A DNA stretch of 64,000 nucleotides from NCBI GenBank assembly GCA_963662175.1, contig OY759224.1, forward strand, positions 22,825,489 through 22,889,488, read 5' to 3'. Positions 1 to 64,000 of the stretch are shown here, in pieces; positions within the stretch are counted from its first letter, which is position 1, and every line of letters begins with the position of its first letter. Under the pieces are notes generated by a model. The model searched no databases. It had not been told where the DNA came from and worked only from the letters and a program-made list of their open reading frames with translations. Source of the DNA: Aradus depressus (taxonomy: Eukaryota; Arthropoda; Insecta; Hemiptera; Aradidae). Both the position numbers and the translations under genes were made by a program.

Positions 1-3000
1 TGTAGAGTTCTTATTTAAATAAGTGTACCCTATGTACCTTCCGTACTGAACACACTAGTAACTGATATTAAGGCTTAATAATTATTATGAGTGGCACTAT
101 GTTTCATTGTAGAGTTCTTATTTAAATAAGTGTACCCTATGTACCTTCCGAACTGAACACATTAGTAACTGATATTAAGGCTCAATAATTATTATGACTG
201 GCACTATGTTTCATTGTAGAGTTCTTATTGAAATAAGTGTACCCTATGTACCTTCCATACTGACCACACTAGTAACTGATATTAAGGCTCAATAATTATT
301 ATGACTGGCACTATGTTTCATTGTAGAGTTCTTATTCAAATAAGTGTACCCTATGTACCTTCCATACTGACCACACTAGTAACTGATATTAAGGCTCAAT
401 AATTATAATGACTGGCACTATGTTTCATTGTAGAGTTCTTATTCAAATAAGTGTACCCTATGTATCTCCGAACTGAACACACTAGTAACTGATATTAAGG
501 CTCAATAATTAGGTATTATGAGTGGCACATTGTTTCATTGTAGAGTTCTTATTTAAATAAGTGTACCCTATGTACCTTCCATACTGACCACACTAGTAAC
601 TGATATTAAGGCTCAATAATAATTATGACTGGCACTATGTTTCATTGTAGAGTTCTTATTCAAATAAGTGTACCCTATGTACCTTCCATACTGACCACAC
701 TAGTAACTGATATTAAGGCTCAATAATTATTATGACTGGCACTATGTTTCATTGTAGAGTTCTTATTCAAATAAGTGTACCCTATGTACCTTCCATACTG
801 ACCACACTAGTAACTGATATTAAGGCTCAATAATTATTATGACTGGCACTATGTTTCATTGTAGAGTTCTTATTCAAATAAGTGTACCCTATGTACCTTC
901 CATACTGACCACACTAGTAACTGATATTAAGGCTCAATAATTATTATGACTGGCACTATGTTTCATTGTAGAGTTCTTATTGAAATAATTGTACCCTATG
1001 TACCTTCCATACTGACCACACTAGTAACTGATATTAAGGCTCAATAATTATTATGACTGGCACTATGTTTCATTGTAGAGTTCTTATTGAAATAAGTGTA
1101 CCCTATGTACCTTCCATACTGACCACACTAGTAACTGATATTAAGGCTCAATAATTATTATGACTGGCACTATGTTTCATTGTAGAGTTCTTATTGAAAT
1201 AAGTGTACCCTATGTACCTTCCATACTGACCACACTAGTAACTGATATTAAGGCTCAATAATTATTATGACTGGCACTATGTTTCATTGTAGAGTTCTTA
1301 TTCAAATAAGTGTACCCTATGTACCTTCCATACTGACCACACTAGTAACTGATATTAAGGCTCAATAATTATTATGACTGGCACTATGTTTCATTGTAGA
1401 GTTCTTATTGAAATAAGTGTACCCTATGTACCTTCCATACTGACCACACTAGTAACTGATATTAAGGCTCAATAATTATTATGACTGGCACTATGTTTCA
1501 TTGTAGAGTTCTTATTGAAATAAGTGTACCCTATGTACCTTCCATACTGACCACACTAGTAACTGATATTAAGGCTCAATAATTATTATGACTGGCACTA
1601 TGTTTCATTGTAGAGTTCTTATTCAAATAAGTGTACCCTATGTACCTTCCATACTGACCACACTAGTAACTGATATTAAGGCTCAATAATTATAATGACT
1701 GGCACTATGTTTCATTGTAGAGTTCTTATTCAAATAAGTGTACCCTCTGTATCTCCGAACTGAACACACTAGTAACTGATATTAAGGCTCAATAATTAGG
1801 TATTATGAGTGGCACATTGTTTCATTGTAGAGTTCTTATTCAAATAAGTGTACCCTATGTACCTTCCGTACTGGCCACACTAGTAACTGATATTAAGGCT
1901 CAATAATTATAATGACTGGCACATTGTTTCATTGTAGAGTTCTTATTCAAATAAGTGTACCCTATGTACCTTCCGTACTGGCCACACTAGTAACTGATAT
2001 TAAGGCTGAATAATTAGGTATTATGAGTGGCACATTGTTTCATTGTAGAGTTCTTATTCAAATAAGTGTAGCCTATGTACCTTCCGTACTGGCCACACTA
2101 GTAACTGATATTAAGGCTCAATAATTATTATGAGTGCACTATGTTTCATTGTAGAGTTCTTATTCAAATAAGTGTACCCTATGTATCTCCGAACTGAACA
2201 CACTAGTAACTGATATTAAGGCTCAATAATTATAATGACTGGCACTATGTTTCATTGTACAGTTCTTATTTAAATAAGTGTACCCTATGTACCTCCCGAA
2301 CTGAACACACTAGTAACTGATATTAAGGCTCAATAATTATTATGAGTGGCACTATGTTTCATTGTAGAGTTCTTATTTAAATAAGTGTACCCTATGTACC
2401 TTCCGTACTGAACACACTAGTAACTGATATTAAAGCTTAATAATTATTATGAGTGGCACTATGTTTCATTGTAGAGTTCTTATTTAAATAAGTGTACCCT
2501 ATGTACCTTCCGTACTGAACACACTAGTAACTGATATTAAGGCTTAATAATTATTATGAGTGGCACTATGTTTCATTGTAGAGTTCTTATTTAAATAAGT
2601 GTACCCTATGTACCTTCCGAACTGAACACATTAGTAACTGATATTAAGGCTCAATAATTATTATGACTGGCACTATGTTTCATTGTAGAGTTCTTATTGA
2701 AATAAGTGTACCCTATGTACCTTCCATACTGACCACACTAGTAACTGATATTAAGGCTCAATAATTATTATGACTGGCACTATGTTTCATTGTAGAGTTC
2801 TTATTCAAATAAGTGTACCCTATGTACCTTCCATACTGACCACACTAGTAACTGATATTAAGGCTCAATAATTATAATGACTGGCACTATGTTTCATTGT
2901 AGAGTTCTTATTCAAATAAGTGTACCCTATGTATCTCCGAACTGAACACACTAGTAACTGATATTAAGGCTCAATAATTAGGTATTATGAGTGGCACATT

Positions 3001-6000
3001 GTTTCATTGTAGAGTTCTTATTCCAATAAGTGTACCCTATGTACCTTCCGTACTGGCCACACTAGTAACTGATATTAAGGCTCAATAATTATAATGACTG
3101 GCACATTGTTTCATTGTAGAGTTCTTATTCAAATAAGTGTACCCTATGTACCTTCCGTACTGGCCACACTAGTAACTGATATTAAGGCTCAATAATTAGG
3201 TATTATGAGTGGCACATTGTTTCATTGTAGAGTTCTTATTCAAATAAGTGTACCCTATGTACCTTCCGTACTGGCCACACTAGTAACTGATATTAAGGCT
3301 CAATAATTATTATGAGTGCACTATGTTTCATTGTAGAGTTCTTATTCAAATAAGTGTACCCTATGTATCTCCGAACTGAACACATTAGTAACTGATATTA
3401 AGGCTCAATAATTATAATGACTGGCACTATGTTTCATTGTAGAGTTCTTATTTAAATAAGTGTACCCTATGTACCTTCCGAACTAAACACACTAGTAACT
3501 GATATTAAGGCTTAATAATTATTATGAGTGGCACTATGTTTCATTGTAGAGTTCTTATTTAAATAAGTGTACCCTATGTACCTTCCGAACTAAACACACT
3601 AGTAACTGATATTAAGGCTTAATAATTATTATGAGTGGCACTATGTTTCATTGTAAAGTTCTTATTTAAATAAGTGTACCCTATGTACCTTCCGAACTGA
3701 ACACACAAGTAACTGATATTAAGGCTCAATAATTATCATGAGTGGCACTATGTTCATTGTAGAGTTCTTATTTAAATAAGTGTACCCTATGTACCTTCCA
3801 TACTGACCACACTAGTAACTGATATTAAGGCTCAATAATAATTATGACTGGCACTATGTTTCATTGTAGAGTTCTTATTCAAATAAGTGTACCCTATGTA
3901 CCTTCCATACTGACCACACTAGTAACTGATATTAAGGCTCAATAATTATTATGACTGGCACTATGTTTCATTGTAGAGTTCTTATTCAAATAAGTGTACC
4001 CTATGTACCTTCCATACTGACCACACTAGTAACTGATATTAAGGCTCAATAATTATTATGACTGGCACTATGTTTCATTGTAGAGTTCTTATTCAAATAA
4101 GTGTACCCTATGTACCTTCCATACTGACCACACTAGTAACTGATATTAAGGCTCAATAATTATTATGACTGGCACTATGTTTCATTGTAGAGTTCTTATT
4201 GAAATAATTGTACCCTATGTACCTTCCATACTGACCACACTAGTAACTGATATTAAGGCTCAATAATTATTATGACTGGCACTATGTTTCATTGTAGAGT
4301 TCTTATTGAAATAAGTGTACCCTATGTACCTTCCATACTGACCACACTAGTAACTGATATTAAGGCTCAATAATTATTATGACTGGCACTATGTTTCATT
4401 GTAGAGTTCTTATTGAAATAAGTGTACCCTATGTACCTTCCATACTGACCACACTAGTAACTGATATTAAGGCTCAATAATTATTATGACTGGCACTATG
4501 TTTCATTGTAGAGTTCTTATTGAAATAAGTGTACCCTATGTACCTTCCATACTGACCACACTAGTAACTGATATTAAGGCTCAATAATTATTATGACTGG
4601 CACTATGTTTCATTGTAGAGTTCTTATTGAAATAAGTGTACCCTATGTACCTTCCATACTGACCACACTAGTAACTGATATTAAGGCTCAATAATTATTA
4701 TGACTGGCACTATGTTTCATTGTAGAGTTCTTATTGAAATAAGTGTACCCTATGTACCTTCCATACTGACCACACTAGTAACTGATATTAAGGCTCAATA
4801 ATTATTATGACTGGCACTATGTTTCATTGTAGAGTTCTTATTCAAATAAGTGTACCCTATGTACCTTCCATACTGACCACACTAGTAACTGATATTAAGG
4901 CTCAATAATTATAATGACTGGCACTATGTTTCATTGTAGAGTTCTTATTCAAATAAGTGTACCCTCTGTATCTCCGAACTGAACACACTAGTAACTGATA
5001 TTAAGGCTCAATAATTAGGTATTATGAGTGGCACATTGTTTCATTGTAGAGTTCTTATTCAAATAAGTGTACCCTATGTACCTTCCGTACTGGCCACACT
5101 AGTAACTGATATTAAGGCTCAATAATTATAATGACTGGCACATTGTTTCATTGTAGAGTTCTTATTCAAATAAGTGTACCCTATGTACCTTCCGTACTGG
5201 CCACACTAGTAACTGATATTAAGGCTGAATAATTAGGTATTATGAGTGGCACATTGTTTCATTGTAGAGTTCTTATTCAAATAAGTGTACCCTATGTACC
5301 TTCCGTACTGGCCACACTAGTAACTGATATTAAGGCTCAATAATTATTATGAGTGCACTATGTTTCATTGTAGAGTTCTTATTCAAATAAGTGTACCCTA
5401 TGTATCTCCGTACTGAACACACTAGTAACTGATATTAAGGCTCAATAATTATAATGACTGGCACTATGTTTCATTGTACAGTTCTTATTTAAATAAGTGT
5501 ACCCTATGTACCTCCCGAACTGAACACACTAGTAACTGATATTAAGGCTCAATAATTATTATGAGTGGCACTATGTTTCATTGTAGAGTTCTTATTTAAA
5601 TAAGTGTACCCTATGTACCTTCCGTACTGAACACACTAGTAACTGATATTAAAGCTTAATAATTATTATGAGTGGCACTATGTTTCATTGTAGAGTTCTT
5701 ATTTAAATAAGTGTACCCTATGTACCTTCCGTACTGAACACACTAGTAACTGATATTAAGGCTTAATAATTATTATGAGTGGCACTATGTTTCATTGTAG
5801 AGTTCTTATTTAAATAAGTGTACCCTATGTACCTTCCGAACTGAACACATTAGTAACTGATATTAAGGCTCAATAATTATTATGACTGGCACTATGTTTC
5901 ATTGTAGAGTTCTTATTGAAATAAGTGTACCCTATGTACCTTCCATACTGACCACACTAGTAACTGATATTAAGGCTCAATAATTATTATGACTGGCACT

Positions 6001-7244
6001 ATGTTTCATTGTAGAGTTCTTATTCAAATAAGTGTACCCTATGTACCTTCCATACTGACCACACTAGTAACTGATATTAAGGCTCAATAATTATAATGAC
6101 TGGCACTATGTTTCATTGTAGAGTTCTTATTCAAATAAGTGTACCCTATGTATCTCCGAACTGAACACACTAGTAACTGATATTAAGGCTCAATAATTAG
6201 GTATTATGAGTGGCACATTGTTTCATTGTAGAGTTCTTATTCCAATAAGTGTACCCTATGTACCTTCCGTACTGGCCACACTAGTAACTGATATTAAGGC
6301 TCAATAATTATAATGACTGGCACATTGTTTCATTGTAGAGTTCTTATTCAAATAAGTGTACCCTATGTACCTTCCGTACTGGCCACACTAGTAACTGATA
6401 TTAAGGCTCAATAATTAGGTATTATGAGTGGCACATTGTTTCATTGTAGAGTTCTTATTCAAATAAGTGTACCCTATGTACCTTCCGTACTGGCCACACT
6501 AGTAACTGATATTAAGGCTCAATAATTATTATGAGTGCACTATGTTTCATTGTAGAGTTCTTATTCAAATAAGTGTACCCTATGTATCTCCGAACTGAAC
6601 ACATTAGTAACTGATATTAAGGCTCAATAATTATAATGACTGGCACTATGTTTCATTGTAGAGTTCTTATTTAAATAAGTGTACCCTATGTACCTTCCGA
6701 ACTGAACACACTAGTAACTGATATTAAGGCTCAATAATTATTATGAGTGGCACTATGTTTCATTGTAGAGATCTTATTTAAATAAGTGTACCCTATGTAC
6801 CTTCCGTACTGAACACACTAGTAACTGATATTAAGGCTTAATAATTATTATGAGTGGCACTATGTTTCATTGTAGAGTTCTTATTTAAATAAGTGTACCC
6901 TATGTACCTTCCGAACTGAACACACTAGTAACTGATATTAAGGCTCAATAATTATTATGAGTGGCACTATGTTTCATTGTAGAGTTCTTATTTAAATAAG
7001 TGTACCCTATGTACCTTCCGTACTGAACACACTAGTAACTGATATTAAGGCTCAATAATTATTATGACTGGTACTATGTTTCATTGTAGAGTTCTTATTC
7101 AAATAAGTGTACCTTATGTATCTCCGAACTGAACACACTAGTAACTGATATTAAGGCTCAATAATTATTATGAGTGGCACTTTGTTATTATAATAAGTGT
7201 ACTCTATGTACCTTCCGAACTGAACACACTAGTATTTGATATTT
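1..7244. repeat. Satellite sat1, array A, 107-bp unit (about 67 copies)
   Basis: Head-to-tail tandem repeat with a 107-bp period, read directly from successive copies of the tgtagagttctta start (1, 108 and so on). Units fall into subtypes by the centre of the first block (ttatttaaataag, ttattcaaataag, ttattgaaataag) and by ccgtactgaac, ccatactgacc or ccgtactggcc further on. The T-type unit holds the perfect 14-bp palindrome CTTATTTAAATAAG. The array already runs at base 1, so its left edge lies outside the window. The last unit (from about 7170) is decayed. No reading frame stays open, and no function is claimed. Confidence 0.97.
541..6700. repeat. Higher-order repeat inside sat1: two copies of a 3219-bp block
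   Basis: The order of sat1 subtypes in about 541-3480 recurs in about 3760-6699 at a constant offset of 3219 bp (about 30 monomers). Marker variants check the offset: the aataataattatgac junction (611 and 3830), accctctgtatctcc (1741 and 4960) and the ttagtaactg variant (2618 and 5837). Only scattered differences are visible, for example gtagcctatg against gtaccctatg. A second shift of 2469 bp relates 1-540 to 2470-3009. This is recent block duplication within the array. Confidence 0.85.
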
Positions 7245-7357
7245 GAAGTTATGTAGTCGGTCTAACATTTTATGTCGATACATTCATTACAAAGGCAGTT
7301 ACTGAACTTACCCAGCTATACGAAGTATAGGGGAAGTTATGTAGTCGCTCTAACAAC
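7245..7357. repeat. Satellite sat2, single copy (about 1.2 units of 88 bp)
   Basis: This stretch matches the 88-bp unit tandemly repeated at 14458-16257, including gaagttatgtagtcgg, the tcgatacattcatta block and agctatacgaagtatagg. Here there is just over one unit, immediately right of sat1 and left of exon 1a. Module 2 has the same order (sat1, sat2, exon 1b) with about 20 units. Confidence 0.85.
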
Positions 7358-7435
7358 AATTTATTCATTTGTATTTAATATATCACAAGTATTTAAAATA
7401 AATGTTACTAAGACATTTTTGTATGAACATTTCAG

Positions 7436-7471
7436 GAGTTTCTCAACTGTTATTTTGAGACGGCTCATTAT
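7436..7471 (+). CDS. Micro-exon 1a (module 1) of a modular small-exon gene
   Basis: A 36-nt exon between ...gaacatttcag and gtaagtata. Only frame 0 is open both here and in its paralogue at 16808-16843; the other two frames meet stops in one or both copies. It encodes 12 residues, EFLNCYFETAHY, and enters and leaves in phase 0. Its paralogue keeps length, phase and both splice signals but reads EFLLCCLNKANL, so 5 of 12 residues agree. By hand count 24 of 36 exon bases match, against 57 of 60 bases in the intron just upstream. That pattern supports a real exon under diversifying change. I recognise no domain. The gene must start left of the window, or beyond the satellite, because no initiator or signal peptide lies nearby. 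Confidence 0.62.
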
Positions 7472-8394
7472 GTAAGTATACTGTTTTTCAAACTGAATTT
7501 TGTATACACATGGGGCGTTTCATAATATCCTCATCCCACTTTTTTTGTTTTTAGAATTTCAAAGTGGGTTTTTGATTTTTGTTCTTCTTCAGGTTTAGTT
7601 TTGTTTTTCGCTATGTAATATATTTTCGTATGAAGTCAACAAAGAAAAATATATAACTCAAAACAATTATTTATTACGTTTACTTCGAATCAGACTACAT
7701 CATTTTCACTTTTATGAAGGGAAAAATGTCGGCAGGGGGTCACCGGCAATGTATTTTCCCAGTACGAATAATTCAACTAGATTTTCGCTCTCTCGCCAAA
7801 ACCACTTGAACTAAAAATCAGCAGTGGGACTTAAATTGAGCTTTCTGAATCTTCAAACGTACTGTAGAAGAGTTCGGAAGCCCAAAGGCACCCTCCATTT
7901 TTCGCATGTTGCTTTAACAGGTTTTTTTGACAAAATAATGGTCAGTTATAACACAATACAATTACTTCAACTTTCCTCCACTCATTTACTGGGAAACATG
8001 AGTGAAATTATAGTAATGTTAACATCACTTCGTTAATAAATAAATCAGTAATGAAGGTTATTTCTGTTTTCATCCATAACAACACTATTTTCTGACTGAC
8101 GAGCACTACTAGCACCTGGACGGTGAATAATATATGAAATAAAGTAGCTACTCTATCGAATAGAGTGTGCAAAAATTCTCATTATCAAAAAAAGAGAACC
8201 AGAATTTAAAAACAAAATAGAGACCTCACCTGCAGGTGCCTCTGGGAACTGGAAGGTTATCATAAAGATTCAGTAAATATCATCTATTACTATTATTATT
8301 ATTTAACATACAATAAACATTTTTGTTGAACAGTGTAATTATGAATATGTATAATGTAAAAATATTTAATTATATATATTTTTCTCAATCGTAG
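7472..8394 (+). other. Intron between exons 1a and 3a; old interspersed repeat only
   Basis: No coding exon is seen. Bases about 7690-7800 (gggtcaccggcaatgtatttt and onwards) belong to the same interspersed family seen near 17090, 29010 and 46990. Bases 8040-8394 align closely with 18360-18421 plus 19512-19800 in module 2. The site actactag at 8105-8112 is the empty counterpart of the hAT-like insertion at 18422-19511. Confidence 0.7.
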
Positions 8395-8503
8395 AGAAAA
8401 AAGGCACATCAAGTTGCTTGGCATTTATGGATGGCAAACATTTCTATAGTGAAACAAATTAGCATGGCTAAGGTGAAAGAAGTCGAGGAGACCTGCTTGC
8501 ATC
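8395..8503 (+). CDS. Micro-exon 3a (module 1), 109 nt, phase 0 to 1
   Basis: The acceptor is tttttctcaatcgtag and the donor is gtaggtata. Frame 0 is open for 36 codons and leaves one base (phase 1). The peptide contains AWHLW, KQISMAKVKEVEETC and one Cys. Its paralogue 19801-19909 has the same length, acceptor and phase and keeps W-x-x-W, K-(Q/R)-ISM-x-K-x-K-x-V and the Cys, but 60 of 109 bases match by hand count. The 60 bases of intron before it match at 56. The donor is chosen at 8504 rather than 8508 because that keeps 109 nt and the frame. No known domain is recognised. The Lys-rich, single-Cys composition would suit a small secreted protein, which is inference. Confidence 0.65.
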
Positions 8504-8719
8504 GTAGGTATATTTGTAGAAATATATACTTGAAAGATTTTTTTTAAAATATTTCTATATCTCAACATTTTTCTTTGCAATCTATTTACAATGTACATAA
8601 TAAACAAATATAATATCTATTTACAAGAATAAGTGTCTATGTTATGTGATGGGAGAAGTCAGCCAGCGCTAGATAGGATCCCTAGAATGTAATTAAATGC
8701 TAAAATTTCACATAGATCT

Positions 8720-9070
8720 CGAGGCCACCTCCTATTCAGACGCCGAGAAGGATTGTCAGGATGGAATTGAGAGAATAGGACTTGTGCAAATGGGTTAGGT
8801 TGGGATGAAAGTTAATTGTCATTGAAAGGATTGGGATTGGATTAGATTCTAGACGGTTGAGATATTTAGGTCTATATGGAATACTTTTTTGGTGACATAA
8901 AAAGGAGCATTTACAATTCAACGGAAAGCTCGGATGCTGTTTATATTGGATTGTTTGGCTGAACCCCATAATTCGAGGCCGTATGACCATATTGGGTGTA
9001 TTATAGTCTCGTAAATTATAAGTTTGATGGCAGTAGAAAGATTGATTTTGTTCCAAGCAGCGTATGTAGA
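8720..9070 (-). pseudogene. Relic of jockey-type retrotransposon RT C-terminus (module 1 copy)
   Basis: The complement of about 9030-8860 reads IIYETIIHPIWSYGLELWG, then KQSNINSIRAF, a stop, and IVNAPFYVT. This is the conserved stretch after the RT catalytic core in jockey-like non-LTR elements. Downstream the frame breaks further. Stops inside the conserved block show a dead copy. The same relic, with that first stop absent, lies in the homologous intron of module 2 (20119-20730), so it predates the module duplication. Confidence 0.7.
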
Positions 9071-9321
9071 AGTCCCTAAAGTCGATTCAACTCACGTCGT
9101 GTGTGTGGGTTCCACATCAGTCGCCATAGTAGAACCCGAGATAACGTACCTAGTTGGAGGAACTTATTAAAATATTATTGATGGTGATTGGAGGGCAGGT
9201 TTGATAGCGAAGTCTGCATGTAACCTGTACACATTTCTCTTCATTTAAATTTAAATATTTTAAATCATGTTACTTATCACTAAGAAATTTTAATAATAGC
9301 ACATATTTATTTTTTTATTAG

Positions 9322-9393
9322 AACAAAGTAAGGATGGCGATCGTCCTAAACTCGTTCGGACGGTGATGTGCATAGCAACAGGATTTTCTAATG
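9322..9393 (+). CDS. Micro-exon 4a (module 1), 72 nt, phase 1 to 1
   Basis: The acceptor is ...tttttttattag and the donor gtaagaatttat. Joined to the phase-1 end of exon 3a, the frame is open throughout and again leaves one base. The peptide includes SKDGDRPKLVRTVMCIATG with a single Cys. Its paralogue at 21476-21556 is 81 nt, nine longer, so in frame, and shares only V-x-C-I-x-T clearly. By contrast 57 of the first 60 intron bases after the donor are identical. It is also probably related to exon 5a (see 10113). No domain is recognised. Confidence 0.62.
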
Positions 9394-9444
9394 GTAAGAA
9401 TTTATATGAAGAAAATAATTATTAAATGAAAGTTCATGTCATCT

Positions 9445-9649
9445 ACTAGCTGTGGTTGTTGAAGTTCTGGCAAATCACTGTTTTAGTGAGTCAGATGAGT
9501 TCTTTAGTAGGAGTGTCTGCTTTCCATGTAAGCATCTTTGTCGCATTTGTTCTGAATTAACAAGAACATATATAATTGGAGACTGGTAAAGATTTAAAGA
9601 TGCCATATCTGAGTGACTCTCCCGAGCAACGCCACCCACCACAGCTAGT
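9445..9649. mobile_element. Small inverted-repeat element holding one sat3 unit
   Basis: It is bounded by the perfect 12-bp inverted repeat ACTAGCTGTGGT (9445) and ACCACAGCTAGT (ending 9649). Bases about 9472-9583 are one diverged copy of the 108-bp sat3 unit that forms the 60-copy array at 21636-28083. The inner right side (ctcccgagcaacgcca) resembles the hairpin-plus-CTAGT end of the Helitron-like repeats at 56600-56982 and 60000-60471. The left end aactagctgtggttgttga pattern is also present at the start of the big array (21609). No clear target duplication was seen. Confidence 0.65.
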
Positions 9650-9804
9650 AATTTATACATAATGTTACTCTATCTCTAAAGTATTTTGAAAGTTGAACAA
9701 AATTGATATAATATGAGCCTTTATTCGGCCAGCGATTTTGGGGCGAAAAGGTTTGGGTTTTGGGCAATTTTGGGGCTGATGTAGTGAGAAGTGATTATTT
9801 CATA

Positions 9805-10021
9805 TGTAAAATAAAATATAGTGTGACCTCACAGATTTTATTGATATTTGCTACCCGGCTTTCGAGGTTGCCCTCATCATCAGGCAGTATGATTAAACAT
9901 TTTAATTATGTTATTTTCAAATTTATTTTATCATACTGCCTGATGATGATGGGAAACCTCGAAAGCCGGCAAGCTATTATCAATAAAATCTATGAGAGGT
10001 CAGACTATATTTTATTTTACA
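9805..10021. mobile_element. Foldback element, 217 bp, near-complete palindrome
   Basis: Two arms of roughly 90 bp are inverted copies: TGTAAAATAAAATATAGT at the left and its complement at the right end. Inside these lie the mirrored ccggctttcgaggtt / aacctcgaaagccgg and catcatcaggcagtatga / tcatactgcctgatgatg. A short AT loop separates them. No coding capacity. A related foldback with a longer loop sits at 17511-17975 at a different intron position, so the two insertions are independent. Confidence 0.85.
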
Positions 10022-10112
10022 ACCTGTGTAGTAGGCGATATGACCTTGTAGCCGCTATTCTCACATATATTACTATAGACGTTTTTTATTAACACTTAAT
10101 TTTTATTTTTAG

Positions 10113-10205
10113 TGAATACAGACCTGGAGGAGACAATAAAAAAGAGTATCGAGAAGGATATAGAAGATGCAACTGATTGTGCTCTAGAAGATAATATCTC
10201 TATAG
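10113..10205 (+). CDS. Micro-exon 5a (module 1), 93 nt, phase 1 to 1
   Basis: The acceptor is taatttttatttttag and the donor gtaataatttat. In the frame set by exon 4a it is open over its whole length, starting with a Val codon across the junction and leaving one base. The peptide contains TDLEETIKKSIEKDIEDATD followed at once by a single Cys, and is strongly acidic. Its donor context (gtaataatttatatt) resembles that of exons 4a and 4b (gtaagaatttatatg). Phase class and the DLE start match exon 4b, which suggests exon 5a is an old copy of exon 4. No module 2 counterpart was found after the sat3 array. Confidence 0.6.
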
Positions 10206-10894
10206 GTAATAATTTATATTCAATATTATTAATATATTATATGGAATAGTATATATATAATATAGTATATATATATACTATTTATTTATATATATATAAT
10301 ATAGTATATATTATAGTATTAAAAATATGCAGTATATTATATACTGCTGCATGCAGTGATTTGTACGGAGAAAATTGATGAATTACTTATATTGTACTAA
10401 TTATTTTAAGTTTTGCTAAAAAATGCCTGTGTAAGGTTGTTTTGAAGCCCTGTAGCCCAGTAGCCAGGTACATCTTATCTCGAAAAAAGTCGGGTATTAG
10501 ATTTTTTTTCCTACTTATATATATTGAGCCCAGTTTTCCTATTTGTTTTCCAAGTTTTCCAATTCGAAAGACTTCAGCCAAAAATCTGTGACCTAAACAC
10601 GAAGAAATTTTTGTACTTTTTTTTTGTTTTTTTTTTTAAGTATCCCTGCACGAGTTGGCTTTAGAGCTTTGATAGTTTCATCAATCTTGACATCTAAAAA
10701 CAATTTTTACTATTACTTTTTTCGTATAAACCCAATGATAAACGCACTGCAGCGTCAGGAAAATGGTACAGTTTTTCAAACTTCGCGTAAAAAACACAAA
10801 ATTCAGTTTTCTGGCATAATTACTCATATATCTAGCAATATTTGAGTGATACGTCATATTATGTATATCACAATATAGTAAACATATATATATA

Positions 10895-11877
10895 TATATA
10901 TATACTGTAACGATACTTTTACTCGCTTACATTTACTTTAATATTATTTTGAAGTCCCTATTTCGCGAGCCATTTATATAATGGTCCTTACCTTATATTT
11001 TATATAATACCATACTATAATTAAAAGTGGTACTAAATTACTATAAAAGATAAGACGTACATTTTTATTTGATTACTTAGATTGATTTATGTTTTATTAA
11101 TAAAATTATTTTTTTTTTTAAAAGGTTTAGTCACATTTTTTTTACAAACATAAATTACCCCAATTATAACCGGTCTTGATGCTTGAGATTTGATGAGGGT
11201 GGTGTCTTCATATTTTTTGTAGTGATGTGATGGAATGACTCCTCTTAAGTACAGAATCGTGCTCCTCTCATATTTTTCTCTTAGTTGGTGGTTGCAAAAT
11301 TATGATCTCTGGATAGTCTGCTCCTGTATGCCTCTATTTCTTGATTCTCATGGTGGTAAGTAACACCAGCTGGCTCCGGCTAAGTGTCCATCATACAACA
11401 GTACTCACTGCACTACACATATTTCTTAAGATCTTATTAGAGATCTCCGCGCACTCACTACTCTGAACCACGATCTCCTGAACACGCCTGATAAACGACT
11501 CCCTGCCTCTCGAGGGGACAGACGACTTATCCAGTTTTTAATTGCGCTATGCCCATTGGCCACAATTTTTACAGCCTTCAAACTACTAAACAACCGTTTT
11601 TTTTTAATATTCATAACAATTACATATTTCCGTATACAATTCTAGTTGCTTACATTTATTGTTAACACACTATTACCTTATTATTTAATTTTATTACATT
11701 ATTGAAATAAATGAATTGATATATTTTTGTACTATATCGACCCTGGTACATTATCGATATGATAACCTCCAGTAACCTTCCTTAGGTCTCATACAATGAT
11801 TGAAACTCTAGTACATTATTTTTCATTTATTAAATATTAATGTAATGAACAATATGGGTCATTACAATATATGTATA
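10895..11877. mobile_element. Possible non-autonomous DNA element with imperfect terminal repeats
   Basis: The ends tatatactgtaacgatac (left) and, on the complement, tatatattgtaatgaccc (right) are similar inverted repeats. Both are embedded in TA-rich flanks that could be target duplications. Inside, 11340-11580 is less AT-rich than its surroundings. No transposase frame is visible. The TA-rich ends could also match by chance, so the call is weak. Confidence 0.25.
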
Positions 11878-12129
11878 ATATTATTATATATACGTATTAG
11901 GAATAATATTTGCATTGATAATAAATAACTACCTACCTATTTATTATCATTGATATCAGACGTTCTATATATTAGAAATAGTTTTTATAATTACGAATGA
12001 AAACTAAACTGAATAATTAAAAGAGGAAATAAATAAAAATGAATTGATAACAAAATATATTTAAACAAAAAAAATTGATACCCTTTTGTTAAAAGTAAGA
12101 AAAGACAATAGCTGACTGGAGAAGACATT

Positions 12130-12345
12130 GTTGATAGAGACATGGCGTTGTTTTGATGAGGTAGTGCTTGCTTACTGAACTCAAGGTCGCAGGTTAAAAC
12201 CCGGCCGAGACCCTTAGTTTATTTTACCTGGGAGGTAAAATAATCTTAAGCACGCCGTCCTTCGGATGGGACGTTAAGCGATGGTCCCGAGCCTGTACAA
12301 CGTCTGGTACTCTTCCCTAAATGACCCCTTCCCTAAATGAATAAA
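12130..12345 (+). mobile_element. tRNA-derived SINE
   Basis: The head is tRNA-like (tagtgcttgcttactgaactc, then ggttaaaaccc in the B-box place). The body is cacgccgtccttcggatggg then acgttaagcgatggtcccga, which also occurs at 28225-28312 (head-truncated) and 58505-58690. A related head without this body lies at 60868-60935. These four sites define an interspersed tRNA-headed family. The pol III boxes here are degenerate, so this copy is probably inactive. Confidence 0.75.
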
Positions 12346-12433
12346 ACTATTAAGTAAATACATTCATTGCCATAAAGGTGTAATAAAAAGTTTATCAACT
12401 TATATATATAATTGATGAATTTGTTATTCTCAG

Positions 12434-12489
12434 AGGATGTTGGAAGATTCGTAAATACGTGGGAACATCCAGTAAGAGAAAATATAAAT
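12434..12489 (+). CDS. Micro-exon 6a (module 1), 56 nt, phase 1 to 0
   Basis: The acceptor is tttgttattctcag and the donor gtaagttttgg. In the frame delivered by exon 5a it reads DVGRFVNTWEHPVRENIN after a junction Glu codon, and ends exactly on a codon boundary. That returns the transcript to phase 0, as the next exon (1b at 16808) requires. The module total 36+109+72+93+56 is 366 nt, or 122 codons. It has no Cys but carries a Trp. The next intron holds 3.7 kb of sat1 and sat2. Confidence 0.57.
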
Positions 12490-12555
12490 GTAAGTTTTGG
12501 TTTATTTTTAATTAATTTGTCAAATTTTCAAAATATATATTACTGCATACAATAA

Positions 12556-14457
12556 TAACTATTATGAGTGGCACTATGATTCATTGTAGAGTTCTTATTC
12601 AAATAAGTGTACCCTATGTACCTTCCGAACTGAACACACTAGTAACTGATATTAAGGCTCAATAATTATTATGAGTGGCACTATGTTTCATTGTAGAGTT
12701 CTTATTCAAATAAGTGTACCCTATGTACCTTCCGAACTGAACACACTAGTAACTGATATTAAGGCTCAATAATTATTATGAGTGGCACTATGTTTCATTG
12801 TAGAGTTCTTATTCAAATATGTGTACCCTATGTACCTTCCGAACTGAACACACTAGTAACTGATATTAAGGCTCAATAATTATTATGAGTGGCACTATGT
12901 TTCATTGTAGAGTTCTTATTCAAATATGTGTACCCTATGTACCTTCCGAACTGAACACACTAGTAACTGATATTAAGGCTCAATAATTATTATGAGTGGC
13001 ACTATGTTTCATTGTAGAGTTCTTATTGAAATAAGTGTACCCTATGTACCTTCCGAACTGAACACACTAGTAACTGATATTAAGGCTCAATAATTATTAT
13101 GAGTGGCACTATGTTTCATTGTAGAGTTCTTATTCAAATAAGTGAACCCTATGTACCTTCCGAACTGAACACACTAGTAACTGATATTAAGGCTCAATAA
13201 TTATTATGAGTGGCACTATGTTTCATTGTAGAGTTCTTATTCAAATAAGTGTACCCTATGTACCTTCCGAACTGAACACACTAGTAACTGATATTAAGGC
13301 TCAATAATTATTATGAGTGGCACTATGTTTCATTGTAGAGTTCTTATTCAAATAAGTGTACCCTATGTACCTTCCGAACTGAACACACTAGTAACTGATA
13401 TTAAGGCTCAATAATTATTATGAGTGGCACTATGTTTCATTGTAGAGTTCTTATTCAAATAAGTGTACCCTATGTACCTTCCGAACTGAACACACTAGTA
13501 ACTGATATTAAGGCTCAATAATTATTATGAGTGGCACTATGTTTCATTGTAGAGTTTTTATTCAAATAAGTGTACCCTATGTACCTTCCGAACTGAACAC
13601 ACTAGTAACTGATATTAAGGCTCAATAATTAGGTATTATGAGTGGCACTATGTTTCATTGCAGTGTTCTTATTTAAATAAGTGTACCCTATGTACCTTCC
13701 ATACTGAACACACTAGTAACTGATATTAAGGCTCAATAATTAGGTATTATGAGTGGCACTATGTTTCATTGCAGTGTTCTTATTTAAATAAGTGTACCCT
13801 ATGTACCTTCCATACTGAACACACTAGTAACTGATATAAGGGCTCAATAATTATCATGAGTGGCACTATGTTTCTTTGTAGAGTTCTTATTCAAATATGT
13901 GTACCCTATGTACCTTCCGAACTGAACACACTAGTAACTGATATTAAGGCTCAATAATTATTATAAGTGGCACTATGTTTCATTGTAGAGTTCTTATTCA
14001 AATAAGTGTACCCTATGTACCTTCCGAACTGAACACACTAGTAACTGATATTAAGGCTCAATAATTAGGTATTATGAGTGGCACTATGTTTCATTGCAGT
14101 GTTCTTATTTAAATAAGTGTACCCTATGTCCCTTCCATACTGAACACACTAGTAACTGATATTAAGGCTCAATAATTATCATGAGTGGCACTATGTTTCT
14201 TTGTAGAGTTCTTATTCAAATATGTGTACCCTATGTACCTTCCGAACTGAACACACTAGTAACTGATATTAAGGCTCAATAATTATTATAAGTGGCACTA
14301 TGTTTCATTGTAGAGTTCTTATTCAAATAAGTGTACCCTATGTACCTTCCGTACTGAACGCACTAGTAACTGATATTAAGGCTCCAAAATTAGGTATTAA
14401 GAGTGGTAGTATGTTTCATTGTAGAGTTCTTATTCAAACAAGTGTACCCTATGGATC
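12556..14457. repeat. Satellite sat1, array B (about 18 units of 107 bp)
   Basis: Same 107-bp family as 1-7244, starting near ataactattatgagtggc and ending in a broken unit at accctatggatctat. Most units are the ttattcaaataag / ccgaactgaac subtype. From 13620 a short higher-order pattern appears, with aattaggtattatg, gcagtgttcttattta and caaatatgtgtacc variants recurring. It sits in the intron between module 1 and module 2, directly before sat2, the same order as in module 1. Confidence 0.96.
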
Positions 14458-16257
14458 TATACGAAGTAAAGGGGAAGTTATGTAGTCGGTCTAACATTTT
14501 ATGTCGATACATTCACTAATACGGCAGTTACTGTACTTACCTAGCTAAGCGAAGTATAGGGGAAGTTATGTAGTCGGTCTAACAATTTATGTCGATACAT
14601 TCATTACAACGGCAATTACTGTACTTACCTAGCTATACGAAGTATAGGGAAAGTTATGTAGTCGGTCTAACATTTTATGTCGATACATTCATTACATCGG
14701 CAGTTACTGTATTTACCTAGCTAAGCGAAGTATAGGGGAAGTTATGTAGTCGGTCTAACAATTTATGTCGATACATTCATTAGAACGGCAATTACTGTAC
14801 TTACCTAGCTATACGAAGTATAGGGAAAGTTATGTAGTCGGTCTAACATTTTATGTCGATACATTCATTACATCGGCAGTTACTGCACTTACCTAGCTAT
14901 GCGAAGTATAGGGGAAGTTATGTAGTCGGTCTAATATTTTATGTCGATACATTCATTACAACGGCAGTTACTGTACTTACCCAGCTATACGAAGTATAGG
15001 GGAAGTTATGTAGTCGGTCTAACATTTTATGTCGATACATTCATTACAACGGCAGTTACTGTACTTACCCAGCTATACGAAGTATAGGGGAAGTTATGTA
15101 GTCGGTCTAACATTTTATGTCGATACATTCATTACAACGGCAGTTACTGTACTTACCTAGCTAAGCGAAGTATAGGGGAAGTTATGTAGTCGGTCTAACA
15201 ATTTATGTCGATACATTCATTACAACGGCAATTACTGTACTTACCTAGCTATACGAAGTATAGGGAAAGTTATGTAGTCGGTCTAACATTTTATGTCGAT
15301 ACATTCATTACAACGGCAATTACTGTACTTACCTAGCTAAGCGAAGTATAGGGGAAGTTATGTAGTCGGTCTAACATTTTATGTCGATACATTCATTACA
15401 ACGGCAGTTACTGTACTTACCCAGCTATACGAAGTATAGGGGAAGTTATGTAGTCGGTCTAACATTTTATGTCGATACATTCATTACAACGACAGTTACT
15501 GTACTTACCTAGCTAAGCGAAGTATAGGGGAAGTTATGTAGTCGGTCTAACAATTTATGTCGATACATTCATTACAACGGCAATTACTGTACTTACCTAG
15601 CTATACGAAGTATAGGGAAAGTTATGTAGTCGGTCTAACATTTTATGTCGAATCATTCATTACAACTGCAGTTACTGTACTTACCTAGCTATAAGAAGTA
15701 TAGGGAAAGTTATGTAGTCGGTCTAACATTTTATGTCGAATCATTCATTACAACTGCAGTTACTGTACTTACCTAGCTATACGAAGTATAGGGAAAGTTA
15801 TATAGTCGGTCTAACATTTTATGTCGAATCATTCATTACAACTGCAGTTACTGTACTTACCTAGCTTTACGAAGTATAGGGGAAGTTATGTAGTCGGTCT
15901 AACATTTTATGTCGATACATTCATTACAACGGCAGTTACTGTACTTACCCAGCTATACGTAGTATAGGGAAAGTTATGTAGTCGGTCTAACATTTTATGT
16001 CGAATCATTCATTACAACTGTAGTTACTGTACTTACCCAGCTATACGAAGTGTAGGGAAAGTTATGTAGTCGGTCTAACATTTTATGTCGAATCATTCAT
16101 TACAACTGCAGTTACTGTACTTACCTAGCTATACGAAGTATAGGGAAAGTTATGTAGTCGGTCTAACATTTTATGTCGATATATTCATTACAACGGCAAT
16201 TACTGTACTTACCCAGCTATACGAAGTATAGGGGAAGTTATATAGTCGGTCTAACAT
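14458..16257. repeat. Satellite sat2 array, 88-bp unit (about 20 copies)
   Basis: Tandem period of 88 bp, seen for example in tagtcggtct at 14483 and 14571. Each unit carries gtcgatacattcatta, gcagttactgtacttacc and agctatacgaagtatagggg. Variants (ctaagcgaag, cgaatcattc, ggcaattactg) show unit exchange. Pieces of the same sequence occur singly at 7245 and in interspersed repeats near 29800 and 60940, which suggests the satellite grew out of one end of an interspersed element. Confidence 0.96.
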
Positions 16258-16807
16258 GCGGAATTTTCAATGGAAATTCATGTTTTCCGACCTCTATATT
16301 CCAAATATGAAAAAACATAGTTTCTGTGTGCACGATACTTCCCGATATAATGAATGTATTGACGCGAAATTTTTTATTTAAAATCAAAACCCAAAACGTT
16401 ATCGCCTGAAGGAAAGGGGTTTTGGGGCGGGGGCTCAATTCAAAACGTAATAACTTCCGATGTAATGAATTTATCGACACAAAATTTATAATGATGATTT
16501 AGTAGCCTCTGTGTAAAGCAACTGTTGAATATTAGCACAAACGGTCGAATGGGAGAGACAAGTTAATTGATTAATTCGTTCTGGCTAAGTACATTGTTGG
16601 CGATTCACAGATTTTGTTAAATATTTGGAATCTAGAGGTTTGACACATTAAATTCCGTTGAAAATTCCCCAAATGTGTGACTGATTACATACCTTCCCCT
16701 ATACTTAGTTTAGCTGGGGAAGTAAAATAATTTATTCATTATGTATTTAATATATCACAAGTATTTAAAATAAATGTTACTAATAAATTTTTTTATGAAC
16801 ATTTCAG
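16258..16807. repeat. Interspersed repeat remnant and intron before exon 1b
   Basis: 16258-16735 contains pieces (aatttcatg, ccgacctctat, cgatgtaatgaat, agctggggaagtaaaa) of the same interspersed family as 29424-29820 and 60940-61260, mostly in the opposite sense. From 16730 the sequence aligns with 7360-7435 of module 1. No coding content is seen. Confidence 0.6.
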
Positions 16808-16843
16808 GAATTTCTCCTCTGTTGTTTGAATAAGGCTAACCTT
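16808..16843 (+). CDS. Micro-exon 1b (module 2), 36 nt, phase 0 to 0
   Basis: Paralogue of 7436-7471 with the same length, acceptor (gaacatttcag) and donor (gtaagtatatt). Frame 0 reads EFLLCCLNKANL; the other two frames contain stops. It carries two adjacent Cys where exon 1a has Cys-Tyr. It follows exon 6a in phase 0 and leads in phase 0 to exon 3b, so the two modules can be read as one continuous transcript. Confidence 0.62.
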
Positions 16844-17510
16844 GTAAGTATATTATTTTACAAACTGAATTTTGTATACACACGGTATGTTTCATAATAT
16901 CCTCACGCCGTTTTTTTTTCTTAATAGAATTTGTTTTTGTTGTTGTTCAGGTTTAGTTTTGTTTTTTGCTATGTAATATATTTTCGAATGAACTCAACAA
17001 AGAAACATTTATAACACAAAACAATTATTTTTCGTTTATTTCGAATCAGACTACATCATTTTCACTTTTATGAAGGGAATAAGTCGTCAGGGGGTCACCG
17101 ACAATGTATTTCCCCAGTACGAATTAAACAATTAAATTTTCGCACTTCCGCCAAAACCACTTGGGCTAAAAATCAGTTGTGGACCTAAATGAATTGTGGC
17201 CTTTCTGAATCCTCACACTAAACTTTGAGTTGATACATTCATTACATCGGCAGCAATTTGATGTATTGAGTTAAACCCTCCTTTCCTTTGGGCGATTTGG
17301 CTGAAAATTAATAGTTGTTGTCCTTCCAGGGCTCTGGATAAACATATAAAAGTTCGTGTCAGTATATTCATTACATCGGCAGTTATGTTCACAGACACAT
17401 ACATTATTTATTTCATTTTTGGAATCAGGGGATCGGAAAACATTAAATTCTGGTGAAAACTCGACATCGAATTTCATACCTATTACATAAATTCCTCTAT
17501 ACTTTCACAG

Positions 17511-17975
17511 TTGCAAAATAAAATATAGTCTGACTTCTTATAGATTTTATTAATTTTTGCTAGCCTGCATTCGTGGTTGTCCTCATCATCAGGGAATCTG
17601 GTAAAATTATTTTAAAAACAACATAGGTAATTTAAAATTATTGAGAGAAAAAGAAATTATTTAAAATGGTTAATAAATAAAATTTAAAAACTAAAAGCAA
17701 CTTATATAAAACTATTCATAAACAATTTCATTGATGGGGACAGTTTTTTATTCTTTTGAGACTCAGATGGAGAACAGGAACAACATACTGTCCCCATCCA
17801 TGATTTTTCTAATTGTTAAATAGTTTTATATACGCTTATTTTAAGTTTCAAATTTATTTATTTACATATTTTAAATTATTGTTTTTAACATTATTTTACC
17901 ATACTGACTGATGAGGGCAACCTCTATTGCCGAATTGCAAAAATTAATAAAATATGTGAGAGGTCAAACTTTAGA
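17511..17975. mobile_element. Foldback element with nested inner inverted repeat
   Basis: The left arm (gcaaaataaaatatagtctg, ctcatcatcaggg) and right arm (tgatgagggcaacctc, gtgagaggtcaaac) are inverted copies related to the 217-bp foldback at 9805. The loop is longer and carries its own inverted repeat gatggggacagt (17735) and actgtccccatc (17788). The right terminus is eroded. Confidence 0.7.
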
Positions 17976-18421
17976 TAGACTGTACAGCGTAACATGTACT
18001 TTTAGATACACAGGATGTCCAGTAGGTATGTCCAGAAAAATATGAACTTTTACATAGATCCTGTCCAGTATAACATAAACTTTCGGATTAGATGTCCAGC
18101 TACTTACGGATCATCAATATTACAATATAAGTTTGAGTTAAAAATACAAAAAAAGTGTTAGGAACATAGTTTACGAATATATTAGACTTTGGCGGTTAGT
18201 AGGTACTGTAGAAAAGTTTGGACGCCCAAAGGCACCCGCCATTTTCGGCAAGTCGCTTTGACATTCTTTTTTGGCAAAACAATGGTCAGTTATAATTTAC
18301 CAGGGAACATAAGTAAAACTAAAAGTAATGTTAACATCATTTCGTTAAAAAATAAATCAGTAACGAAGGTTATGCATGTTTTCATCCATAACACTATTTT
18401 CTGACTGACAAGCACTACTAG

Positions 18422-19511
18422 CAGTATTGCCAAGTTCTTCCAACAAAATCCCCCTACATTTAAATAATCTCCCCCCCAAAAAAACGCAATAATTTTTTCA
18501 TTGTATAATTTGTTTACTGTTACCAAATTTCGTTTACAAAACGAACTTCTGAAAAATGAGAATAATGAAAAACAATTTTTAAAGGTCCCTACTATTATAT
18601 TATAACAATAATTATAAGTATCAACGAAAAATATATAATTTTAAAATTTAACGGCTTCAATCAAATAATTTATAATAAACTAGTATGTGATGACTAATGC
18701 CAATATATCGTAATATTATGTCTTATTTAATATAAAATAAAATACATTTCTTTATTTAAAAAATGTGACCACTTAGAAAGTGTAAAAATTGGTAGAAATC
18801 TCTATTTTTAAATAGTGAAAAAATTGCTTAAAATTTCGATTTAAAAAAGTATGAAAATTGTTAAAATTTAGGGAAAACGTTATTATATGTTTTTTTTTCC
18901 GATTAGGTACCTAAATGTCATCCGGCAAACTTTCTAAAATTTCAACAATTCCCTCATTTGATTTGTCTAAATACTATATATGATCGTACATATGTTGGGT
19001 CCACAGTTTCAACATATTTGCCTAAAGTTGAAATTTTACACAGGGAATTTCATCGACCTTTAGAGAGTACCCCACCCTATATATATATATATTGGATTAA
19101 GTCCGATTAAATCGAGGAAAATATTAAAATTTTGAAGAAATAAGTTTTTGAAATAATATATAAAATTAAATACCTCCAGAAGCGCCAAAAGATTCAAGAA
19201 ACAAAAATGGAACTCAGGACTCAGGAGGCGACGAATCTGTTGATGGTGTGAATATCGATTTACTCATATCGATCCGAATACCAGTTTCATCGACACCTCG
19301 ACGGAACAGGAAGAGAACCAGTTCTAAATAATATATCGGTGTTCACAAAAGCTTAATTTATTTTTTTTAACAAAAAGAAGAATTCCCCTAAAAAAACCTA
19401 AAAACATTTTTCCATCCGAAAAAAATTTTTAAATATTACTCCCCCTAAATTTACCCCTTTTGAAAAAAATTCCCTAAATCTTGAGAGAAAACCCCGGACT
19501 TGGCAACACTG
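18422..19511. mobile_element. hAT-like insertion, 1090 bp, with empty site in module 1
   Basis: The ends are CAGTATTGCCAAGT and, inverted, CAGTGTTGCCAAGT (13 of 14). It is flanked by 8-bp direct copies actactag (18414-18421) and actactaa (19512-19519). Module 1 has a single actactag at 8105-8112 with matching sequence on both sides, so this is a clean filled versus empty pair. An 8-bp target duplication and CAG...CTG ends are typical of the hAT superfamily. No transposase frame is visible, so it is non-autonomous or decayed. The insertion postdates the module duplication. Confidence 0.88.
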
Positions 19512-19800
19512 ACTACTAACACCTGGACGGTGAATAATATATAAAATGAAGTAGCTACTCTAACGGATAGATTGCGCAAAATTCTCATTGTCAAAAAAGG
19601 AGAACCAGAATTTAAAAACAAAATAGAGACGTCACCTACAGTTGCCTCTGGGAACTGGAAGGTTATCATAATGATTCAGTAAATATCATCTATTACTATT
19701 ATCATTATTAAACGAAAAATAAATAATTTTGTTGAACAGTGTAATTATGTATATGTATGATGTAAATATATTTAATTATATTTATTTTTCTCAATCGTAG

Positions 19801-19909
19801 ATTTCAGAACAAAAACCATTTGATTGGGGTGCATGGGAGACTGATTCTTTGAAACCGAAACGAATTAGTATGAATAAGCAGAAGCAAGTCCGTGATGCAT
19901 GCAAAGATG
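19801..19909 (+). CDS. Micro-exon 3b (module 2), 109 nt, phase 0 to 1
   Basis: The acceptor tttttctcaatcgtag is identical to that of exon 3a; the donor is the textbook gtaagtata. Frame 0 is open for 36 codons plus one base. The peptide includes SEQKPFDWGAWETDSLKP and KRISMNKQKQVRDAC. The W-x-x-W, K-x-ISM-x-K and Cys positions match exon 3a; most other residues differ. The junction codon with exon 4b is an Ala codon. No known domain is recognised. Confidence 0.7.
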
Positions 19910-20118
19910 GTAAGTATATTCGAAGAAATAAATAAGTACTTGAAAACCTTTTTTTTATACGTATGTTTCTATATTTTTCTTTGCAATCTATATACAATGT
20001 ACATAATAAACAAATATGGTAAATATTTACATGAATAAGTGTTTATGTTATATGATGGGAGAAGTCAGCCAGCGCTAGATAGGAACCCTAGAATGTAATT
20101 AAATGTTTAAATTTCACT

Positions 20119-20730
20119 TAGAAGATCTCGAGGCCACCTCCTATTCAGACGCCGAGAAGGATTGTCAAGATGGAATTGAGAGAATAGGACTTGTGCAAAT
20201 GAATTAGGTTGGGATGAAAGTTAATTGTCATTGAAAGGATCGGGATTGGACTAGTTCCTAGACGGTTGGGATATTTAGGTCTTCATGGAATACTTTATTG
20301 GTGACGTAGAAAGGAGCATTTACAATTCGACGGAAAGCTCGGATGCTGTTTATATTGGATTGTTTGGCGGAACCCCATAATTCGAGGCCGTATGTCTGTT
20401 AAGAAATTAGTACGACTAAATAGCACAACATAAGTATTTAACTTTATTTTACTGAGATGGTTTTTCAAACATATGTATAATATACAAATCAAATATAATA
20501 ATAATAACAGATGTTTTAATAAACATCAATGTCCTAACAATGTCCATATGGGGTGAATTATAGTCTTGTAAATTGTCAGTTTGATGGCAGTAGAATGTTT
20601 TGATTTTGTTCCAAGTAGTCAATTTGAACATTTTAAATCTTATGGTTGTTACTTCTACGTAGTAGTCTATACCGTCGATTCAACTCTCGTCGTTCACGTC
20701 ATGTTTCTGGGATCCATGTCAGTAGGCTGT
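20119..20730 (-). pseudogene. Jockey-type RT relic (module 2 copy), interrupted by an insertion
   Basis: The complement of 20395-20265 reads YGLELWGSAKQSNINSIRAF, then RRIVNAPFYVTNKVFHEDLN without a stop. The module 1 copy has a stop at the first Arg of that second piece, so this copy preserves the older state. A further frame (complement of 20220-20110) gives NPSRRLNRRWPRDL, the usual tail of this block. About 135 bp at 20398-20533, absent from module 1, splits the relic. The copy is dead. Confidence 0.72.
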
Positions 20731-20784
20731 ATTGTGAATGTACACATTTCTCTTCATTTAATTTTAAATCATGTTATTTATCAC

Positions 20785-21432
20785 TAGAGACCGGATTTTT
20801 ATGCAAATGCATATTTTGTTTACCACCACATACGACTCAGGAGATCTTTCCGAATCATGCATCTAGGATACCATAGACTAAATGTCTGCATTGCATATTT
20901 TTGCATTTTTAAAATATTGCATAAAATTGCATATTTAATGGATGTTAGCATATATTAAATATTTCGCGTAAAATATCTATATTTTAAAAATCAATTTTTG
21001 AAGGTAAAATGAAGAAGAATAAAAGTTTTACTCAGTCGCTACATTAATTGAAAACGCAAGCCTTGTAAAATTATTGTCATTCGTAAAAACGCATTGCGCT
21101 TTTTAGGTAGTTTCGATAAAAAAAAATTTTAAAGAGAGGCATACCGTTAAATGAAAATCTATTACAATAATTATTAAGTGAGTATTAATGTAAAATATTC
21201 TTAATATAAACAAATAATAATATATCGTGTCTGTTAAATAAAAATACCTTTAGAGTTTTTCTTTGTTTTAATTCAATTTCAATTTTTTACTGCATAAAAT
21301 CGTATATTTCTACATGTTTCAAAGCATATTTTAATATATTATATTGCACACTACTTGCATATTTCAGCATTCTAAACTGCATATTTTAAGACATATTTTA
21401 GCAGTCTTTAGTACATAAAAATCCGGTCTCTA
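20785..21432. mobile_element. hAT-like miniature element, 648 bp
   Basis: The ends are TAGAGACCGGATTTTTATG and the same 19 bases inverted at 21414-21432. It is absent from the aligned intron of module 1 (about 9276). The flanking 8-mers tttatcac and catattac agree at only 5 of 8, so the target duplication is eroded or my ends are off by a base or two. The interior repeats gcatattttgcat-like motifs and has no frame. It is a second insertion after the module duplication. Confidence 0.75.
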
Positions 21433-21475
21433 CATATTACCAAGCAGTTTTAATAATAGCACATATTTTTTTTAG

Positions 21476-21556
21476 CTGAAGATCTTGAAAAGGATTCCAC
21501 TGCAGAACGAGCCGCTAAAATTGTAAAATGCATATCAACAGAAGTATTGAAAGATG
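21476..21556 (+). CDS. Micro-exon 4b (module 2), 81 nt, phase 1 to 1
   Basis: The acceptor is acatattttttttag and the donor gtaagaatttat, the same as exon 4a. In the frame from exon 3b it is open, with EDLEKDSTAERAAKIVKCIS and a downstream TEVLKD, and it ends one base into a Gly codon. It has one Cys, in V-x-C-I-x-T as in exon 4a. It is three codons longer than 4a. The next intron begins with the sat3 array. If the transcript splices next to 28465, the protein would end Gly-stop. Confidence 0.66.
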
Positions 21557-21635
21557 GTAAGAATTTATATGAAGAAAAAAATTATTAAATGAAAGTTCAT
21601 CTCATATACTAGCTGTGGTTGTTGATGTTGACGGG

Positions 21636-24600
21636 AAAATCACTGTTTTAGTGAGTCAGATGAGTCCTGTAGTAGGAGTGTCTGCTTTCCATGTAAAGCA
21701 TTTTTGTCGTATTAGTATTGCATTAACAAGAACATATACAGTCAAAATCACTGTTTTAGTGAGTCAGATGAGTCCTTTAATAGGAGTGTCTGCTTTCCAA
21801 GTAAAGCATTTTTGTCATATTTGTTTTGGATTAACAAGAACATATACAGTCAAAATCACTGTTTTAGTGAGTCAGATGAGTCCTTTAGTAGGAGTGTCTG
21901 CTTTCCATGTAAAGCATTTTTGTCGTATTAGTATTGGATTAACAAGAACATATACAGTCAAAATCACTTTTTTAGTGAGTCAGATGAATCCTTTAGTAGG
22001 AGTGTCTGCTTTCCATGTAAAGCATTTTTGTCGTATTAGTATTGGATTAACAAGAACATATACAGTCAAAATCACTGTTTTAGTGAGTCAGATGAGTCCT
22101 TTAGTAGGAGTGTCTGCTTTCCATGTAAAGCATTTTTGTCGTATTAGTATTGGATTAACAAGAACATATACAGTCAAAATCACTTTTTTAGTGAGTCAGA
22201 TGAGTCCTTTAGTAGGAGTGTCTGCTTTCCAAGTAAAGCATTTTTGTCATATTTGTTTTGGATTAACAAGAACATATACAGTCAAAATCACTGTTTTAGT
22301 GAGTCAGATGAGTCTTTTAGTAGGAGTGTCTGTTTTCCACGTAAAACATTTTTATCGCATTTGTATTGGATTTCCAAGAACATATACAGTCGAAATCACT
22401 GCTTTATTGAGTGAGATGAGTCCTTTAGTAGGAGTGTCTGCTTTCCATGTAAAGCATTTTTGTCATATTTGTTTTGGATTAACAAGAACATATACAGTCA
22501 AAATCACTGTTTTAGTGAGTCAGATGAGTCCTTTAATAGGAGTGTCTGCTTTCCAAGTAAAGCATTTTTGTCATATTTGTTTTGGATTAACAAGAACATA
22601 TACAGTCAAAATCACTGTTTTAGTGAGTCAGATGAGTCCTTTAGTAGGAGTGTCTGCTTTCCAAGTAAAGCATTTTTGTCATATTTGTTTTGGATTAACA
22701 AGAACATATACAGTCAAAATCACTGTTTTAGTGAGTCAGATGAGTCCTTTAGTAGGAGTGTCTGCTTTCCATGTAATGCATTTTTGTCGTATTTGTATTG
22801 GATTAACAAGAACATATACAGTCAAAATCACTGTTTTAGTGAGTCAGATGAGTCCTTTAGAAGGAGTGACTGCTTTCCAAGTAAAGCATTTTTGTCATAT
22901 TTGTTTTGGATTAACAAGAACATATACAGTCAAAATCACTGTTTTAGTGAGTCAGATGAGTCCTTTAGTAGGAGTGTCTGCTTTCCAAGTAAAGCATTTT
23001 TGTCATATTTGTTTTGGATTAACAAGAACATATACAGTCAAAATCACTGTTTTAGTGAGTCAGATGAGTCCTTTAGTAGGAGTGTCTGCTTTCCAAGTAA
23101 AGCATTTTTGTCATATTTGTTTTGGATTAACAAGAACATATACAGTCAAAATCACTGTTTTAGTGAGTCAGATGAGTCCTTTAGTAGGAGTGTCTGCTTT
23201 CCATGTAATGCATTTTTGTCGTATTTGTATTGGATTAACAAGAACATATACAGTCAAAATCACTGTTTTAGTGAGTCAGATGAGTCCTTTAGAAGGAGTG
23301 ACTGCTTTCCAAGTAAAGCATTTTTGTCATATTTGTTTTGGATTAACAAGAACATATACAGTCAAAATCACTGTTTTAGTGAGTCAGATGAGTCCTTTAG
23401 TAGGAGTGTCTGCTTTCCAAGTAAAGCATTTTTGTCATATTTGTTTTGGATTAACAAGAACATATACAGTCAAAATCACTGTTTTAGTGAGTCAGATGAG
23501 TCCTTTAGTAGGAGTGTCTGCTTTCCATGTAAAGCATTTTTGTCGTATTAGTATTGGATTAACAAGAACATATACAGTCAAAATCACTTTTTTAGTGAGT
23601 CAGATGAGTCCTTTAGTAGGAGTGTCTGCTTTCCATGTAAAGCATTTTTGTCGTATTAGTATTGGATTAACAAGAACATATACAGTCAAAATCACTGTTT
23701 TAGTGAGTCAGATGAGTCCTTTAGAAGGAGTGACTGCTTTCCAAGGAAAGCATTTTTGTCATATTTGTTTTGGATTAACAAGAACATATACATTCAAAAT
23801 CACTGTTTTAGTGAGTCAGATGAGTCCTCTAGTAGGAGTGTCTGCTTTCCATGTAAAGCATTTTTGTCGTATTAGTATTGGATTAACAAGAACATATACA
23901 GTCAAAATCACTGTTTTAGTGAGTCAGATGAGTCCTTTAATAGGAGTGTCTGCTTTCCAAGTAAAGCATTTTTGTCATATTTGTTTTGGATTAACAAGAA
24001 CATATACAGTCAAAATCACTGTTTTAGTGAGTCAGATGAGTCCTTTAGTAGGAGTGTCTGCTTTCCATGTAAAGCATTTTTGTCGTATTAGTATTGGATT
24101 AACAAGAACATATACAGTCAAAATCACTGTTTTAGTGAGTCAGATGAGTCCTTTAATAGGAGTGTCTGCTTTCCAAGTAAAGCATTTTTGTCATATTTGT
24201 TTTGGATTAACAAGAACATATACAGTCAAAATCACTGTTTTAGTGAGTCAGATGAGTCCTTTAGTAGGAGTGTCTGCTTTCCATGTAAAGCATTTTTGTC
24301 GTATTAGTATTGGATTAACAAGAACATATATAGTCAAAATCACTTTTTTAGTGAGTCAGATGAGTCCTTTAGTAGGAGTGTCTGCTTTCCATGTAAAGCA
24401 TTTTTGTCGTATTAGTATTGGATTAACAAGAACATATACAGTCAAAATCACTGTTTTAGTGAGTCAGATGAGTCCTTTAGTAGGAGTGTCTGCTTTCCAT
24501 GTAAAGCATTTTTGTCGTATTAGTATTGGATTAACAAGAACATATACAGTCAAAATCACTTTTTTAGTGAGTCAGAATAGTCCTTTAGTAGGAGTGTCTG

Positions 24601-27600
24601 CTTTCCAAGTAAAGCATTTTTGTCATATTTGTTTTGGATTAACAAGAACATATACAGTCAAAATCACTGTTTTAGTGAGTCAGATGAGTCCTTTATTAGG
24701 AGTGTCTGCTTTCCATGTAAAGCATTTTTGTCATATTTGTTTTGGATTAACAAGAACATATACAGTCAAAATCACTGTTTTAGTGAGTCAGATGAGTCCT
24801 TTAATAGGAGTGTCTGCTTTCCATGTAAAGCATTTTTGTCATATTTGTTTTGGATTAACAAGAACATATACAGTCAAAATCACTGTTTTAGTGAGTCAGA
24901 TGAGTCCTTTAATAGGAGTGTCTGCTTTCCAAGTAAAGCATTTTTGTCATATTTGTTTTGGATTAACAAGAACATATACAGTCAAAATCACTGTTTTAGT
25001 GAGTCAGATGAGTCCTTTAGTAGGAGTGTCTGCTTTCCAAGTAAAGCATTTTTGTCATATTTGTTTTGGATTAACAAGAACATATACAGTCAAAATCACT
25101 GTTTTAGTGAGTCAGATGAGTCCTTTAGTAGGAGTGTCTGCTTTCCATGTAATGCATTTTTGTCGTATTTGTATTGGATTAACAAGAACATATACAGTCA
25201 AAATCACTGTTTTAGTGAGTCAGATGAGTCCTTTAGAAGGAGTGACTGCTTTCCAAGTAAAGCATTTTTGTCATATTTGTTTTGGATTAACAAGAACATA
25301 TACAGTCAAAATCACTGTTTTAGTGAGTCAGATGAGTCCTTTAGTAGGAGTGTCTGCTTTCCAAGTAAAGCATTTTTGTCATATTTGTTTTGGATTAACA
25401 AGAACATATACAGTCAAAATCACTGTTTTAGTGAGTCAGATGAGTCCTTTAGTAGGAGTGTCTGCTTTCCATGTAAAGCATTTTTGTCGTATTAGTATTG
25501 GATTAACAAGAACATATACAGTCAAAATCACTGTTTTAGTGAGTCAGATGAGTCCTTTAGTAGGAGTGTCTGCTTTCCATGTAAAGCATTTTTGTCGTAT
25601 TAGTATTGGATTAACAAGAACATATACAGTCAAAATCACTTTTTTAGTGAGTCAGATGAGTCCTTTAGTAGGAGTGTCTGCTTTCCATGTAAAGCATTTT
25701 TGTCGTATTAGTATTGGATTAACAAGAACATATACAGTCAAAATCACTGTTTTAGTGAGTCAGATGAGTCCTTTAGAAGGAGTGACTGCTTTCCAAGTAA
25801 AGCATTTTTGTCATATTTGTTTTGGATTAACAAGAACATATACATTCAAAATCACTGTTTTAGTGAGTCAGATGAGTCCTCTAGTAGGAGTGTCTGCTTT
25901 CCATGTAAAGCATTTTTGTCGTATTAGTATTGGATTAACAAGAACATATACAGTCAAAATCACTGTTTTAGTGAGTCAGATGAGTCCTTTAATAGGAGTG
26001 TCTGCTTTCCAAGTAAAGCATTTTTGTCATATTTGTTTTGGATTAACAAGAACATATACAGTCAAAATCACTGTTTTAGTGAGTCAGATGAGTCCTTTAG
26101 TAGGAGTGTCTGCTTTCCATGTAAAGCATTTTTGCCGTATTAGTATTGGATTAACAAGAACATATACAGTCAAAATCACTGTTTTAGTGAGTCAGATGAG
26201 TCCTTTAATAGGAGTGTCTGCTTTCCAAGTAAAGCATTTTTGTCATATTTGTTTTGGATTAACAAGAACATATACAGTCAAAATCACTGTTTTAGTGAGT
26301 CAGATGAGTCCTTTAGTAGGAGTGTCTGCTTTCCATGTAAAGCATTTTTGTCGTATTAGTATTGGATTAACAAGAACATATACAGTCAAAATCACTTTTT
26401 TAGTGAGTCAGATGAGTCCTTTAGTAGGAGTGTCTGCTTTCCATGTAAAGCATTTTTGTCGTATTAGTATTGGATTACAAGAACATATACAGTTAAAATC
26501 ACTGTTTTAGTGAGTCAGATGAGTCCTTTATTAGGAGTGTCTGCTTTCCATGTAAAGCATTTTTGTCATATTTGTTTTGGATTAACAAGAACATATACAG
26601 TCAAAATCACTGTTTTAGTGAGTCAGATGAGTCCTTTAATAGGAGTGTCTGCTTTCCATGTAAAGCATTTTTGTCATATTTGTTTTGGATTAACAAGAAC
26701 ATATACAGTCAAAATCACTGTTTTAGTGAGTCAGATGAGTCCTTTAGAAGGAGTGACTGCTTTCCAAGTAAAGCATTTTTGTCATATTTGTTTTGGATTA
26801 ACAAGAACATATACATTCAAAATCACTGTTTTAGTGAGTCAGATGAGTCCTCTAGTAGGAGTGTCTGCTTTCCATGTAAAGCATTTTTGTCGTATTAGTA
26901 TTGGATTAACAAGAACATATACAGTCAAAATCACTGTTTTAGTGAGTCAGATGAGTCCTTTAATAGAAGTGTCTGCTTTCCATGTAAAGCATTTTTGTCA
27001 TATTTGTTTTGGATTAACAAGAACATATACAGTCAAAATCACTGTTTTAGTGAGTCAGATGAGTCCTTTAGAAGGAGTGACTGCTTTCCAAGTAAAGCAT
27101 TTTTGTCATATTTGTTTTGGATTAACAAGAACATATACAGTCAAAATCACTGTTTTAGTGAGTCAGATGAGTCCTTTAGTAGGAGTGTCTGCTTTCCAAG
27201 TAAAGCATTTTTGTCATATTTGTTTTGGATTAACAAGAACATATACAGTCAAAATCACTGTTTTAGTGAGTCAGATGAGTCCTTTAGTAGGAGTGTCTGC
27301 TTTCCATGTAAAGCATTTTTGTCGTATTAGTATTGGATTAACAAGAACATATACAGTCAAAATCACTTTTTTAGTGAGTCAGATGAGTCCTTTAGTAGGA
27401 GTGTCTGCTTTCCATGTAAAGCATTTTTGTCGTATTAGTATTGGATTAACAAGAACATATACAGTCAAAATCACTGTTTTAGTGAGTCAGATGAGTCCTC
27501 TAGTAGGAGTGTCTGCTTTCCATGTAAAGCATTTTTGTCGTATTAGTATTGGATTAACAAGAACATATACAGTCAAAATCACTGTTTTAGTGAGTCAGAT

Positions 27601-28083
27601 GAGTCCTTTAATAGGAGTGTCTGCTTTCCAAGTAAAGCATTTTTATCGTATTTGTTTTGGATTAACAAGAACATATACAGTCAAAATCACTGTTTTAGTG
27701 AGTCAGATGAGTCCTTTAATAGGAGTGTCTGCTTTCCATGTAAAGCATTTTTGTCGTATTAGTATTGGATTAACAAGAACATATACAGTCAAAATCACTT
27801 TTTTAGTTAGTCAGATGAGTCCTTTAGTAGGAGTGTCTGCTTTCCATGTAAAGCATTTTTGTCGTATTAGTATTGGATTAACAAGAACATATACAGTCAA
27901 AATCACTGTTTCAGTGAGTCAGATGAGTCCTTTAGTAGGAGTGTCTGCTTTCCATGTAAAGCATTTTTGTCGTATTTGTATTGGATTAACAAGAACATAT
28001 ACAGTCAAAATCACTGTTTTAGTGAGTCAGATGAGTCCTTTAGTAGGAATATCTGTTTTCCATGTGAAGCATTTTTATGGTGC
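21636..28083. repeat. Satellite sat3 array, 108-bp unit (about 60 copies)
   Basis: Head-to-tail units of exactly 108 bp (36 codons) containing aaaatcactgttttagtgag, tcagatgagtcctttag and attaacaagaacatatac. Two main subtypes differ at tcgtattagtattgg and tcatatttgttttgg. Blocks of subtypes recur at 1944-2052 bp (for example the aaggagtgactg marker at 23293 and 25237), so higher-order duplication is present. Because 108 is a multiple of three and one frame of the unit lacks stops, a long open frame (21615-26510, then 26510-28096 after a one-base deletion near 26476) runs through the array. I treat it as a by-product: it lies inside an intron and the unit variants change amino acids freely. Confidence 0.95.
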
Positions 28084-28464
28084 GGATAATTTGTGATATT
28101 CCTTGATATTCAAAATATTATGCATATTAATTAAACAATTTTATAACATATTAAAAGTTTAAACAACAAAACCTTGCCATTCTAAAGCGACAAATCTTCC
28201 AGCAACTCTGGGAAGTGAAAAAACATCGAGCATGCCGTCCTTCGGATGGGATGTTAAGCAATGAGCCTGTACGATGTCAGGTACTCCGGGATAGGCAACT
28301 AGTAACTGAAACTATAAACATTTTATTTTCTTTAATATTCTTAGTATTTAAATGTTTCTAAACTGTATTGTTATCCTGTTTTTATATTCAAAACAGGTCA
28401 AATACCTTTTATTTTTTATTTGTGTTAAAACATTCATTACTAAACCTATTTTTATATATTTCAG
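28084..28464 (+). other. Tail of intron after exon 4b, with SINE fragment
   Basis: AT-rich sequence with a head-truncated SINE body at 28225-28312 (gccgtccttcggatgggatg, gcctgtacgatgtcaggtac), the same family as 12130-12345. No counterparts of exons 5a and 6a are visible here. That suggests they were lost or replaced when sat3 expanded, or never existed in module 2. Confidence 0.6.
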
Positions 28465-28687
28465 GTTGAACCTCCAGGATACATAATTCCGACATTGTTC
28501 CTTTATAAAATGTATTCAATACAACATGAAATAGAAATATATATGAAGTATTTTTTTTACATCCCAAGTCTGTAGAAATGTAGTTTAATCTATTATTCAC
28601 TGAAGCCATGAATACAATTTCTTGATTACATTCTTACTAGATTTATCTCGGTCACAAACAGGCTACGTGTTCATTCAGTAAAAATTC

Positions 28688-28690
<3 letters not shown>
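28465..28690 (+). CDS. Candidate terminal exon: Gly-stop plus 3' untranslated region
   Basis: A good acceptor (cctatttttatatatttcag) ends at 28464. With the phase-1 end of exon 4b the first codon is GGT followed directly by TGA (28467-28469), giving a protein ending in Lys-Asp-Gly. No convincing donor follows, only weak aataca-type poly(A) signals, and the A run at 28688-28716 lies just downstream. The alternative is that frame 0 is open for about 35 codons, which would need a different upstream exon phase. The call rests on splice signal and phase only. Confidence 0.3.

Positions 28691-28716
<26 letters not shown>
28688..28716. repeat. Poly(A) run, 29 bp
   Basis: Uninterrupted A run. It could be the tail of an old retroposed sequence, but no matching upstream element was identified, so only the run itself is reported. 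Confidence 0.8.
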
Positions 28717-28718
<2 letters not shown>

Positions 28719-28724
28719 CTGGCG

Positions 28725-29100
28725 AAAAATCAATATCGAACTTAACAGCGATTGTATAACTTTCCGAGATTATATCAGGTTAGTTACTTGATGGGTCAAA
28801 AAATCAATATCGAACTTAATAGCGATTGTATAACTTTCCGAGATTATATCAGGTTAGTTCCTTGATGGGTCAAAAAATCAATATCGAACTTAAGAGCGAT
28901 TGTATAACTTTCCGAGATTATATCAGGTTAGTTCCTTGATGGGTCAAAAAATCAATATCCAGTTTTCATCCGAATTTCATGTTTTTCGAATTTCCATTTA
29001 AAAAGAAAAGTAGTCGGTGAATCATCCTCCATGTACTTCCCCAGAACGAATTAATCAATTAACTTTTTGCTCCTTCTCTAAAACCAGTCGACTGTTTGCG
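28725..29100. repeat. 74-bp minisatellite (3 units) and left flank of sat4 locus, copy 1
   Basis: Three units of about 74 bp (atcaatatcgaacttaa, gcgattgtataactttcc, gatgggtcaaaaa) are followed by a unique flank with cagttttcatccgaatttca and gaattaatcaattaac. The same order, with two units, precedes the large sat4 array at 46811-47071. The two loci are therefore segmental copies. Confidence 0.85.
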
Positions 29101-29423
29101 CTAATATTCAACATGACTGAAATAAGGGCTAGGTAGTATTGGGGTTTATGAGTTGAGCCCTCCCCTAATATTCAACATGACTGAAATAAGGGCTAGGTAG
29201 TATTGGGGTTTATGAGTTGAGCCCTCCCCTAATATTCAACATGACCTCAATAAGGGCTAGGTAGTATTGGGGTTTATGAGTTGAGCCCTCCTTTAATATT
29301 CAACATGACTGAAATAAGGGCTGGGTAGTATTGGGGTTTATGAGTTGAGCCCTCCCCTAATATTCAACATGACTGAAATAAGGGCTAGGTAGTATTGGGG
29401 TTTATGAGTTGAGCCCTCCTCTA
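29101..29423. repeat. Satellite sat4, short copy (5 units of 64 bp)
   Basis: Five 64-bp units carrying ctaatattcaacatgactg, aataagggctaggtagtatt and gggtttatgagttgagccc. Both flanks match those of the roughly 85-unit array at 47072-52516, so this is the unexpanded copy of the same locus. Confidence 0.95.
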
Positions 29424-29979
29424 ATTTCTCCTTCCTCTTTAACTGATTTGGCTGAAAATCCATGGTTGTTGTCCTTATGGTGTCATCTTATTGGACACAC
29501 TTTAACATAACATTTTGTGTCGATACATTAATTTTATCGGCAATTATTAGAGCTTTTATGTTAAGCCTCCCCCCTTTTATTTGGTCTATTTGTCTGAAAC
29601 ATATTAAGTCGTTAGTGGGTTTTGAATTCATATATAAAAATTAGCATCGATATATTCTGTCGTGAGTTATTGTTTTCACAGACACATAGACAGACAGACT
29701 TTTTTTTCATACTTGAAATCTAGAGGTCGGAAAATATGAAATTGTGTTGAAAACTTTTTTTAAAATTTTTTGACCGATAATATAACTTCCTCTATACTTC
29801 GTATATCTGGGGAAGTAAAAAGAACTTCAACCTGTTTGTGGAGACGATAACTTTTGACAGATTTATGTAATCGTCTGAAAGGTTTTATGTCTTTTTTTGA
29901 CTTGATGCCTTTCACAATAAATTTAAAAAAATGAATAAAATTTTGAATAATAAAAAAAAATGTTAAGTTAATTAAATCT
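29424..29979. repeat. Right flank of sat4 locus and interspersed repeat
   Basis: 29427-29548 matches 52519-52640 (aaaatccatggttgttgtcc, cattttgtgtcgatacatta). Bases up to 29820 continue an interspersed family (ttggtctatttgtctga, cttcgtatatctggggaag) seen in the opposite sense at 60940-61260 and at one end of sat2. 29821-29979 is AT-rich with no recognisable feature up to the left LTR. Confidence 0.7.
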
Positions 29980-31343
29980 ATAATTTCAAAAATAAAATAA
30001 TCTACCATATGGTTGAGTGAAGCTCTTAAAAAAATGAAAAACATATGTTATAAATAACTCTGTAAAATTTTCAAACTACGTTACTCGCACCAATCCAAAA
30101 ATCCAAAAGTCTCCCGGTGTGATTCTGAAAATTAAGATTATTAAATATTATGTCCCGATAACGATTGGCGCTTATCTCAAAGGTGTTGATTCGCAAGGCC
30201 TATGAGTTTCGAGATTTGAATTTCATTGAGAGAGATATGGGGAGTTAAGAGAAAATTAAAACATATTTACAAACAATATAACTTTAATAAAACTATTATG
30301 AATTTTGAAATTAAAAATGGCCATCTTAGAAATTATATGTACAAAAAAATGGATCCTACCTTGGTGACGTCACCTGGAACATAAAATTCTAATTAATTCT
30401 ATTTTACAAAAGAAATCGGAGTCCAGGCTCTCTCCACCTCATCTCAACTCTTCATTAGTCACTTCCCACTCACTTCCACCATTCCACTCACTACTTTGTC
30501 ATTTATTTTTACACAGAAACAGGGACCAGTCCTTCACAGATTTTGCCTCTATCAGAACCCAGCGTAGACTGACTAAACTGCCTCCGCACGGAATTATGGG
30601 TAGCAAATTCGAGTTTCTTTTTTCTGTTGTCTCTTGTTTTACTTCTAAATATTAATATTTTTTGGTGTTTTCTCTCCTTTCTTCCGTTTCTTCTCTTTTC
30701 TAAATTGTCATCTTAATTTTCTGTAACTTTTGTTTTTAATTTTGGCTTCTTCATTTCTCGAAAACAGTGTTTAAAGTTTGTGGTATACACTTTCGGATCA
30801 CTTGTATTATTTCAGATGGGATCCGGCCTAGTTGATTCGATGTATTTTAGAACTGACCGTTTCTTCAAAATTTACTACTGGCTTTTCTTTCTGATGTGGG
30901 CAGTTTTTCTCTTCTTTTTCTTCTTTAATCTTTTCTTAATAATTAACTGTCTTTTCCTAAAAATTTTCACAACCTTCTACCTACTCGTTTTTTAATTATT
31001 GACCTTTTCTTAATTTTGCTTATAATTTCCTGAAATTTCTTCTTTTAGCTGTTTCATTTTGTTTCTGGGTGCTAAATTAATCCCTTCTGAAAATTATGTT
31101 TCCTTTTGAAGTCGGTGGATCTTGTAATTATTATTTAAAATGTTTGTTGATAACTGTAAGGTTAGGCCTAAAGCTACCTTTTCTTTACTTTTACTGTATT
31201 TTATTTCTTTTTAAACTTGTTTTGTTCTTCATCCTTAGGTTTCTTTCTTCTTTATTTTCTTTGTCCTTTTCTAAATTGGTTTAATATAAATGTATCGTTG
31301 CTTATAAATCCGTTGCCTTGGCAACGGGCTTGTTTATATTACA
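29980..31343 (-). repeat. Left LTR-like direct repeat (3' LTR of minus-strand element), 1364 bp
   Basis: Matches 41451-42814 at a constant offset of 11471 bp with only about five differences noticed (for example ccttctacctactcg against ccttctaccgactcg). On the minus strand it begins TGTAATATAAAC; the far end reads GAAATTAT, so the canonical CA is missing. A purine-rich stretch lies immediately before it in the element's sense. Near-identity of the two copies means a recent insertion. It contains the palindrome ccgttgcc-tt-ggcaacgg at 31311-31328. Confidence 0.85.
31311..31328. promoter_or_regulatory. RFX/X-box-like palindrome in LTR (repeated at 42781-42798)
   Basis: CCGTTGCCTTGGCAACGG has 8-bp arms around TT. 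The core GTTGCCTTGGCAAC differs by one base from GTTGCCATGGCAAC, a classical RFX-type X-box. It lies about 15 bp inside the 5' terminus of each LTR in the element's sense. Binding is inference. Confidence 0.4.
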
Positions 31344-31366
31344 TTGCCTTCTTCCACTTTTTAGAG
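31344..31366 (-). other. Polypurine tract next to 3' LTR
   Basis: On the minus strand AAAAAGTGGAAGAAGGCAA abuts the TGTAAT start of the left LTR. This is the expected place of the plus-strand primer in an LTR retrotransposon, and it fixes the element's orientation as minus, independently of the gag frame. Confidence 0.65.
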
Positions 31367-33956
31367 CAAAAATTGTGTCTCTGGAAACACGGTTCTTGTT
31401 CGACAGGTCCCTTCTTCATGAGTCTGCTCTTAGTCCTTCTCCGTTTGGTCGTCGTGAACCGGCACTTTCGGGTGTCTCTATCACTCACAACAACCCCAAA
31501 AAAAAAATTCATCTCGCACTTGTCACTTCATTTTTTCACCATTCACCGTCATTCAAAACAAAAAAATTTTTACATTCACAAAAAAAAATATCCTTACAAC
31601 TAATTATACTGTGCTCAGTCCTTTACAATTCGGACGAGCGGTAGACAACTCAAATTGTCTTTTAATTTTCATATATAAAAAAAATATTGAACATATTATT
31701 ATCTAAATGCAAACTTTACTGTAATTAATATCCTTTGGACATATGTCCCAAAACAAACCAAATTTATATTTAATTATAATATTGCCGCTTCACCACTTAA
31801 TATCTTTTCTTACTTTCCATCTTTCTTTCTATCTTAACCTCAAAAAAAAAATGTATATTCTACTTCAAATCATAAATAAAAAAATAATAATTGGGTTGCT
31901 TTTCTAAAATCAGTTCCTCATTCCTCATCATCATTTTCTAAATATTTCTTCACATATCTTTGGTTCAATTAAAATTCAACTTCCTATGTCAACTTCTCAA
32001 GTTACAAAATTCCCCCCTACAAAGTATAAATATTCCTTATCCCATTATTTCGACGTTACCTAGGCCTTCGCCCATTCCCTAACTCCTCCTATAGCTCAAA
32101 AACAAAAACTTCAACTTCTTAATCTCAAAAAAAAAAATCCCTAATAACTTCTTATATCATCGTAGATTATAATTCTCATATATCGTCGCAGAAAATGTGG
32201 ATCCTCCCTTCCTTGGGTAGGCTATCTCACAAAAAAATATAAATATCTAGCTATCTATTCTCTAATAGCTCTAACTTCCAAATAACTTCCTCAATATCTA
32301 AGTTTTCAGTAACGTCTTGTAAGTCTCAAAGAAAAAATTATCCCCATGTATTCTAATTATTTTTATTATTAATTATATTACATCCCCTTTTCTTAAACAA
32401 AACATATCTAGATGAAACTATTTATAAAATTCTTAATTCTTCCCGCGAATAATCCTATCCCTTCACTCTCTTTACCCAAAAAAAAAAAAAAAAACTAAAA
32501 AATACTTGCCAGCAAATCTACTAATCTTCCACTTCCTACGGTCTTACATATATGTATAATAAAGATAAATGTACTGATGTAAGAAACCAACTTATGGGTC
32601 AATGCAAATGCAAAAATACTAGTGATAGGTATGTTAGAAATGGCTGCACAAATCCGCTTATGGAAAAATGCAAAAATAATAAAGGTATGTGTGTTAGAAA
32701 GGCTGCACAAATCCACTTATGGGAAAATGCAAAATAATGGTGGTATGTGTGTTAGAACTGGACTGCACAAATCCGCTTATGGGAAAATGCAAAAAATAAA
32801 TATATGTTAGAAAAGACTGCACAACATAAAAATATATATATATATATTGTCTCCCCCCTTATTTCGCGATCATTCACTCTCAATTTCTTTCATACCAGCA
32901 TTCATTCCTCTAATACTAAATTAACACATCTACACTATATACAAATAAAATCATAAAAAAATGCAAAATAATACAAAATCCCCTCCTGTGTATTGTGTAA
33001 GTTGAGTAATGTAAAATGATTTCGTTTCTTAATGTTGTGTTGTCCGTACGGTGTAACATAAATGTATCAAATAGATAAATCATTTCATAAATCCCCGTAA
33101 TAATGTATGTTTTATGTGTATTAGCTTTGTCTAAATGTTTCTGAGATGGCTAGGTTCGATTCCCATAGGATCAGCTAAAAATCCTTCTCTGGCCCCCAGT
33201 TGGACCGTTCCTTCCAGATACTGACCCCCAATGCCAAAAAGAGGAGGCAATCTGCACTCTCTCTCTCCGACACCAAGCGACAACTCCGTCGGGAACCAGT
33301 CCTGTGACTCGACATACAGGAAGCGCGTCAAGCTTCGGAGAGACCGGGCTAGTTCCCTGTCTACTCAGTCTGTCAGGCTGAGCAAAGTGCAGACGCCAAA
33401 TACTGCAAGAGACCTAATTGTCTCCGCTTGCTTATTTGCAGGGGATCAATTAGTCTCCGCTTGCTTATTGCTACAAAAAAAAAACTAATCTACTTCATTT
33501 ATTCCTACTTCTTTCATTCTCGGTTAATTACTAATAATCTCAAATCAAAAAAAATCTTATCTATATTAACTATGGATCCTTTAGATGGATCCGGTTTAGA
33601 ATTTCTAAACTGGGTTGTCTACTTCATGTTCCCGTTCGATCTAACTATCGATCCTGCTTGATCGATTCAAACGAATGAACGAACTAACGTTCATCACAAC
33701 AATAGAATACACGTAAACATAACAATTAGGCAATTTACAAAGCAACAACACTTCCCAGATATCTCAACACCTTCAATATCAACACAACCATTACAATAAA
33801 CAACAAAAGTAATTATAACTAATAATAAATTTCATTCATCTCTATATATATTCATTTATTCTTTTCATTTATCCTCAGTTTTGTCAGTGTTTGTCTATAG
33901 TTTGTCTGTCTGTGATTGTCAATAACTCATTCGAGTTTCAAAATTGGTTACTTACT
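31367..33956 (-). other. Internal 3' region of the LTR-type element, no pol gene
   Basis: This is the stretch between the gag-like frame and the 3' LTR, where protease, reverse transcriptase and integrase would be expected. I find none: no catalytic motif and no long frame on either strand. 31650-32560 is C+T-rich and A-rich low-complexity DNA. 32570-32830 is a minisatellite. 33150-33480 is less AT-rich and holds a 30-bp direct repeat (gtctccgcttgcttatt). The element looks gag-only and so dependent on other elements, or internally deleted. Confidence 0.6.
32570..32830. repeat. Minisatellite of about 70 bp (4 units)
   Basis: Four diverged units with ctgcacaaatccgcttatgg, gaaaaatgcaaaaa and ggtatgtgtgttagaa. 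It lies inside the LTR-type element and makes a few short chance frames on both strands. Confidence 0.8.
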
Positions 33957-35340
33957 TTAAGTTCGGCTGATACAATTATCATTGCAGAGCCTTAGGGGAG
34001 CCCCTGCTTTTTTCTTAATGCCGCGCCTTATAATGTCTTCAAATATCTTCCCCCCCACACTAAATAAAATTTTGCGTAGTCTGTCTGTCAGTTCTGCGTC
34101 ATTTTTTTCATTTCCCCTTATTTTAAAAGTTATCTGTTCGGTTTGTCTGTATTTTGCCCTAAAAATTTTTTCGAACCTGTCAGCTGTCCTATATAATATT
34201 TCTGTTAAGTCCACTCTTCATCCATACAGCAAAACATCCACACTCTTATATTTTCTTACTTCTGCATTAATTTGCTCTAAATGATTATTCATTGTGATTT
34301 CTCCTTTGGAAAGAAATTTTCTGACCAATATTTTCCTACCTTGAAACTTATTTTTCACTACTAAATATGTACCTTTATTTTCTAAACTATTTCTATAACT
34401 AACTTCCGAAACTATTTTGACTTCCTCTACTAAAATGTCTAAGTTTGTTCCCTTTTCTATTTCTACAGTTTGAACCTTTCCCATTCTCTTACTGATTTCT
34501 TCCTTTAATTTTGACATGTCCCCTTCTATTTGACTAATTCTTTCTGAATTGGTTTCTATTTTGCTCCCTAATTCTACAACTCCCTTGAATCCTTCCTCCT
34601 GAATCCCTTCTACCCAGCTAATCCTTTCAGAAAGTTCAGCTGTTTGGACGCTGTTGTCCTCCCTAATTCCTGACAACCTTAACTCGAAATTTTGACAGCG
34701 TTCCTCCCATTCCTCTTCCGCGGTATCTATTTTACCGATAACCTTCTTCATCCGACCTTCTATTTCTTCTTTTAAATTGCTTATTTTTTGATTAAATTCC
34801 CCCTTTAAACTTTCTGCTACCTGATCAACTTTGTCTTCTAACTCTTGATTTTTTATTTCTAAACTCCCTATTTGATCCTTCAAGCTGTCCACCTGCTTAT
34901 CTAATCTCACCTCTAAATCTTTAATGTCACCCCTTAAGTTTGTCTCTAATTTTCCTAATTTGTTCCCCATTTCCCTATTAAGATTCCCCATATCCCTATT
35001 AAGATTTGTCTCTAAATTTGTCATGTTTGTTTTCTGTTCGTCAATCTTACTACTTAAATTTGTCTCTAAATTTTTTATGCTTCTCATCATAAGTTCCATG
35101 AATTGGTCCATTTTATCTGGTTTCTCCTCTACTTTCTCCTTCTTTTCTACCTCGGTCTCTTTACTAACAACATCAATCTCCTGTACCTCCTCACTAGTAC
35201 CCTCTTTGGTCTCCATAGCAACGGGTATTTCCCTATCTGTCTCTTCCAAAATTTCTACTTCGGACCCTTCGTCCGAACTAAATTCCTCCCCCTTGTTCTC
35301 TTCCTCTAATCTTTTTTGCTTCCCCTCTCGTCAATGGCAT
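33957..35340 (-). pseudogene. Broken gag-like coiled-coil gene of the LTR-type element
   Basis: Reads from an ATG at 35340 (MPLTRGEA start) but needs a frame change about 13 codons in, where an A run is one base longer than in the related copy at 63001. The main part (35249-34218) is 343 residues. It has an acidic N-terminus, then a long coiled coil rich in LETNL, RGDIKDLEVRLDKQ and LKDQIGSLE heptads, then a basic segment. A TGA at 34220-34218 interrupts the frame; the same frame continues to 33957 with DLTEILYRTADRFEKIF. No zinc knuckle is seen. It shares its start and coiled coil with the open frame at 63001-64000. It is probably the structural protein of the element, now broken at two points. 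Confidence 0.7.
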
Positions 35341-35649
35341 AATTAAATATTAATACAAAAACAAAATTAAATTTATATAAATATCGCAACCAACGCAATT
35401 GTGTTCAATATTGTTATATATATATTGAAAAAATTTCATACAATATTCCCCACTCTCTCAACGAAACTCATATCTCCCCATGGCCTTATTCTTCCTGATT
35501 TTAAATAAATGCATCTTTTAGGCATATTTACTCTTTATTAAAAAAATGTTTCGGTGACTCTATGCGAGTTATTTATTGATCAAAGAATGCAAAATAAAAA
35601 AAAACAAGAAATTATCCTCACAAGGAGATGCCATAATGCTAGGTTTTAA
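35341..35649 (-). other. Leader region of the LTR-type element
   Basis: AT-rich sequence between the gag-like start and the point where the non-LTR element inserted; it resumes at 41378-41450. No frame. Confidence 0.55.
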
Positions 35650-35658
35650 GTTTGTTTG
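35650..35658. repeat. Target-site duplication of nested non-LTR element (left)
   Basis: gtttgtttg here is repeated at 41369-41377 directly after the A tail; two preceding A bases may add to it. A variable duplication of about this length is usual for target-primed insertion. Confidence 0.75.
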
Positions 35659-35867
35659 TTCTATTAATTGTAAAAGTTTATTATTTATTATTTATTTTGG
35701 AGTATCTTTACAAAATTATTAAGTTCTTATTGATTTCTTTCGTTTCTCACTGTTTACCTGAGTGGTGGTCTTCCCCTTGATGCTTGTGGACGTGTTGTGG
35801 CTCTCCTGACAATTAAGATAAGAGTTTCCTGTTTTTATTTAACTTCAAGTAGGCTAGTTTTCTAGCC

Positions 35868-37340
35868 ATGAGTTCTGATAGCGGGGGCCCTGGGCCCCCC
35901 GTTGCTGTTAATTGTCACGACAACATAGGCCCAAATTTCATCCATGACTTAGCACCTCAACAAAATATGTTACCTATCTCAGCAGAAACCAAAGGTAGTG
36001 TTACCCACCCAGAAGTAACCAATACCGCAAGTTTAAAAAGAATTAGCTCCGAACAATTACAATCCACCTCTAAGGTTTTTGTTTCTAATCTCTCACATGA
36101 TGTTCTCATTAATAAAGATCAACAGAAAAAAGAATTTAGAGACAGGCTAGCGAGAAACATTTTTAGCCCCAACGACAAAGGTCCGTTCTTCATTTTTGTG
36201 GAAGGTTCAGATGGAAATGCTGGAAAAATACACCCGATGTTTTTCGGCAGACAGCTGATTCGTGAGGGTGGTATTATAATTGATAATATTGTCGATATTC
36301 GGGTAACTGGTAAAAACCGGATAAAAATTGAAACGAGAACTTCAGAACAAGCCAACAATTTACTTAACTGTGAAATGTTCAAAATGTACAACTTATTTGC
36401 ATATATTCCTGAGTTTTTGACGAGACGTACGGGTGTGATCCGGGGGGTGGATCCTGATCTTTCCGATGAGGATATCCTCCGGGGGATCCGATCTCCCATT
36501 CCTCCCGTCTCGGTGAGGAGGCTCTCCTACACCAAGGTAGACAACGGCACCACTAAAGTGTTCCCTTTACAGACTTGTTTCCTGACATTCCAGGGGCAGA
36601 GTCTCCCCGAATATGTGAACATCTACGGAGCCCGATGTAGGGTGGCCCCCTACATCCCTCCCGTCCGACAGTGCCTCAACTGTCTCCGGCTGGGACACTC
36701 GGCCGCCCAGTGTCGGGGCAAACAGCGGTGCCGCCACTGCGCCAATGACACCCATGTATTCGACAACTGTCCTTACCTTACTGACGACCCAACCTGTGTT
36801 AACTGTAAAGGTAAACACCTTTCCAATGACAAAAAGTGTCCTATATTCATGCAAAAAGAGCAGCAAAATTCCACTAAATATACAGCTCCATCTTACGCCA
36901 CTGTTATAAAAAACAACTATCCCACATTAGGACAAGTTACGAACAACTTGTCTGGCGGAGCTCCCGCCTGCCAGGATGATTTCCCTTCGTTAGTTAACAA
37001 TGATACAAATACTAGAAGTTACAAGAAAACTGTACTTAAACAACGCCGTTTCACCCCTTACACGACGAGTAACTCCATCTTAGAGAGGCAGACAACACAT
37101 GAACAACTTCCCCTCCAACCGATCACTAACAACCCCTTCAAAACAACTCAGATTGAAGTCATACTTACAGACCTTCTAAAATCCATCCAGTCTCACAACA
37201 ATCTCAGCCAAGTTGAAATTGTAGACAGAATCGGCAGTACATTCTATCAACTTGTCAATCAGAATAAACTTATAATGGAAACTATACAAAAAAAATACGA
37301 AGACGAAATGGAAACTACGGAACTTCTCCCCGAACGATAA
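35868..37340 (+). CDS. ORF1, gag-like RNA-binding protein of the non-LTR element
   Basis: 490 residues. The N-terminal 60 residues are low-complexity. A central region (about 80-260) includes an RRM-like or PRE-type segment with IFVEGSDGNAGKIHPM and RTGVIRGVDPDLSDEDI. Three CCHC-type knuckles follow at about residues 267-324: CLNCLRLGHSAAQC, CRHCANDTHVFDNC and CVNCKGKHLSNDKKC. The tail is polar. Proteins of this kind coat the element RNA and accompany it to the nucleus. The ATG at 35868 is the first of the long frame and follows a pyrimidine-rich leader. The stop TAA at 37338 lies 20 bp before the ORF2 frame. No break is seen. Confidence 0.88.
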   Translation: MSSDSGGPGPPVAVNCHDNIGPNFIHDLAPQQNMLPISAETKGSVTHPEVTNTASLKRISSEQLQSTSKVFVSNLSHDVLINKDQQKKEFRDRLARNIFSPNDKGPFFIFVEGSDGNAGKIHPMFFGRQLIREGGIIIDNIVDIRVTGKNRIKIETRTSEQANNLLNCEMFKMYNLFAYIPEFLTRRTGVIRGVDPDLSDEDILRGIRSPIPPVSVRRLSYTKVDNGTTKVFPLQTCFLTFQGQSLPEYVNIYGARCRVAPYIPPVRQCLNCLRLGHSAAQCRGKQRCRHCANDTHVFDNCPYLTDDPTCVNCKGKHLSNDKKCPIFMQKEQQNSTKYTAPSYATVIKNNYPTLGQVTNNLSGGAPACQDDFPSLVNNDTNTRSYKKTVLKQRRFTPYTTSNSILERQTTHEQLPLQPITNNPFKTTQIEVILTDLLKSIQSHNNLSQVEIVDRIGSTFYQLVNQNKLIMETIQKKYEDEMETTELLPER

Positions 37341-37359
37341 TTTTTACTTTTGTGGTCAT

Positions 37360-39969
37360 TTGTACTATATATTTTTTTTATCAGATACTAGTATGGCTGT
37401 TAACAACAAGAATAACGTTACTTATCCTCCAGCTACGGTTCCTCTTCTAACTCGTGTCCTTCAGTGGAACATTAGATCTTTGCCTGCTAACCGGGATAGT
37501 TTAGAGATCCTTCTGGCCAGAGATAAGATAGGTGTCTGTCTTCTATCCGAGACGTGGCTCAGACTGGGCCACCCTCCTCCCAACTTTAGAGATTATCTGT
37601 TCCTCCATGAGGACAGACCTGACGGCTACGGCGGGGCCGGGATCCTGGTACATCGCAGTCTATCCTGCACCCCTCTCTCTTTCAACCACAATCTCAACAA
37701 TATTTTACAGATTGTAGGAGCCAAGGTAAGAATTGGTAAGTTGATAATCGCCTTTATATCCATTTACGCCAAGCCCCAGCACAAACTCAGTAGTGCTGAT
37801 TGGGATAATTTATTCCAGCAATTTCCTACTCCAGTTTTCATAGGCGGGGATTTTAACGTCCACCACACCGCTTTTGGCTCTTCCTTCAACGATGGCTCGG
37901 GATCAACCCTACTTGATGTTTTTCACAATCTGAACCTGTGCTTTTTAAATGACGGATCTCCGACCCTGATCAGAAAACCTACCGACAAACCATCTTCTCC
38001 GGATTTGACAATCGTGTCCCCAGAGCTCGCCCCTTTCTCTGACTGGACAGTTCTGGCAGAGGCTCTGGGCTCCGATCATCTCCCCATCCACATCGACTGC
38101 ATCTGGGATGAGTCTCCCCACCCCTTCAATCCTCCTCTCCAACCAAATATTCATTGGAGAACTTCGAAAGCCGATTGGGACTTATTCAGGACAGAACTCG
38201 CTAGAAGAATTGATCATAATCCTCCCAACAATTATGACAATTTTATGGTACTTCTAAATTTAGCCGCTTCCCATTCCATTCCATTTTATTTTAGTCACCC
38301 CAAGTCTCACAGCAAGAATCACTTTCGATTTCCTAAAATTTGGTGGGATGAAGAATGTAGAGCTGCATGCGACGAGAATAAGAAGATCTATTCAACTTAC
38401 AGGAAAAGTCCGTCTCTTAGTCACTACATAGAAGTTAAAAGATCCACTGCCGCCACCAGAAGACTGTACAAAACGAAGAAAAGACAGAGCTGGATTACCT
38501 TTTGTGAATCTCTCAATCGAGATGTACCTCTATCCTCGATTTGGACGAGTATTAGACGTTTAAAGTATGGTCTGAATCCCCAGATTAAGGCGCCATGCGG
38601 CAGGGTGGGACCTTGGATTGCGGAGTTCCTTGATTCTGTTGCTCCACCGTACGTCCCCGAAAACGTAGATGTTAGTGATATACCTGTTGATAATAATGAT
38701 CTGAATGGGCCTTTCACACTCAGAGAACTAAAGGCTGCTATCAAATCAGGAAAAAGTACTGCGCCTGGGGTTGACCGCATCCACTACATCATGATGAAGG
38801 AGCTTCCCACGATTGGCATGGAAACGCTGCTACACTTCTTTAATGAAATCTGGCTGGGCCGGGGAGACATTCCTCGAGACTGGACTGTCCAACTAATACG
38901 GCCAATACTGAAACCACACAAACCACCTGAAGACTCCCAATCCTATCGTCCTATAGCTCTCTCCTCATGCATCGTAAAAACTTACGAGCGTATGATTAAA
39001 TACCGACTAGAATGGTGGCTTGAGAAGAATAACATACTCCCCCCTTTCCAACATGGGTTTCGTAGAGGTCATAGTACTCTTGACTGTCTTTCTTGCTTCG
39101 TCTCAGATGTCCAAATCAATTTCTCCAACTGTAAACATATGATAGCTCTTTATTTAGATCTGACTAACGCCTTTAGTAATGTCAACATCAATATTCTTAA
39201 AACTACCATGATTCGTCTCAAAATTCCTTCTAGATTTATTATAGCCGCTATAAATCTCCTGAAAAGCAGACACATTTTCATCCAGCTAGAAGACAGACGC
39301 CTAGGTCCTCTAACTGTCTCTGATGGCCTGCCACAGGGGGCGGTACTGAGCCCTTTACTTTTTAACTTATACACCTGTTCCTTGGGCACAATTTTTTCGC
39401 CACATATTCAAATCCTACAGTTCGCAGACGACATTACTATTTACCTCAGTGAAACCACTCAAGAAGAAGCTAAAAATAAAATGTCCATTGCGATGGAGAA
39501 CTTACGCGATTGGAATCTATCCCACGGCTTTCAGATCTCCGAGGCTAAGAGTGCGGTAATGGTGTTTTCCCGAAGACGACTGGCTGGCGTTATAGAAAAT
39601 ATACAAATTGGCCCTTTTCAGTTTAAAGTTGTCAAAGAGTTCAAGCTGCTTGGCATTGTGGTGGATAATAAACTCCTATGGAGGGAACACATCCGTCTAG
39701 TCCTCGATGTCGCGGAGAGAGCTTTAAACATCATCAGAAGCGTCAGTCGAATAAGGTATGGATCCCATCCCGCTATTTCACTTCTCTTATATCGAGCCCT
39801 TATATTATCTAGAATGGACTACGGCTGCATGCTCTTCGGAGATGCTGCCAAAACCCATCTTATGAAACTAGATCGGCTACAATATAAATCTTTGAGAATT
39901 TGTCTTGGTGCAATGATCTCTACACCCACCAATGTTCTGCAAGCTGAGGCCAGAGAAATCTCCGTCTAA
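37360..39969 (+). CDS. ORF2 part 1: APE-type endonuclease and reverse transcriptase
   Basis: 869 residues to a stop at 39967. The likely true start is the ATG at 37393 (MAVNNKN). The endonuclease occupies about residues 30-250: LQWNIRS, LSETWL, GGYGGAGILV-type strand, FIGGDFNVHH and GSDHLPIH carry the expected Asn, Glu, Asp and His. The reverse transcriptase follows: QSYRPIALSS, QHGFRRGHST, ALYLDLTNAFSNV (about 597), GLPQGAVLSP (about 657) and QFADDIT with the catalytic FADD near 688. The protein nicks the target and copies the element RNA there. The frame ends just after EAREISV, where related proteins continue without a break into RNase H; the continuation lies in another frame at 39978. 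Confidence 0.88.
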   Translation: MYYIFFLSDTSMAVNNKNNVTYPPATVPLLTRVLQWNIRSLPANRDSLEILLARDKIGVCLLSETWLRLGHPPPNFRDYLFLHEDRPDGYGGAGILVHRSLSCTPLSFNHNLNNILQIVGAKVRIGKLIIAFISIYAKPQHKLSSADWDNLFQQFPTPVFIGGDFNVHHTAFGSSFNDGSGSTLLDVFHNLNLCFLNDGSPTLIRKPTDKPSSPDLTIVSPELAPFSDWTVLAEALGSDHLPIHIDCIWDESPHPFNPPLQPNIHWRTSKADWDLFRTELARRIDHNPPNNYDNFMVLLNLAASHSIPFYFSHPKSHSKNHFRFPKIWWDEECRAACDENKKIYSTYRKSPSLSHYIEVKRSTAATRRLYKTKKRQSWITFCESLNRDVPLSSIWTSIRRLKYGLNPQIKAPCGRVGPWIAEFLDSVAPPYVPENVDVSDIPVDNNDLNGPFTLRELKAAIKSGKSTAPGVDRIHYIMMKELPTIGMETLLHFFNEIWLGRGDIPRDWTVQLIRPILKPHKPPEDSQSYRPIALSSCIVKTYERMIKYRLEWWLEKNNILPPFQHGFRRGHSTLDCLSCFVSDVQINFSNCKHMIALYLDLTNAFSNVNINILKTTMIRLKIPSRFIIAAINLLKSRHIFIQLEDRRLGPLTVSDGLPQGAVLSPLLFNLYTCSLGTIFSPHIQILQFADDITIYLSETTQEEAKNKMSIAMENLRDWNLSHGFQISEAKSAVMVFSRRRLAGVIENIQIGPFQFKVVKEFKLLGIVVDNKLLWREHIRLVLDVAERALNIIRSVSRIRYGSHPAISLLLYRALILSRMDYGCMLFGDAAKTHLMKLDRLQYKSLRICLGAMISTPTNVLQAEAREISV

Positions 39970-39977
39970 GGAGAAAC

Positions 39978-41171
39978 ATGCTGACCGGTAGGTTCCTTTC
40001 TTCTAGAATCCTCATCCAGGACCATCCTGTCGTAGAACGACTAGCTGCTTTAACTCCATCAGTGCGGCTGGATAAATTTTGGCAAACGAAAAGAGAGCCA
40101 TTACTTGTCAAAAATTATTCCCCATTGGTAGAACTAACCTTTAATGTTGTTAAGCACAGAACCCATCCAAGATACGAACATGATTGGCGACTCCCATTCA
40201 GTGACACCAGCAACATCATCTCCGACCCAGATCTTATCACTGACTGGTCTTGTTATCCTATACATCTAGAGGCTGGTTGGCGAAAAGGATATTGCTCTCA
40301 AGCGTTGTCTCTGTATACTGACGGGTCTAAAAACGAGCGCGGTGTCGGTGCAGCCTTCTTGGACCCTAATAACGACCATGCTGAGCAATTCAAACTGCAA
40401 CACATATCTTCCATCTTCACCGCTGAAGGTATAGCCATATTAGAAGCGCTGAAATATGTTGAACATCTCGCCACCAATGCTGTAATCTACTCTGATAGCC
40501 AGAGTGTCCTCAAGTCACTAAAGCACATGGATTCCAGATGTAACGATCCACTTCTACTGGATATTTCTCACCGACTAACTGAGCTACATCGGCACCAGAT
40601 ACATGTCTTTCTTATTTGGATCAAAGGTCACAGCAACATAAAATATAATGAGGCGGTGGACAGGCTGGCCAAGGAGGCCTCAACCTCGGGCCGATCTCTC
40701 ATGAACCTCCTCAGTCACGAAGATATTGCAGCCCATATCAAGAAGTTCAACCTTCGTCACTGGCAGAGGGATTATACTCGTTCTTTGTTAAATAAAGGGG
40801 CATTCTATGGAGCAATTCAGCCCCAGATACCCACTAAACCCTGGTTCACTCACCTCTCCAAACCGCGATCCTACTTCACAACTCTATGCAGACTTAGATT
40901 TAACCATACCAGACTTCCTTCCCATCTGTTTAAAATCCATCTCCTGGAATCACCAAGTTGTACCTGTGATCCCCAATATACAGCTGATTCCAATCATGTC
41001 ATCCTCGCTTGCCCTCTCACCAACAGTTTCCGTGACCCCCTTTTCGAAATTATTCTTACCAATAATTTACCCTTACCCATTGGTTTGCAACAAATTTTAA
41101 GTTATTCTAAAATCCCTCGCATATTTGATGTCTTATACAAATTTATTAATAGTAACAATATTTTAATATAG
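39978..41171 (+). CDS. ORF2 part 2: RNase H and C-terminal zinc motif, frame-shifted
   Basis: The frame resumes after a shift at about 39966-39970; LRRNMLTGRFL would follow EISV directly in an unbroken protein. RNase H runs from about residue 110 to 235: LYTDGSKNERGVGAA, EGIAILEAL, IYSDSQS and DRLAKEAS give the four acidic active-site positions, with WIKGHSN before the last. Beyond it are LRFNHTRLP and a zinc-type cluster CTCDPQYTADSNHVILAC. The protein would remove RNA from the hybrid and finish second-strand synthesis. The break is most simply a single-base loss and the only lesion I see in ORF2. It could also be an assembly error. Confidence 0.82.
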   Translation: MLTGRFLSSRILIQDHPVVERLAALTPSVRLDKFWQTKREPLLVKNYSPLVELTFNVVKHRTHPRYEHDWRLPFSDTSNIISDPDLITDWSCYPIHLEAGWRKGYCSQALSLYTDGSKNERGVGAAFLDPNNDHAEQFKLQHISSIFTAEGIAILEALKYVEHLATNAVIYSDSQSVLKSLKHMDSRCNDPLLLDISHRLTELHRHQIHVFLIWIKGHSNIKYNEAVDRLAKEASTSGRSLMNLLSHEDIAAHIKKFNLRHWQRDYTRSLLNKGAFYGAIQPQIPTKPWFTHLSKPRSYFTTLCRLRFNHTRLPSHLFKIHLLESPSCTCDPQYTADSNHVILACPLTNSFRDPLFEIILTNNLPLPIGLQQILSYSKIPRIFDVLYKFINSNNILI

Positions 41172-41337
41172 TTTTACATTTTCCTGCCCACTTCTCGGCC
41201 CCTCGGTTCCTCCCAGATCCCATATGATACCCTCATCACCTCCATAAAGTTCATTCACCTTCGTTCACCTTCATTTAACAACCTTTTCTTAAAATTGGAG
41301 TCATGGCTGATATGCTTCGTTCATGAGGCCATTCAAA

Positions 41338-41368
<31 letters not shown>
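41172..41368 (+). terminator. 3' untranslated region and A tail of the non-LTR element
   Basis: Pyrimidine-rich 3' UTR ending in ggccattcaaaataaaaaaa, with an AATAAA signal fused to a long A run. The right copy of the target duplication follows directly. Confidence 0.8.
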
Positions 41369-41372
<4 letters not shown>

Positions 41373-41433
41373 GTTTGAAATTAGGTTACTATAGTTATAT
41401 TACTTTGAGTATATAAAAAATTGAATTTAATTT

Positions 41434-41449
41434 CCACACAAGGGATATG
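41434..41449 (-). other. Conserved leader motif next to the 5' LTR
   Basis: On the minus strand CATATCCCTTGTGTGG begins one or two bases after the LTR end. The same 16 bases occur at 62754-62769, upstream of the related gag-like frame at 63001. The position is that of a primer binding site, but the sequence does not start TGG, so a tRNA match is not claimed. Confidence 0.5.
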
Positions 41450-41450
41450 G

Positions 41451-42814
41451 ATAATTTCAAAAATAAAATAATCTACCATATGGTTGAGTGAAGCTCTTAA
41501 AAAAATGAAAAACATATGTTATAAATAACTCTGTAAAATTTTCAAACTACGTTACTCGCACCAATCCAAAAATCCAAAAGTCTCCCGGTGTGATTCTGAA
41601 AATTAAGATTATTAAATATTATGTCCCGATAACGATTGGCGCTTATCTCAAAGGTGTTGATTCGCAAGGCCTATGAGTTTCGAGATTTGAATTTCATTGA
41701 GAGAGATATGGGGAGTTAAGAGAAAATTAAAACATATTTACAAACAATATAACTTTAATAAAACTATTATGAATTTTGAAATTAAAAATGGCCATCTTAG
41801 AAATTATATGTACAAAAAAATGGATCCTACCTTGGTGACGTCACCTGGAACATAAAATTCTAATTAATTCTATTTTACAAAAGAAATCGGAGTCCAGGCT
41901 CTCTCCACCTCATCTCAACTCTTCATTAGTCACTTCCCACTCACTTCCACCATTCCACTCACTACTTTGTCATTTATTTTTACACAGAAACAGGGACCAG
42001 TCCTTCACAGATTTTGCCTCTATCAGAACCCAGCGTAGACTGACTAAACTGCCTCCGCACGGAATTATGGGTAGCAAATTCGAGTTTCTTTTTTCTGTTG
42101 TCTCTTGTTTTACTTCTAAATATTAATATTTTTTGGTGTTTTCTCTCCTTTCTTCCGTTTCTTCTCTTTTCTAAATTGTCATCTTAATTTTCTGTAACTT
42201 TTGTTTTTAATTTTGGCTTCTTCATTTCTCGAAAACAGTGTTTAAAGTTTGTGGTATACACTTTCGGATCACTTGTATTATTTCAGATGGGATCCGGCCT
42301 AGTTGATTCGATGTATTTTAGAACTGACCGTTTCTTCAAAATTTACTACTGGCTTTTCTTTCTGATGTGGGCAGTTTTTCTCTTCTTTTTCTTCTTTAAT
42401 CTTTTCTTAATAATTAACTGTCTTTTCCTAAACATTTTCACAACCTTCTACCGACTCGTTTTTTAATTATTGACCTTTTCTTAATTTTGCTTATAATTTC
42501 CTGAAATTTCTTCTTTTAGCTGTTTCATTTTGTTTCTGGGTGCTAAATTAATCCCTTCTGAAAATTTAGTTTCCTTTTGAAGTCGGTGGATCTTGTAATT
42601 ATTATTTAAAATGTTTGTTGATAACTGTAAGGTTAGGCCTAAAGCTACCTTTTCTTTACTTTTACTGTATTTTATTTCTTTTTAAACTTGTTTTGTTCTT
42701 CATCCTTAGGTTTCTTTCTTCTTTATTTTCTTTGTCCTTTTCTAAATTGGTTTAATATAAATGTATCGTTGCTTATAAATCCGTTGCCTTGGCAACGGGC
42801 TTGTTTATATTACA
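41451..42814 (-). repeat. Right LTR-like direct repeat (5' LTR of minus-strand element), 1364 bp
   Basis: Partner of 29980-31343. On the minus strand it starts at 42814 with TGTAATATAAAC, and the element's leader follows at 41450. The right flank passes straight into an A-rich minisatellite. I find no matching short target duplication outside the two LTRs, so one flank may have been rearranged. Confidence 0.85.
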
Positions 42815-44180
42815 CGTCACAATATTTTATACATGAAAAAAAGAAAAGAAATTTTATTATTCTGGGACAATCACCGAGGTCCCCTAAGAATAAATACATA
42901 CAGAGTAAAGAAAAGGAAACAATTAAATATAGTATCAGTATGTCGTGAGAAGTAATAAATAAATTAGTGCTACATTGGAGAAAACTAGAAAATAAAAATA
43001 TATAAATATACAAAAGAATAACACGAAAAAACATAAAATGAACAAATAAAATAAAAAAAAAAAAGTATCTACTATATAAATAAAAGAGAATAAGTAAAAA
43101 AAATGAAAAAAAAGTATATAAATATACAAAAGAATAACACGAAATAACATAAAATGAACAGCTCAACTATGAAGAAGAAAAAAGAAAAGTATCTACTATA
43201 TAAATAAAAGAGAATATGTAAAAAAAAGGAAAAAAAGTATATAAATATACAAAAGAATAACACGAAAAAACATAAAATGAAGAGTTCAACTATGAAGAAG
43301 AAAAAAAAGAAAAATATCTACTATATAAATAAAAGAGAATATGTAAAAAAAAGGAAAAAAAAGTATATAAATATACAAAAGAGTAACACGAAATAACATA
43401 AAATGAACAGCTCAACTATGAAGAAGAAAAAAGAAAAGTATCTACTATATAAATAAAAGAGAATATGTAAAAAAAAAGGAAAAAAAAAGTATATAAATAT
43501 ACAAAAGAATAACACGAAAAAACAAGTATCTACTATATAAATAAAAGAGAATATGTAAAAAAAAAGGAAAAAAAAGTATATAAATATACAAAAGAATAAC
43601 ACGAAAAAACATAAAATGAACAGCTCAACTATGAAGAAGAAAAAAGAAAAGTATCTACTATATAAATAAAAGAGAATATGTAAAAAAAAAGGAAAAAAAG
43701 TATATAAATATACAAAAGAATAACACGAAAAAACATAAAATGAAGAGTTCAACTATGAAGAAGAAAAAAAAGAAAAATATCTACTATATAAATAAAAGAG
43801 AATATGTAAAAAAAAAGGAAAAAAAAGTATATAAATATACAAAAGAGTAACACGAAATAACATAAAATGAACAGCTCAACTATGAAGAAGAAAAAAGAAA
43901 AGTATCTACTATATAAATAAAAGAGAATATGTAAAAAAAAAGGAAAAAAAAAGTATATAAATATACAAAAGAATAACACGAAAAAACAAGTATCTACTAT
44001 ATAAATAAAAGAGAATATGTAAAAAAAAAAGGAAAAAAAAGTATATAAATATACAAAAGAATAACACGAAAAAACATAAAATGAACAGCTCAACTATGAA
44101 GAAGAAAAAAAAAGAAAAGTATCTACTATATAAATAAAAGAGAATATGTAAAAAAAAAGGAAAAAAAAGTATATAAATAA
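42815..44180. repeat. A-rich minisatellite, about 130-bp unit
   Basis: About ten units with agtatataaatatacaaaag, aataacacgaaaaaacat, atgaacagctcaactatgaa and atctactatataaataaaag. Some units lack the middle block. The plus strand is very poor in C and G. The complement yields low-complexity Phe/Ile/Tyr/Leu-rich frames (43321-43752, 43749-44093), which are composition artefacts. Confidence 0.92.
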
Positions 44181-44663
44181 GAAAAAATAAATAGAATAAT
44201 GAAGTGGACAGAACATAATACTGTGATGGTTGATTATAAAAGTGAATGGAGGATGCCCAGACAAGGTTTGAAATAAAATTAGTTATAGACAGTGAGGGCT
44301 GGATAGAGAAGTGTGAGGAGAGAGAAGAAAAAGTAAATAAGCTAAAATAAATAAAATATACTTAATACAACGTAACGTACTTTGGACTGACCTTTAAGGT
44401 GTGGAGGAACTCTGCCCAAAATATGAAAATGAAAGTTTTGTATCAAATAATGTTTTTGGATATGAAACACGATTCTTTATAGTGATTATTTTATTATTTT
44501 TGAACAGTGAGAGTAAAATTCCAAAAAATGACCAGTTTTTTAATGTTGGTCTGGCTTGAGCCAAACCGGACCGGCGTATGTGATGAGTGTGGTGTAGAGT
44601 AGTGTGGCACGTTCTTAGCGGAGTCTAGTGTTGGGTAGAGTGAGGAGAGTACCTTAGAGCCTC
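44181..44663. other. Unassigned spacer
   Basis: AT-rich to 44520 with no frame or repeat I recognise. From about 44540 base composition rises (ccaaaccggaccggcg) towards the RT scrap that follows. Confidence 0.5.
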
Positions 44664-44797
44664 AGCTTCCATCAGTTAAACCAATCCGGGCAAGACATCT
44701 AGGCTATCCTGCAGAGTGCGCACTGCCCTATGAAGATCATGGTCTTGAGCTATGAGCAGCGTGTCATCGGCATAGGTTGCCAGAAATACTTGTTAAC
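44664..44797 (-). pseudogene. Scrap of a non-LTR reverse transcriptase with YADD motif
   Basis: The complement reads VFLATYADDTLLIAQDHDLH, then RAVRTLQDSLDVLPGL, then a stop. Tyr-Ala-Asp-Asp followed by T-x-L is the RT catalytic motif with its usual surroundings. Nothing else of the enzyme is preserved nearby, and the piece differs from the complete element at 35659. Confidence 0.7.
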
Positions 44798-44864
44798 AAA
44801 GAGGAATTATCAAAATTTTTGAAATTACGCCATTCAAACCATTTCTATTTACATGCTTTGAGAC

Positions 44865-45098
44865 TTGTACAACTATAGCCACTGTATAATGACTGCTGTT
44901 CGGCCTAGGTCTTTCAAATCAAGATTGCAATTGGGTTTATCAGTTTTTTTTCATCGACGATTTGGATCAAAACGTCTTATACAGATTTTTTCGTCTTTCG
45001 GATTATGTGCATCATATAATGATACTATAGGTACATTACCTCATAGGTGGTGCGGAAATGTGTGCATATTATGTAAATATGAATTTTCTAATGATTAA
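44865..45098 (+). CDS. Short frame, possibly a fragment of a transposon-encoded protein
   Basis: 77 residues. The core RSFKSRLQLGLSVFFHRRFG followed by SKRLIQIFSSFGLCASYNDT looks protein-like rather than random and contains several Cys (LCASY, CILCKYE). I have a faint sense that such a Leu-Gly-Leu, Phe-Gly-Ser-(K/R)-x-L-I, Ser-Tyr pattern occurs in proteins of unknown function spread with mobile DNA in invertebrates, but I cannot name the family. No promoter, intron or neighbouring frame extends it. Confidence 0.3.
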   Translation: MYNYSHCIMTAVRPRSFKSRLQLGLSVFFHRRFGSKRLIQIFSSFGLCASYNDTIGTLPHRWCGNVCILCKYEFSND

Positions 45099-45238
45099 AA
45101 CCGCGATATCTCACGAATGGTGAGTCGTAAGAGAAAACGTGACTGCATCATTTGTGTAGAGAATTGTATGATCTACAACTTTTGTCTAACCTATTTTCAC
45201 GATAAAACTTACCGTTTTCGAGAAAAATGAAAAAAACC

Positions 45239-46500
45239 TTAATTTTGTACTTTTGACCTTGAATAAAATTTTTTGCAGAAGTAGGATGGGTTGGTGGGTT
45301 GAAAGGTAGGTGGAGGGACGGAGGGGGAGGTCGGGAGCGCTCGGACCGGCTCGCTAGAGTTCGGCTCCTGTCTCTCATTAGCGGTATTGTTTACGACAAT
45401 AGCATTAATAGTTGAACTATTGTTATCTGTCTTGTTTGTGTCTAAAACACTATTAATATCATTAGATTTAAAATTAAAAACTTCTGTCTGATTGGCAGAA
45501 TCACACATTTTTTTTGGTTTATTTTCAGGCAAATTCTCATTGCCTACGAAGGCTACTTGGGCAAAGGACTTGCTAAATGAGGGCGCTAATTTAGCTCTGT
45601 AGATTTTCCTGGCCTCTGGCAATGGGACTTTCTCAGCTACTTGGGCAAAGGACTTGCTAAATGAGGGCGCTAATTTAGCTCTATAGATTTTCCTCGCCTC
45701 TGGGATGGGACTTTCTCAGCTAGTTGAATTTATTTTATGGCTTTTTCTTGTTTAAATATGGGACAGTCCCTATTGAAGGCTGAGTGGGGGCCCTTGCAGA
45801 CGGCACAAACGGGTGGGGCGGTGCAAGGCGGTGAACCAGCGGGGTGCTGTGCCTGGCCACAGTTGGCACACAACGCCGTCCTGGAGCAGGTCTTGGCCAC
45901 ATGCCCGAAGTGCAGGCACGACATGCATCTGAGTGGGTTAGGGACGTACAGCCTTACGGGGAGAGACAGGTACCCGACATTGATGTGGGGTGGCGGCGTA
46001 GGAAGAAAAAAAGTTAGAACATAACTGTCCGTGTTCATTTTAACCCTCTTTTTTTCGCCATCCTCCTCCACGGTTCTATTGCTAGTGATTCGGTAAACCT
46101 CAGTGACATAAAAAGGGGATAATTCAGATTTGATGGTTTCCAGGGGCACCTCGTCCAGGTCCATGCACCGAATTACCCCTTTGGAGTAATTAAGTGTCGA
46201 ATGGGCCTCTACTTTCACAGGTACCTGCCCAGAAAGACTAGTCGTCTCCAAAAGTTTATTGGCCTGACGGGCATTTTTGACTTCCACCAAAATCTGACCC
46301 GTTCTGATTTTTTTAATGTTAGTTACTTCCCCGGCTATGGAACTGATGGACTTCTGTATAAGAAAGGGGGATGTCTTTTTCAGATCACCCGCCCCCTCTT
46401 TAGAGATAAGTAGAAATCGTGGAAATTGCCCTCCCCCCTCAGGCGGACTGTTTGTCCGAGGCCTTTTGGACCTGGGGTTGGGGTCTGGGGGCTTGTTCAT
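45239..46500 (-). pseudogene. Gag (ORF1) relic of a jockey-type retrotransposon
   Basis: The complement from 46500 gives a 256-residue frame: a Pro-rich start (PPDPNPRSKRP), a central domain with SKGVIRCMDLDEVPLE and YRITSNRTVEEDG, then three knuckles CMSCLHFGHVAKTC, CANCGQAQH...C and CAVCKGPHSAFNRDC. It stops at 45730, then continues shifted at 45622-45239 with MPEARKIYRAKLAPSFSKSF. About 85 bp (the gctacttgggcaaaggactt to cctctgg block) is duplicated in tandem at 45560-45720, which with the stop breaks the frame. No endonuclease or RT follows. It is a different family from the element at 35659, and GC-richer than its surroundings. Confidence 0.8.
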
Positions 46501-46805
46501 TGTTTCGGACTCTCAGTATATGAGAGATGGTGAAACCTAGAAAAATAGTGAGAGAAAAAGAAAAGAATTGCCGGTGTGCAAGAAAAAATTGAAATTAAAG
46601 AAAACAAAAACAGATAGGTAGATCAAAAAGAGAGAAAAAATAATAATAATAAATTAAAAAAAAAGAAATAAATAGATAAAATGAATATATAAAAAGATAA
46701 TTTAAATAGATAAATAGATGAAAAATAGCAGTATGTGAGATACGACTGGCCTGTAAGCCGGGAGCTCCGTGCACTAGATCCTTCCTGCAGGGCAGCCTGA
46801 ACACA
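46501..46805 (-). other. Leader of the jockey-type relic
   Basis: Sequence upstream of the gag relic in its own sense. A-rich in the middle (46560-46720), with a GC-richer start (complement cttcctgcagggcagcc-like end near 46780-46805) that could be the element's 5' end. No frame is supported. Confidence 0.4.
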
Positions 46806-46810
46806 ACTGA

Positions 46811-47071
46811 AGATTATATCAGATTAGTTTCTTAATGGGTCAAAAAATCAATATCGAACTTAAGAGCGATTGTATAACTTTCCAAGATTATATCAGATTA
46901 GTTTCTTAATGGGTCAAAAAATCAATATTCTGTTTTCATCCGAATTTCATGTTTTTCGATATTTCATTTAAAAAAAAAAAGTAGTCGGTGAATCATCTTC
47001 CATGTACTTCCCCAGAACGAATTAATCAATTAACTTTTTGCTCCTTCTCTAAAACCAGTCGACTGTTTGCA
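46811..47071. repeat. Left flank of sat4 locus, copy 2
   Basis: Two 74-bp units and a unique flank matching 28725-29100 with a few substitutions (cagattagtttcttaatggg against caggttagttccttgatggg). Confidence 0.85.
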
Positions 47072-50000
47072 CTAATATTCAACATGACTGAAATAAGGGC
47101 TAGGTAGTATTGGGGTTTATGAGTTGAGCCCTCCCTTAATATTCAAAATGACTGAAATAAGGGCTAGGTAGTATTGGGGTTTATGAGTTGAGCCCTCCTT
47201 TAATAATCAACATGACTGAAATAAGGGCTAGGTAGTATTGGGGTTTATGAGTTGAGCCCTCCCCTAATATTCAACATGACTGAAATAAGGGCTAGGTAGT
47301 ATTGGGGTTTATGAGTTGAGCCCTCCCCTAATATTCAACATGACTGAAATAAGGGCTAGGTAGTATTGGGGTTTATGAGTTGAGCCCTCCCCTAATATTC
47401 AACATGACTGAAAAAAGAGCTAGGTAGTATTGGGGTTTATGAGTTGAGCCCTCCTTTAATATTCAACATGACTGAAATAAGGGCTAGGTAGCATTGGGGT
47501 TTATGAGTTGAGCCCTCCCTTAATATTCAACATGACTGAAATAAGGGCTAGGTAGTATTGGGGTTTATGAGTTGAGCCCTCCCCTAATATTCAACATGAC
47601 TGAAATAAGGGCTAGGTAGTATTGGGGTTTATGAGTTGAGCCCTCCCCTAATATTCAACATGACTGAAATAAGGGCTAGGTAGTATTGGGGTTTATGAGT
47701 TGAGCCCTCCCCTAATATTCAACATGACTGAAATAAGGGCTAGGTAGTATTGGGGTTTATGAGTTGAGCCCTCTCCTAATATTCAACATGACTGAAATAA
47801 GGGCTAGGTGGTATTGGGGTTTATGAGTTGAGCCCTCCTATAATATTCAACATGACTGAAGTAAGGGCTGGGTATTATTGGGGTTTATGAGTTGAGCCCT
47901 CCCTTAATATTCAACATGACTGAAATAAGGGCTAGGTGGTATTGGGGTTTATGAGTTGAGCCCTCCCCTAATATTCAACATGACTGAAATAAGGGCTAGG
48001 TAGTATTGGGGTTTATGAGTTGAGCCCTCCCTTAATATTCAACATGACTGAAATAAGGGCTAGGTAGTATTGGGGTTTATGAGTCGAGCCCTCCCTTAAT
48101 ATTCAAAATGACTGAAATAAGGGCTAGGTAGTATTGGGGTTTATGAGTTGAGCCTTCCTTTAATATTCAACATGACTGAAATAAGGGCTAGGTAGTATTG
48201 GGGTTTATGAGTTGAGCCCTCCCCTAATATTCAACATGACTGAAATAAGGGCTAGGTAGTATTGGGGTTTATGAGTTGAGCCCTCCCCTAATATTCAACA
48301 TGACTGAAATAAGGGCTAGGTAGTATTGGGGTTTATGAGTTGAGCCCTCCCCTAATATTCAACATGACTGAAAAAAGGGCTAGGTAGTATTGGGGTTTAT
48401 GAGTTGAGCCCTCCTTTAATATTCAACATGACTGAAATAAGGGCTAGGTAGTATTGGGGTTTATGAGTTGAGCCCTCCCTTAATATTCAACATGACTGAA
48501 AAAAAGGCTAGGTAGTATTGGGGTTTATGAGTTGAGCCCTCCTTTAATAATCAACATGACTGAAATAAGGGCTAGGTAGTATTGGGGTTTATGAGTTGAG
48601 CCCTCCCCTAATATTCAACATGACTGAAATAAGGGCTAGGTAGTATTGGGGTTTATGAGTTGAGCCCTCCCCTAATATTCAACATGACTGAAATAAGGGC
48701 TAGGTAGTATTGGGGTTTATGAGTTGAGCCCTCCCCTAATATTCAACATGACTGAAAAAAGAGCTAGGTAGTATTGGGGTTTATGAGTTGAGCCCTCCTT
48801 TAATATTCAACATGACTGAAATAAGGGCTAGGTAGCATTGGGGTTTATGAGTTGAGCCCTCCCTTAATATTCAACATGACTGAAATAAGGGCTAGGTAGT
48901 ATTGGGGTTTATGAGTTGAGCCCTCCCCTAATATTCAACATGACTGAAATAAGGGCTAGGTAGTATTGGGGTTTATGAGTTGAGCCCTCCCCTAATATTC
49001 AACATGACTGAAATAAGGGCTAGGTAGTATTGGGGTTTATGAGTTGAGCCCTCCCCTAATATTCAACATGACTGAAATAAGGGCTAGGTAGTATTGGGGT
49101 TTATGAGTTGAGCCCTCTCCTAATATTCAACATGACTGAAATAAGGGCTAGGTGGTATTGGGGTTTATGAGTTGAGCCCTCCTATAATATTCAACATGAC
49201 TGAAGTAAGGGCTGGGTATTATTGGGGTTTATGAGTTGAGCCCTCCCTTAATATTCAACATGACTGAAATAAGGGCTAGGTGGTATTGGGGTTTATGAGT
49301 TGAGCCCTCCCCTAATATTCAACATGACTGAAATAAGGGCTAGGTAGTATTGGGGTTTATGAGTTGAGCCCTCCCTTAATATTCAACATGACTGAAATAA
49401 GGGCTAGGTAGTATTGGGGTTTATGAGTCGAGCCCTCCCTTAATATTCAAAATGACTGAAATAAGGGCTAGGTAGTATTGGGGTTTATGAGTTGAGCCTT
49501 CCTTTAATATTCAACATGACTGAAATAAGGGCTAGGTAGTATTGGGGTTTATGAGTTGAGCCCTCCCCTAATATTCAACATGACTGAAATAAGGGCTAGG
49601 TAGTATTGGGGTTTATGAGTTGAGCCCTCCCCTAATATTCAACATGACTGAAATAAGGGCTAGGTAGTATTGGGGTTTATGAGTTGAGCCCTCCCCTAAT
49701 ATTCAACATGACTGAAAAAAGAGCTAGGTAGTATTGGGGTTTATGAGTTGAGCCCTCCTTTAATATTCAACATGACTGAAATAAGGGCTAGGTAGCATTG
49801 GGGTTTATGAGTTGAGCCCTCCCTTAATATTCAACATGACTGAAATAAGGGCTAGGTAGTATTGGGGTTTATGAGTTGAGCCCTCCCCTAATATTCAACA
49901 TGACTGAAATAAGGGCTAGGTAGTATTGGGGTTTATGAGTTGAGCCCTCCCCTAATATTCAACATGACTGAAATAAGGGCTAGGTAGTATTGGGGTTTAT

Positions 50001-52516
50001 GAGTTGAGCCCTCCCCTAATATTCAACATGACTGAAATAAGGGCTAGGTAGTATTGGGGTTTATGAGTTGAGCCCTCTCCTAATATTCAACATGACTGAA
50101 ATAAGGGCTAGGTGGTATTGGGGTTTATGAGTTGAGCCCTCCTATAATATTCAACATGACTGAAGTAAGGGCTGGGTATTATTGGGGTTTATGAGTTGAG
50201 CCCTCCCTTAATATTCAACATGACTGAAATAAGGGCTAGGTGGTATTGGGGTTTATGAGTTGAGCCCTCCCCTAATATTCAACATGACTGAAATAAGGGC
50301 TAGGTAGTATTGGGGTTTATGAGTCGAGCCCTCCCTTAATATTCAAAATGACTGAAATAAGGGCTAGGTAGTATTGGGGTTTATGAGTTGAGCCCTCCTT
50401 TAATATTCAACATGACTGAAATAAGGGCTAAGTAGTATTGGGGTTTATGAGTTGAGCCCTCCCCTAATATTCAACATGACTGAAATAAGGGCTAGTTAGT
50501 ATTGGGGTTTATGAGTTGAGCCCTCCCCTAATATTCAACATGACTGAAATAAGGGCTAGGTAGTATTGGGGTTTATGAGTTGAGCCCTCCCCTAATATTC
50601 AACATGACTGAAAAAAGGGCTAGGTAGTATTGGGGTTTATGAGTTGAGCCCTCCTTTAATATTCAACATGACTGAAATAAGGGCTAGGTAGTATTGGGGT
50701 TTATGAGTTGAGCCCTCCCTTAATATTCAACATGACTGAAATATGGGCTAGGTAGTATTGGGGTTTATGAGTTGAGCCCTCCCTTAATATTCAACATGAC
50801 TGAAATAAGGGCTAGGTAGTATTGGGGTTTATGAGTTTAGCCCTCCCTTAATATTCAACATGACTGAAATAAGGGCTAGGTAGTATTGGGGTTTATGAGT
50901 TGAGCCCTCCCCTAGTATTCAACGTGACTTAAATAAGGGCTAGGTAGTATTGGGGTTTATGAGTTGAGCCCTCCCTTAATATTCAACATGACTGAAATAA
51001 GGGCTGGGTAGTATTGGGGTTTATGAGTTGAGCCCTCCCCTAATATTCAACATGACTGAAATAAGGGCTAGGTAGTATTGGGGTTTATGAGTTGAGCCCT
51101 CCCTTAATATTCAACATGACTGAAATAAGGGCTAGGTAGTATTGGGGTTTATGAGTTGAGCCCTCCCTTAATATTCAACATGACTGAAATAAGGGCTAGG
51201 TGGTATTGGGGTTTATGAGTTGAGCCCTCCCCTAATATTCAACATGACTGAAATAAGGGCTAGGTAGTATTGGGGTTTATGAGTTGAGCCCTCCCCTAAT
51301 ATTCAACATGACTGAAAAAAGGGCTAGGTAGTATTGGGGTTTATGAGTTGAGCCCTCCTTTAATATTCAACATGACTGAAATAAGGGCTAGGTAGTATTG
51401 GGGTTTATGAGTTGAGCCCTCCCTTAATATTCAACATGACTGAAATAAGGGCTAGGTAGTATTGGGGTTTATGAGTTGAGCCCTCCCCTAATATTCAACA
51501 TGACTGAAATAAGGGCTAGATAGTATTGGGGTTTATGAGTTGAGCCCTCTCCTAATATTCAACATGACTGAAATAAGGGCTAGGTAGTATTGGGGTTTAT
51601 GAGTTGAGCCCTCCTTTAATATTCAACATTACTGAAATAAGGGCTAGGTGGTATTGGGGTTTATGAGTTGAGCCCTCCCCTAATATTCAACATGACTGAA
51701 ATAAGGGCTAGGTAGTATTGGGGTTTATGAGTTGAGCCCTCCCCTAATATTCAACATGACTGAAATAAGGGCTAGGTAGTATTGGGGTTTATGAGTTGAG
51801 CCCTCCCTTAATATTCAACATGACTGAAATAAGGGCTAGGTAGTATTGGGGTTTATGAGTTGAGCCCTCCTTTAATGTTCAACATGACTGAAATAAGGGC
51901 TGGGTAGTATTGGGGTTTATGAGTTGAGCCCTCCCCTAATATTCAACATGACTGAAATAAGGGCTAGGTAGTATTGGGGTTTATGAGTTGAGCCCTCCCT
52001 TAATATTCAACATGACTGAAATAAGGGCTAGGTAGTATTGGGGTTTATGAGTTGAGCCCTCCCTTAATATTCAACATGACTGAAATAAGGGCTAGGTGGT
52101 ATTGGGGTTTATGAGTTGAGCCCTCCCCTTATATCCAACATGACTGAAATGAGGGCTAGGTAGTATTGGGGTTTATGAGTTGAGCCCTCCTTTAATATTC
52201 AACATGACTGAAATAAGGGCTAGGTGGTATTGGGGTTTATGAGTTGAGCCCTCCCCTAATATTCAACATGACTGAAATAAGGGCTAGGTAGTATTGGGGT
52301 TTATGAGTTGAGCCCTCCCCTAATATTCAACATGACCGAAATAAGGGCTAGGTAGTATTGGGGTTTATGAGTTGAGCCCTCCTTAAATATTCAACATGAC
52401 TGAAATAAGGGCTAGGTAGTATTGGGGTTTATGAGTTGAGCCCTCCTTTAATATTCAACATGACTGAAATAAGGGCTGGGTAGTATTGGGGTTTATGAGT
52501 TGAGCCCTCCCCTAAT
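47072..52516. repeat. Satellite sat4 array, 64-bp unit (about 85 copies)
   Basis: Period of exactly 64 bp (tgaaataagg at 47281 and 47345). Variant units mark higher-order blocks. The aaaaaagagc variant is at 47411, 48755 and 49715, that is 21 and 15 units apart. The cctataatattc/gaagtaagggctgggtatt pair at 49182 recurs at 50142 (15 units). gagtcgagcc is at 48081, 49425 and 50321 (21 and 14 units). No frame stays open, because 64 is not a multiple of three and stops recur. Confidence 0.97.
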
Positions 52517-52683
52517 TTCTTCTTCCTTTTTAACTGATTTAGCTGAAAATCCATGGTTGTTGTCCTTATGGAGTCATCTTATTGGACACATTTTAACATA
52601 ACATTTTGTGTCGACACATTAATTTTATCAACAATTATGAGTTGAGCCCTCCCTTAATATCAACATGACTGAAATTCAACAAC
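52517..52683. repeat. Right flank of sat4 locus, copy 2
   Basis: Matches 29427-29548 (atttagctgaaaatccatgg, tattggacacattttaacat), then passes through a decayed 64-bp unit piece into the next minisatellite. Confidence 0.8.
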
Positions 52684-53060
52684 ACTGAAGAGTGTCTGTG
52701 GAGTCCGAATGTGAATAGAGGAGTGTCTGCGGAGTTCGAATGTGAATAGAAGAGTGTCTGAGGAGCTCGAAGGTGAATAGAAGAGTGTCTGAGGAGCCCG
52801 AAGGTGAATAGAGGAGTGTCTGAGGAGCCCGAAGGTGAATAGAGGAGTGTCTGAGGAGCCCGAAGGTGAATAGAAGAGTGTCTGAGGAGCCCAAAATGAA
52901 TAGAGGAGTGTCTGAGGTGTCCAAAGGAGAATAGAAGAGTGTCTGTGGAGTCCGAATGTGAATAGAGGAGTGTCTGAGGAGCCCGAAGGTGAATAGAAGA
53001 GTGTCTCAGGAGCCCAAAGATGAATAGAGGAGTGTCTGAGGAGTCCGAAGATGAATCTTA
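52684..53060. repeat. 31-bp minisatellite (about 12 units)
   Basis: Units of 31 bp with gaggagtgtctgaggagccc and gaaggtgaatag; agaagagtgtctg and tccgaatg are recurring variants. Since 31 is not a multiple of three, the 82-codon frame on the complement (52924-52676) is a chance product. Confidence 0.93.
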
Positions 53061-53518
53061 AAAGGAATACGTGTTCATGACATGCTGTAGTTTCATGTCG
53101 AGCTCACCAGACCGATCTCCAGCTTAGTCAAGAAAAGTCGTCGGTGAATGTAACCGGCATTTTCTAGCGGCCTAATTCTCCAGAACGAATTAATCAATTA
53201 ACTTTTTGCTTCCTCTCCTAAACCAGTCGGCCGTTTGCGCATTGGGTTTTAGCTTTAAATATGAAATTTCATGTCGATACATTCATTACATCGGCAGTTA
53301 TTGGGATTTATGAGTTGAGCTCCCCTCTGATCCCTCTTACTTTTTGCCAATTTCGCAGAAAAATAATAAGTGTCGTCCTTATGTGATTTTGGTCTTACAT
53401 ATAAAATATTGTGTCAATACAATCATTCTATCGGAAGTTATTAAAGCTTGTATGTTAAGCTTTCCTCCTTCCTTTTGGTCGATTTGGCTGAGAAACCATA
53501 TGTATCATTGTTAGATAT
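53061..53518. repeat. Interspersed repeat family copy
   Basis: It contains gaattaatcaattaactttt, catgtcgatacattcattac and atcggcagttattggg, matching parts of 29000-29640 and sat2 in the same sense. No frame. Confidence 0.65.
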
Positions 53519-54625
53519 GTAGGGGAAAGTGCTGTACCTTGGACCTATTGTACCTTGGACCCATGCGATTTTAGCGCTGCCTAATGGTTATTCTGCTTTC
53601 CTAATGTGGATTACTCATTGTATTTCCCATCCTGCTTCTGAACTGTGGAGGTAATAGCCAAGTGTTTTGTTTAGTGTCTAAGTTAAACCGTTTTTTTGTT
53701 AAAGCTACCCAAACAGTAATTTTTTGTTTTTATTTATGTCCTTCAGGTGATATAAAACTGATTTAGTATTAAACTGTTATAATTACTGAAAGGGTTACTA
53801 TTAAGCCTAATAATGGCTAGTGAAGAACGAAGCTAAACAAGCTTTTAAAATGGTGGTACAAACAAATGTGTTCAAGGGCCCCATGTTGTACCTTGGTCCG
53901 TGAACTATGTTGTACCTCGGTCCTAGGGCCAAGATACAACTTGTCAGGACCAAGGTCTATCAAATTTAATCAAAATGGTTTTTATCTTTTTTGCAAAACC
54001 TAAAAATAACTTCTTGGTCCAAAAATTTGTTTACATAAAGGGCAATGATGTAAAAAAAGTATTTTCAGACGAAGAGGAACGGCTTCTAGTGGAATATATT
54101 TAAACAGCTGCTTATCTCCACTATGGATTAAAATTGAAACAAGTTCGAAACTTAGCGTATCAGTTCGCAAAAGAAAATAAGAAAACATATGACGAATCTT
54201 GGGACACGAAAAAAATAGCAGGAAAAAATTGACTTCGCAATTTCCGTGACAAATACGAAAGCCAGATTTCATTGAGGAAAGACATTGTGTTTAAGCTTCC
54301 CAATCCAAGTAGCTTAACTGGTTCTTCCAGACAACGCCAAAAATTAATTTTCGGAGTTGACTTGAGTTGTTATCGTGTGGAATGAACATTTTTTGGGGAA
54401 AACCATTTGTTGATTGATATTATTTTCAAGTGAAAAATAAAATCTGAAAATAAAATAAAAAAGATATTCTGTTATTACTTATGTTCCTTTATATTTCTTT
54501 TGTAGAAAAAAGTTATTTATTTATTTATCTTGCTTCGAAGATAAAAAACTGCTCAAAACAGAATTCCGAGGTAGAACCAGGCATGGTCCAAGGTACAAAC
54601 ACTCTAGGGCCAAGGTACAACACCA
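53519..54625 (+). mobile_element. Pogo-like DNA transposon remnant
   Basis: Both ends carry a doubled motif. The left has gtaccttggacc twice (53535, 53550); the right has its complement ggtccaaggtac and ggccaaggtac (54584-54618). Further copies (ttgtaccttggtcc, gttgtacctcggtcc) lie inside at 53890-53930. A broken HTH-type transposase segment lies at 54049-54278. The ends are therefore inverted repeats of about 40 bp. The TA flank expected for this group is plausible but not proven. The element is short and dead. Confidence 0.65.
54049..54278 (+). pseudogene. Remnant of a pogo-type transposase DNA-binding domain
   Basis: One frame reads VFSDEEERLLVEYI, stop, TAAYLHYGLKLKQVRNLAYQ, FAKENKKTYDESWDTKKIAG, stop, LRNFRDKYESQISLRK. 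The spacing and Trp are those of the N-terminal helix-turn-helix (CENP-B/pogo-like) region of insect pogo/Tigger relatives. TAA and TGA inside the domain, and absence of the DDE catalytic part, make it a pseudogene. Confidence 0.7.
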
Positions 54626-55840
54626 TGCTGTTTTATAATGTTTGTTTTATAATGTTACAATAAGGAAAGTAGTATGAGGAATTAAACTTTCAAATTTATT
54701 GTTCTTCAATTTCATTTATACATGAAATTATAGGTTTGTGATAGCTAAGATAAGATATATATACAACTGTGATTGTAGTGTATCTAAATACCGCGAGAAT
54801 ACAGCGTCGATGGTAGTTTTCGAATTTGTTGTAGAAATGCTTCGATTCGTATTCATTTGTAGATTAAGTTTGTCATTTAAAAATGAAATAAGCTGTTAGA
54901 TATCTCCTGAAATGGGTAAAAACATTATATTACTTGTGACAATATGACAAATATATTATTTATTAATCGATATTTTCACCAGTTATTATTATTTTATATT
55001 AATAACAGTATTATATAATATCATATAACAATATATATTATAATTTTTTATATTTACTGCTATATTATTTTCTTTTACCACAAGTTTTATTTAATGTGAC
55101 AACTTTAAGCTATTGTAGCATCTTACCTAAAAGTTTCTTACCGAAAGATCATTTTATAGTTCGTAATATTGACATTTTAGTTAACTTCACTACATTATTA
55201 GGTAAATATAGGGCTATTATAATTTTAAGAGAACTCACACGTTCTTTTTAGTATTTTGTTATTCTGATATTGTTTTTATACGACGTATGACGTATTATTG
55301 TAGTACAGCAACAAAATATAGCATTCCTATTGTTATTAATGACATTTCTAATTATTAAGTAATTATTAAGTCGGGACGCGTTTTCTCCCGTATTTTGTTT
55401 ATTTTATTTTATTAACTTTGCTAATTCATTAATAAAAATTCGTTTAAATACCAATATTTTATTTTACATTTTTTCCGTTTTTATTTTTAGTTTTTTGGCC
55501 AAAATAAGTACATATTTCGAAGTTTTTATTACATATAAATATGCACCCTAAATAAAATTCTGTAAAGACGATGGAAACCTTTTAATTCTGGGATCTCGGT
55601 AGTGGAATCGAAGAGCTGGAACATTTTAACCATATCGGCTTGCACGTGACTTTCTCTGTTCGAGCCTTCATTAATCAATGTTCATGGCATCTAGCGGCAG
55701 CGTATCGAACTAAAAACTATGTACGTGCTTGCTCCACGCCACATACGTCCTTCTAACATGAAAAAACGAGTTTTCAAAAAATCACGACATAGGACCTTCT
55801 TCCAGACACCCATTTCAAATGTAGCATTCCTAAAAATCAA
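54626..55840. other. AT-rich spacer, nothing recognised
   Basis: Strongly AT-rich to 55560 with short inverted A/T stretches (for example ttatattaataacagtatta around 54990-55040). From 55560 to 55840 it is closer to average composition, but no frame, repeat or splice pattern stood out. Confidence 0.5.
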
Positions 55841-56595
55841 ATTGAGACATGGGCTATATGGCTCCCCAAATTGAGACATGGGCTATATGGCTCCCCAAAT
55901 TGAGACATGGGCTATATGGCTCCCCAAATTGAGACATGAGCTATATGGCTCCCCAAATTGAGACATGGGCTGTATGGTTCCCCAAATTGAGACATGAGCT
56001 ATATGGTTCCCCAAATTGAGACATGGGCTATATGGCTCCCCAAATTGAGACATGGGCTATATGGCTCCCCAAATTGAGACATGGGCTATATGGCTCCCCA
56101 AATTGAGACATGGGCTGCATGGTTCCCCAAATTGAGACATGAGCTATATGGTTCCCCAAATTGAGACATGGGCTGCATGGTTCCCCAAATTGAGACAAGA
56201 GCTATATGGTTCCCCAAATTGAGACATGGGCTGCATGGTTCCCCAAATTGAGACATGGGCTATATGGCTCCCCATATTGAGACATGGGCTATATGGCTCC
56301 CCAAATTGAGACATGGGCTATATGGCTCCCCAAATTGAGACATGGGCTATATGGCTCCCCAAATTGAGACATGAGCTATATGGTTCCCCAAATTGAGACA
56401 TGGGCTATATGGCTCCCCAAATTGAGACATGGGCTATATGGCTCCCCAAATTGAGACATGGGCTATATGGCTCCCCAAATTGAGACATGGGCTGCATGGC
56501 TCCCCAAATTGAGACATGAGCTATATGGTTCCCCAAATTGAGACATGGGCTATATGGCTTCCCAAATTGTGACTTGGGCTATATGGCTCCCCAAA
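55841..56595. repeat. 29-bp minisatellite (about 26 units)
   Basis: Period 29 (ttgagacat at 55871 and 55900): ccccaaattgagacatgggc then tatatggctc, with gagctatatggttc and gggctgcatggttc variants alternating. It ends with a diverged unit and runs into the Helitron-like repeat. Confidence 0.95.
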
Positions 56596-56982
56596 TTTTG
56601 GATTGTGGCAGTTTCCCTCCATTGCAGCACGTCAAATACTAGCTGTAGTCACCAGCGTTGCTAACCACTCACTAACTTGGTTGTCAGCCATTGCAAAGCA
56701 CATACTAGCTGGGTTGCCTAGTGCTGCTCAGCAATTATTAGTTGGGGTCCGCTGTTGCTTCACGATTATTAGTTACGCAATTATTACTTAAATGTATTTT
56801 CATATGAAAACATTAAACATCATTGCCTTTTTCCGGGATATGACTATATGCTAAATTCCATGTGAATAATTTAAAATTGCAAAGTCATGAATTTACTATC
56901 TAAGAAATGGCTAGGAATGGCATTAAAGATACTATGTGAAAAATTCAAAGTTCCCCGGGCAACGCCAGGTAATACTGCTAGT
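56596..56982 (+). mobile_element. Helitron-like 3' end with internal short repeats
   Basis: It starts with diverged units of about 45 bp (actagctgtagtcaccagcg, actagctgggttgcctagtg). It ends with a GC-rich stem ccccgggcaacgccagg, an 8-base spacer and CTAGT at 56978-56982. A hairpin just before a CTAG-type terminus without terminal inverted repeats is the Helitron 3' signature. The same end is found at 60442-60471. No Rep/helicase is present. Confidence 0.55.
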
Positions 56983-57358
56983 ATTAATTATATTTGATCG
57001 ATAAATTACTTTATTGTTCTCAATCCCTTTTTTAATATATCGTCTATAGTGTTTTTATTGCAGAATTAACACAAGAGGATCACTGGCAATGTACTCCCAG
57101 TATTAAATATCCTTTCTTTAACATAACGTCTCGATATAATTGAGAAAGGAGTATCAATTTTGCTTTCCAAAAAGTACATAGGTTATTTAATGTAGACATT
57201 TTCATATTTTTGTTATTTTGATTTGATTCAGTCTTTTCTTACTAGTTTCGTATTTGTTGTTCACATCAGCGTTTAAAGTTTTAATTTATTCCATTCTAGA
57301 ACTATACGTTGACTACTGACGTCTTTTTGAACAAATAGAATCCATTGAATTTTCTCCG
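56983..57358. other. Spacer upstream of the candidate secreted-protein gene
   Basis: AT-rich. 57070-57110 (ggatcactggcaatgtactc) is a diverged piece of the interspersed family near 7740 and 17095. The rest is the immediate upstream region of the TATA box. Confidence 0.5.
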
Positions 57359-57366
57359 TATAAAAG
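57359..57366 (+). promoter_or_regulatory. TATA box of the candidate secreted-protein gene
   Basis: TATAAAAG lies 48 bp before the signal-peptide ATG. An initiator-like TTCAAC at 57393-57398 falls about 36 bp downstream of the first T. Compact TATA-plus-short-leader promoters are common for highly expressed insect gland genes. Transcription start is inferred. Confidence 0.5.
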
Positions 57367-57406
57367 GCGATGGTTTTCAATGCTTCTTATATTCAACGAT
57401 AGAACC

Positions 57407-57457
57407 ATGTGGCCGATATACAACATCCTTGTTCTTTTCTGCATCTTCAGTACCACT
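57407..57457 (+). CDS. Signal-peptide exon of a second small secreted-protein gene
   Basis: ATG at 57407, 17 codons: MWPIYNILVLFCIFSTT, then the consensus donor gtaagtacg, phase 0. The peptide has a short polar start and an 11-residue hydrophobic core, as in a secretion signal. An upstream in-frame ATG (57380) would give nine extra residues but leaves too short a distance from the TATA box, so the second ATG is preferred. Phase 0 at the donor matches exons of the 1 and 3 types in the micro-exon gene to the left, and the next good exon (60720) starts in phase 0. The gene would be secreted; function unknown. Confidence 0.55.
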
Positions 57458-57984
57458 GTAAGTACGCCATATGGTAGCATGTTTACTGTTTGGGAAACAC
57501 GGGTTCTACTTACTGTGATGCATTTATTTGGGGGGGGGGGGGGGGGGGGGGAGGGGCTATAGTCTCATGAATACTTCTTCTGTAAAGAGTATTGGATATA
57601 ATAGCGCTGCCATCTCTTTAGTTTCGAACGAACGTACTAATGAAGTTCAAAATGTATGAACTGAGAGAGAAATTATGAAAACTATCGCTTTTCAAATTTT
57701 ATTATTGTCCTAATTTAAGTATTAAAATGTTTATGGCGGTATTTTGTAAAATGTGCTCAGGCATCAGAGTAAAGTGGTCTCAATTTTTGACTTTGTATAT
57801 TTATATATGATATTTTCTACCTACCATTCTTTGGAACAGGACGGCAACCAGTAGATAGCACGTCGCTAATAACTGACTGTAAAGTCAATGCAACAAAAAT
57901 TTTAAATATACTATTGACCACTAGATAGCTCTTATGGACAATAGTTTGTTATTGTTGATATTATAGTGGAGGAGTTATTGTCGG
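57458..57984 (+). other. First part of intron 1, with poly(G) run
   Basis: Contains a long G run at about 57530-57551 and otherwise AT-rich sequence with no exon or element I can name. Confidence 0.5.
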
Positions 57985-58340
57985 AAATTTCTCCCGGGTG
58001 TTCCTGACCTCTCTGTGGGGCCACATCACCCGTCCGCCGAGTTGACGGAAAATAGGTCTCTTTTTTTGTATTTATTAAAGCTAAATCCATGGTGCTACCG
58101 CCGCGGCGCGCCGGTTGTAGGACCCCGCCACTGGCGAGCGATCGATTGGGTCCTCCAACCTACCTTATTGGCATATCCCATGAGAGCTCGGGACAAGGGC
58201 ATTTATGTTTTAAGACTGCATCAACTCCACCCTAGGCCTGTCGTACAGCAGGCATTCGAAAACTACGTTCTGGAGTCTCAACGCCGCCACACGAGCAGTT
58301 CGGGTTGTCCTTCTTCTTGAAAAAGAAGAGCTTGGAGTTG
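57985..58340 (-). pseudogene. Probable C-terminal relic of a non-LTR retrotransposon polyprotein
   Basis: Clearly GC-richer than its surroundings. On the complement KKKDNPNCSCGGVETPE is followed, after a small frame change, by VVFECLLYDRPRVELMQS. This resembles the C-x-C-G...H...C zinc cluster behind RT or RNase H in R1-, I- and jockey-type elements. Further on the complement there are stops. The 101-codon plus-strand frame at 58015 overlaps it and looks like its shadow. Confidence 0.45.
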
Positions 58341-58504
58341 AAATCTCCATGAATGATTCTCGGAAAAGCCTGGAGAATCTGTACAACTTCTCAAAAAGGA
58401 CCTACGGGAGGATCAATATTTTATTCTCTCAGATACATGATACGATATGAACTGCCTCGATGAAGACACTTCACGTATATATACATACAAATCACAGGTA
58501 ATGG

Positions 58505-58690
58505 GTCTAGAGGGCTCCAGTAGCTCAAGATCGCGGGTTCAATACTTGGCTGAGCCCCTTAATTTAGGTGGGGGGAGGGGGGGGGGAGGGGGGTAGAGAA
58601 AAAACCTTAAGCACGCCGTGGGATGGGACGTTAAGCGATGGTCCCGAGCCTGTGCGATGTCAGGTACTCGTTAAAGATCCCTATCCTATG
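58505..58690 (+). mobile_element. tRNA-derived SINE with G-rich insertion
   Basis: The head has ccagtagctcaagatcgc and a good B box ggttcaatact. The body aagcacgccg...gggatgggacgttaagcgat and ggtcccgagcctgtgcgatg matches the SINE at 12130. A G run of varying length (58569-58592) sits between head and body. Confidence 0.7.
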
Positions 58691-58839
58691 AATATAGTTA
58701 AGAAAGTAACATTTAGGTTTCCCACAGTAGAGTCGCATCCATGTCAACCAGAGACACGAAAGAGCTCTCAACCAGAGTGACGGATTTTTATGATACTTCC
58801 CATGTAGCATCCTTTTGAGCCCTATTGACTAATAGGCTA

Positions 58840-59990
58840 TGTGGCGTCCCAAAATTTTGAACGGGAGGGGGGTTATGGGGGCCTAAGTATAAATATAGTC
58901 CTAGCTCATTAACGGTTGGTCGGATTGTCACGAAATTTCACATGTAGTATTCCTGAAGGCCAAATAGAAAAACAAAGTGTAAGCCATCCCAAAATTTTGA
59001 ACGGGAGGGGGGTTGTTGGGGGGCGTAAGTATACATTTAGTCCTAGCTCATTAACGGTTGGTCGGATTGTCACGAAATTTCGCATGTAGTATTCCTGAAG
59101 TCCAAATAAAAAAGATAAGATGTGTGATGTCCCAGAATTTTGAACGGGAGGGGGGGGGGGAGGGGCTAAGTATAAATGTAGTGCAAGCTCTTTAACTAAT
59201 GATCGGATTCATGAAATTTCACATGTAGTATTCTTAAAGGCCAAATTAAAAAATAAGGTATGTGGCGTCCCAAAATTTCGAACGGGAGGGGGGTTGTAAG
59301 GAGGGCTAAGCATAAAAATAGTGCTAACTCATTAATTAATCGTCGGGTTGTGGGGGTGGGCCTAAGTATAAATGTAATGCTAGCTTATTAACTAATGGTC
59401 GGATAGTCACGAAATTTAACATGTAGTATACCTAAAAGCCAAATAGAAAAATAGCTGTGTGACGTCACAAAATTGTGAATGGGAGGGGGGTTGTGGGGGG
59501 CTTAAGTATAAATGTAATGCTAGCTTATTAACTAATGGTCGGATAGTCACGAAATTTAACATGTAGTATACCTAAAAGCCAAATAGAAAAATAGCTGTGT
59601 GACGTCACAAAATTGTGAACGGGAGGGGGGTTGTGGGGGTGGGCCTAAGTATAAATGTAATGCTAGCTTATTAACTAATGGTTGGATAGTCACGAAATTT
59701 AACATGTAGTATACCTAAAAGCCAAATAGAAAAATAGCTGTGTGACGTCACAAAATTGTGAATGGGAGGGGGGTTGTGGGGGGCTTAAGTATAAATATTG
59801 TGATCAGTCATTAACGGATGATCGGATTGTCATGGATTTTCACAGTTAGTATTTTTAATAGCGAAATAGAAAAATACACTATGTGACATCTATAAAATGT
59901 AAACGATAAGGGGGGGGGGGGGGGGGGGCTAAGCATAAAAATAATGCTAACTCATTAAAGGGTAATCGGATTTTCATGAAATGAAACATG
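58840..59990. repeat. Tandem repeat, about 140-bp unit with G-rich tract (8 units)
   Basis: Units share aaaattttgaacgggagggg, cctaagtataaatatagtcc, ggtcggattgtcacgaaatt and catgtagtattcctgaa. Starts at 58848, 58988 and 59131 give periods of 140 and 143. Each unit carries a tract of 6-18 G. It lies in intron 1 of the candidate secreted-protein gene. Confidence 0.88.
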
Positions 59991-59999
59991 ACATGTAGT

Positions 60000-60471
60000 A
60001 GTAGTAACTATGTACTAGCTGTGGTGCTCAGGGTTCCTACCTACATACTAACTGTTGTGCCAAGAGTTCCTAACTACGTACTAGCTGTGGGATCCGCCGT
60101 TTAAACTCATACTAGCTGTGGTGCCTAGCGTTCCTAACTACGTACTAGCTGTGGGGTCCGCCGTTGCAAGGCACATGCTAGCTGTGGTCACAAGCGTTCT
60201 TAAGTACGCACTGGCTAGGATGTCCAGCGATGCTAAGTATTCACTAGCTGTGGTTTCCGCCGTTGAAAGACGCATACTAGCTGTGGTGCCCAGGGGTCCT
60301 ATAAACTTACTAGCTGGGGTGTCTGACGTTGAAGGACTATAAGACTTATTCCGTATGAATAATTGAAAATTATAACATCATGAATGTACTGTTGAAGAAT
60401 TGAAAAGACTTATAGGAGATATTAGGAGAAAAGTCGAAGTTCCCCGGGCAACGCCGGGTATTACTGCTAGT
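60000..60471 (+). mobile_element. Helitron-like 3' end with tandem tactagctgtggt units
   Basis: About seven units of 40-48 bp (tactagctgtggtgcc, gcgttcctaactacg, gtggggtccgccgttg) precede an AT-rich stretch. The terminus is ccccgggcaacgccggg, a short spacer, then CTAGT at 60467-60471. Same family as 56596-56982. The unit core ACTAGCTGTGGT is also the terminal repeat of the small sat3-bearing element at 9445-9649. Confidence 0.55.
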
Positions 60472-60719
60472 AACTAAATATATGGCATATATCCGAAAGA
60501 ATTAAATGTTGATCCTTCCCACAATAGTACAGGTTCCCCGAATAATAATGTTCACTACATGTAACGCACCCGAAAGAGGTTATAATATGACCTATCTTCA
60601 TTCTACTAACATTCACAATGGTCGACTGACATTGTCCATCGATAATGGCAGACTGACCGACATTACTCATAACATATTTATATAATTACCTCATTCGATT
60701 GTTTTATGCTTTTTTTAAG

Positions 60720-60816
60720 ACTGCCTCGATTCACGAAGTGATAGCATCTAGAGATGTTCGTGTAGAAATTTCAAAAAAATCAGCAGAGAAGTGTGGAAAA
60801 AGTGGCGTCCCCAAAG
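60720..60816 (+). CDS. Candidate second exon of the secreted-protein gene, 97 nt, phase 0 to 1
   Basis: The acceptor is atgctttttttaag and the donor gtaatgtc. Frame 0 is open for 32 codons plus one base: TASIHEVIASRDVRVEISKK, then SAEKCGKSGVPK. It has the phase class (0-1) and similar size of exons 3a and 3b (109 nt). It is Lys-rich with one Cys and an IS-x-K motif like ISM-x-K there, but overall similarity is weak. Placed after the signal-peptide exon (57457) it gives a hydrophobic signal followed by T-A-S, a reasonable cleavage region. The rest of the gene would lie beyond the window. Confidence 0.5.
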
Positions 60817-60867
60817 GTAATGTCAATAATTTTGTATTGATCTAATCAATGATATACTCCAAATAGT

Positions 60868-60935
60868 GAGAGTGCCGGTAGCTCAGTGGTGTGTGTGCTT
60901 GTTTACTGAGCTCAAGCTCGCGGCTTAGAAAAGAA
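60868..60935 (+). mobile_element. tRNA-like SINE head
   Basis: ccggtagctcagtggt is a good pol III A box, followed by gcttgtttactgagctcaag as in the SINE at 12130. The copy ends before the B box and body, so it is 3'-truncated by the next repeat. Confidence 0.6.
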
Positions 60936-60939
60936 ATTT

Positions 60940-61290
60940 TACTTCCGCAGCTTTCGTAGTATAGGGGAAGTTATGTAATCGGTCAACAATTAGATGCTGA
61001 GACCAATGGAATTGCAAATATGGGAAAGAAAAAGTCTGCCTGTCTGTGAACAAGATAATTACCGATTGGATGAATGTGTCGGCACGAAATTTTACATCTG
61101 AATTCAGAACCTGTAGTGACGACACCTATTGCCTTTCAGCCAAATCGACCAAAGGGAAGGGGGGGATTAGGTGGGAGACTTAACATAAAAATTCTAATAA
61201 CCGCCGTTCTAATGAATGTAATGACATACATTTCATATGTGAATTTGAAACCACATAAGGACGACACTTAATAATTTTAGCGGAATTGGC
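60940..61290. repeat. Interspersed repeat family copy
   Basis: Starts with cttccgcagctttcgtagta and ggggaagttatgtaatcggt, close to sat2. It continues with gcctttcagccaaatcgacc and gaatgtaatgacat, which matches 29424-29820 on the complement. Confidence 0.7.
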
Positions 61291-61745
61291 ATAAGGGAGG
61301 GGGGGGGGGGGGGGGGGGTCAGAGGGAGGCTCATCTAAAAAAACCAATAACTGTTAAAATCCAATGAGGACATAACCTGTCAAATTTCAGCAATATCGGT
61401 TGAAGGGAAGGGGGGGGGGGGGGGGGGGGTCAGAGGGAGACTCATCTAAAAAACCAATAACTGTTAAAATCCAATGAGGACATAACCTGTCAAATTTCAG
61501 CGATATCGGTTGAACGGAAGGGGGGGGGGGGGGAGGGGGATCAGAGGGAGGCTCATCTAAAAAAACCAATAACTGTTAAAATCCAATGAGGACATAACCT
61601 GTCAAATTTCAGCGATATCGGTTGAACGGAAGGGGGGGGGGGGGGGGGAGGGGGTCAGAGGGAGGCTCATCTAAAAAAACAATAACTGTTAAAATCCAAT
61701 GAGGACATAACCTGTCAAATATCAGCGATATCGGTTGAAGGGAAT
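61291..61745. repeat. 111-bp tandem repeat with long G runs (4 units)
   Basis: tcagagggag starts at 61319, 61430, 61541 and 61655. Each unit has tcatctaaaaaaaccaataa, ccaatgaggacataacctgt and a pure or nearly pure G run of about 18-25. Runs this long are rare in such an AT-rich setting and prone to assembly error. Confidence 0.92.
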
Positions 61746-62753
61746 AGGTAGTAGGCGATAATACCTCGTAGTTAAGGTACGGGCATGGTCACAATAACTA
61801 ACTAATATATTTGTTGTAGCTCACTAGTTTATTTTGCAGACTCAGCTTTCAGCCATATTGACCATATTCAGTGCTAACTCTGTAATCGACAGATGAAAAA
61901 TTACAATAAATAAAACATAGGAATAAATAAAATATAATAATTTACATATCTTTTGTCTGTAGTGTGATGTACACTACGGAACATTTTTTTATGAATAAAA
62001 AGTAATTTTTTTTTTATTATAATCTAATATCATATATATATTAGATATATATCAAGGTGTTTGAGAAACAAAACAAGAAAACATATAAAAAACAGCTGTG
62101 ATATAGTGTTAAATGTAATGGAGTCGTGAGCTAGCTCTTAAACGGTGCACTGTGGTTTGATATGTTTTAAATAAAAATGAAGTTGAACAATTAGATGAAA
62201 GTTGACTGGGGTGGAATTAAAGTGTGAAGAGTTGACGGGGTCTGGTTTGTGTGGTAGAGGCGTCGAGAAGGTACAATTAATAATATATATTTTTCAATAT
62301 GCCCAAATAAAAATAATAATAGTTTTTAAGTATTTAGTTAAATGATTTTGTTGCTTTGTTTTTCTTTTGCTTTGTTCAATGTTTAGTTTTTTTTATTAGA
62401 ATGTGCAAATAAAGCAAATAACCCAATTATTTGTCCTCTTCAAATTCTATTCTATTCATCTTCCCTGTTGTCCCAGTAGTATCATTTAAAAAACCTTTGG
62501 ATTAGAAATTAATATTATTTAAAATTATTAAAAATTGGTATCTCTTTGTGAATCCAAGTGTAAAGTTTGTTTAATTGAATTTTTTTCGTTGTATACGTGT
62601 ACTTTCTTAAAAATTGCACGTCTTAAATTATTGATAATATTTTTTTAGGGCAATTTTCGGCAAACTACTGTAGAAATCAAAATTTAAATAAACGAAAGAG
62701 ATCAAATTTCTACAGGAAATGTGGTAGCAAACAAGCTTTTATCACATTTTTGG
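61746..62753 (+). other. Region upstream of second gag-like element, probably containing its LTR
   Basis: AT-rich, no frame. Its right end joins the leader motif CATATCCCTTGTGTGG (62754-62769), which in the minus-strand element directly follows the 5' LTR, so the last several hundred bases are probably an LTR. Its partner would lie beyond the window. The start is not defined; it does not resemble the 1364-bp LTR by eye. Confidence 0.4.
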
Positions 62754-63000
62754 CATATCCCTTGTGTGGACGATTTTCGCCACAAAGCCCCATCATATTT
62801 TGGCCAAACCTAGATGGGAGAATTTTTTTATATTAATTAAAGTAGGGAAATAGGTTGAAAAAGATGAAAAGGATAGAATAGAGACAAATAAGGGTTACAT
62901 TTAATTTTGAGAAATAATATTTTTTTTGACGACTTCAAAAGAAGGTTACTATTTTAACATTGTTTTGGTTTAGTAATTATATATTTAGTAAAGTAAGAAA
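62754..63000 (+). other. Leader of second gag-like element
   Basis: Begins with the 16-base motif shared with the minus-strand element and ends at the ATG of the gag-like frame. AT-rich, no frame. Confidence 0.5.
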
Positions 63001-64000
63001 ATGCCAATTACCAGAGGACAAGCGAGAAGATTAGAGGAGGAAAGTAGAGAGGAAGGGTCGAGTTTGGAGGAAAGATCCGATATGGAGTTATCGGAAGATA
63101 GAGAAAGGGAGACTCCAGCCGCAATGGAGTCCATGCAGGGTACTGGTGAGGAGTCGCAAGGGGAGGGAGTAAATAAAGATAAAGAAAAAAAGGGCATTGC
63201 TGCTCCTGATATGGAATGGCTCCGTGTTGTGTTAACAAAGTTAACTGGGGATATGAATCAAAAAATGGAAGAGCAAAGTAATAAATTAGGAAATTTAGTA
63301 ACAAAGTTAACTGGGGAAATGGGGAATATCAATCAAAAAATAGAAGAACAGGGAAAAGAATTAAGGGGGGATATTGGAAATATCAATCAAAAAATAGAAG
63401 AACAAGGAAATGAATTAAAGGGAGAAATGGGAAATTTAAGAGGCGACATTAAAAATTTAGAAGTTAAATTAAATAATAATATGGACAATTTGAAGGACCA
63501 GATAGAGAATTTGCAGAAAGATAAACAATGTTTAGGAAATCGAATGGATAAAGCAGGAGAAAACTTAGAAAAGCACTTAAATCAAAAAATTAACAAGTTG
63601 GATGAAGGGAATTCTGAAGTAGAAAAAGAGGTTCTTATTATTGACAGTCAGTCACAAGTTGATGAGGTAGAAGGAACAGAGAATAACAGTGGGGAGGAAC
63701 AGACCCAAATTTTAGAGAAAGATGTGGAGGAAGAGAATCAAAATGTAGAAAAATTAGAATTAAGTGAAATTCAAGAAAATAGGATTAATATTGATGTGGA
63801 TGGACAGAGTGAAAGGAACATTTTGATGTTATTAGACAAAACAAACGAACAGACTGAGGACAACAAACGAAAGACAAATTTTAATTTTAAAGAAAATCTA
63901 GTAGAAACCTACAGACAAAATGGAAATAGAAAGAAGGCTAATAAAAGATATAAGAACAATTTTAAAAAGAGAGTAAAAGCATTCAAACAGGTATTAAGGA
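63001..64000 (+). CDS. Gag-like coiled-coil protein of an LTR-type element, open to the window edge
   Basis: ATG at 63001 (MPITRGQARRLEEESREEG); no stop in 333 codons up to the edge. Residues 10-60 are acidic. About 75-200 form a coiled coil with repeated GNINQKIEEQG, RGDIKNLEVKLNNN and MDNLKDQIENLQKDKQ. About 200-290 are Glu/Gln-rich. From about 295 the chain turns strongly basic (RQNGNRKKANKRYKNNFKKR). The start and the RGDI-LEV / LKDQI core match the broken frame 35340-33957. No zinc knuckle, protease or RT is reached. It is probably an assembly protein of the element, by position after an LTR-like leader. The intact frame suggests a younger copy than the minus-strand one. Confidence 0.72.
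   Translation, partial: MPITRGQARRLEEESREEGSSLEERSDMELSEDRERETPAAMESMQGTGEESQGEGVNKDKEKKGIAAPDMEWLRVVLTKLTGDMNQKMEEQSNKLGNLVTKLTGEMGNINQKIEEQGKELRGDIGNINQKIEEQGNELKGEMGNLRGDIKNLEVKLNNNMDNLKDQIENLQKDKQCLGNRMDKAGENLEKHLNQKINKLDEGNSEVEKEVLIIDSQSQVDEVEGTENNSGEEQTQILEKDVEEENQNVEKLELSEIQENRINIDVDGQSERNILMLLDKTNEQTEDNKRKTNFNFKENLVETYRQNGNRKKANKRYKNNFKKRVKAFKQVLR

What the first reader, a model, noticed from the sequence alone, without database searches (positions are those of the whole stretch)
7376..21616. Exons diverge far more than their introns between the two modules
Hand counts: the 60 intron bases before exon 1 match at 57, before exon 3 at 56, and after exon 4 at 57. Exon 1 matches 24 of 36, exon 3 matches 60 of 109, and exon 4 differs even in length by three codons. 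Reading frames are nevertheless kept. This inverted conservation is the mark of strong diversifying selection on a secreted or interacting protein. It is known for gall-midge salivary genes and venom-type families.
Basis: partly seen in the sequence, partly recalled or inferred. Interest (0 to 1): 0.92.

Follow-up and report, generated by a model that had tools for sequence, protein, structure and literature searches.

The report
Fast-evolving odorant-binding protein gene cluster
The two modules are parts of a large cluster of odorant-binding-type protein genes in a true bug, in which natural selection appears to have changed the protein-coding pieces faster than the neutral DNA between them.

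Summary
At least 17 related modules lie on one chromosome within about 1.2 Mb, with shared splice sites, similar intron flanks and different coding sequence. The spliced protein is an odorant-binding protein (PBP/GOBP, best E 6.5e-14) lacking cysteines C2 and C5, the Minus-C pattern. COX1 points to true bugs.

Diversifying selection is supported. Over 128 codon columns and 16 copies omega is 2.29 (2dlnL 49.5 against 1). In six copies, picked after pairwise tests, omega is 3.82 with neutral exon length (0.25) no higher than intron length (0.33); in 13 copies exon length is 1.4 times intron length. Drosophila OBPs average 0.153 (PMC2258175, passage).

Stop exons follow every second module from A to g16; A and B lie 728 bases apart, so they are probably two domains of one protein. 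Function is inferred only.

The parts
7436..7471 (+). module A, exon E1 (36 bases, phase 0-0, holds C3)
   Evidence: same splice dinucleotides in 16 copies
9322..9393 (+). module A, exon E4 (72 bases, phase 1-1, holds C6)
9394..10121 (+). interval from A exon E4 to B exon E-1: part of one 108-base unit and an inverted-repeat element; no match to the terminal exon and no convincing signal-peptide exon seen
10122..10205 (+). module B, exon E-1 (84 bases, phase 1-1, holds C1)
   Evidence: DNA matches at 12 other places
12434..12489 (+). module B, exon E0 (56 bases, phase 1-0)
   Evidence: 17 places on C10 with this one
16808..16843 (+). module B, exon E1
19801..19909 (+). module B, exon E3
21476..21556 (+). 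module B, exon E4
28465..28640 (+). terminal exon after B: GT, stop TGA (28467-28469), then 3' untranslated sequence (end not fixed)
1..7186 (+). 107-base tandem array in the intron before A exon E1
12554..14453 (+). 107-base tandem array in the B intron E0-E1
14457..16257 (+). 88-base tandem array in the B intron E0-E1
21636..28076 (+). 108-base tandem array in the B intron E4-terminal exon

Best explanation
The two modules are two odorant-binding-protein (OBP) domains of the Minus-C pattern. They belong to a cluster of at least 17 such modules on one chromosome of a true bug, spread by tandem duplication. Since then replacement substitutions in the mature domain have been fixed at about 2 to 4 times the synonymous rate, while introns drifted at or somewhat below the synonymous rate; that is why exons look less conserved than introns. 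Shown: homology, cysteine pattern, splice structure, copy number, omega above 1. Inferred: A and B lie on one transcript as parts of a multi-domain OBP. Inferred, less sure: the proteins are secreted and act against a moving target (prey, host or mate) rather than only carrying odorants. In A, and probably g07 and g08, intron homogenisation or older exon divergence adds to the contrast.
For: Pfam PBP_GOBP at 6.5e-14 (g01), 1.3e-10 (g05), 2e-7 (B); A without its E-1 0.0016, below cut-off. Alignment of g01 to LUSH puts E at C2 and K at C5; read by eye, C2 is absent in 16 of 16 E1 exons and C5 in 13 of 13 E4 exons. Omega 2.29 for 16 copies (2dlnL 49.5 against 1), M2a over M1a 2dlnL 85; 13 close copies omega 2.78. 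Domain-1 set 2.36, domain-2 set 2.57. Six core copies omega 3.82, exon neutral length 0.246 against intron 0.327; thirty simulations at omega 1 gave 0.84-1.16, maximum 2dlnL 2.66. Of 15 pairs tested 9 reject omega 1, up to 2dlnL 17.5 for B-g05. Terminal exon found after 10 of 17 modules, alternating from A to g16.
Against: Six of 15 pairs do not reject omega 1, A-B and B-g08 among them; three of 15 (A-B, A-g13, B-g08) reject t = K, with t 0.24-0.36 against K 0.07-0.12. Exon neutral length exceeds intron length in the 13 close copies (0.937 against 0.667), the domain-1 set (0.637 against 0.321) and the domain-2 set (0.569 against 0.391); the six core copies were picked. With BLAST-based K, dS exceeds K in 83 of 86 pairs (34 of 120 pairs lacked enough columns). 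Exon E1 alone gives omega 0.99. Exon and intron trees differ, so copies recombine, which can inflate site tests. No transcript or tissue data. Some copies are damaged (g09 E3; g10 and g11 E4 acceptor). The exon-by-exon Pfam search of the genome did not ring in this cluster.
Confidence: 0.8

Rival explanations
1. Gene conversion homogenised introns and flanks while older exons escaped; no unusual selection on the protein.
For: Synonymous divergence exceeds intron divergence in A-B, A-g13 and B-g08 and over the 13-copy, domain-1 and domain-2 sets by 1.4, 2.0 and 1.5 times; dS above K in 83 of 86 pairs with BLAST-based K; concerted homogenisation is argued for Hessian fly families (PMC2955719, passages).
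Against: It does not by itself give omega above 1, which every set tested as a whole shows. In six copies neutral exon length is below intron length with omega 3.82; in B-g05, B-g06, B-g13, g05-g06, g05-g13 and g06-g13 t lies below K.
Confidence: 0.15
2. OBPs tuning to many odorants: diversification of ligand pockets within ordinary chemosensation.
For: OBP homology; OBPs are classically chemosensory (recalled).
Against: M2a puts 70% of codons at 2.88 in the 16-copy set, wider than a pocket; but in the 13-copy set it settled at 10% of codons at 4.57, so the breadth is not fixed. Drosophila OBPs average omega 0.153 (PMC2258175, passage).
Confidence: 0.35
3. Relaxed constraint or pseudogenes: copies drift without selection.
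For: Some copies have a broken exon or splice site (g09, g10, g11).
Against: Relaxation gives omega near 1, not 2 to 4; most exons read are open with the four cysteines kept.
Confidence: 0.04
4. Each module is its own single-domain gene rather than A and B being one product.
For: Modules have their own E0 (17 places) and, where looked for, their own E-1; stop exons follow 10 of 17; the signal exon was not resolved for any copy.
Against: No terminal-exon match after A, g05, g07, g09, g11, g13 or g15; A E4 and B E-1 are 728 bases apart with matching phases; diverged E4-type sequence lies upstream of 14 of 17 modules.
Confidence: 0.25

Closest known systems
Minus-C odorant-binding proteins (PBP/GOBP, PF01395)
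   Same: Domain match, C2 and C5 missing with the other four cysteines kept, small domain, tandem cluster
   Different: Domain-wide omega of 2.3-3.8 among paralogues against a 0.153 average in Drosophila OBPs (PMC2258175, passage); 36- and 56-base exons, introns with large tandem arrays
Double-domain OBPs of Nasonia, dimer OBPs of Drosophila and atypical OBPs of mosquitoes (PMC3428353, PMC2258175; passages seen)
   Same: Adjacent OBP domains with the same exon structure, cysteine loss, tandem cluster
   Different: Here inferred from terminal-exon spacing and phases only; in a true bug; possibly more than two domains; the Nasonia passage reports M2 against M1a not significant and M8 against M7 p 0.004
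Hessian fly small secreted salivary gland protein families (PMC2955719; passages seen)
   Same: Non-coding parts conserved, mature coding region highly diverged, tandem copies, omega above 1, conversion suspected
   Different: Another insect order, and here the proteins are recognisable OBPs; in six core copies introns are no slower than the synonymous clock
Aphid bicycle and cassette effector genes (PMC9168663, PMC7495047; passages seen)
   Same: Hemipteran, small proteins from large genes with tiny exons, fast divergence
   Different: Bicycle internal exons are almost all phase 2 and carry CYC motifs; here exon starts are phase 1, 1, 0, 0, 1 and the domain is an OBP
Green lacewing venom OBPs (PMC12758981; passages seen)
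   Same: Tandem array of OBP-type proteins with an altered cysteine frame
   Different: Six-cysteine scaffold found in venom; here four cysteines and no expression data

Membership tests
PBP/GOBP odorant-binding proteins | Profile match over the curated cut-off | tested here: met
   g01 52.4, g05 41.8, B 31.6 bits against 22; A without its E-1 19.0, below it. Without E-1 and E0, 2 of 6 copies passed
PBP/GOBP odorant-binding proteins | Six-helix fold | not tested
PBP/GOBP odorant-binding proteins | Signal peptide | tested here: inconclusive
   candidate frame upstream of E-1 in several copies has a fitting donor in g15 only; g06 lacks its ATG
Minus-C OBPs | Loss of C2 and C5 with C1, C3, C4, C6 kept | tested here: met
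   by eye: C2 absent 16 of 16, C3 present 16 of 16, C4 15 of 15, C5 absent and C6 present 13 of 13; C1 in 12 of 12, also in g01 and A; LUSH alignment. g02 has a Cys one residue before the C5 place
Double-domain OBPs | Two OBP domains on one transcript | tested here: inconclusive
   terminal exon after every second module from A to g16; phases fit; no transcript
Gall-midge SSSGP families | Non-coding parts conserved, mature exons diverged | tested here: met
Gall-midge SSSGP families | Found in gall midges (Diptera) | tested here: not met
   the 120 COX1 matches listed, of 7999 scored, are 85-88% identical and nearly all named as true bugs; some bear wider labels and one Coleoptera sp.
Bicycle genes | Internal exons of phase 2 | tested here: not met
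   exon starts phase 1, 1, 0, 0, 1; feature from PMC9168663 passages
Venom or salivary proteins | Presence in the secretion | not testable with these tools
   no expression or proteome data

The most novel reading that the evidence does not exclude
A true bug carries a megabase cluster of multi-domain Minus-C OBPs (two to four domains per transcript) that have become arms-race proteins secreted in saliva, venom or seminal fluid: one domain type is under diversifying selection over most of its residues, while a neighbouring domain type in the same products changes slowly.
Probability: 0.33. Interest if true: 0.8.

Novelty: new variant of a known kind. Interest (0 to 1): 0.6.

Why it matters
OBPs are usually under purifying selection, so a cluster whose domain evolves at two to four times the synonymous rate suggests a job other than ordinary odour transport. 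The similar introns give a neutral clock for each copy, which makes selection, conversion and age measurable, and conserved introns offer a way to find other fast-evolving families that protein searches miss.

Tried and rejected
Rejected: gall-midge or bicycle-type gene (homology, phases, organism). Rejected for the six core copies: whole-exon hypermutation or pure intron homogenisation. Rejected: the cluster as one polyprotein with a single stop, because 10 modules are followed by a terminal exon. Intron distance was measured three ways: short flanks (inflated by misaligned T-rich tails; dN above K in 109, dN above dS in 108 and dS above K in 75 of 120 pairs), BLAST pieces (probably too low) and block alignment (relied on). 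For A-B they give K 0.188, 0.095 and 0.119. In one search simulated pairs with true neutral divergence 0.19 and omega 4.5-6 gave mean NG86 dS 0.29-0.34, and reached the A-B value of 0.55 in 1.0-2.3% of 300, so bias alone hardly explains A-B. A signal-peptide exon upstream of E-1 was not accepted. A protein search with the family alignment scored none of 357 candidates at E 1. A PDB search with one short copy gave one unrelated weak match. Rfam: no match. The whole-genome Pfam search rang at one place, on C9, and not in this cluster. No structure prediction was made. In the close-13 set M2a reached 10% of codons at 4.57 and 80% at 1, against 70% at 2.88 in the 16-copy set, so the fraction of selected codons is uncertain. 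Rows dropped before counts: E3 of g09 (insertion) and the partial second E3 of g13; E4 of g11, the extra E4 of g05 (and of g07 only); E4 of g12 and g15, not found in what I fetched; E-1 of A, g01, g02 and g14 from the codon set (A's was missed by my pattern and found open by eye only afterwards); g17 from all codon work; g11.
Full report
Check. A and B are 89.8% identical over 1581 columns of six alignable intron segments, and no window of 109 bases there falls below 78.9%, against 55.0% for exon 3. Exon 1, only 36 bases long, lies within the tail of intron windows.

Copies. The window lies in a 698-Mb genome of 74 contigs, on C10 at 22825489-22889488. DNA searches of that genome with pieces of the module found it repeatedly on C10 between 22.63 and 23.81 Mb. 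The E0 exon with flanks was found at 17 places, B included. I name the modules g01 to g17; A is g03 and B is g04. Sixteen were read. Exons were delimited by conserved acceptor and donor sites. For example, the 60 bases before E3 are almost the same in g06, g10, g14 and g15, while their E3 exons encode clearly different peptides.

Gene structure. Working outward from the conserved flanks gave exons E-1 (84 bases, phase 1-1), E0 (mostly 56, phase 1-0), E1 (36, 0-0), E3 (mostly 109, 0-1), E4 (69-84, 1-1) and a terminal exon that starts GT TGA, so the chain ends Gly-stop. E1 joins E3 in phase, so this model needs no exon 2. In the window B has E-1 at 10122-10205, E0 at 12434-12489 and its stop at 28467-28469. 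A has its E0 and E-1 upstream of the window, at about 22758.4 and 22750.4 kb; both read open. The signal-peptide exon was not resolved for any copy.

What the protein is. The spliced chain matches Pfam PBP_GOBP: g01 6.5e-14, g05 1.3e-10, B 2e-7; A, queried without its E-1, scores 0.0016, below the cut-off. The best PDB matches by sequence are LUSH entries (E 0.003), and that alignment puts E at C2 and K at C5 of g01. Read by eye, C2 is missing in 16 of 16 E1 exons (13 E, one each G, A, R) and C5 in 13 of 13 E4 exons, with the other cysteines kept. This is the Minus-C pattern; that C2 pairs with C5 is recalled. COX1 from contig C74 is closest to true bugs at 85-88%, so the animal is very probably a true bug, species unknown.

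Selection. I wrote a codon-model program (GY94-type rates, tree from nucleotides, branch lengths scaled). Over 128 codon columns and 16 copies M0 gives omega 2.29; omega 1 is worse by 2dlnL 49.5, and M2a beats M1a by 85. Without g01, g02 and A omega is 2.78. By exon, omega is 3.09 for E0 (10 copies), 0.99 for E1, 2.66 for E3 and 1.96 for E4. Thirty data sets simulated at omega 1 on the 13-copy tree gave 0.84-1.16 and at most 2dlnL 2.66. For six copies (B, g05, g06, g11, g13, g14), which I picked after seeing the pairs, neutral exon length is 0.246 and intron length 0.327, with omega 3.82. For all 13 close copies the lengths are 0.937 and 0.667, for the domain-1 set 0.637 and 0.321, for the domain-2 set 0.569 and 0.391. 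So in the wider sets synonymous change is 1.4 to 2 times intron change, and replacement change is higher again. Writing this out made me lower the confidence in the selection reading from 0.84 to 0.80 and raise the conversion rival from 0.12 to 0.15.

For A-B, maximum likelihood gives neutral exon divergence 0.364 against intron K 0.119 (2dlnL 7.2 against equality) and omega 1.84, not significantly above 1 (2dlnL 2.7). A-g13 and B-g08 behave alike. Of the 15 pairs I chose, 9 reject omega 1 and 3 reject equality of t and K. I conclude that selection drives the family, and that in A and a few others introns have also been homogenised or exons are older.

Domains per product. The terminal exon was matched after g01, g02, B, g06, g08, g10, g12, g14, g16 and g17, and not after A, g05, g07, g09, g11, g13 or g15: alternation from A to g16. 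A E4 and B E-1 are 728 bases apart, wholly inside the window, with matching phases and no stop exon seen between. A second, more diverged E4-type sequence matches upstream of 14 of 17 modules, at distances from about 0.3 to 20 kb, and not before B, g08 or g17; six of the seven that I looked at were read as an open exon by the script, the seventh (g11) did not fit its acceptor pattern. In four copies (six pairs) this exon is 94.0% identical with 97.0% in its flanks, while the module exons of the same pairs are 80.5%; so not all OBP-type exons of the cluster change equally fast. The simplest reading is a multi-domain OBP with A and B on one transcript. This is inference.

Function. An OBP is reported in saliva of a seed-feeding true bug, with a discussion of OBPs acting in feeding of other insects (PMC12825922, passages); an OBP transcript in venom-gland data of two assassin bugs (PMC7520181, passage); a tandem OBP array in green lacewing venom (PMC12758981, passages). 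These make a secreted, effector-like role plausible, not shown. Full-text searches of the held library, judged from titles and starts of abstracts, listed no equivalent case of an OBP cluster with exons less conserved than introns; most subscription papers are not in that library.

Noticed in passing
window 1-7186, 12554-14453, 14457-16257, 21636-28076: Large tandem arrays (107, 88 and 108 base units) sit in introns of the A and B modules; 108-base-type units were matched in 6 of the 10 other loci first fetched, in very different numbers.
   Followed up: partly
window 29980-31343 and 41451-42814: Direct repeats of 1364 bases, 99.7% identical, flank a stretch with endonuclease, reverse transcriptase and RNase H frames at 37279-41171.
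   Followed up: partly
window 29101-29425 and 47072-52516: The same 64-base unit forms a short array and a long one of about 85 copies, about 18 kb apart.
   Followed up: no
G000:C10:23644177-23645439: A long nuclear copy of mitochondrial COX1 lies inside the OBP cluster.
   Followed up: no
L014 4081-4550: Exon E3 of module g09 is split by an insertion of about 360 bases; g10 and g11 have E4 acceptors that do not read AG.
   Followed up: no
L029 2310-2816: Module g13 carries a second, truncated E3-like stretch about 290 bases upstream of the full exon.
   Followed up: no
G000:C10:23374163-23377920: A piece of the sequence after the diverged E4-type exon recurs at steps of mostly 161 bases upstream of g11.
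   Followed up: no
L038 3348-3352: In g01 the terminal exon reads TGG where B, g02 and g14 read the stop TGA, so its chain would be longer.
   Followed up: no
L039 (C9:29357000-29362500): The one place where the whole-genome search for PBP_GOBP rang is another OBP-like frame on C9.
   Followed up: partly
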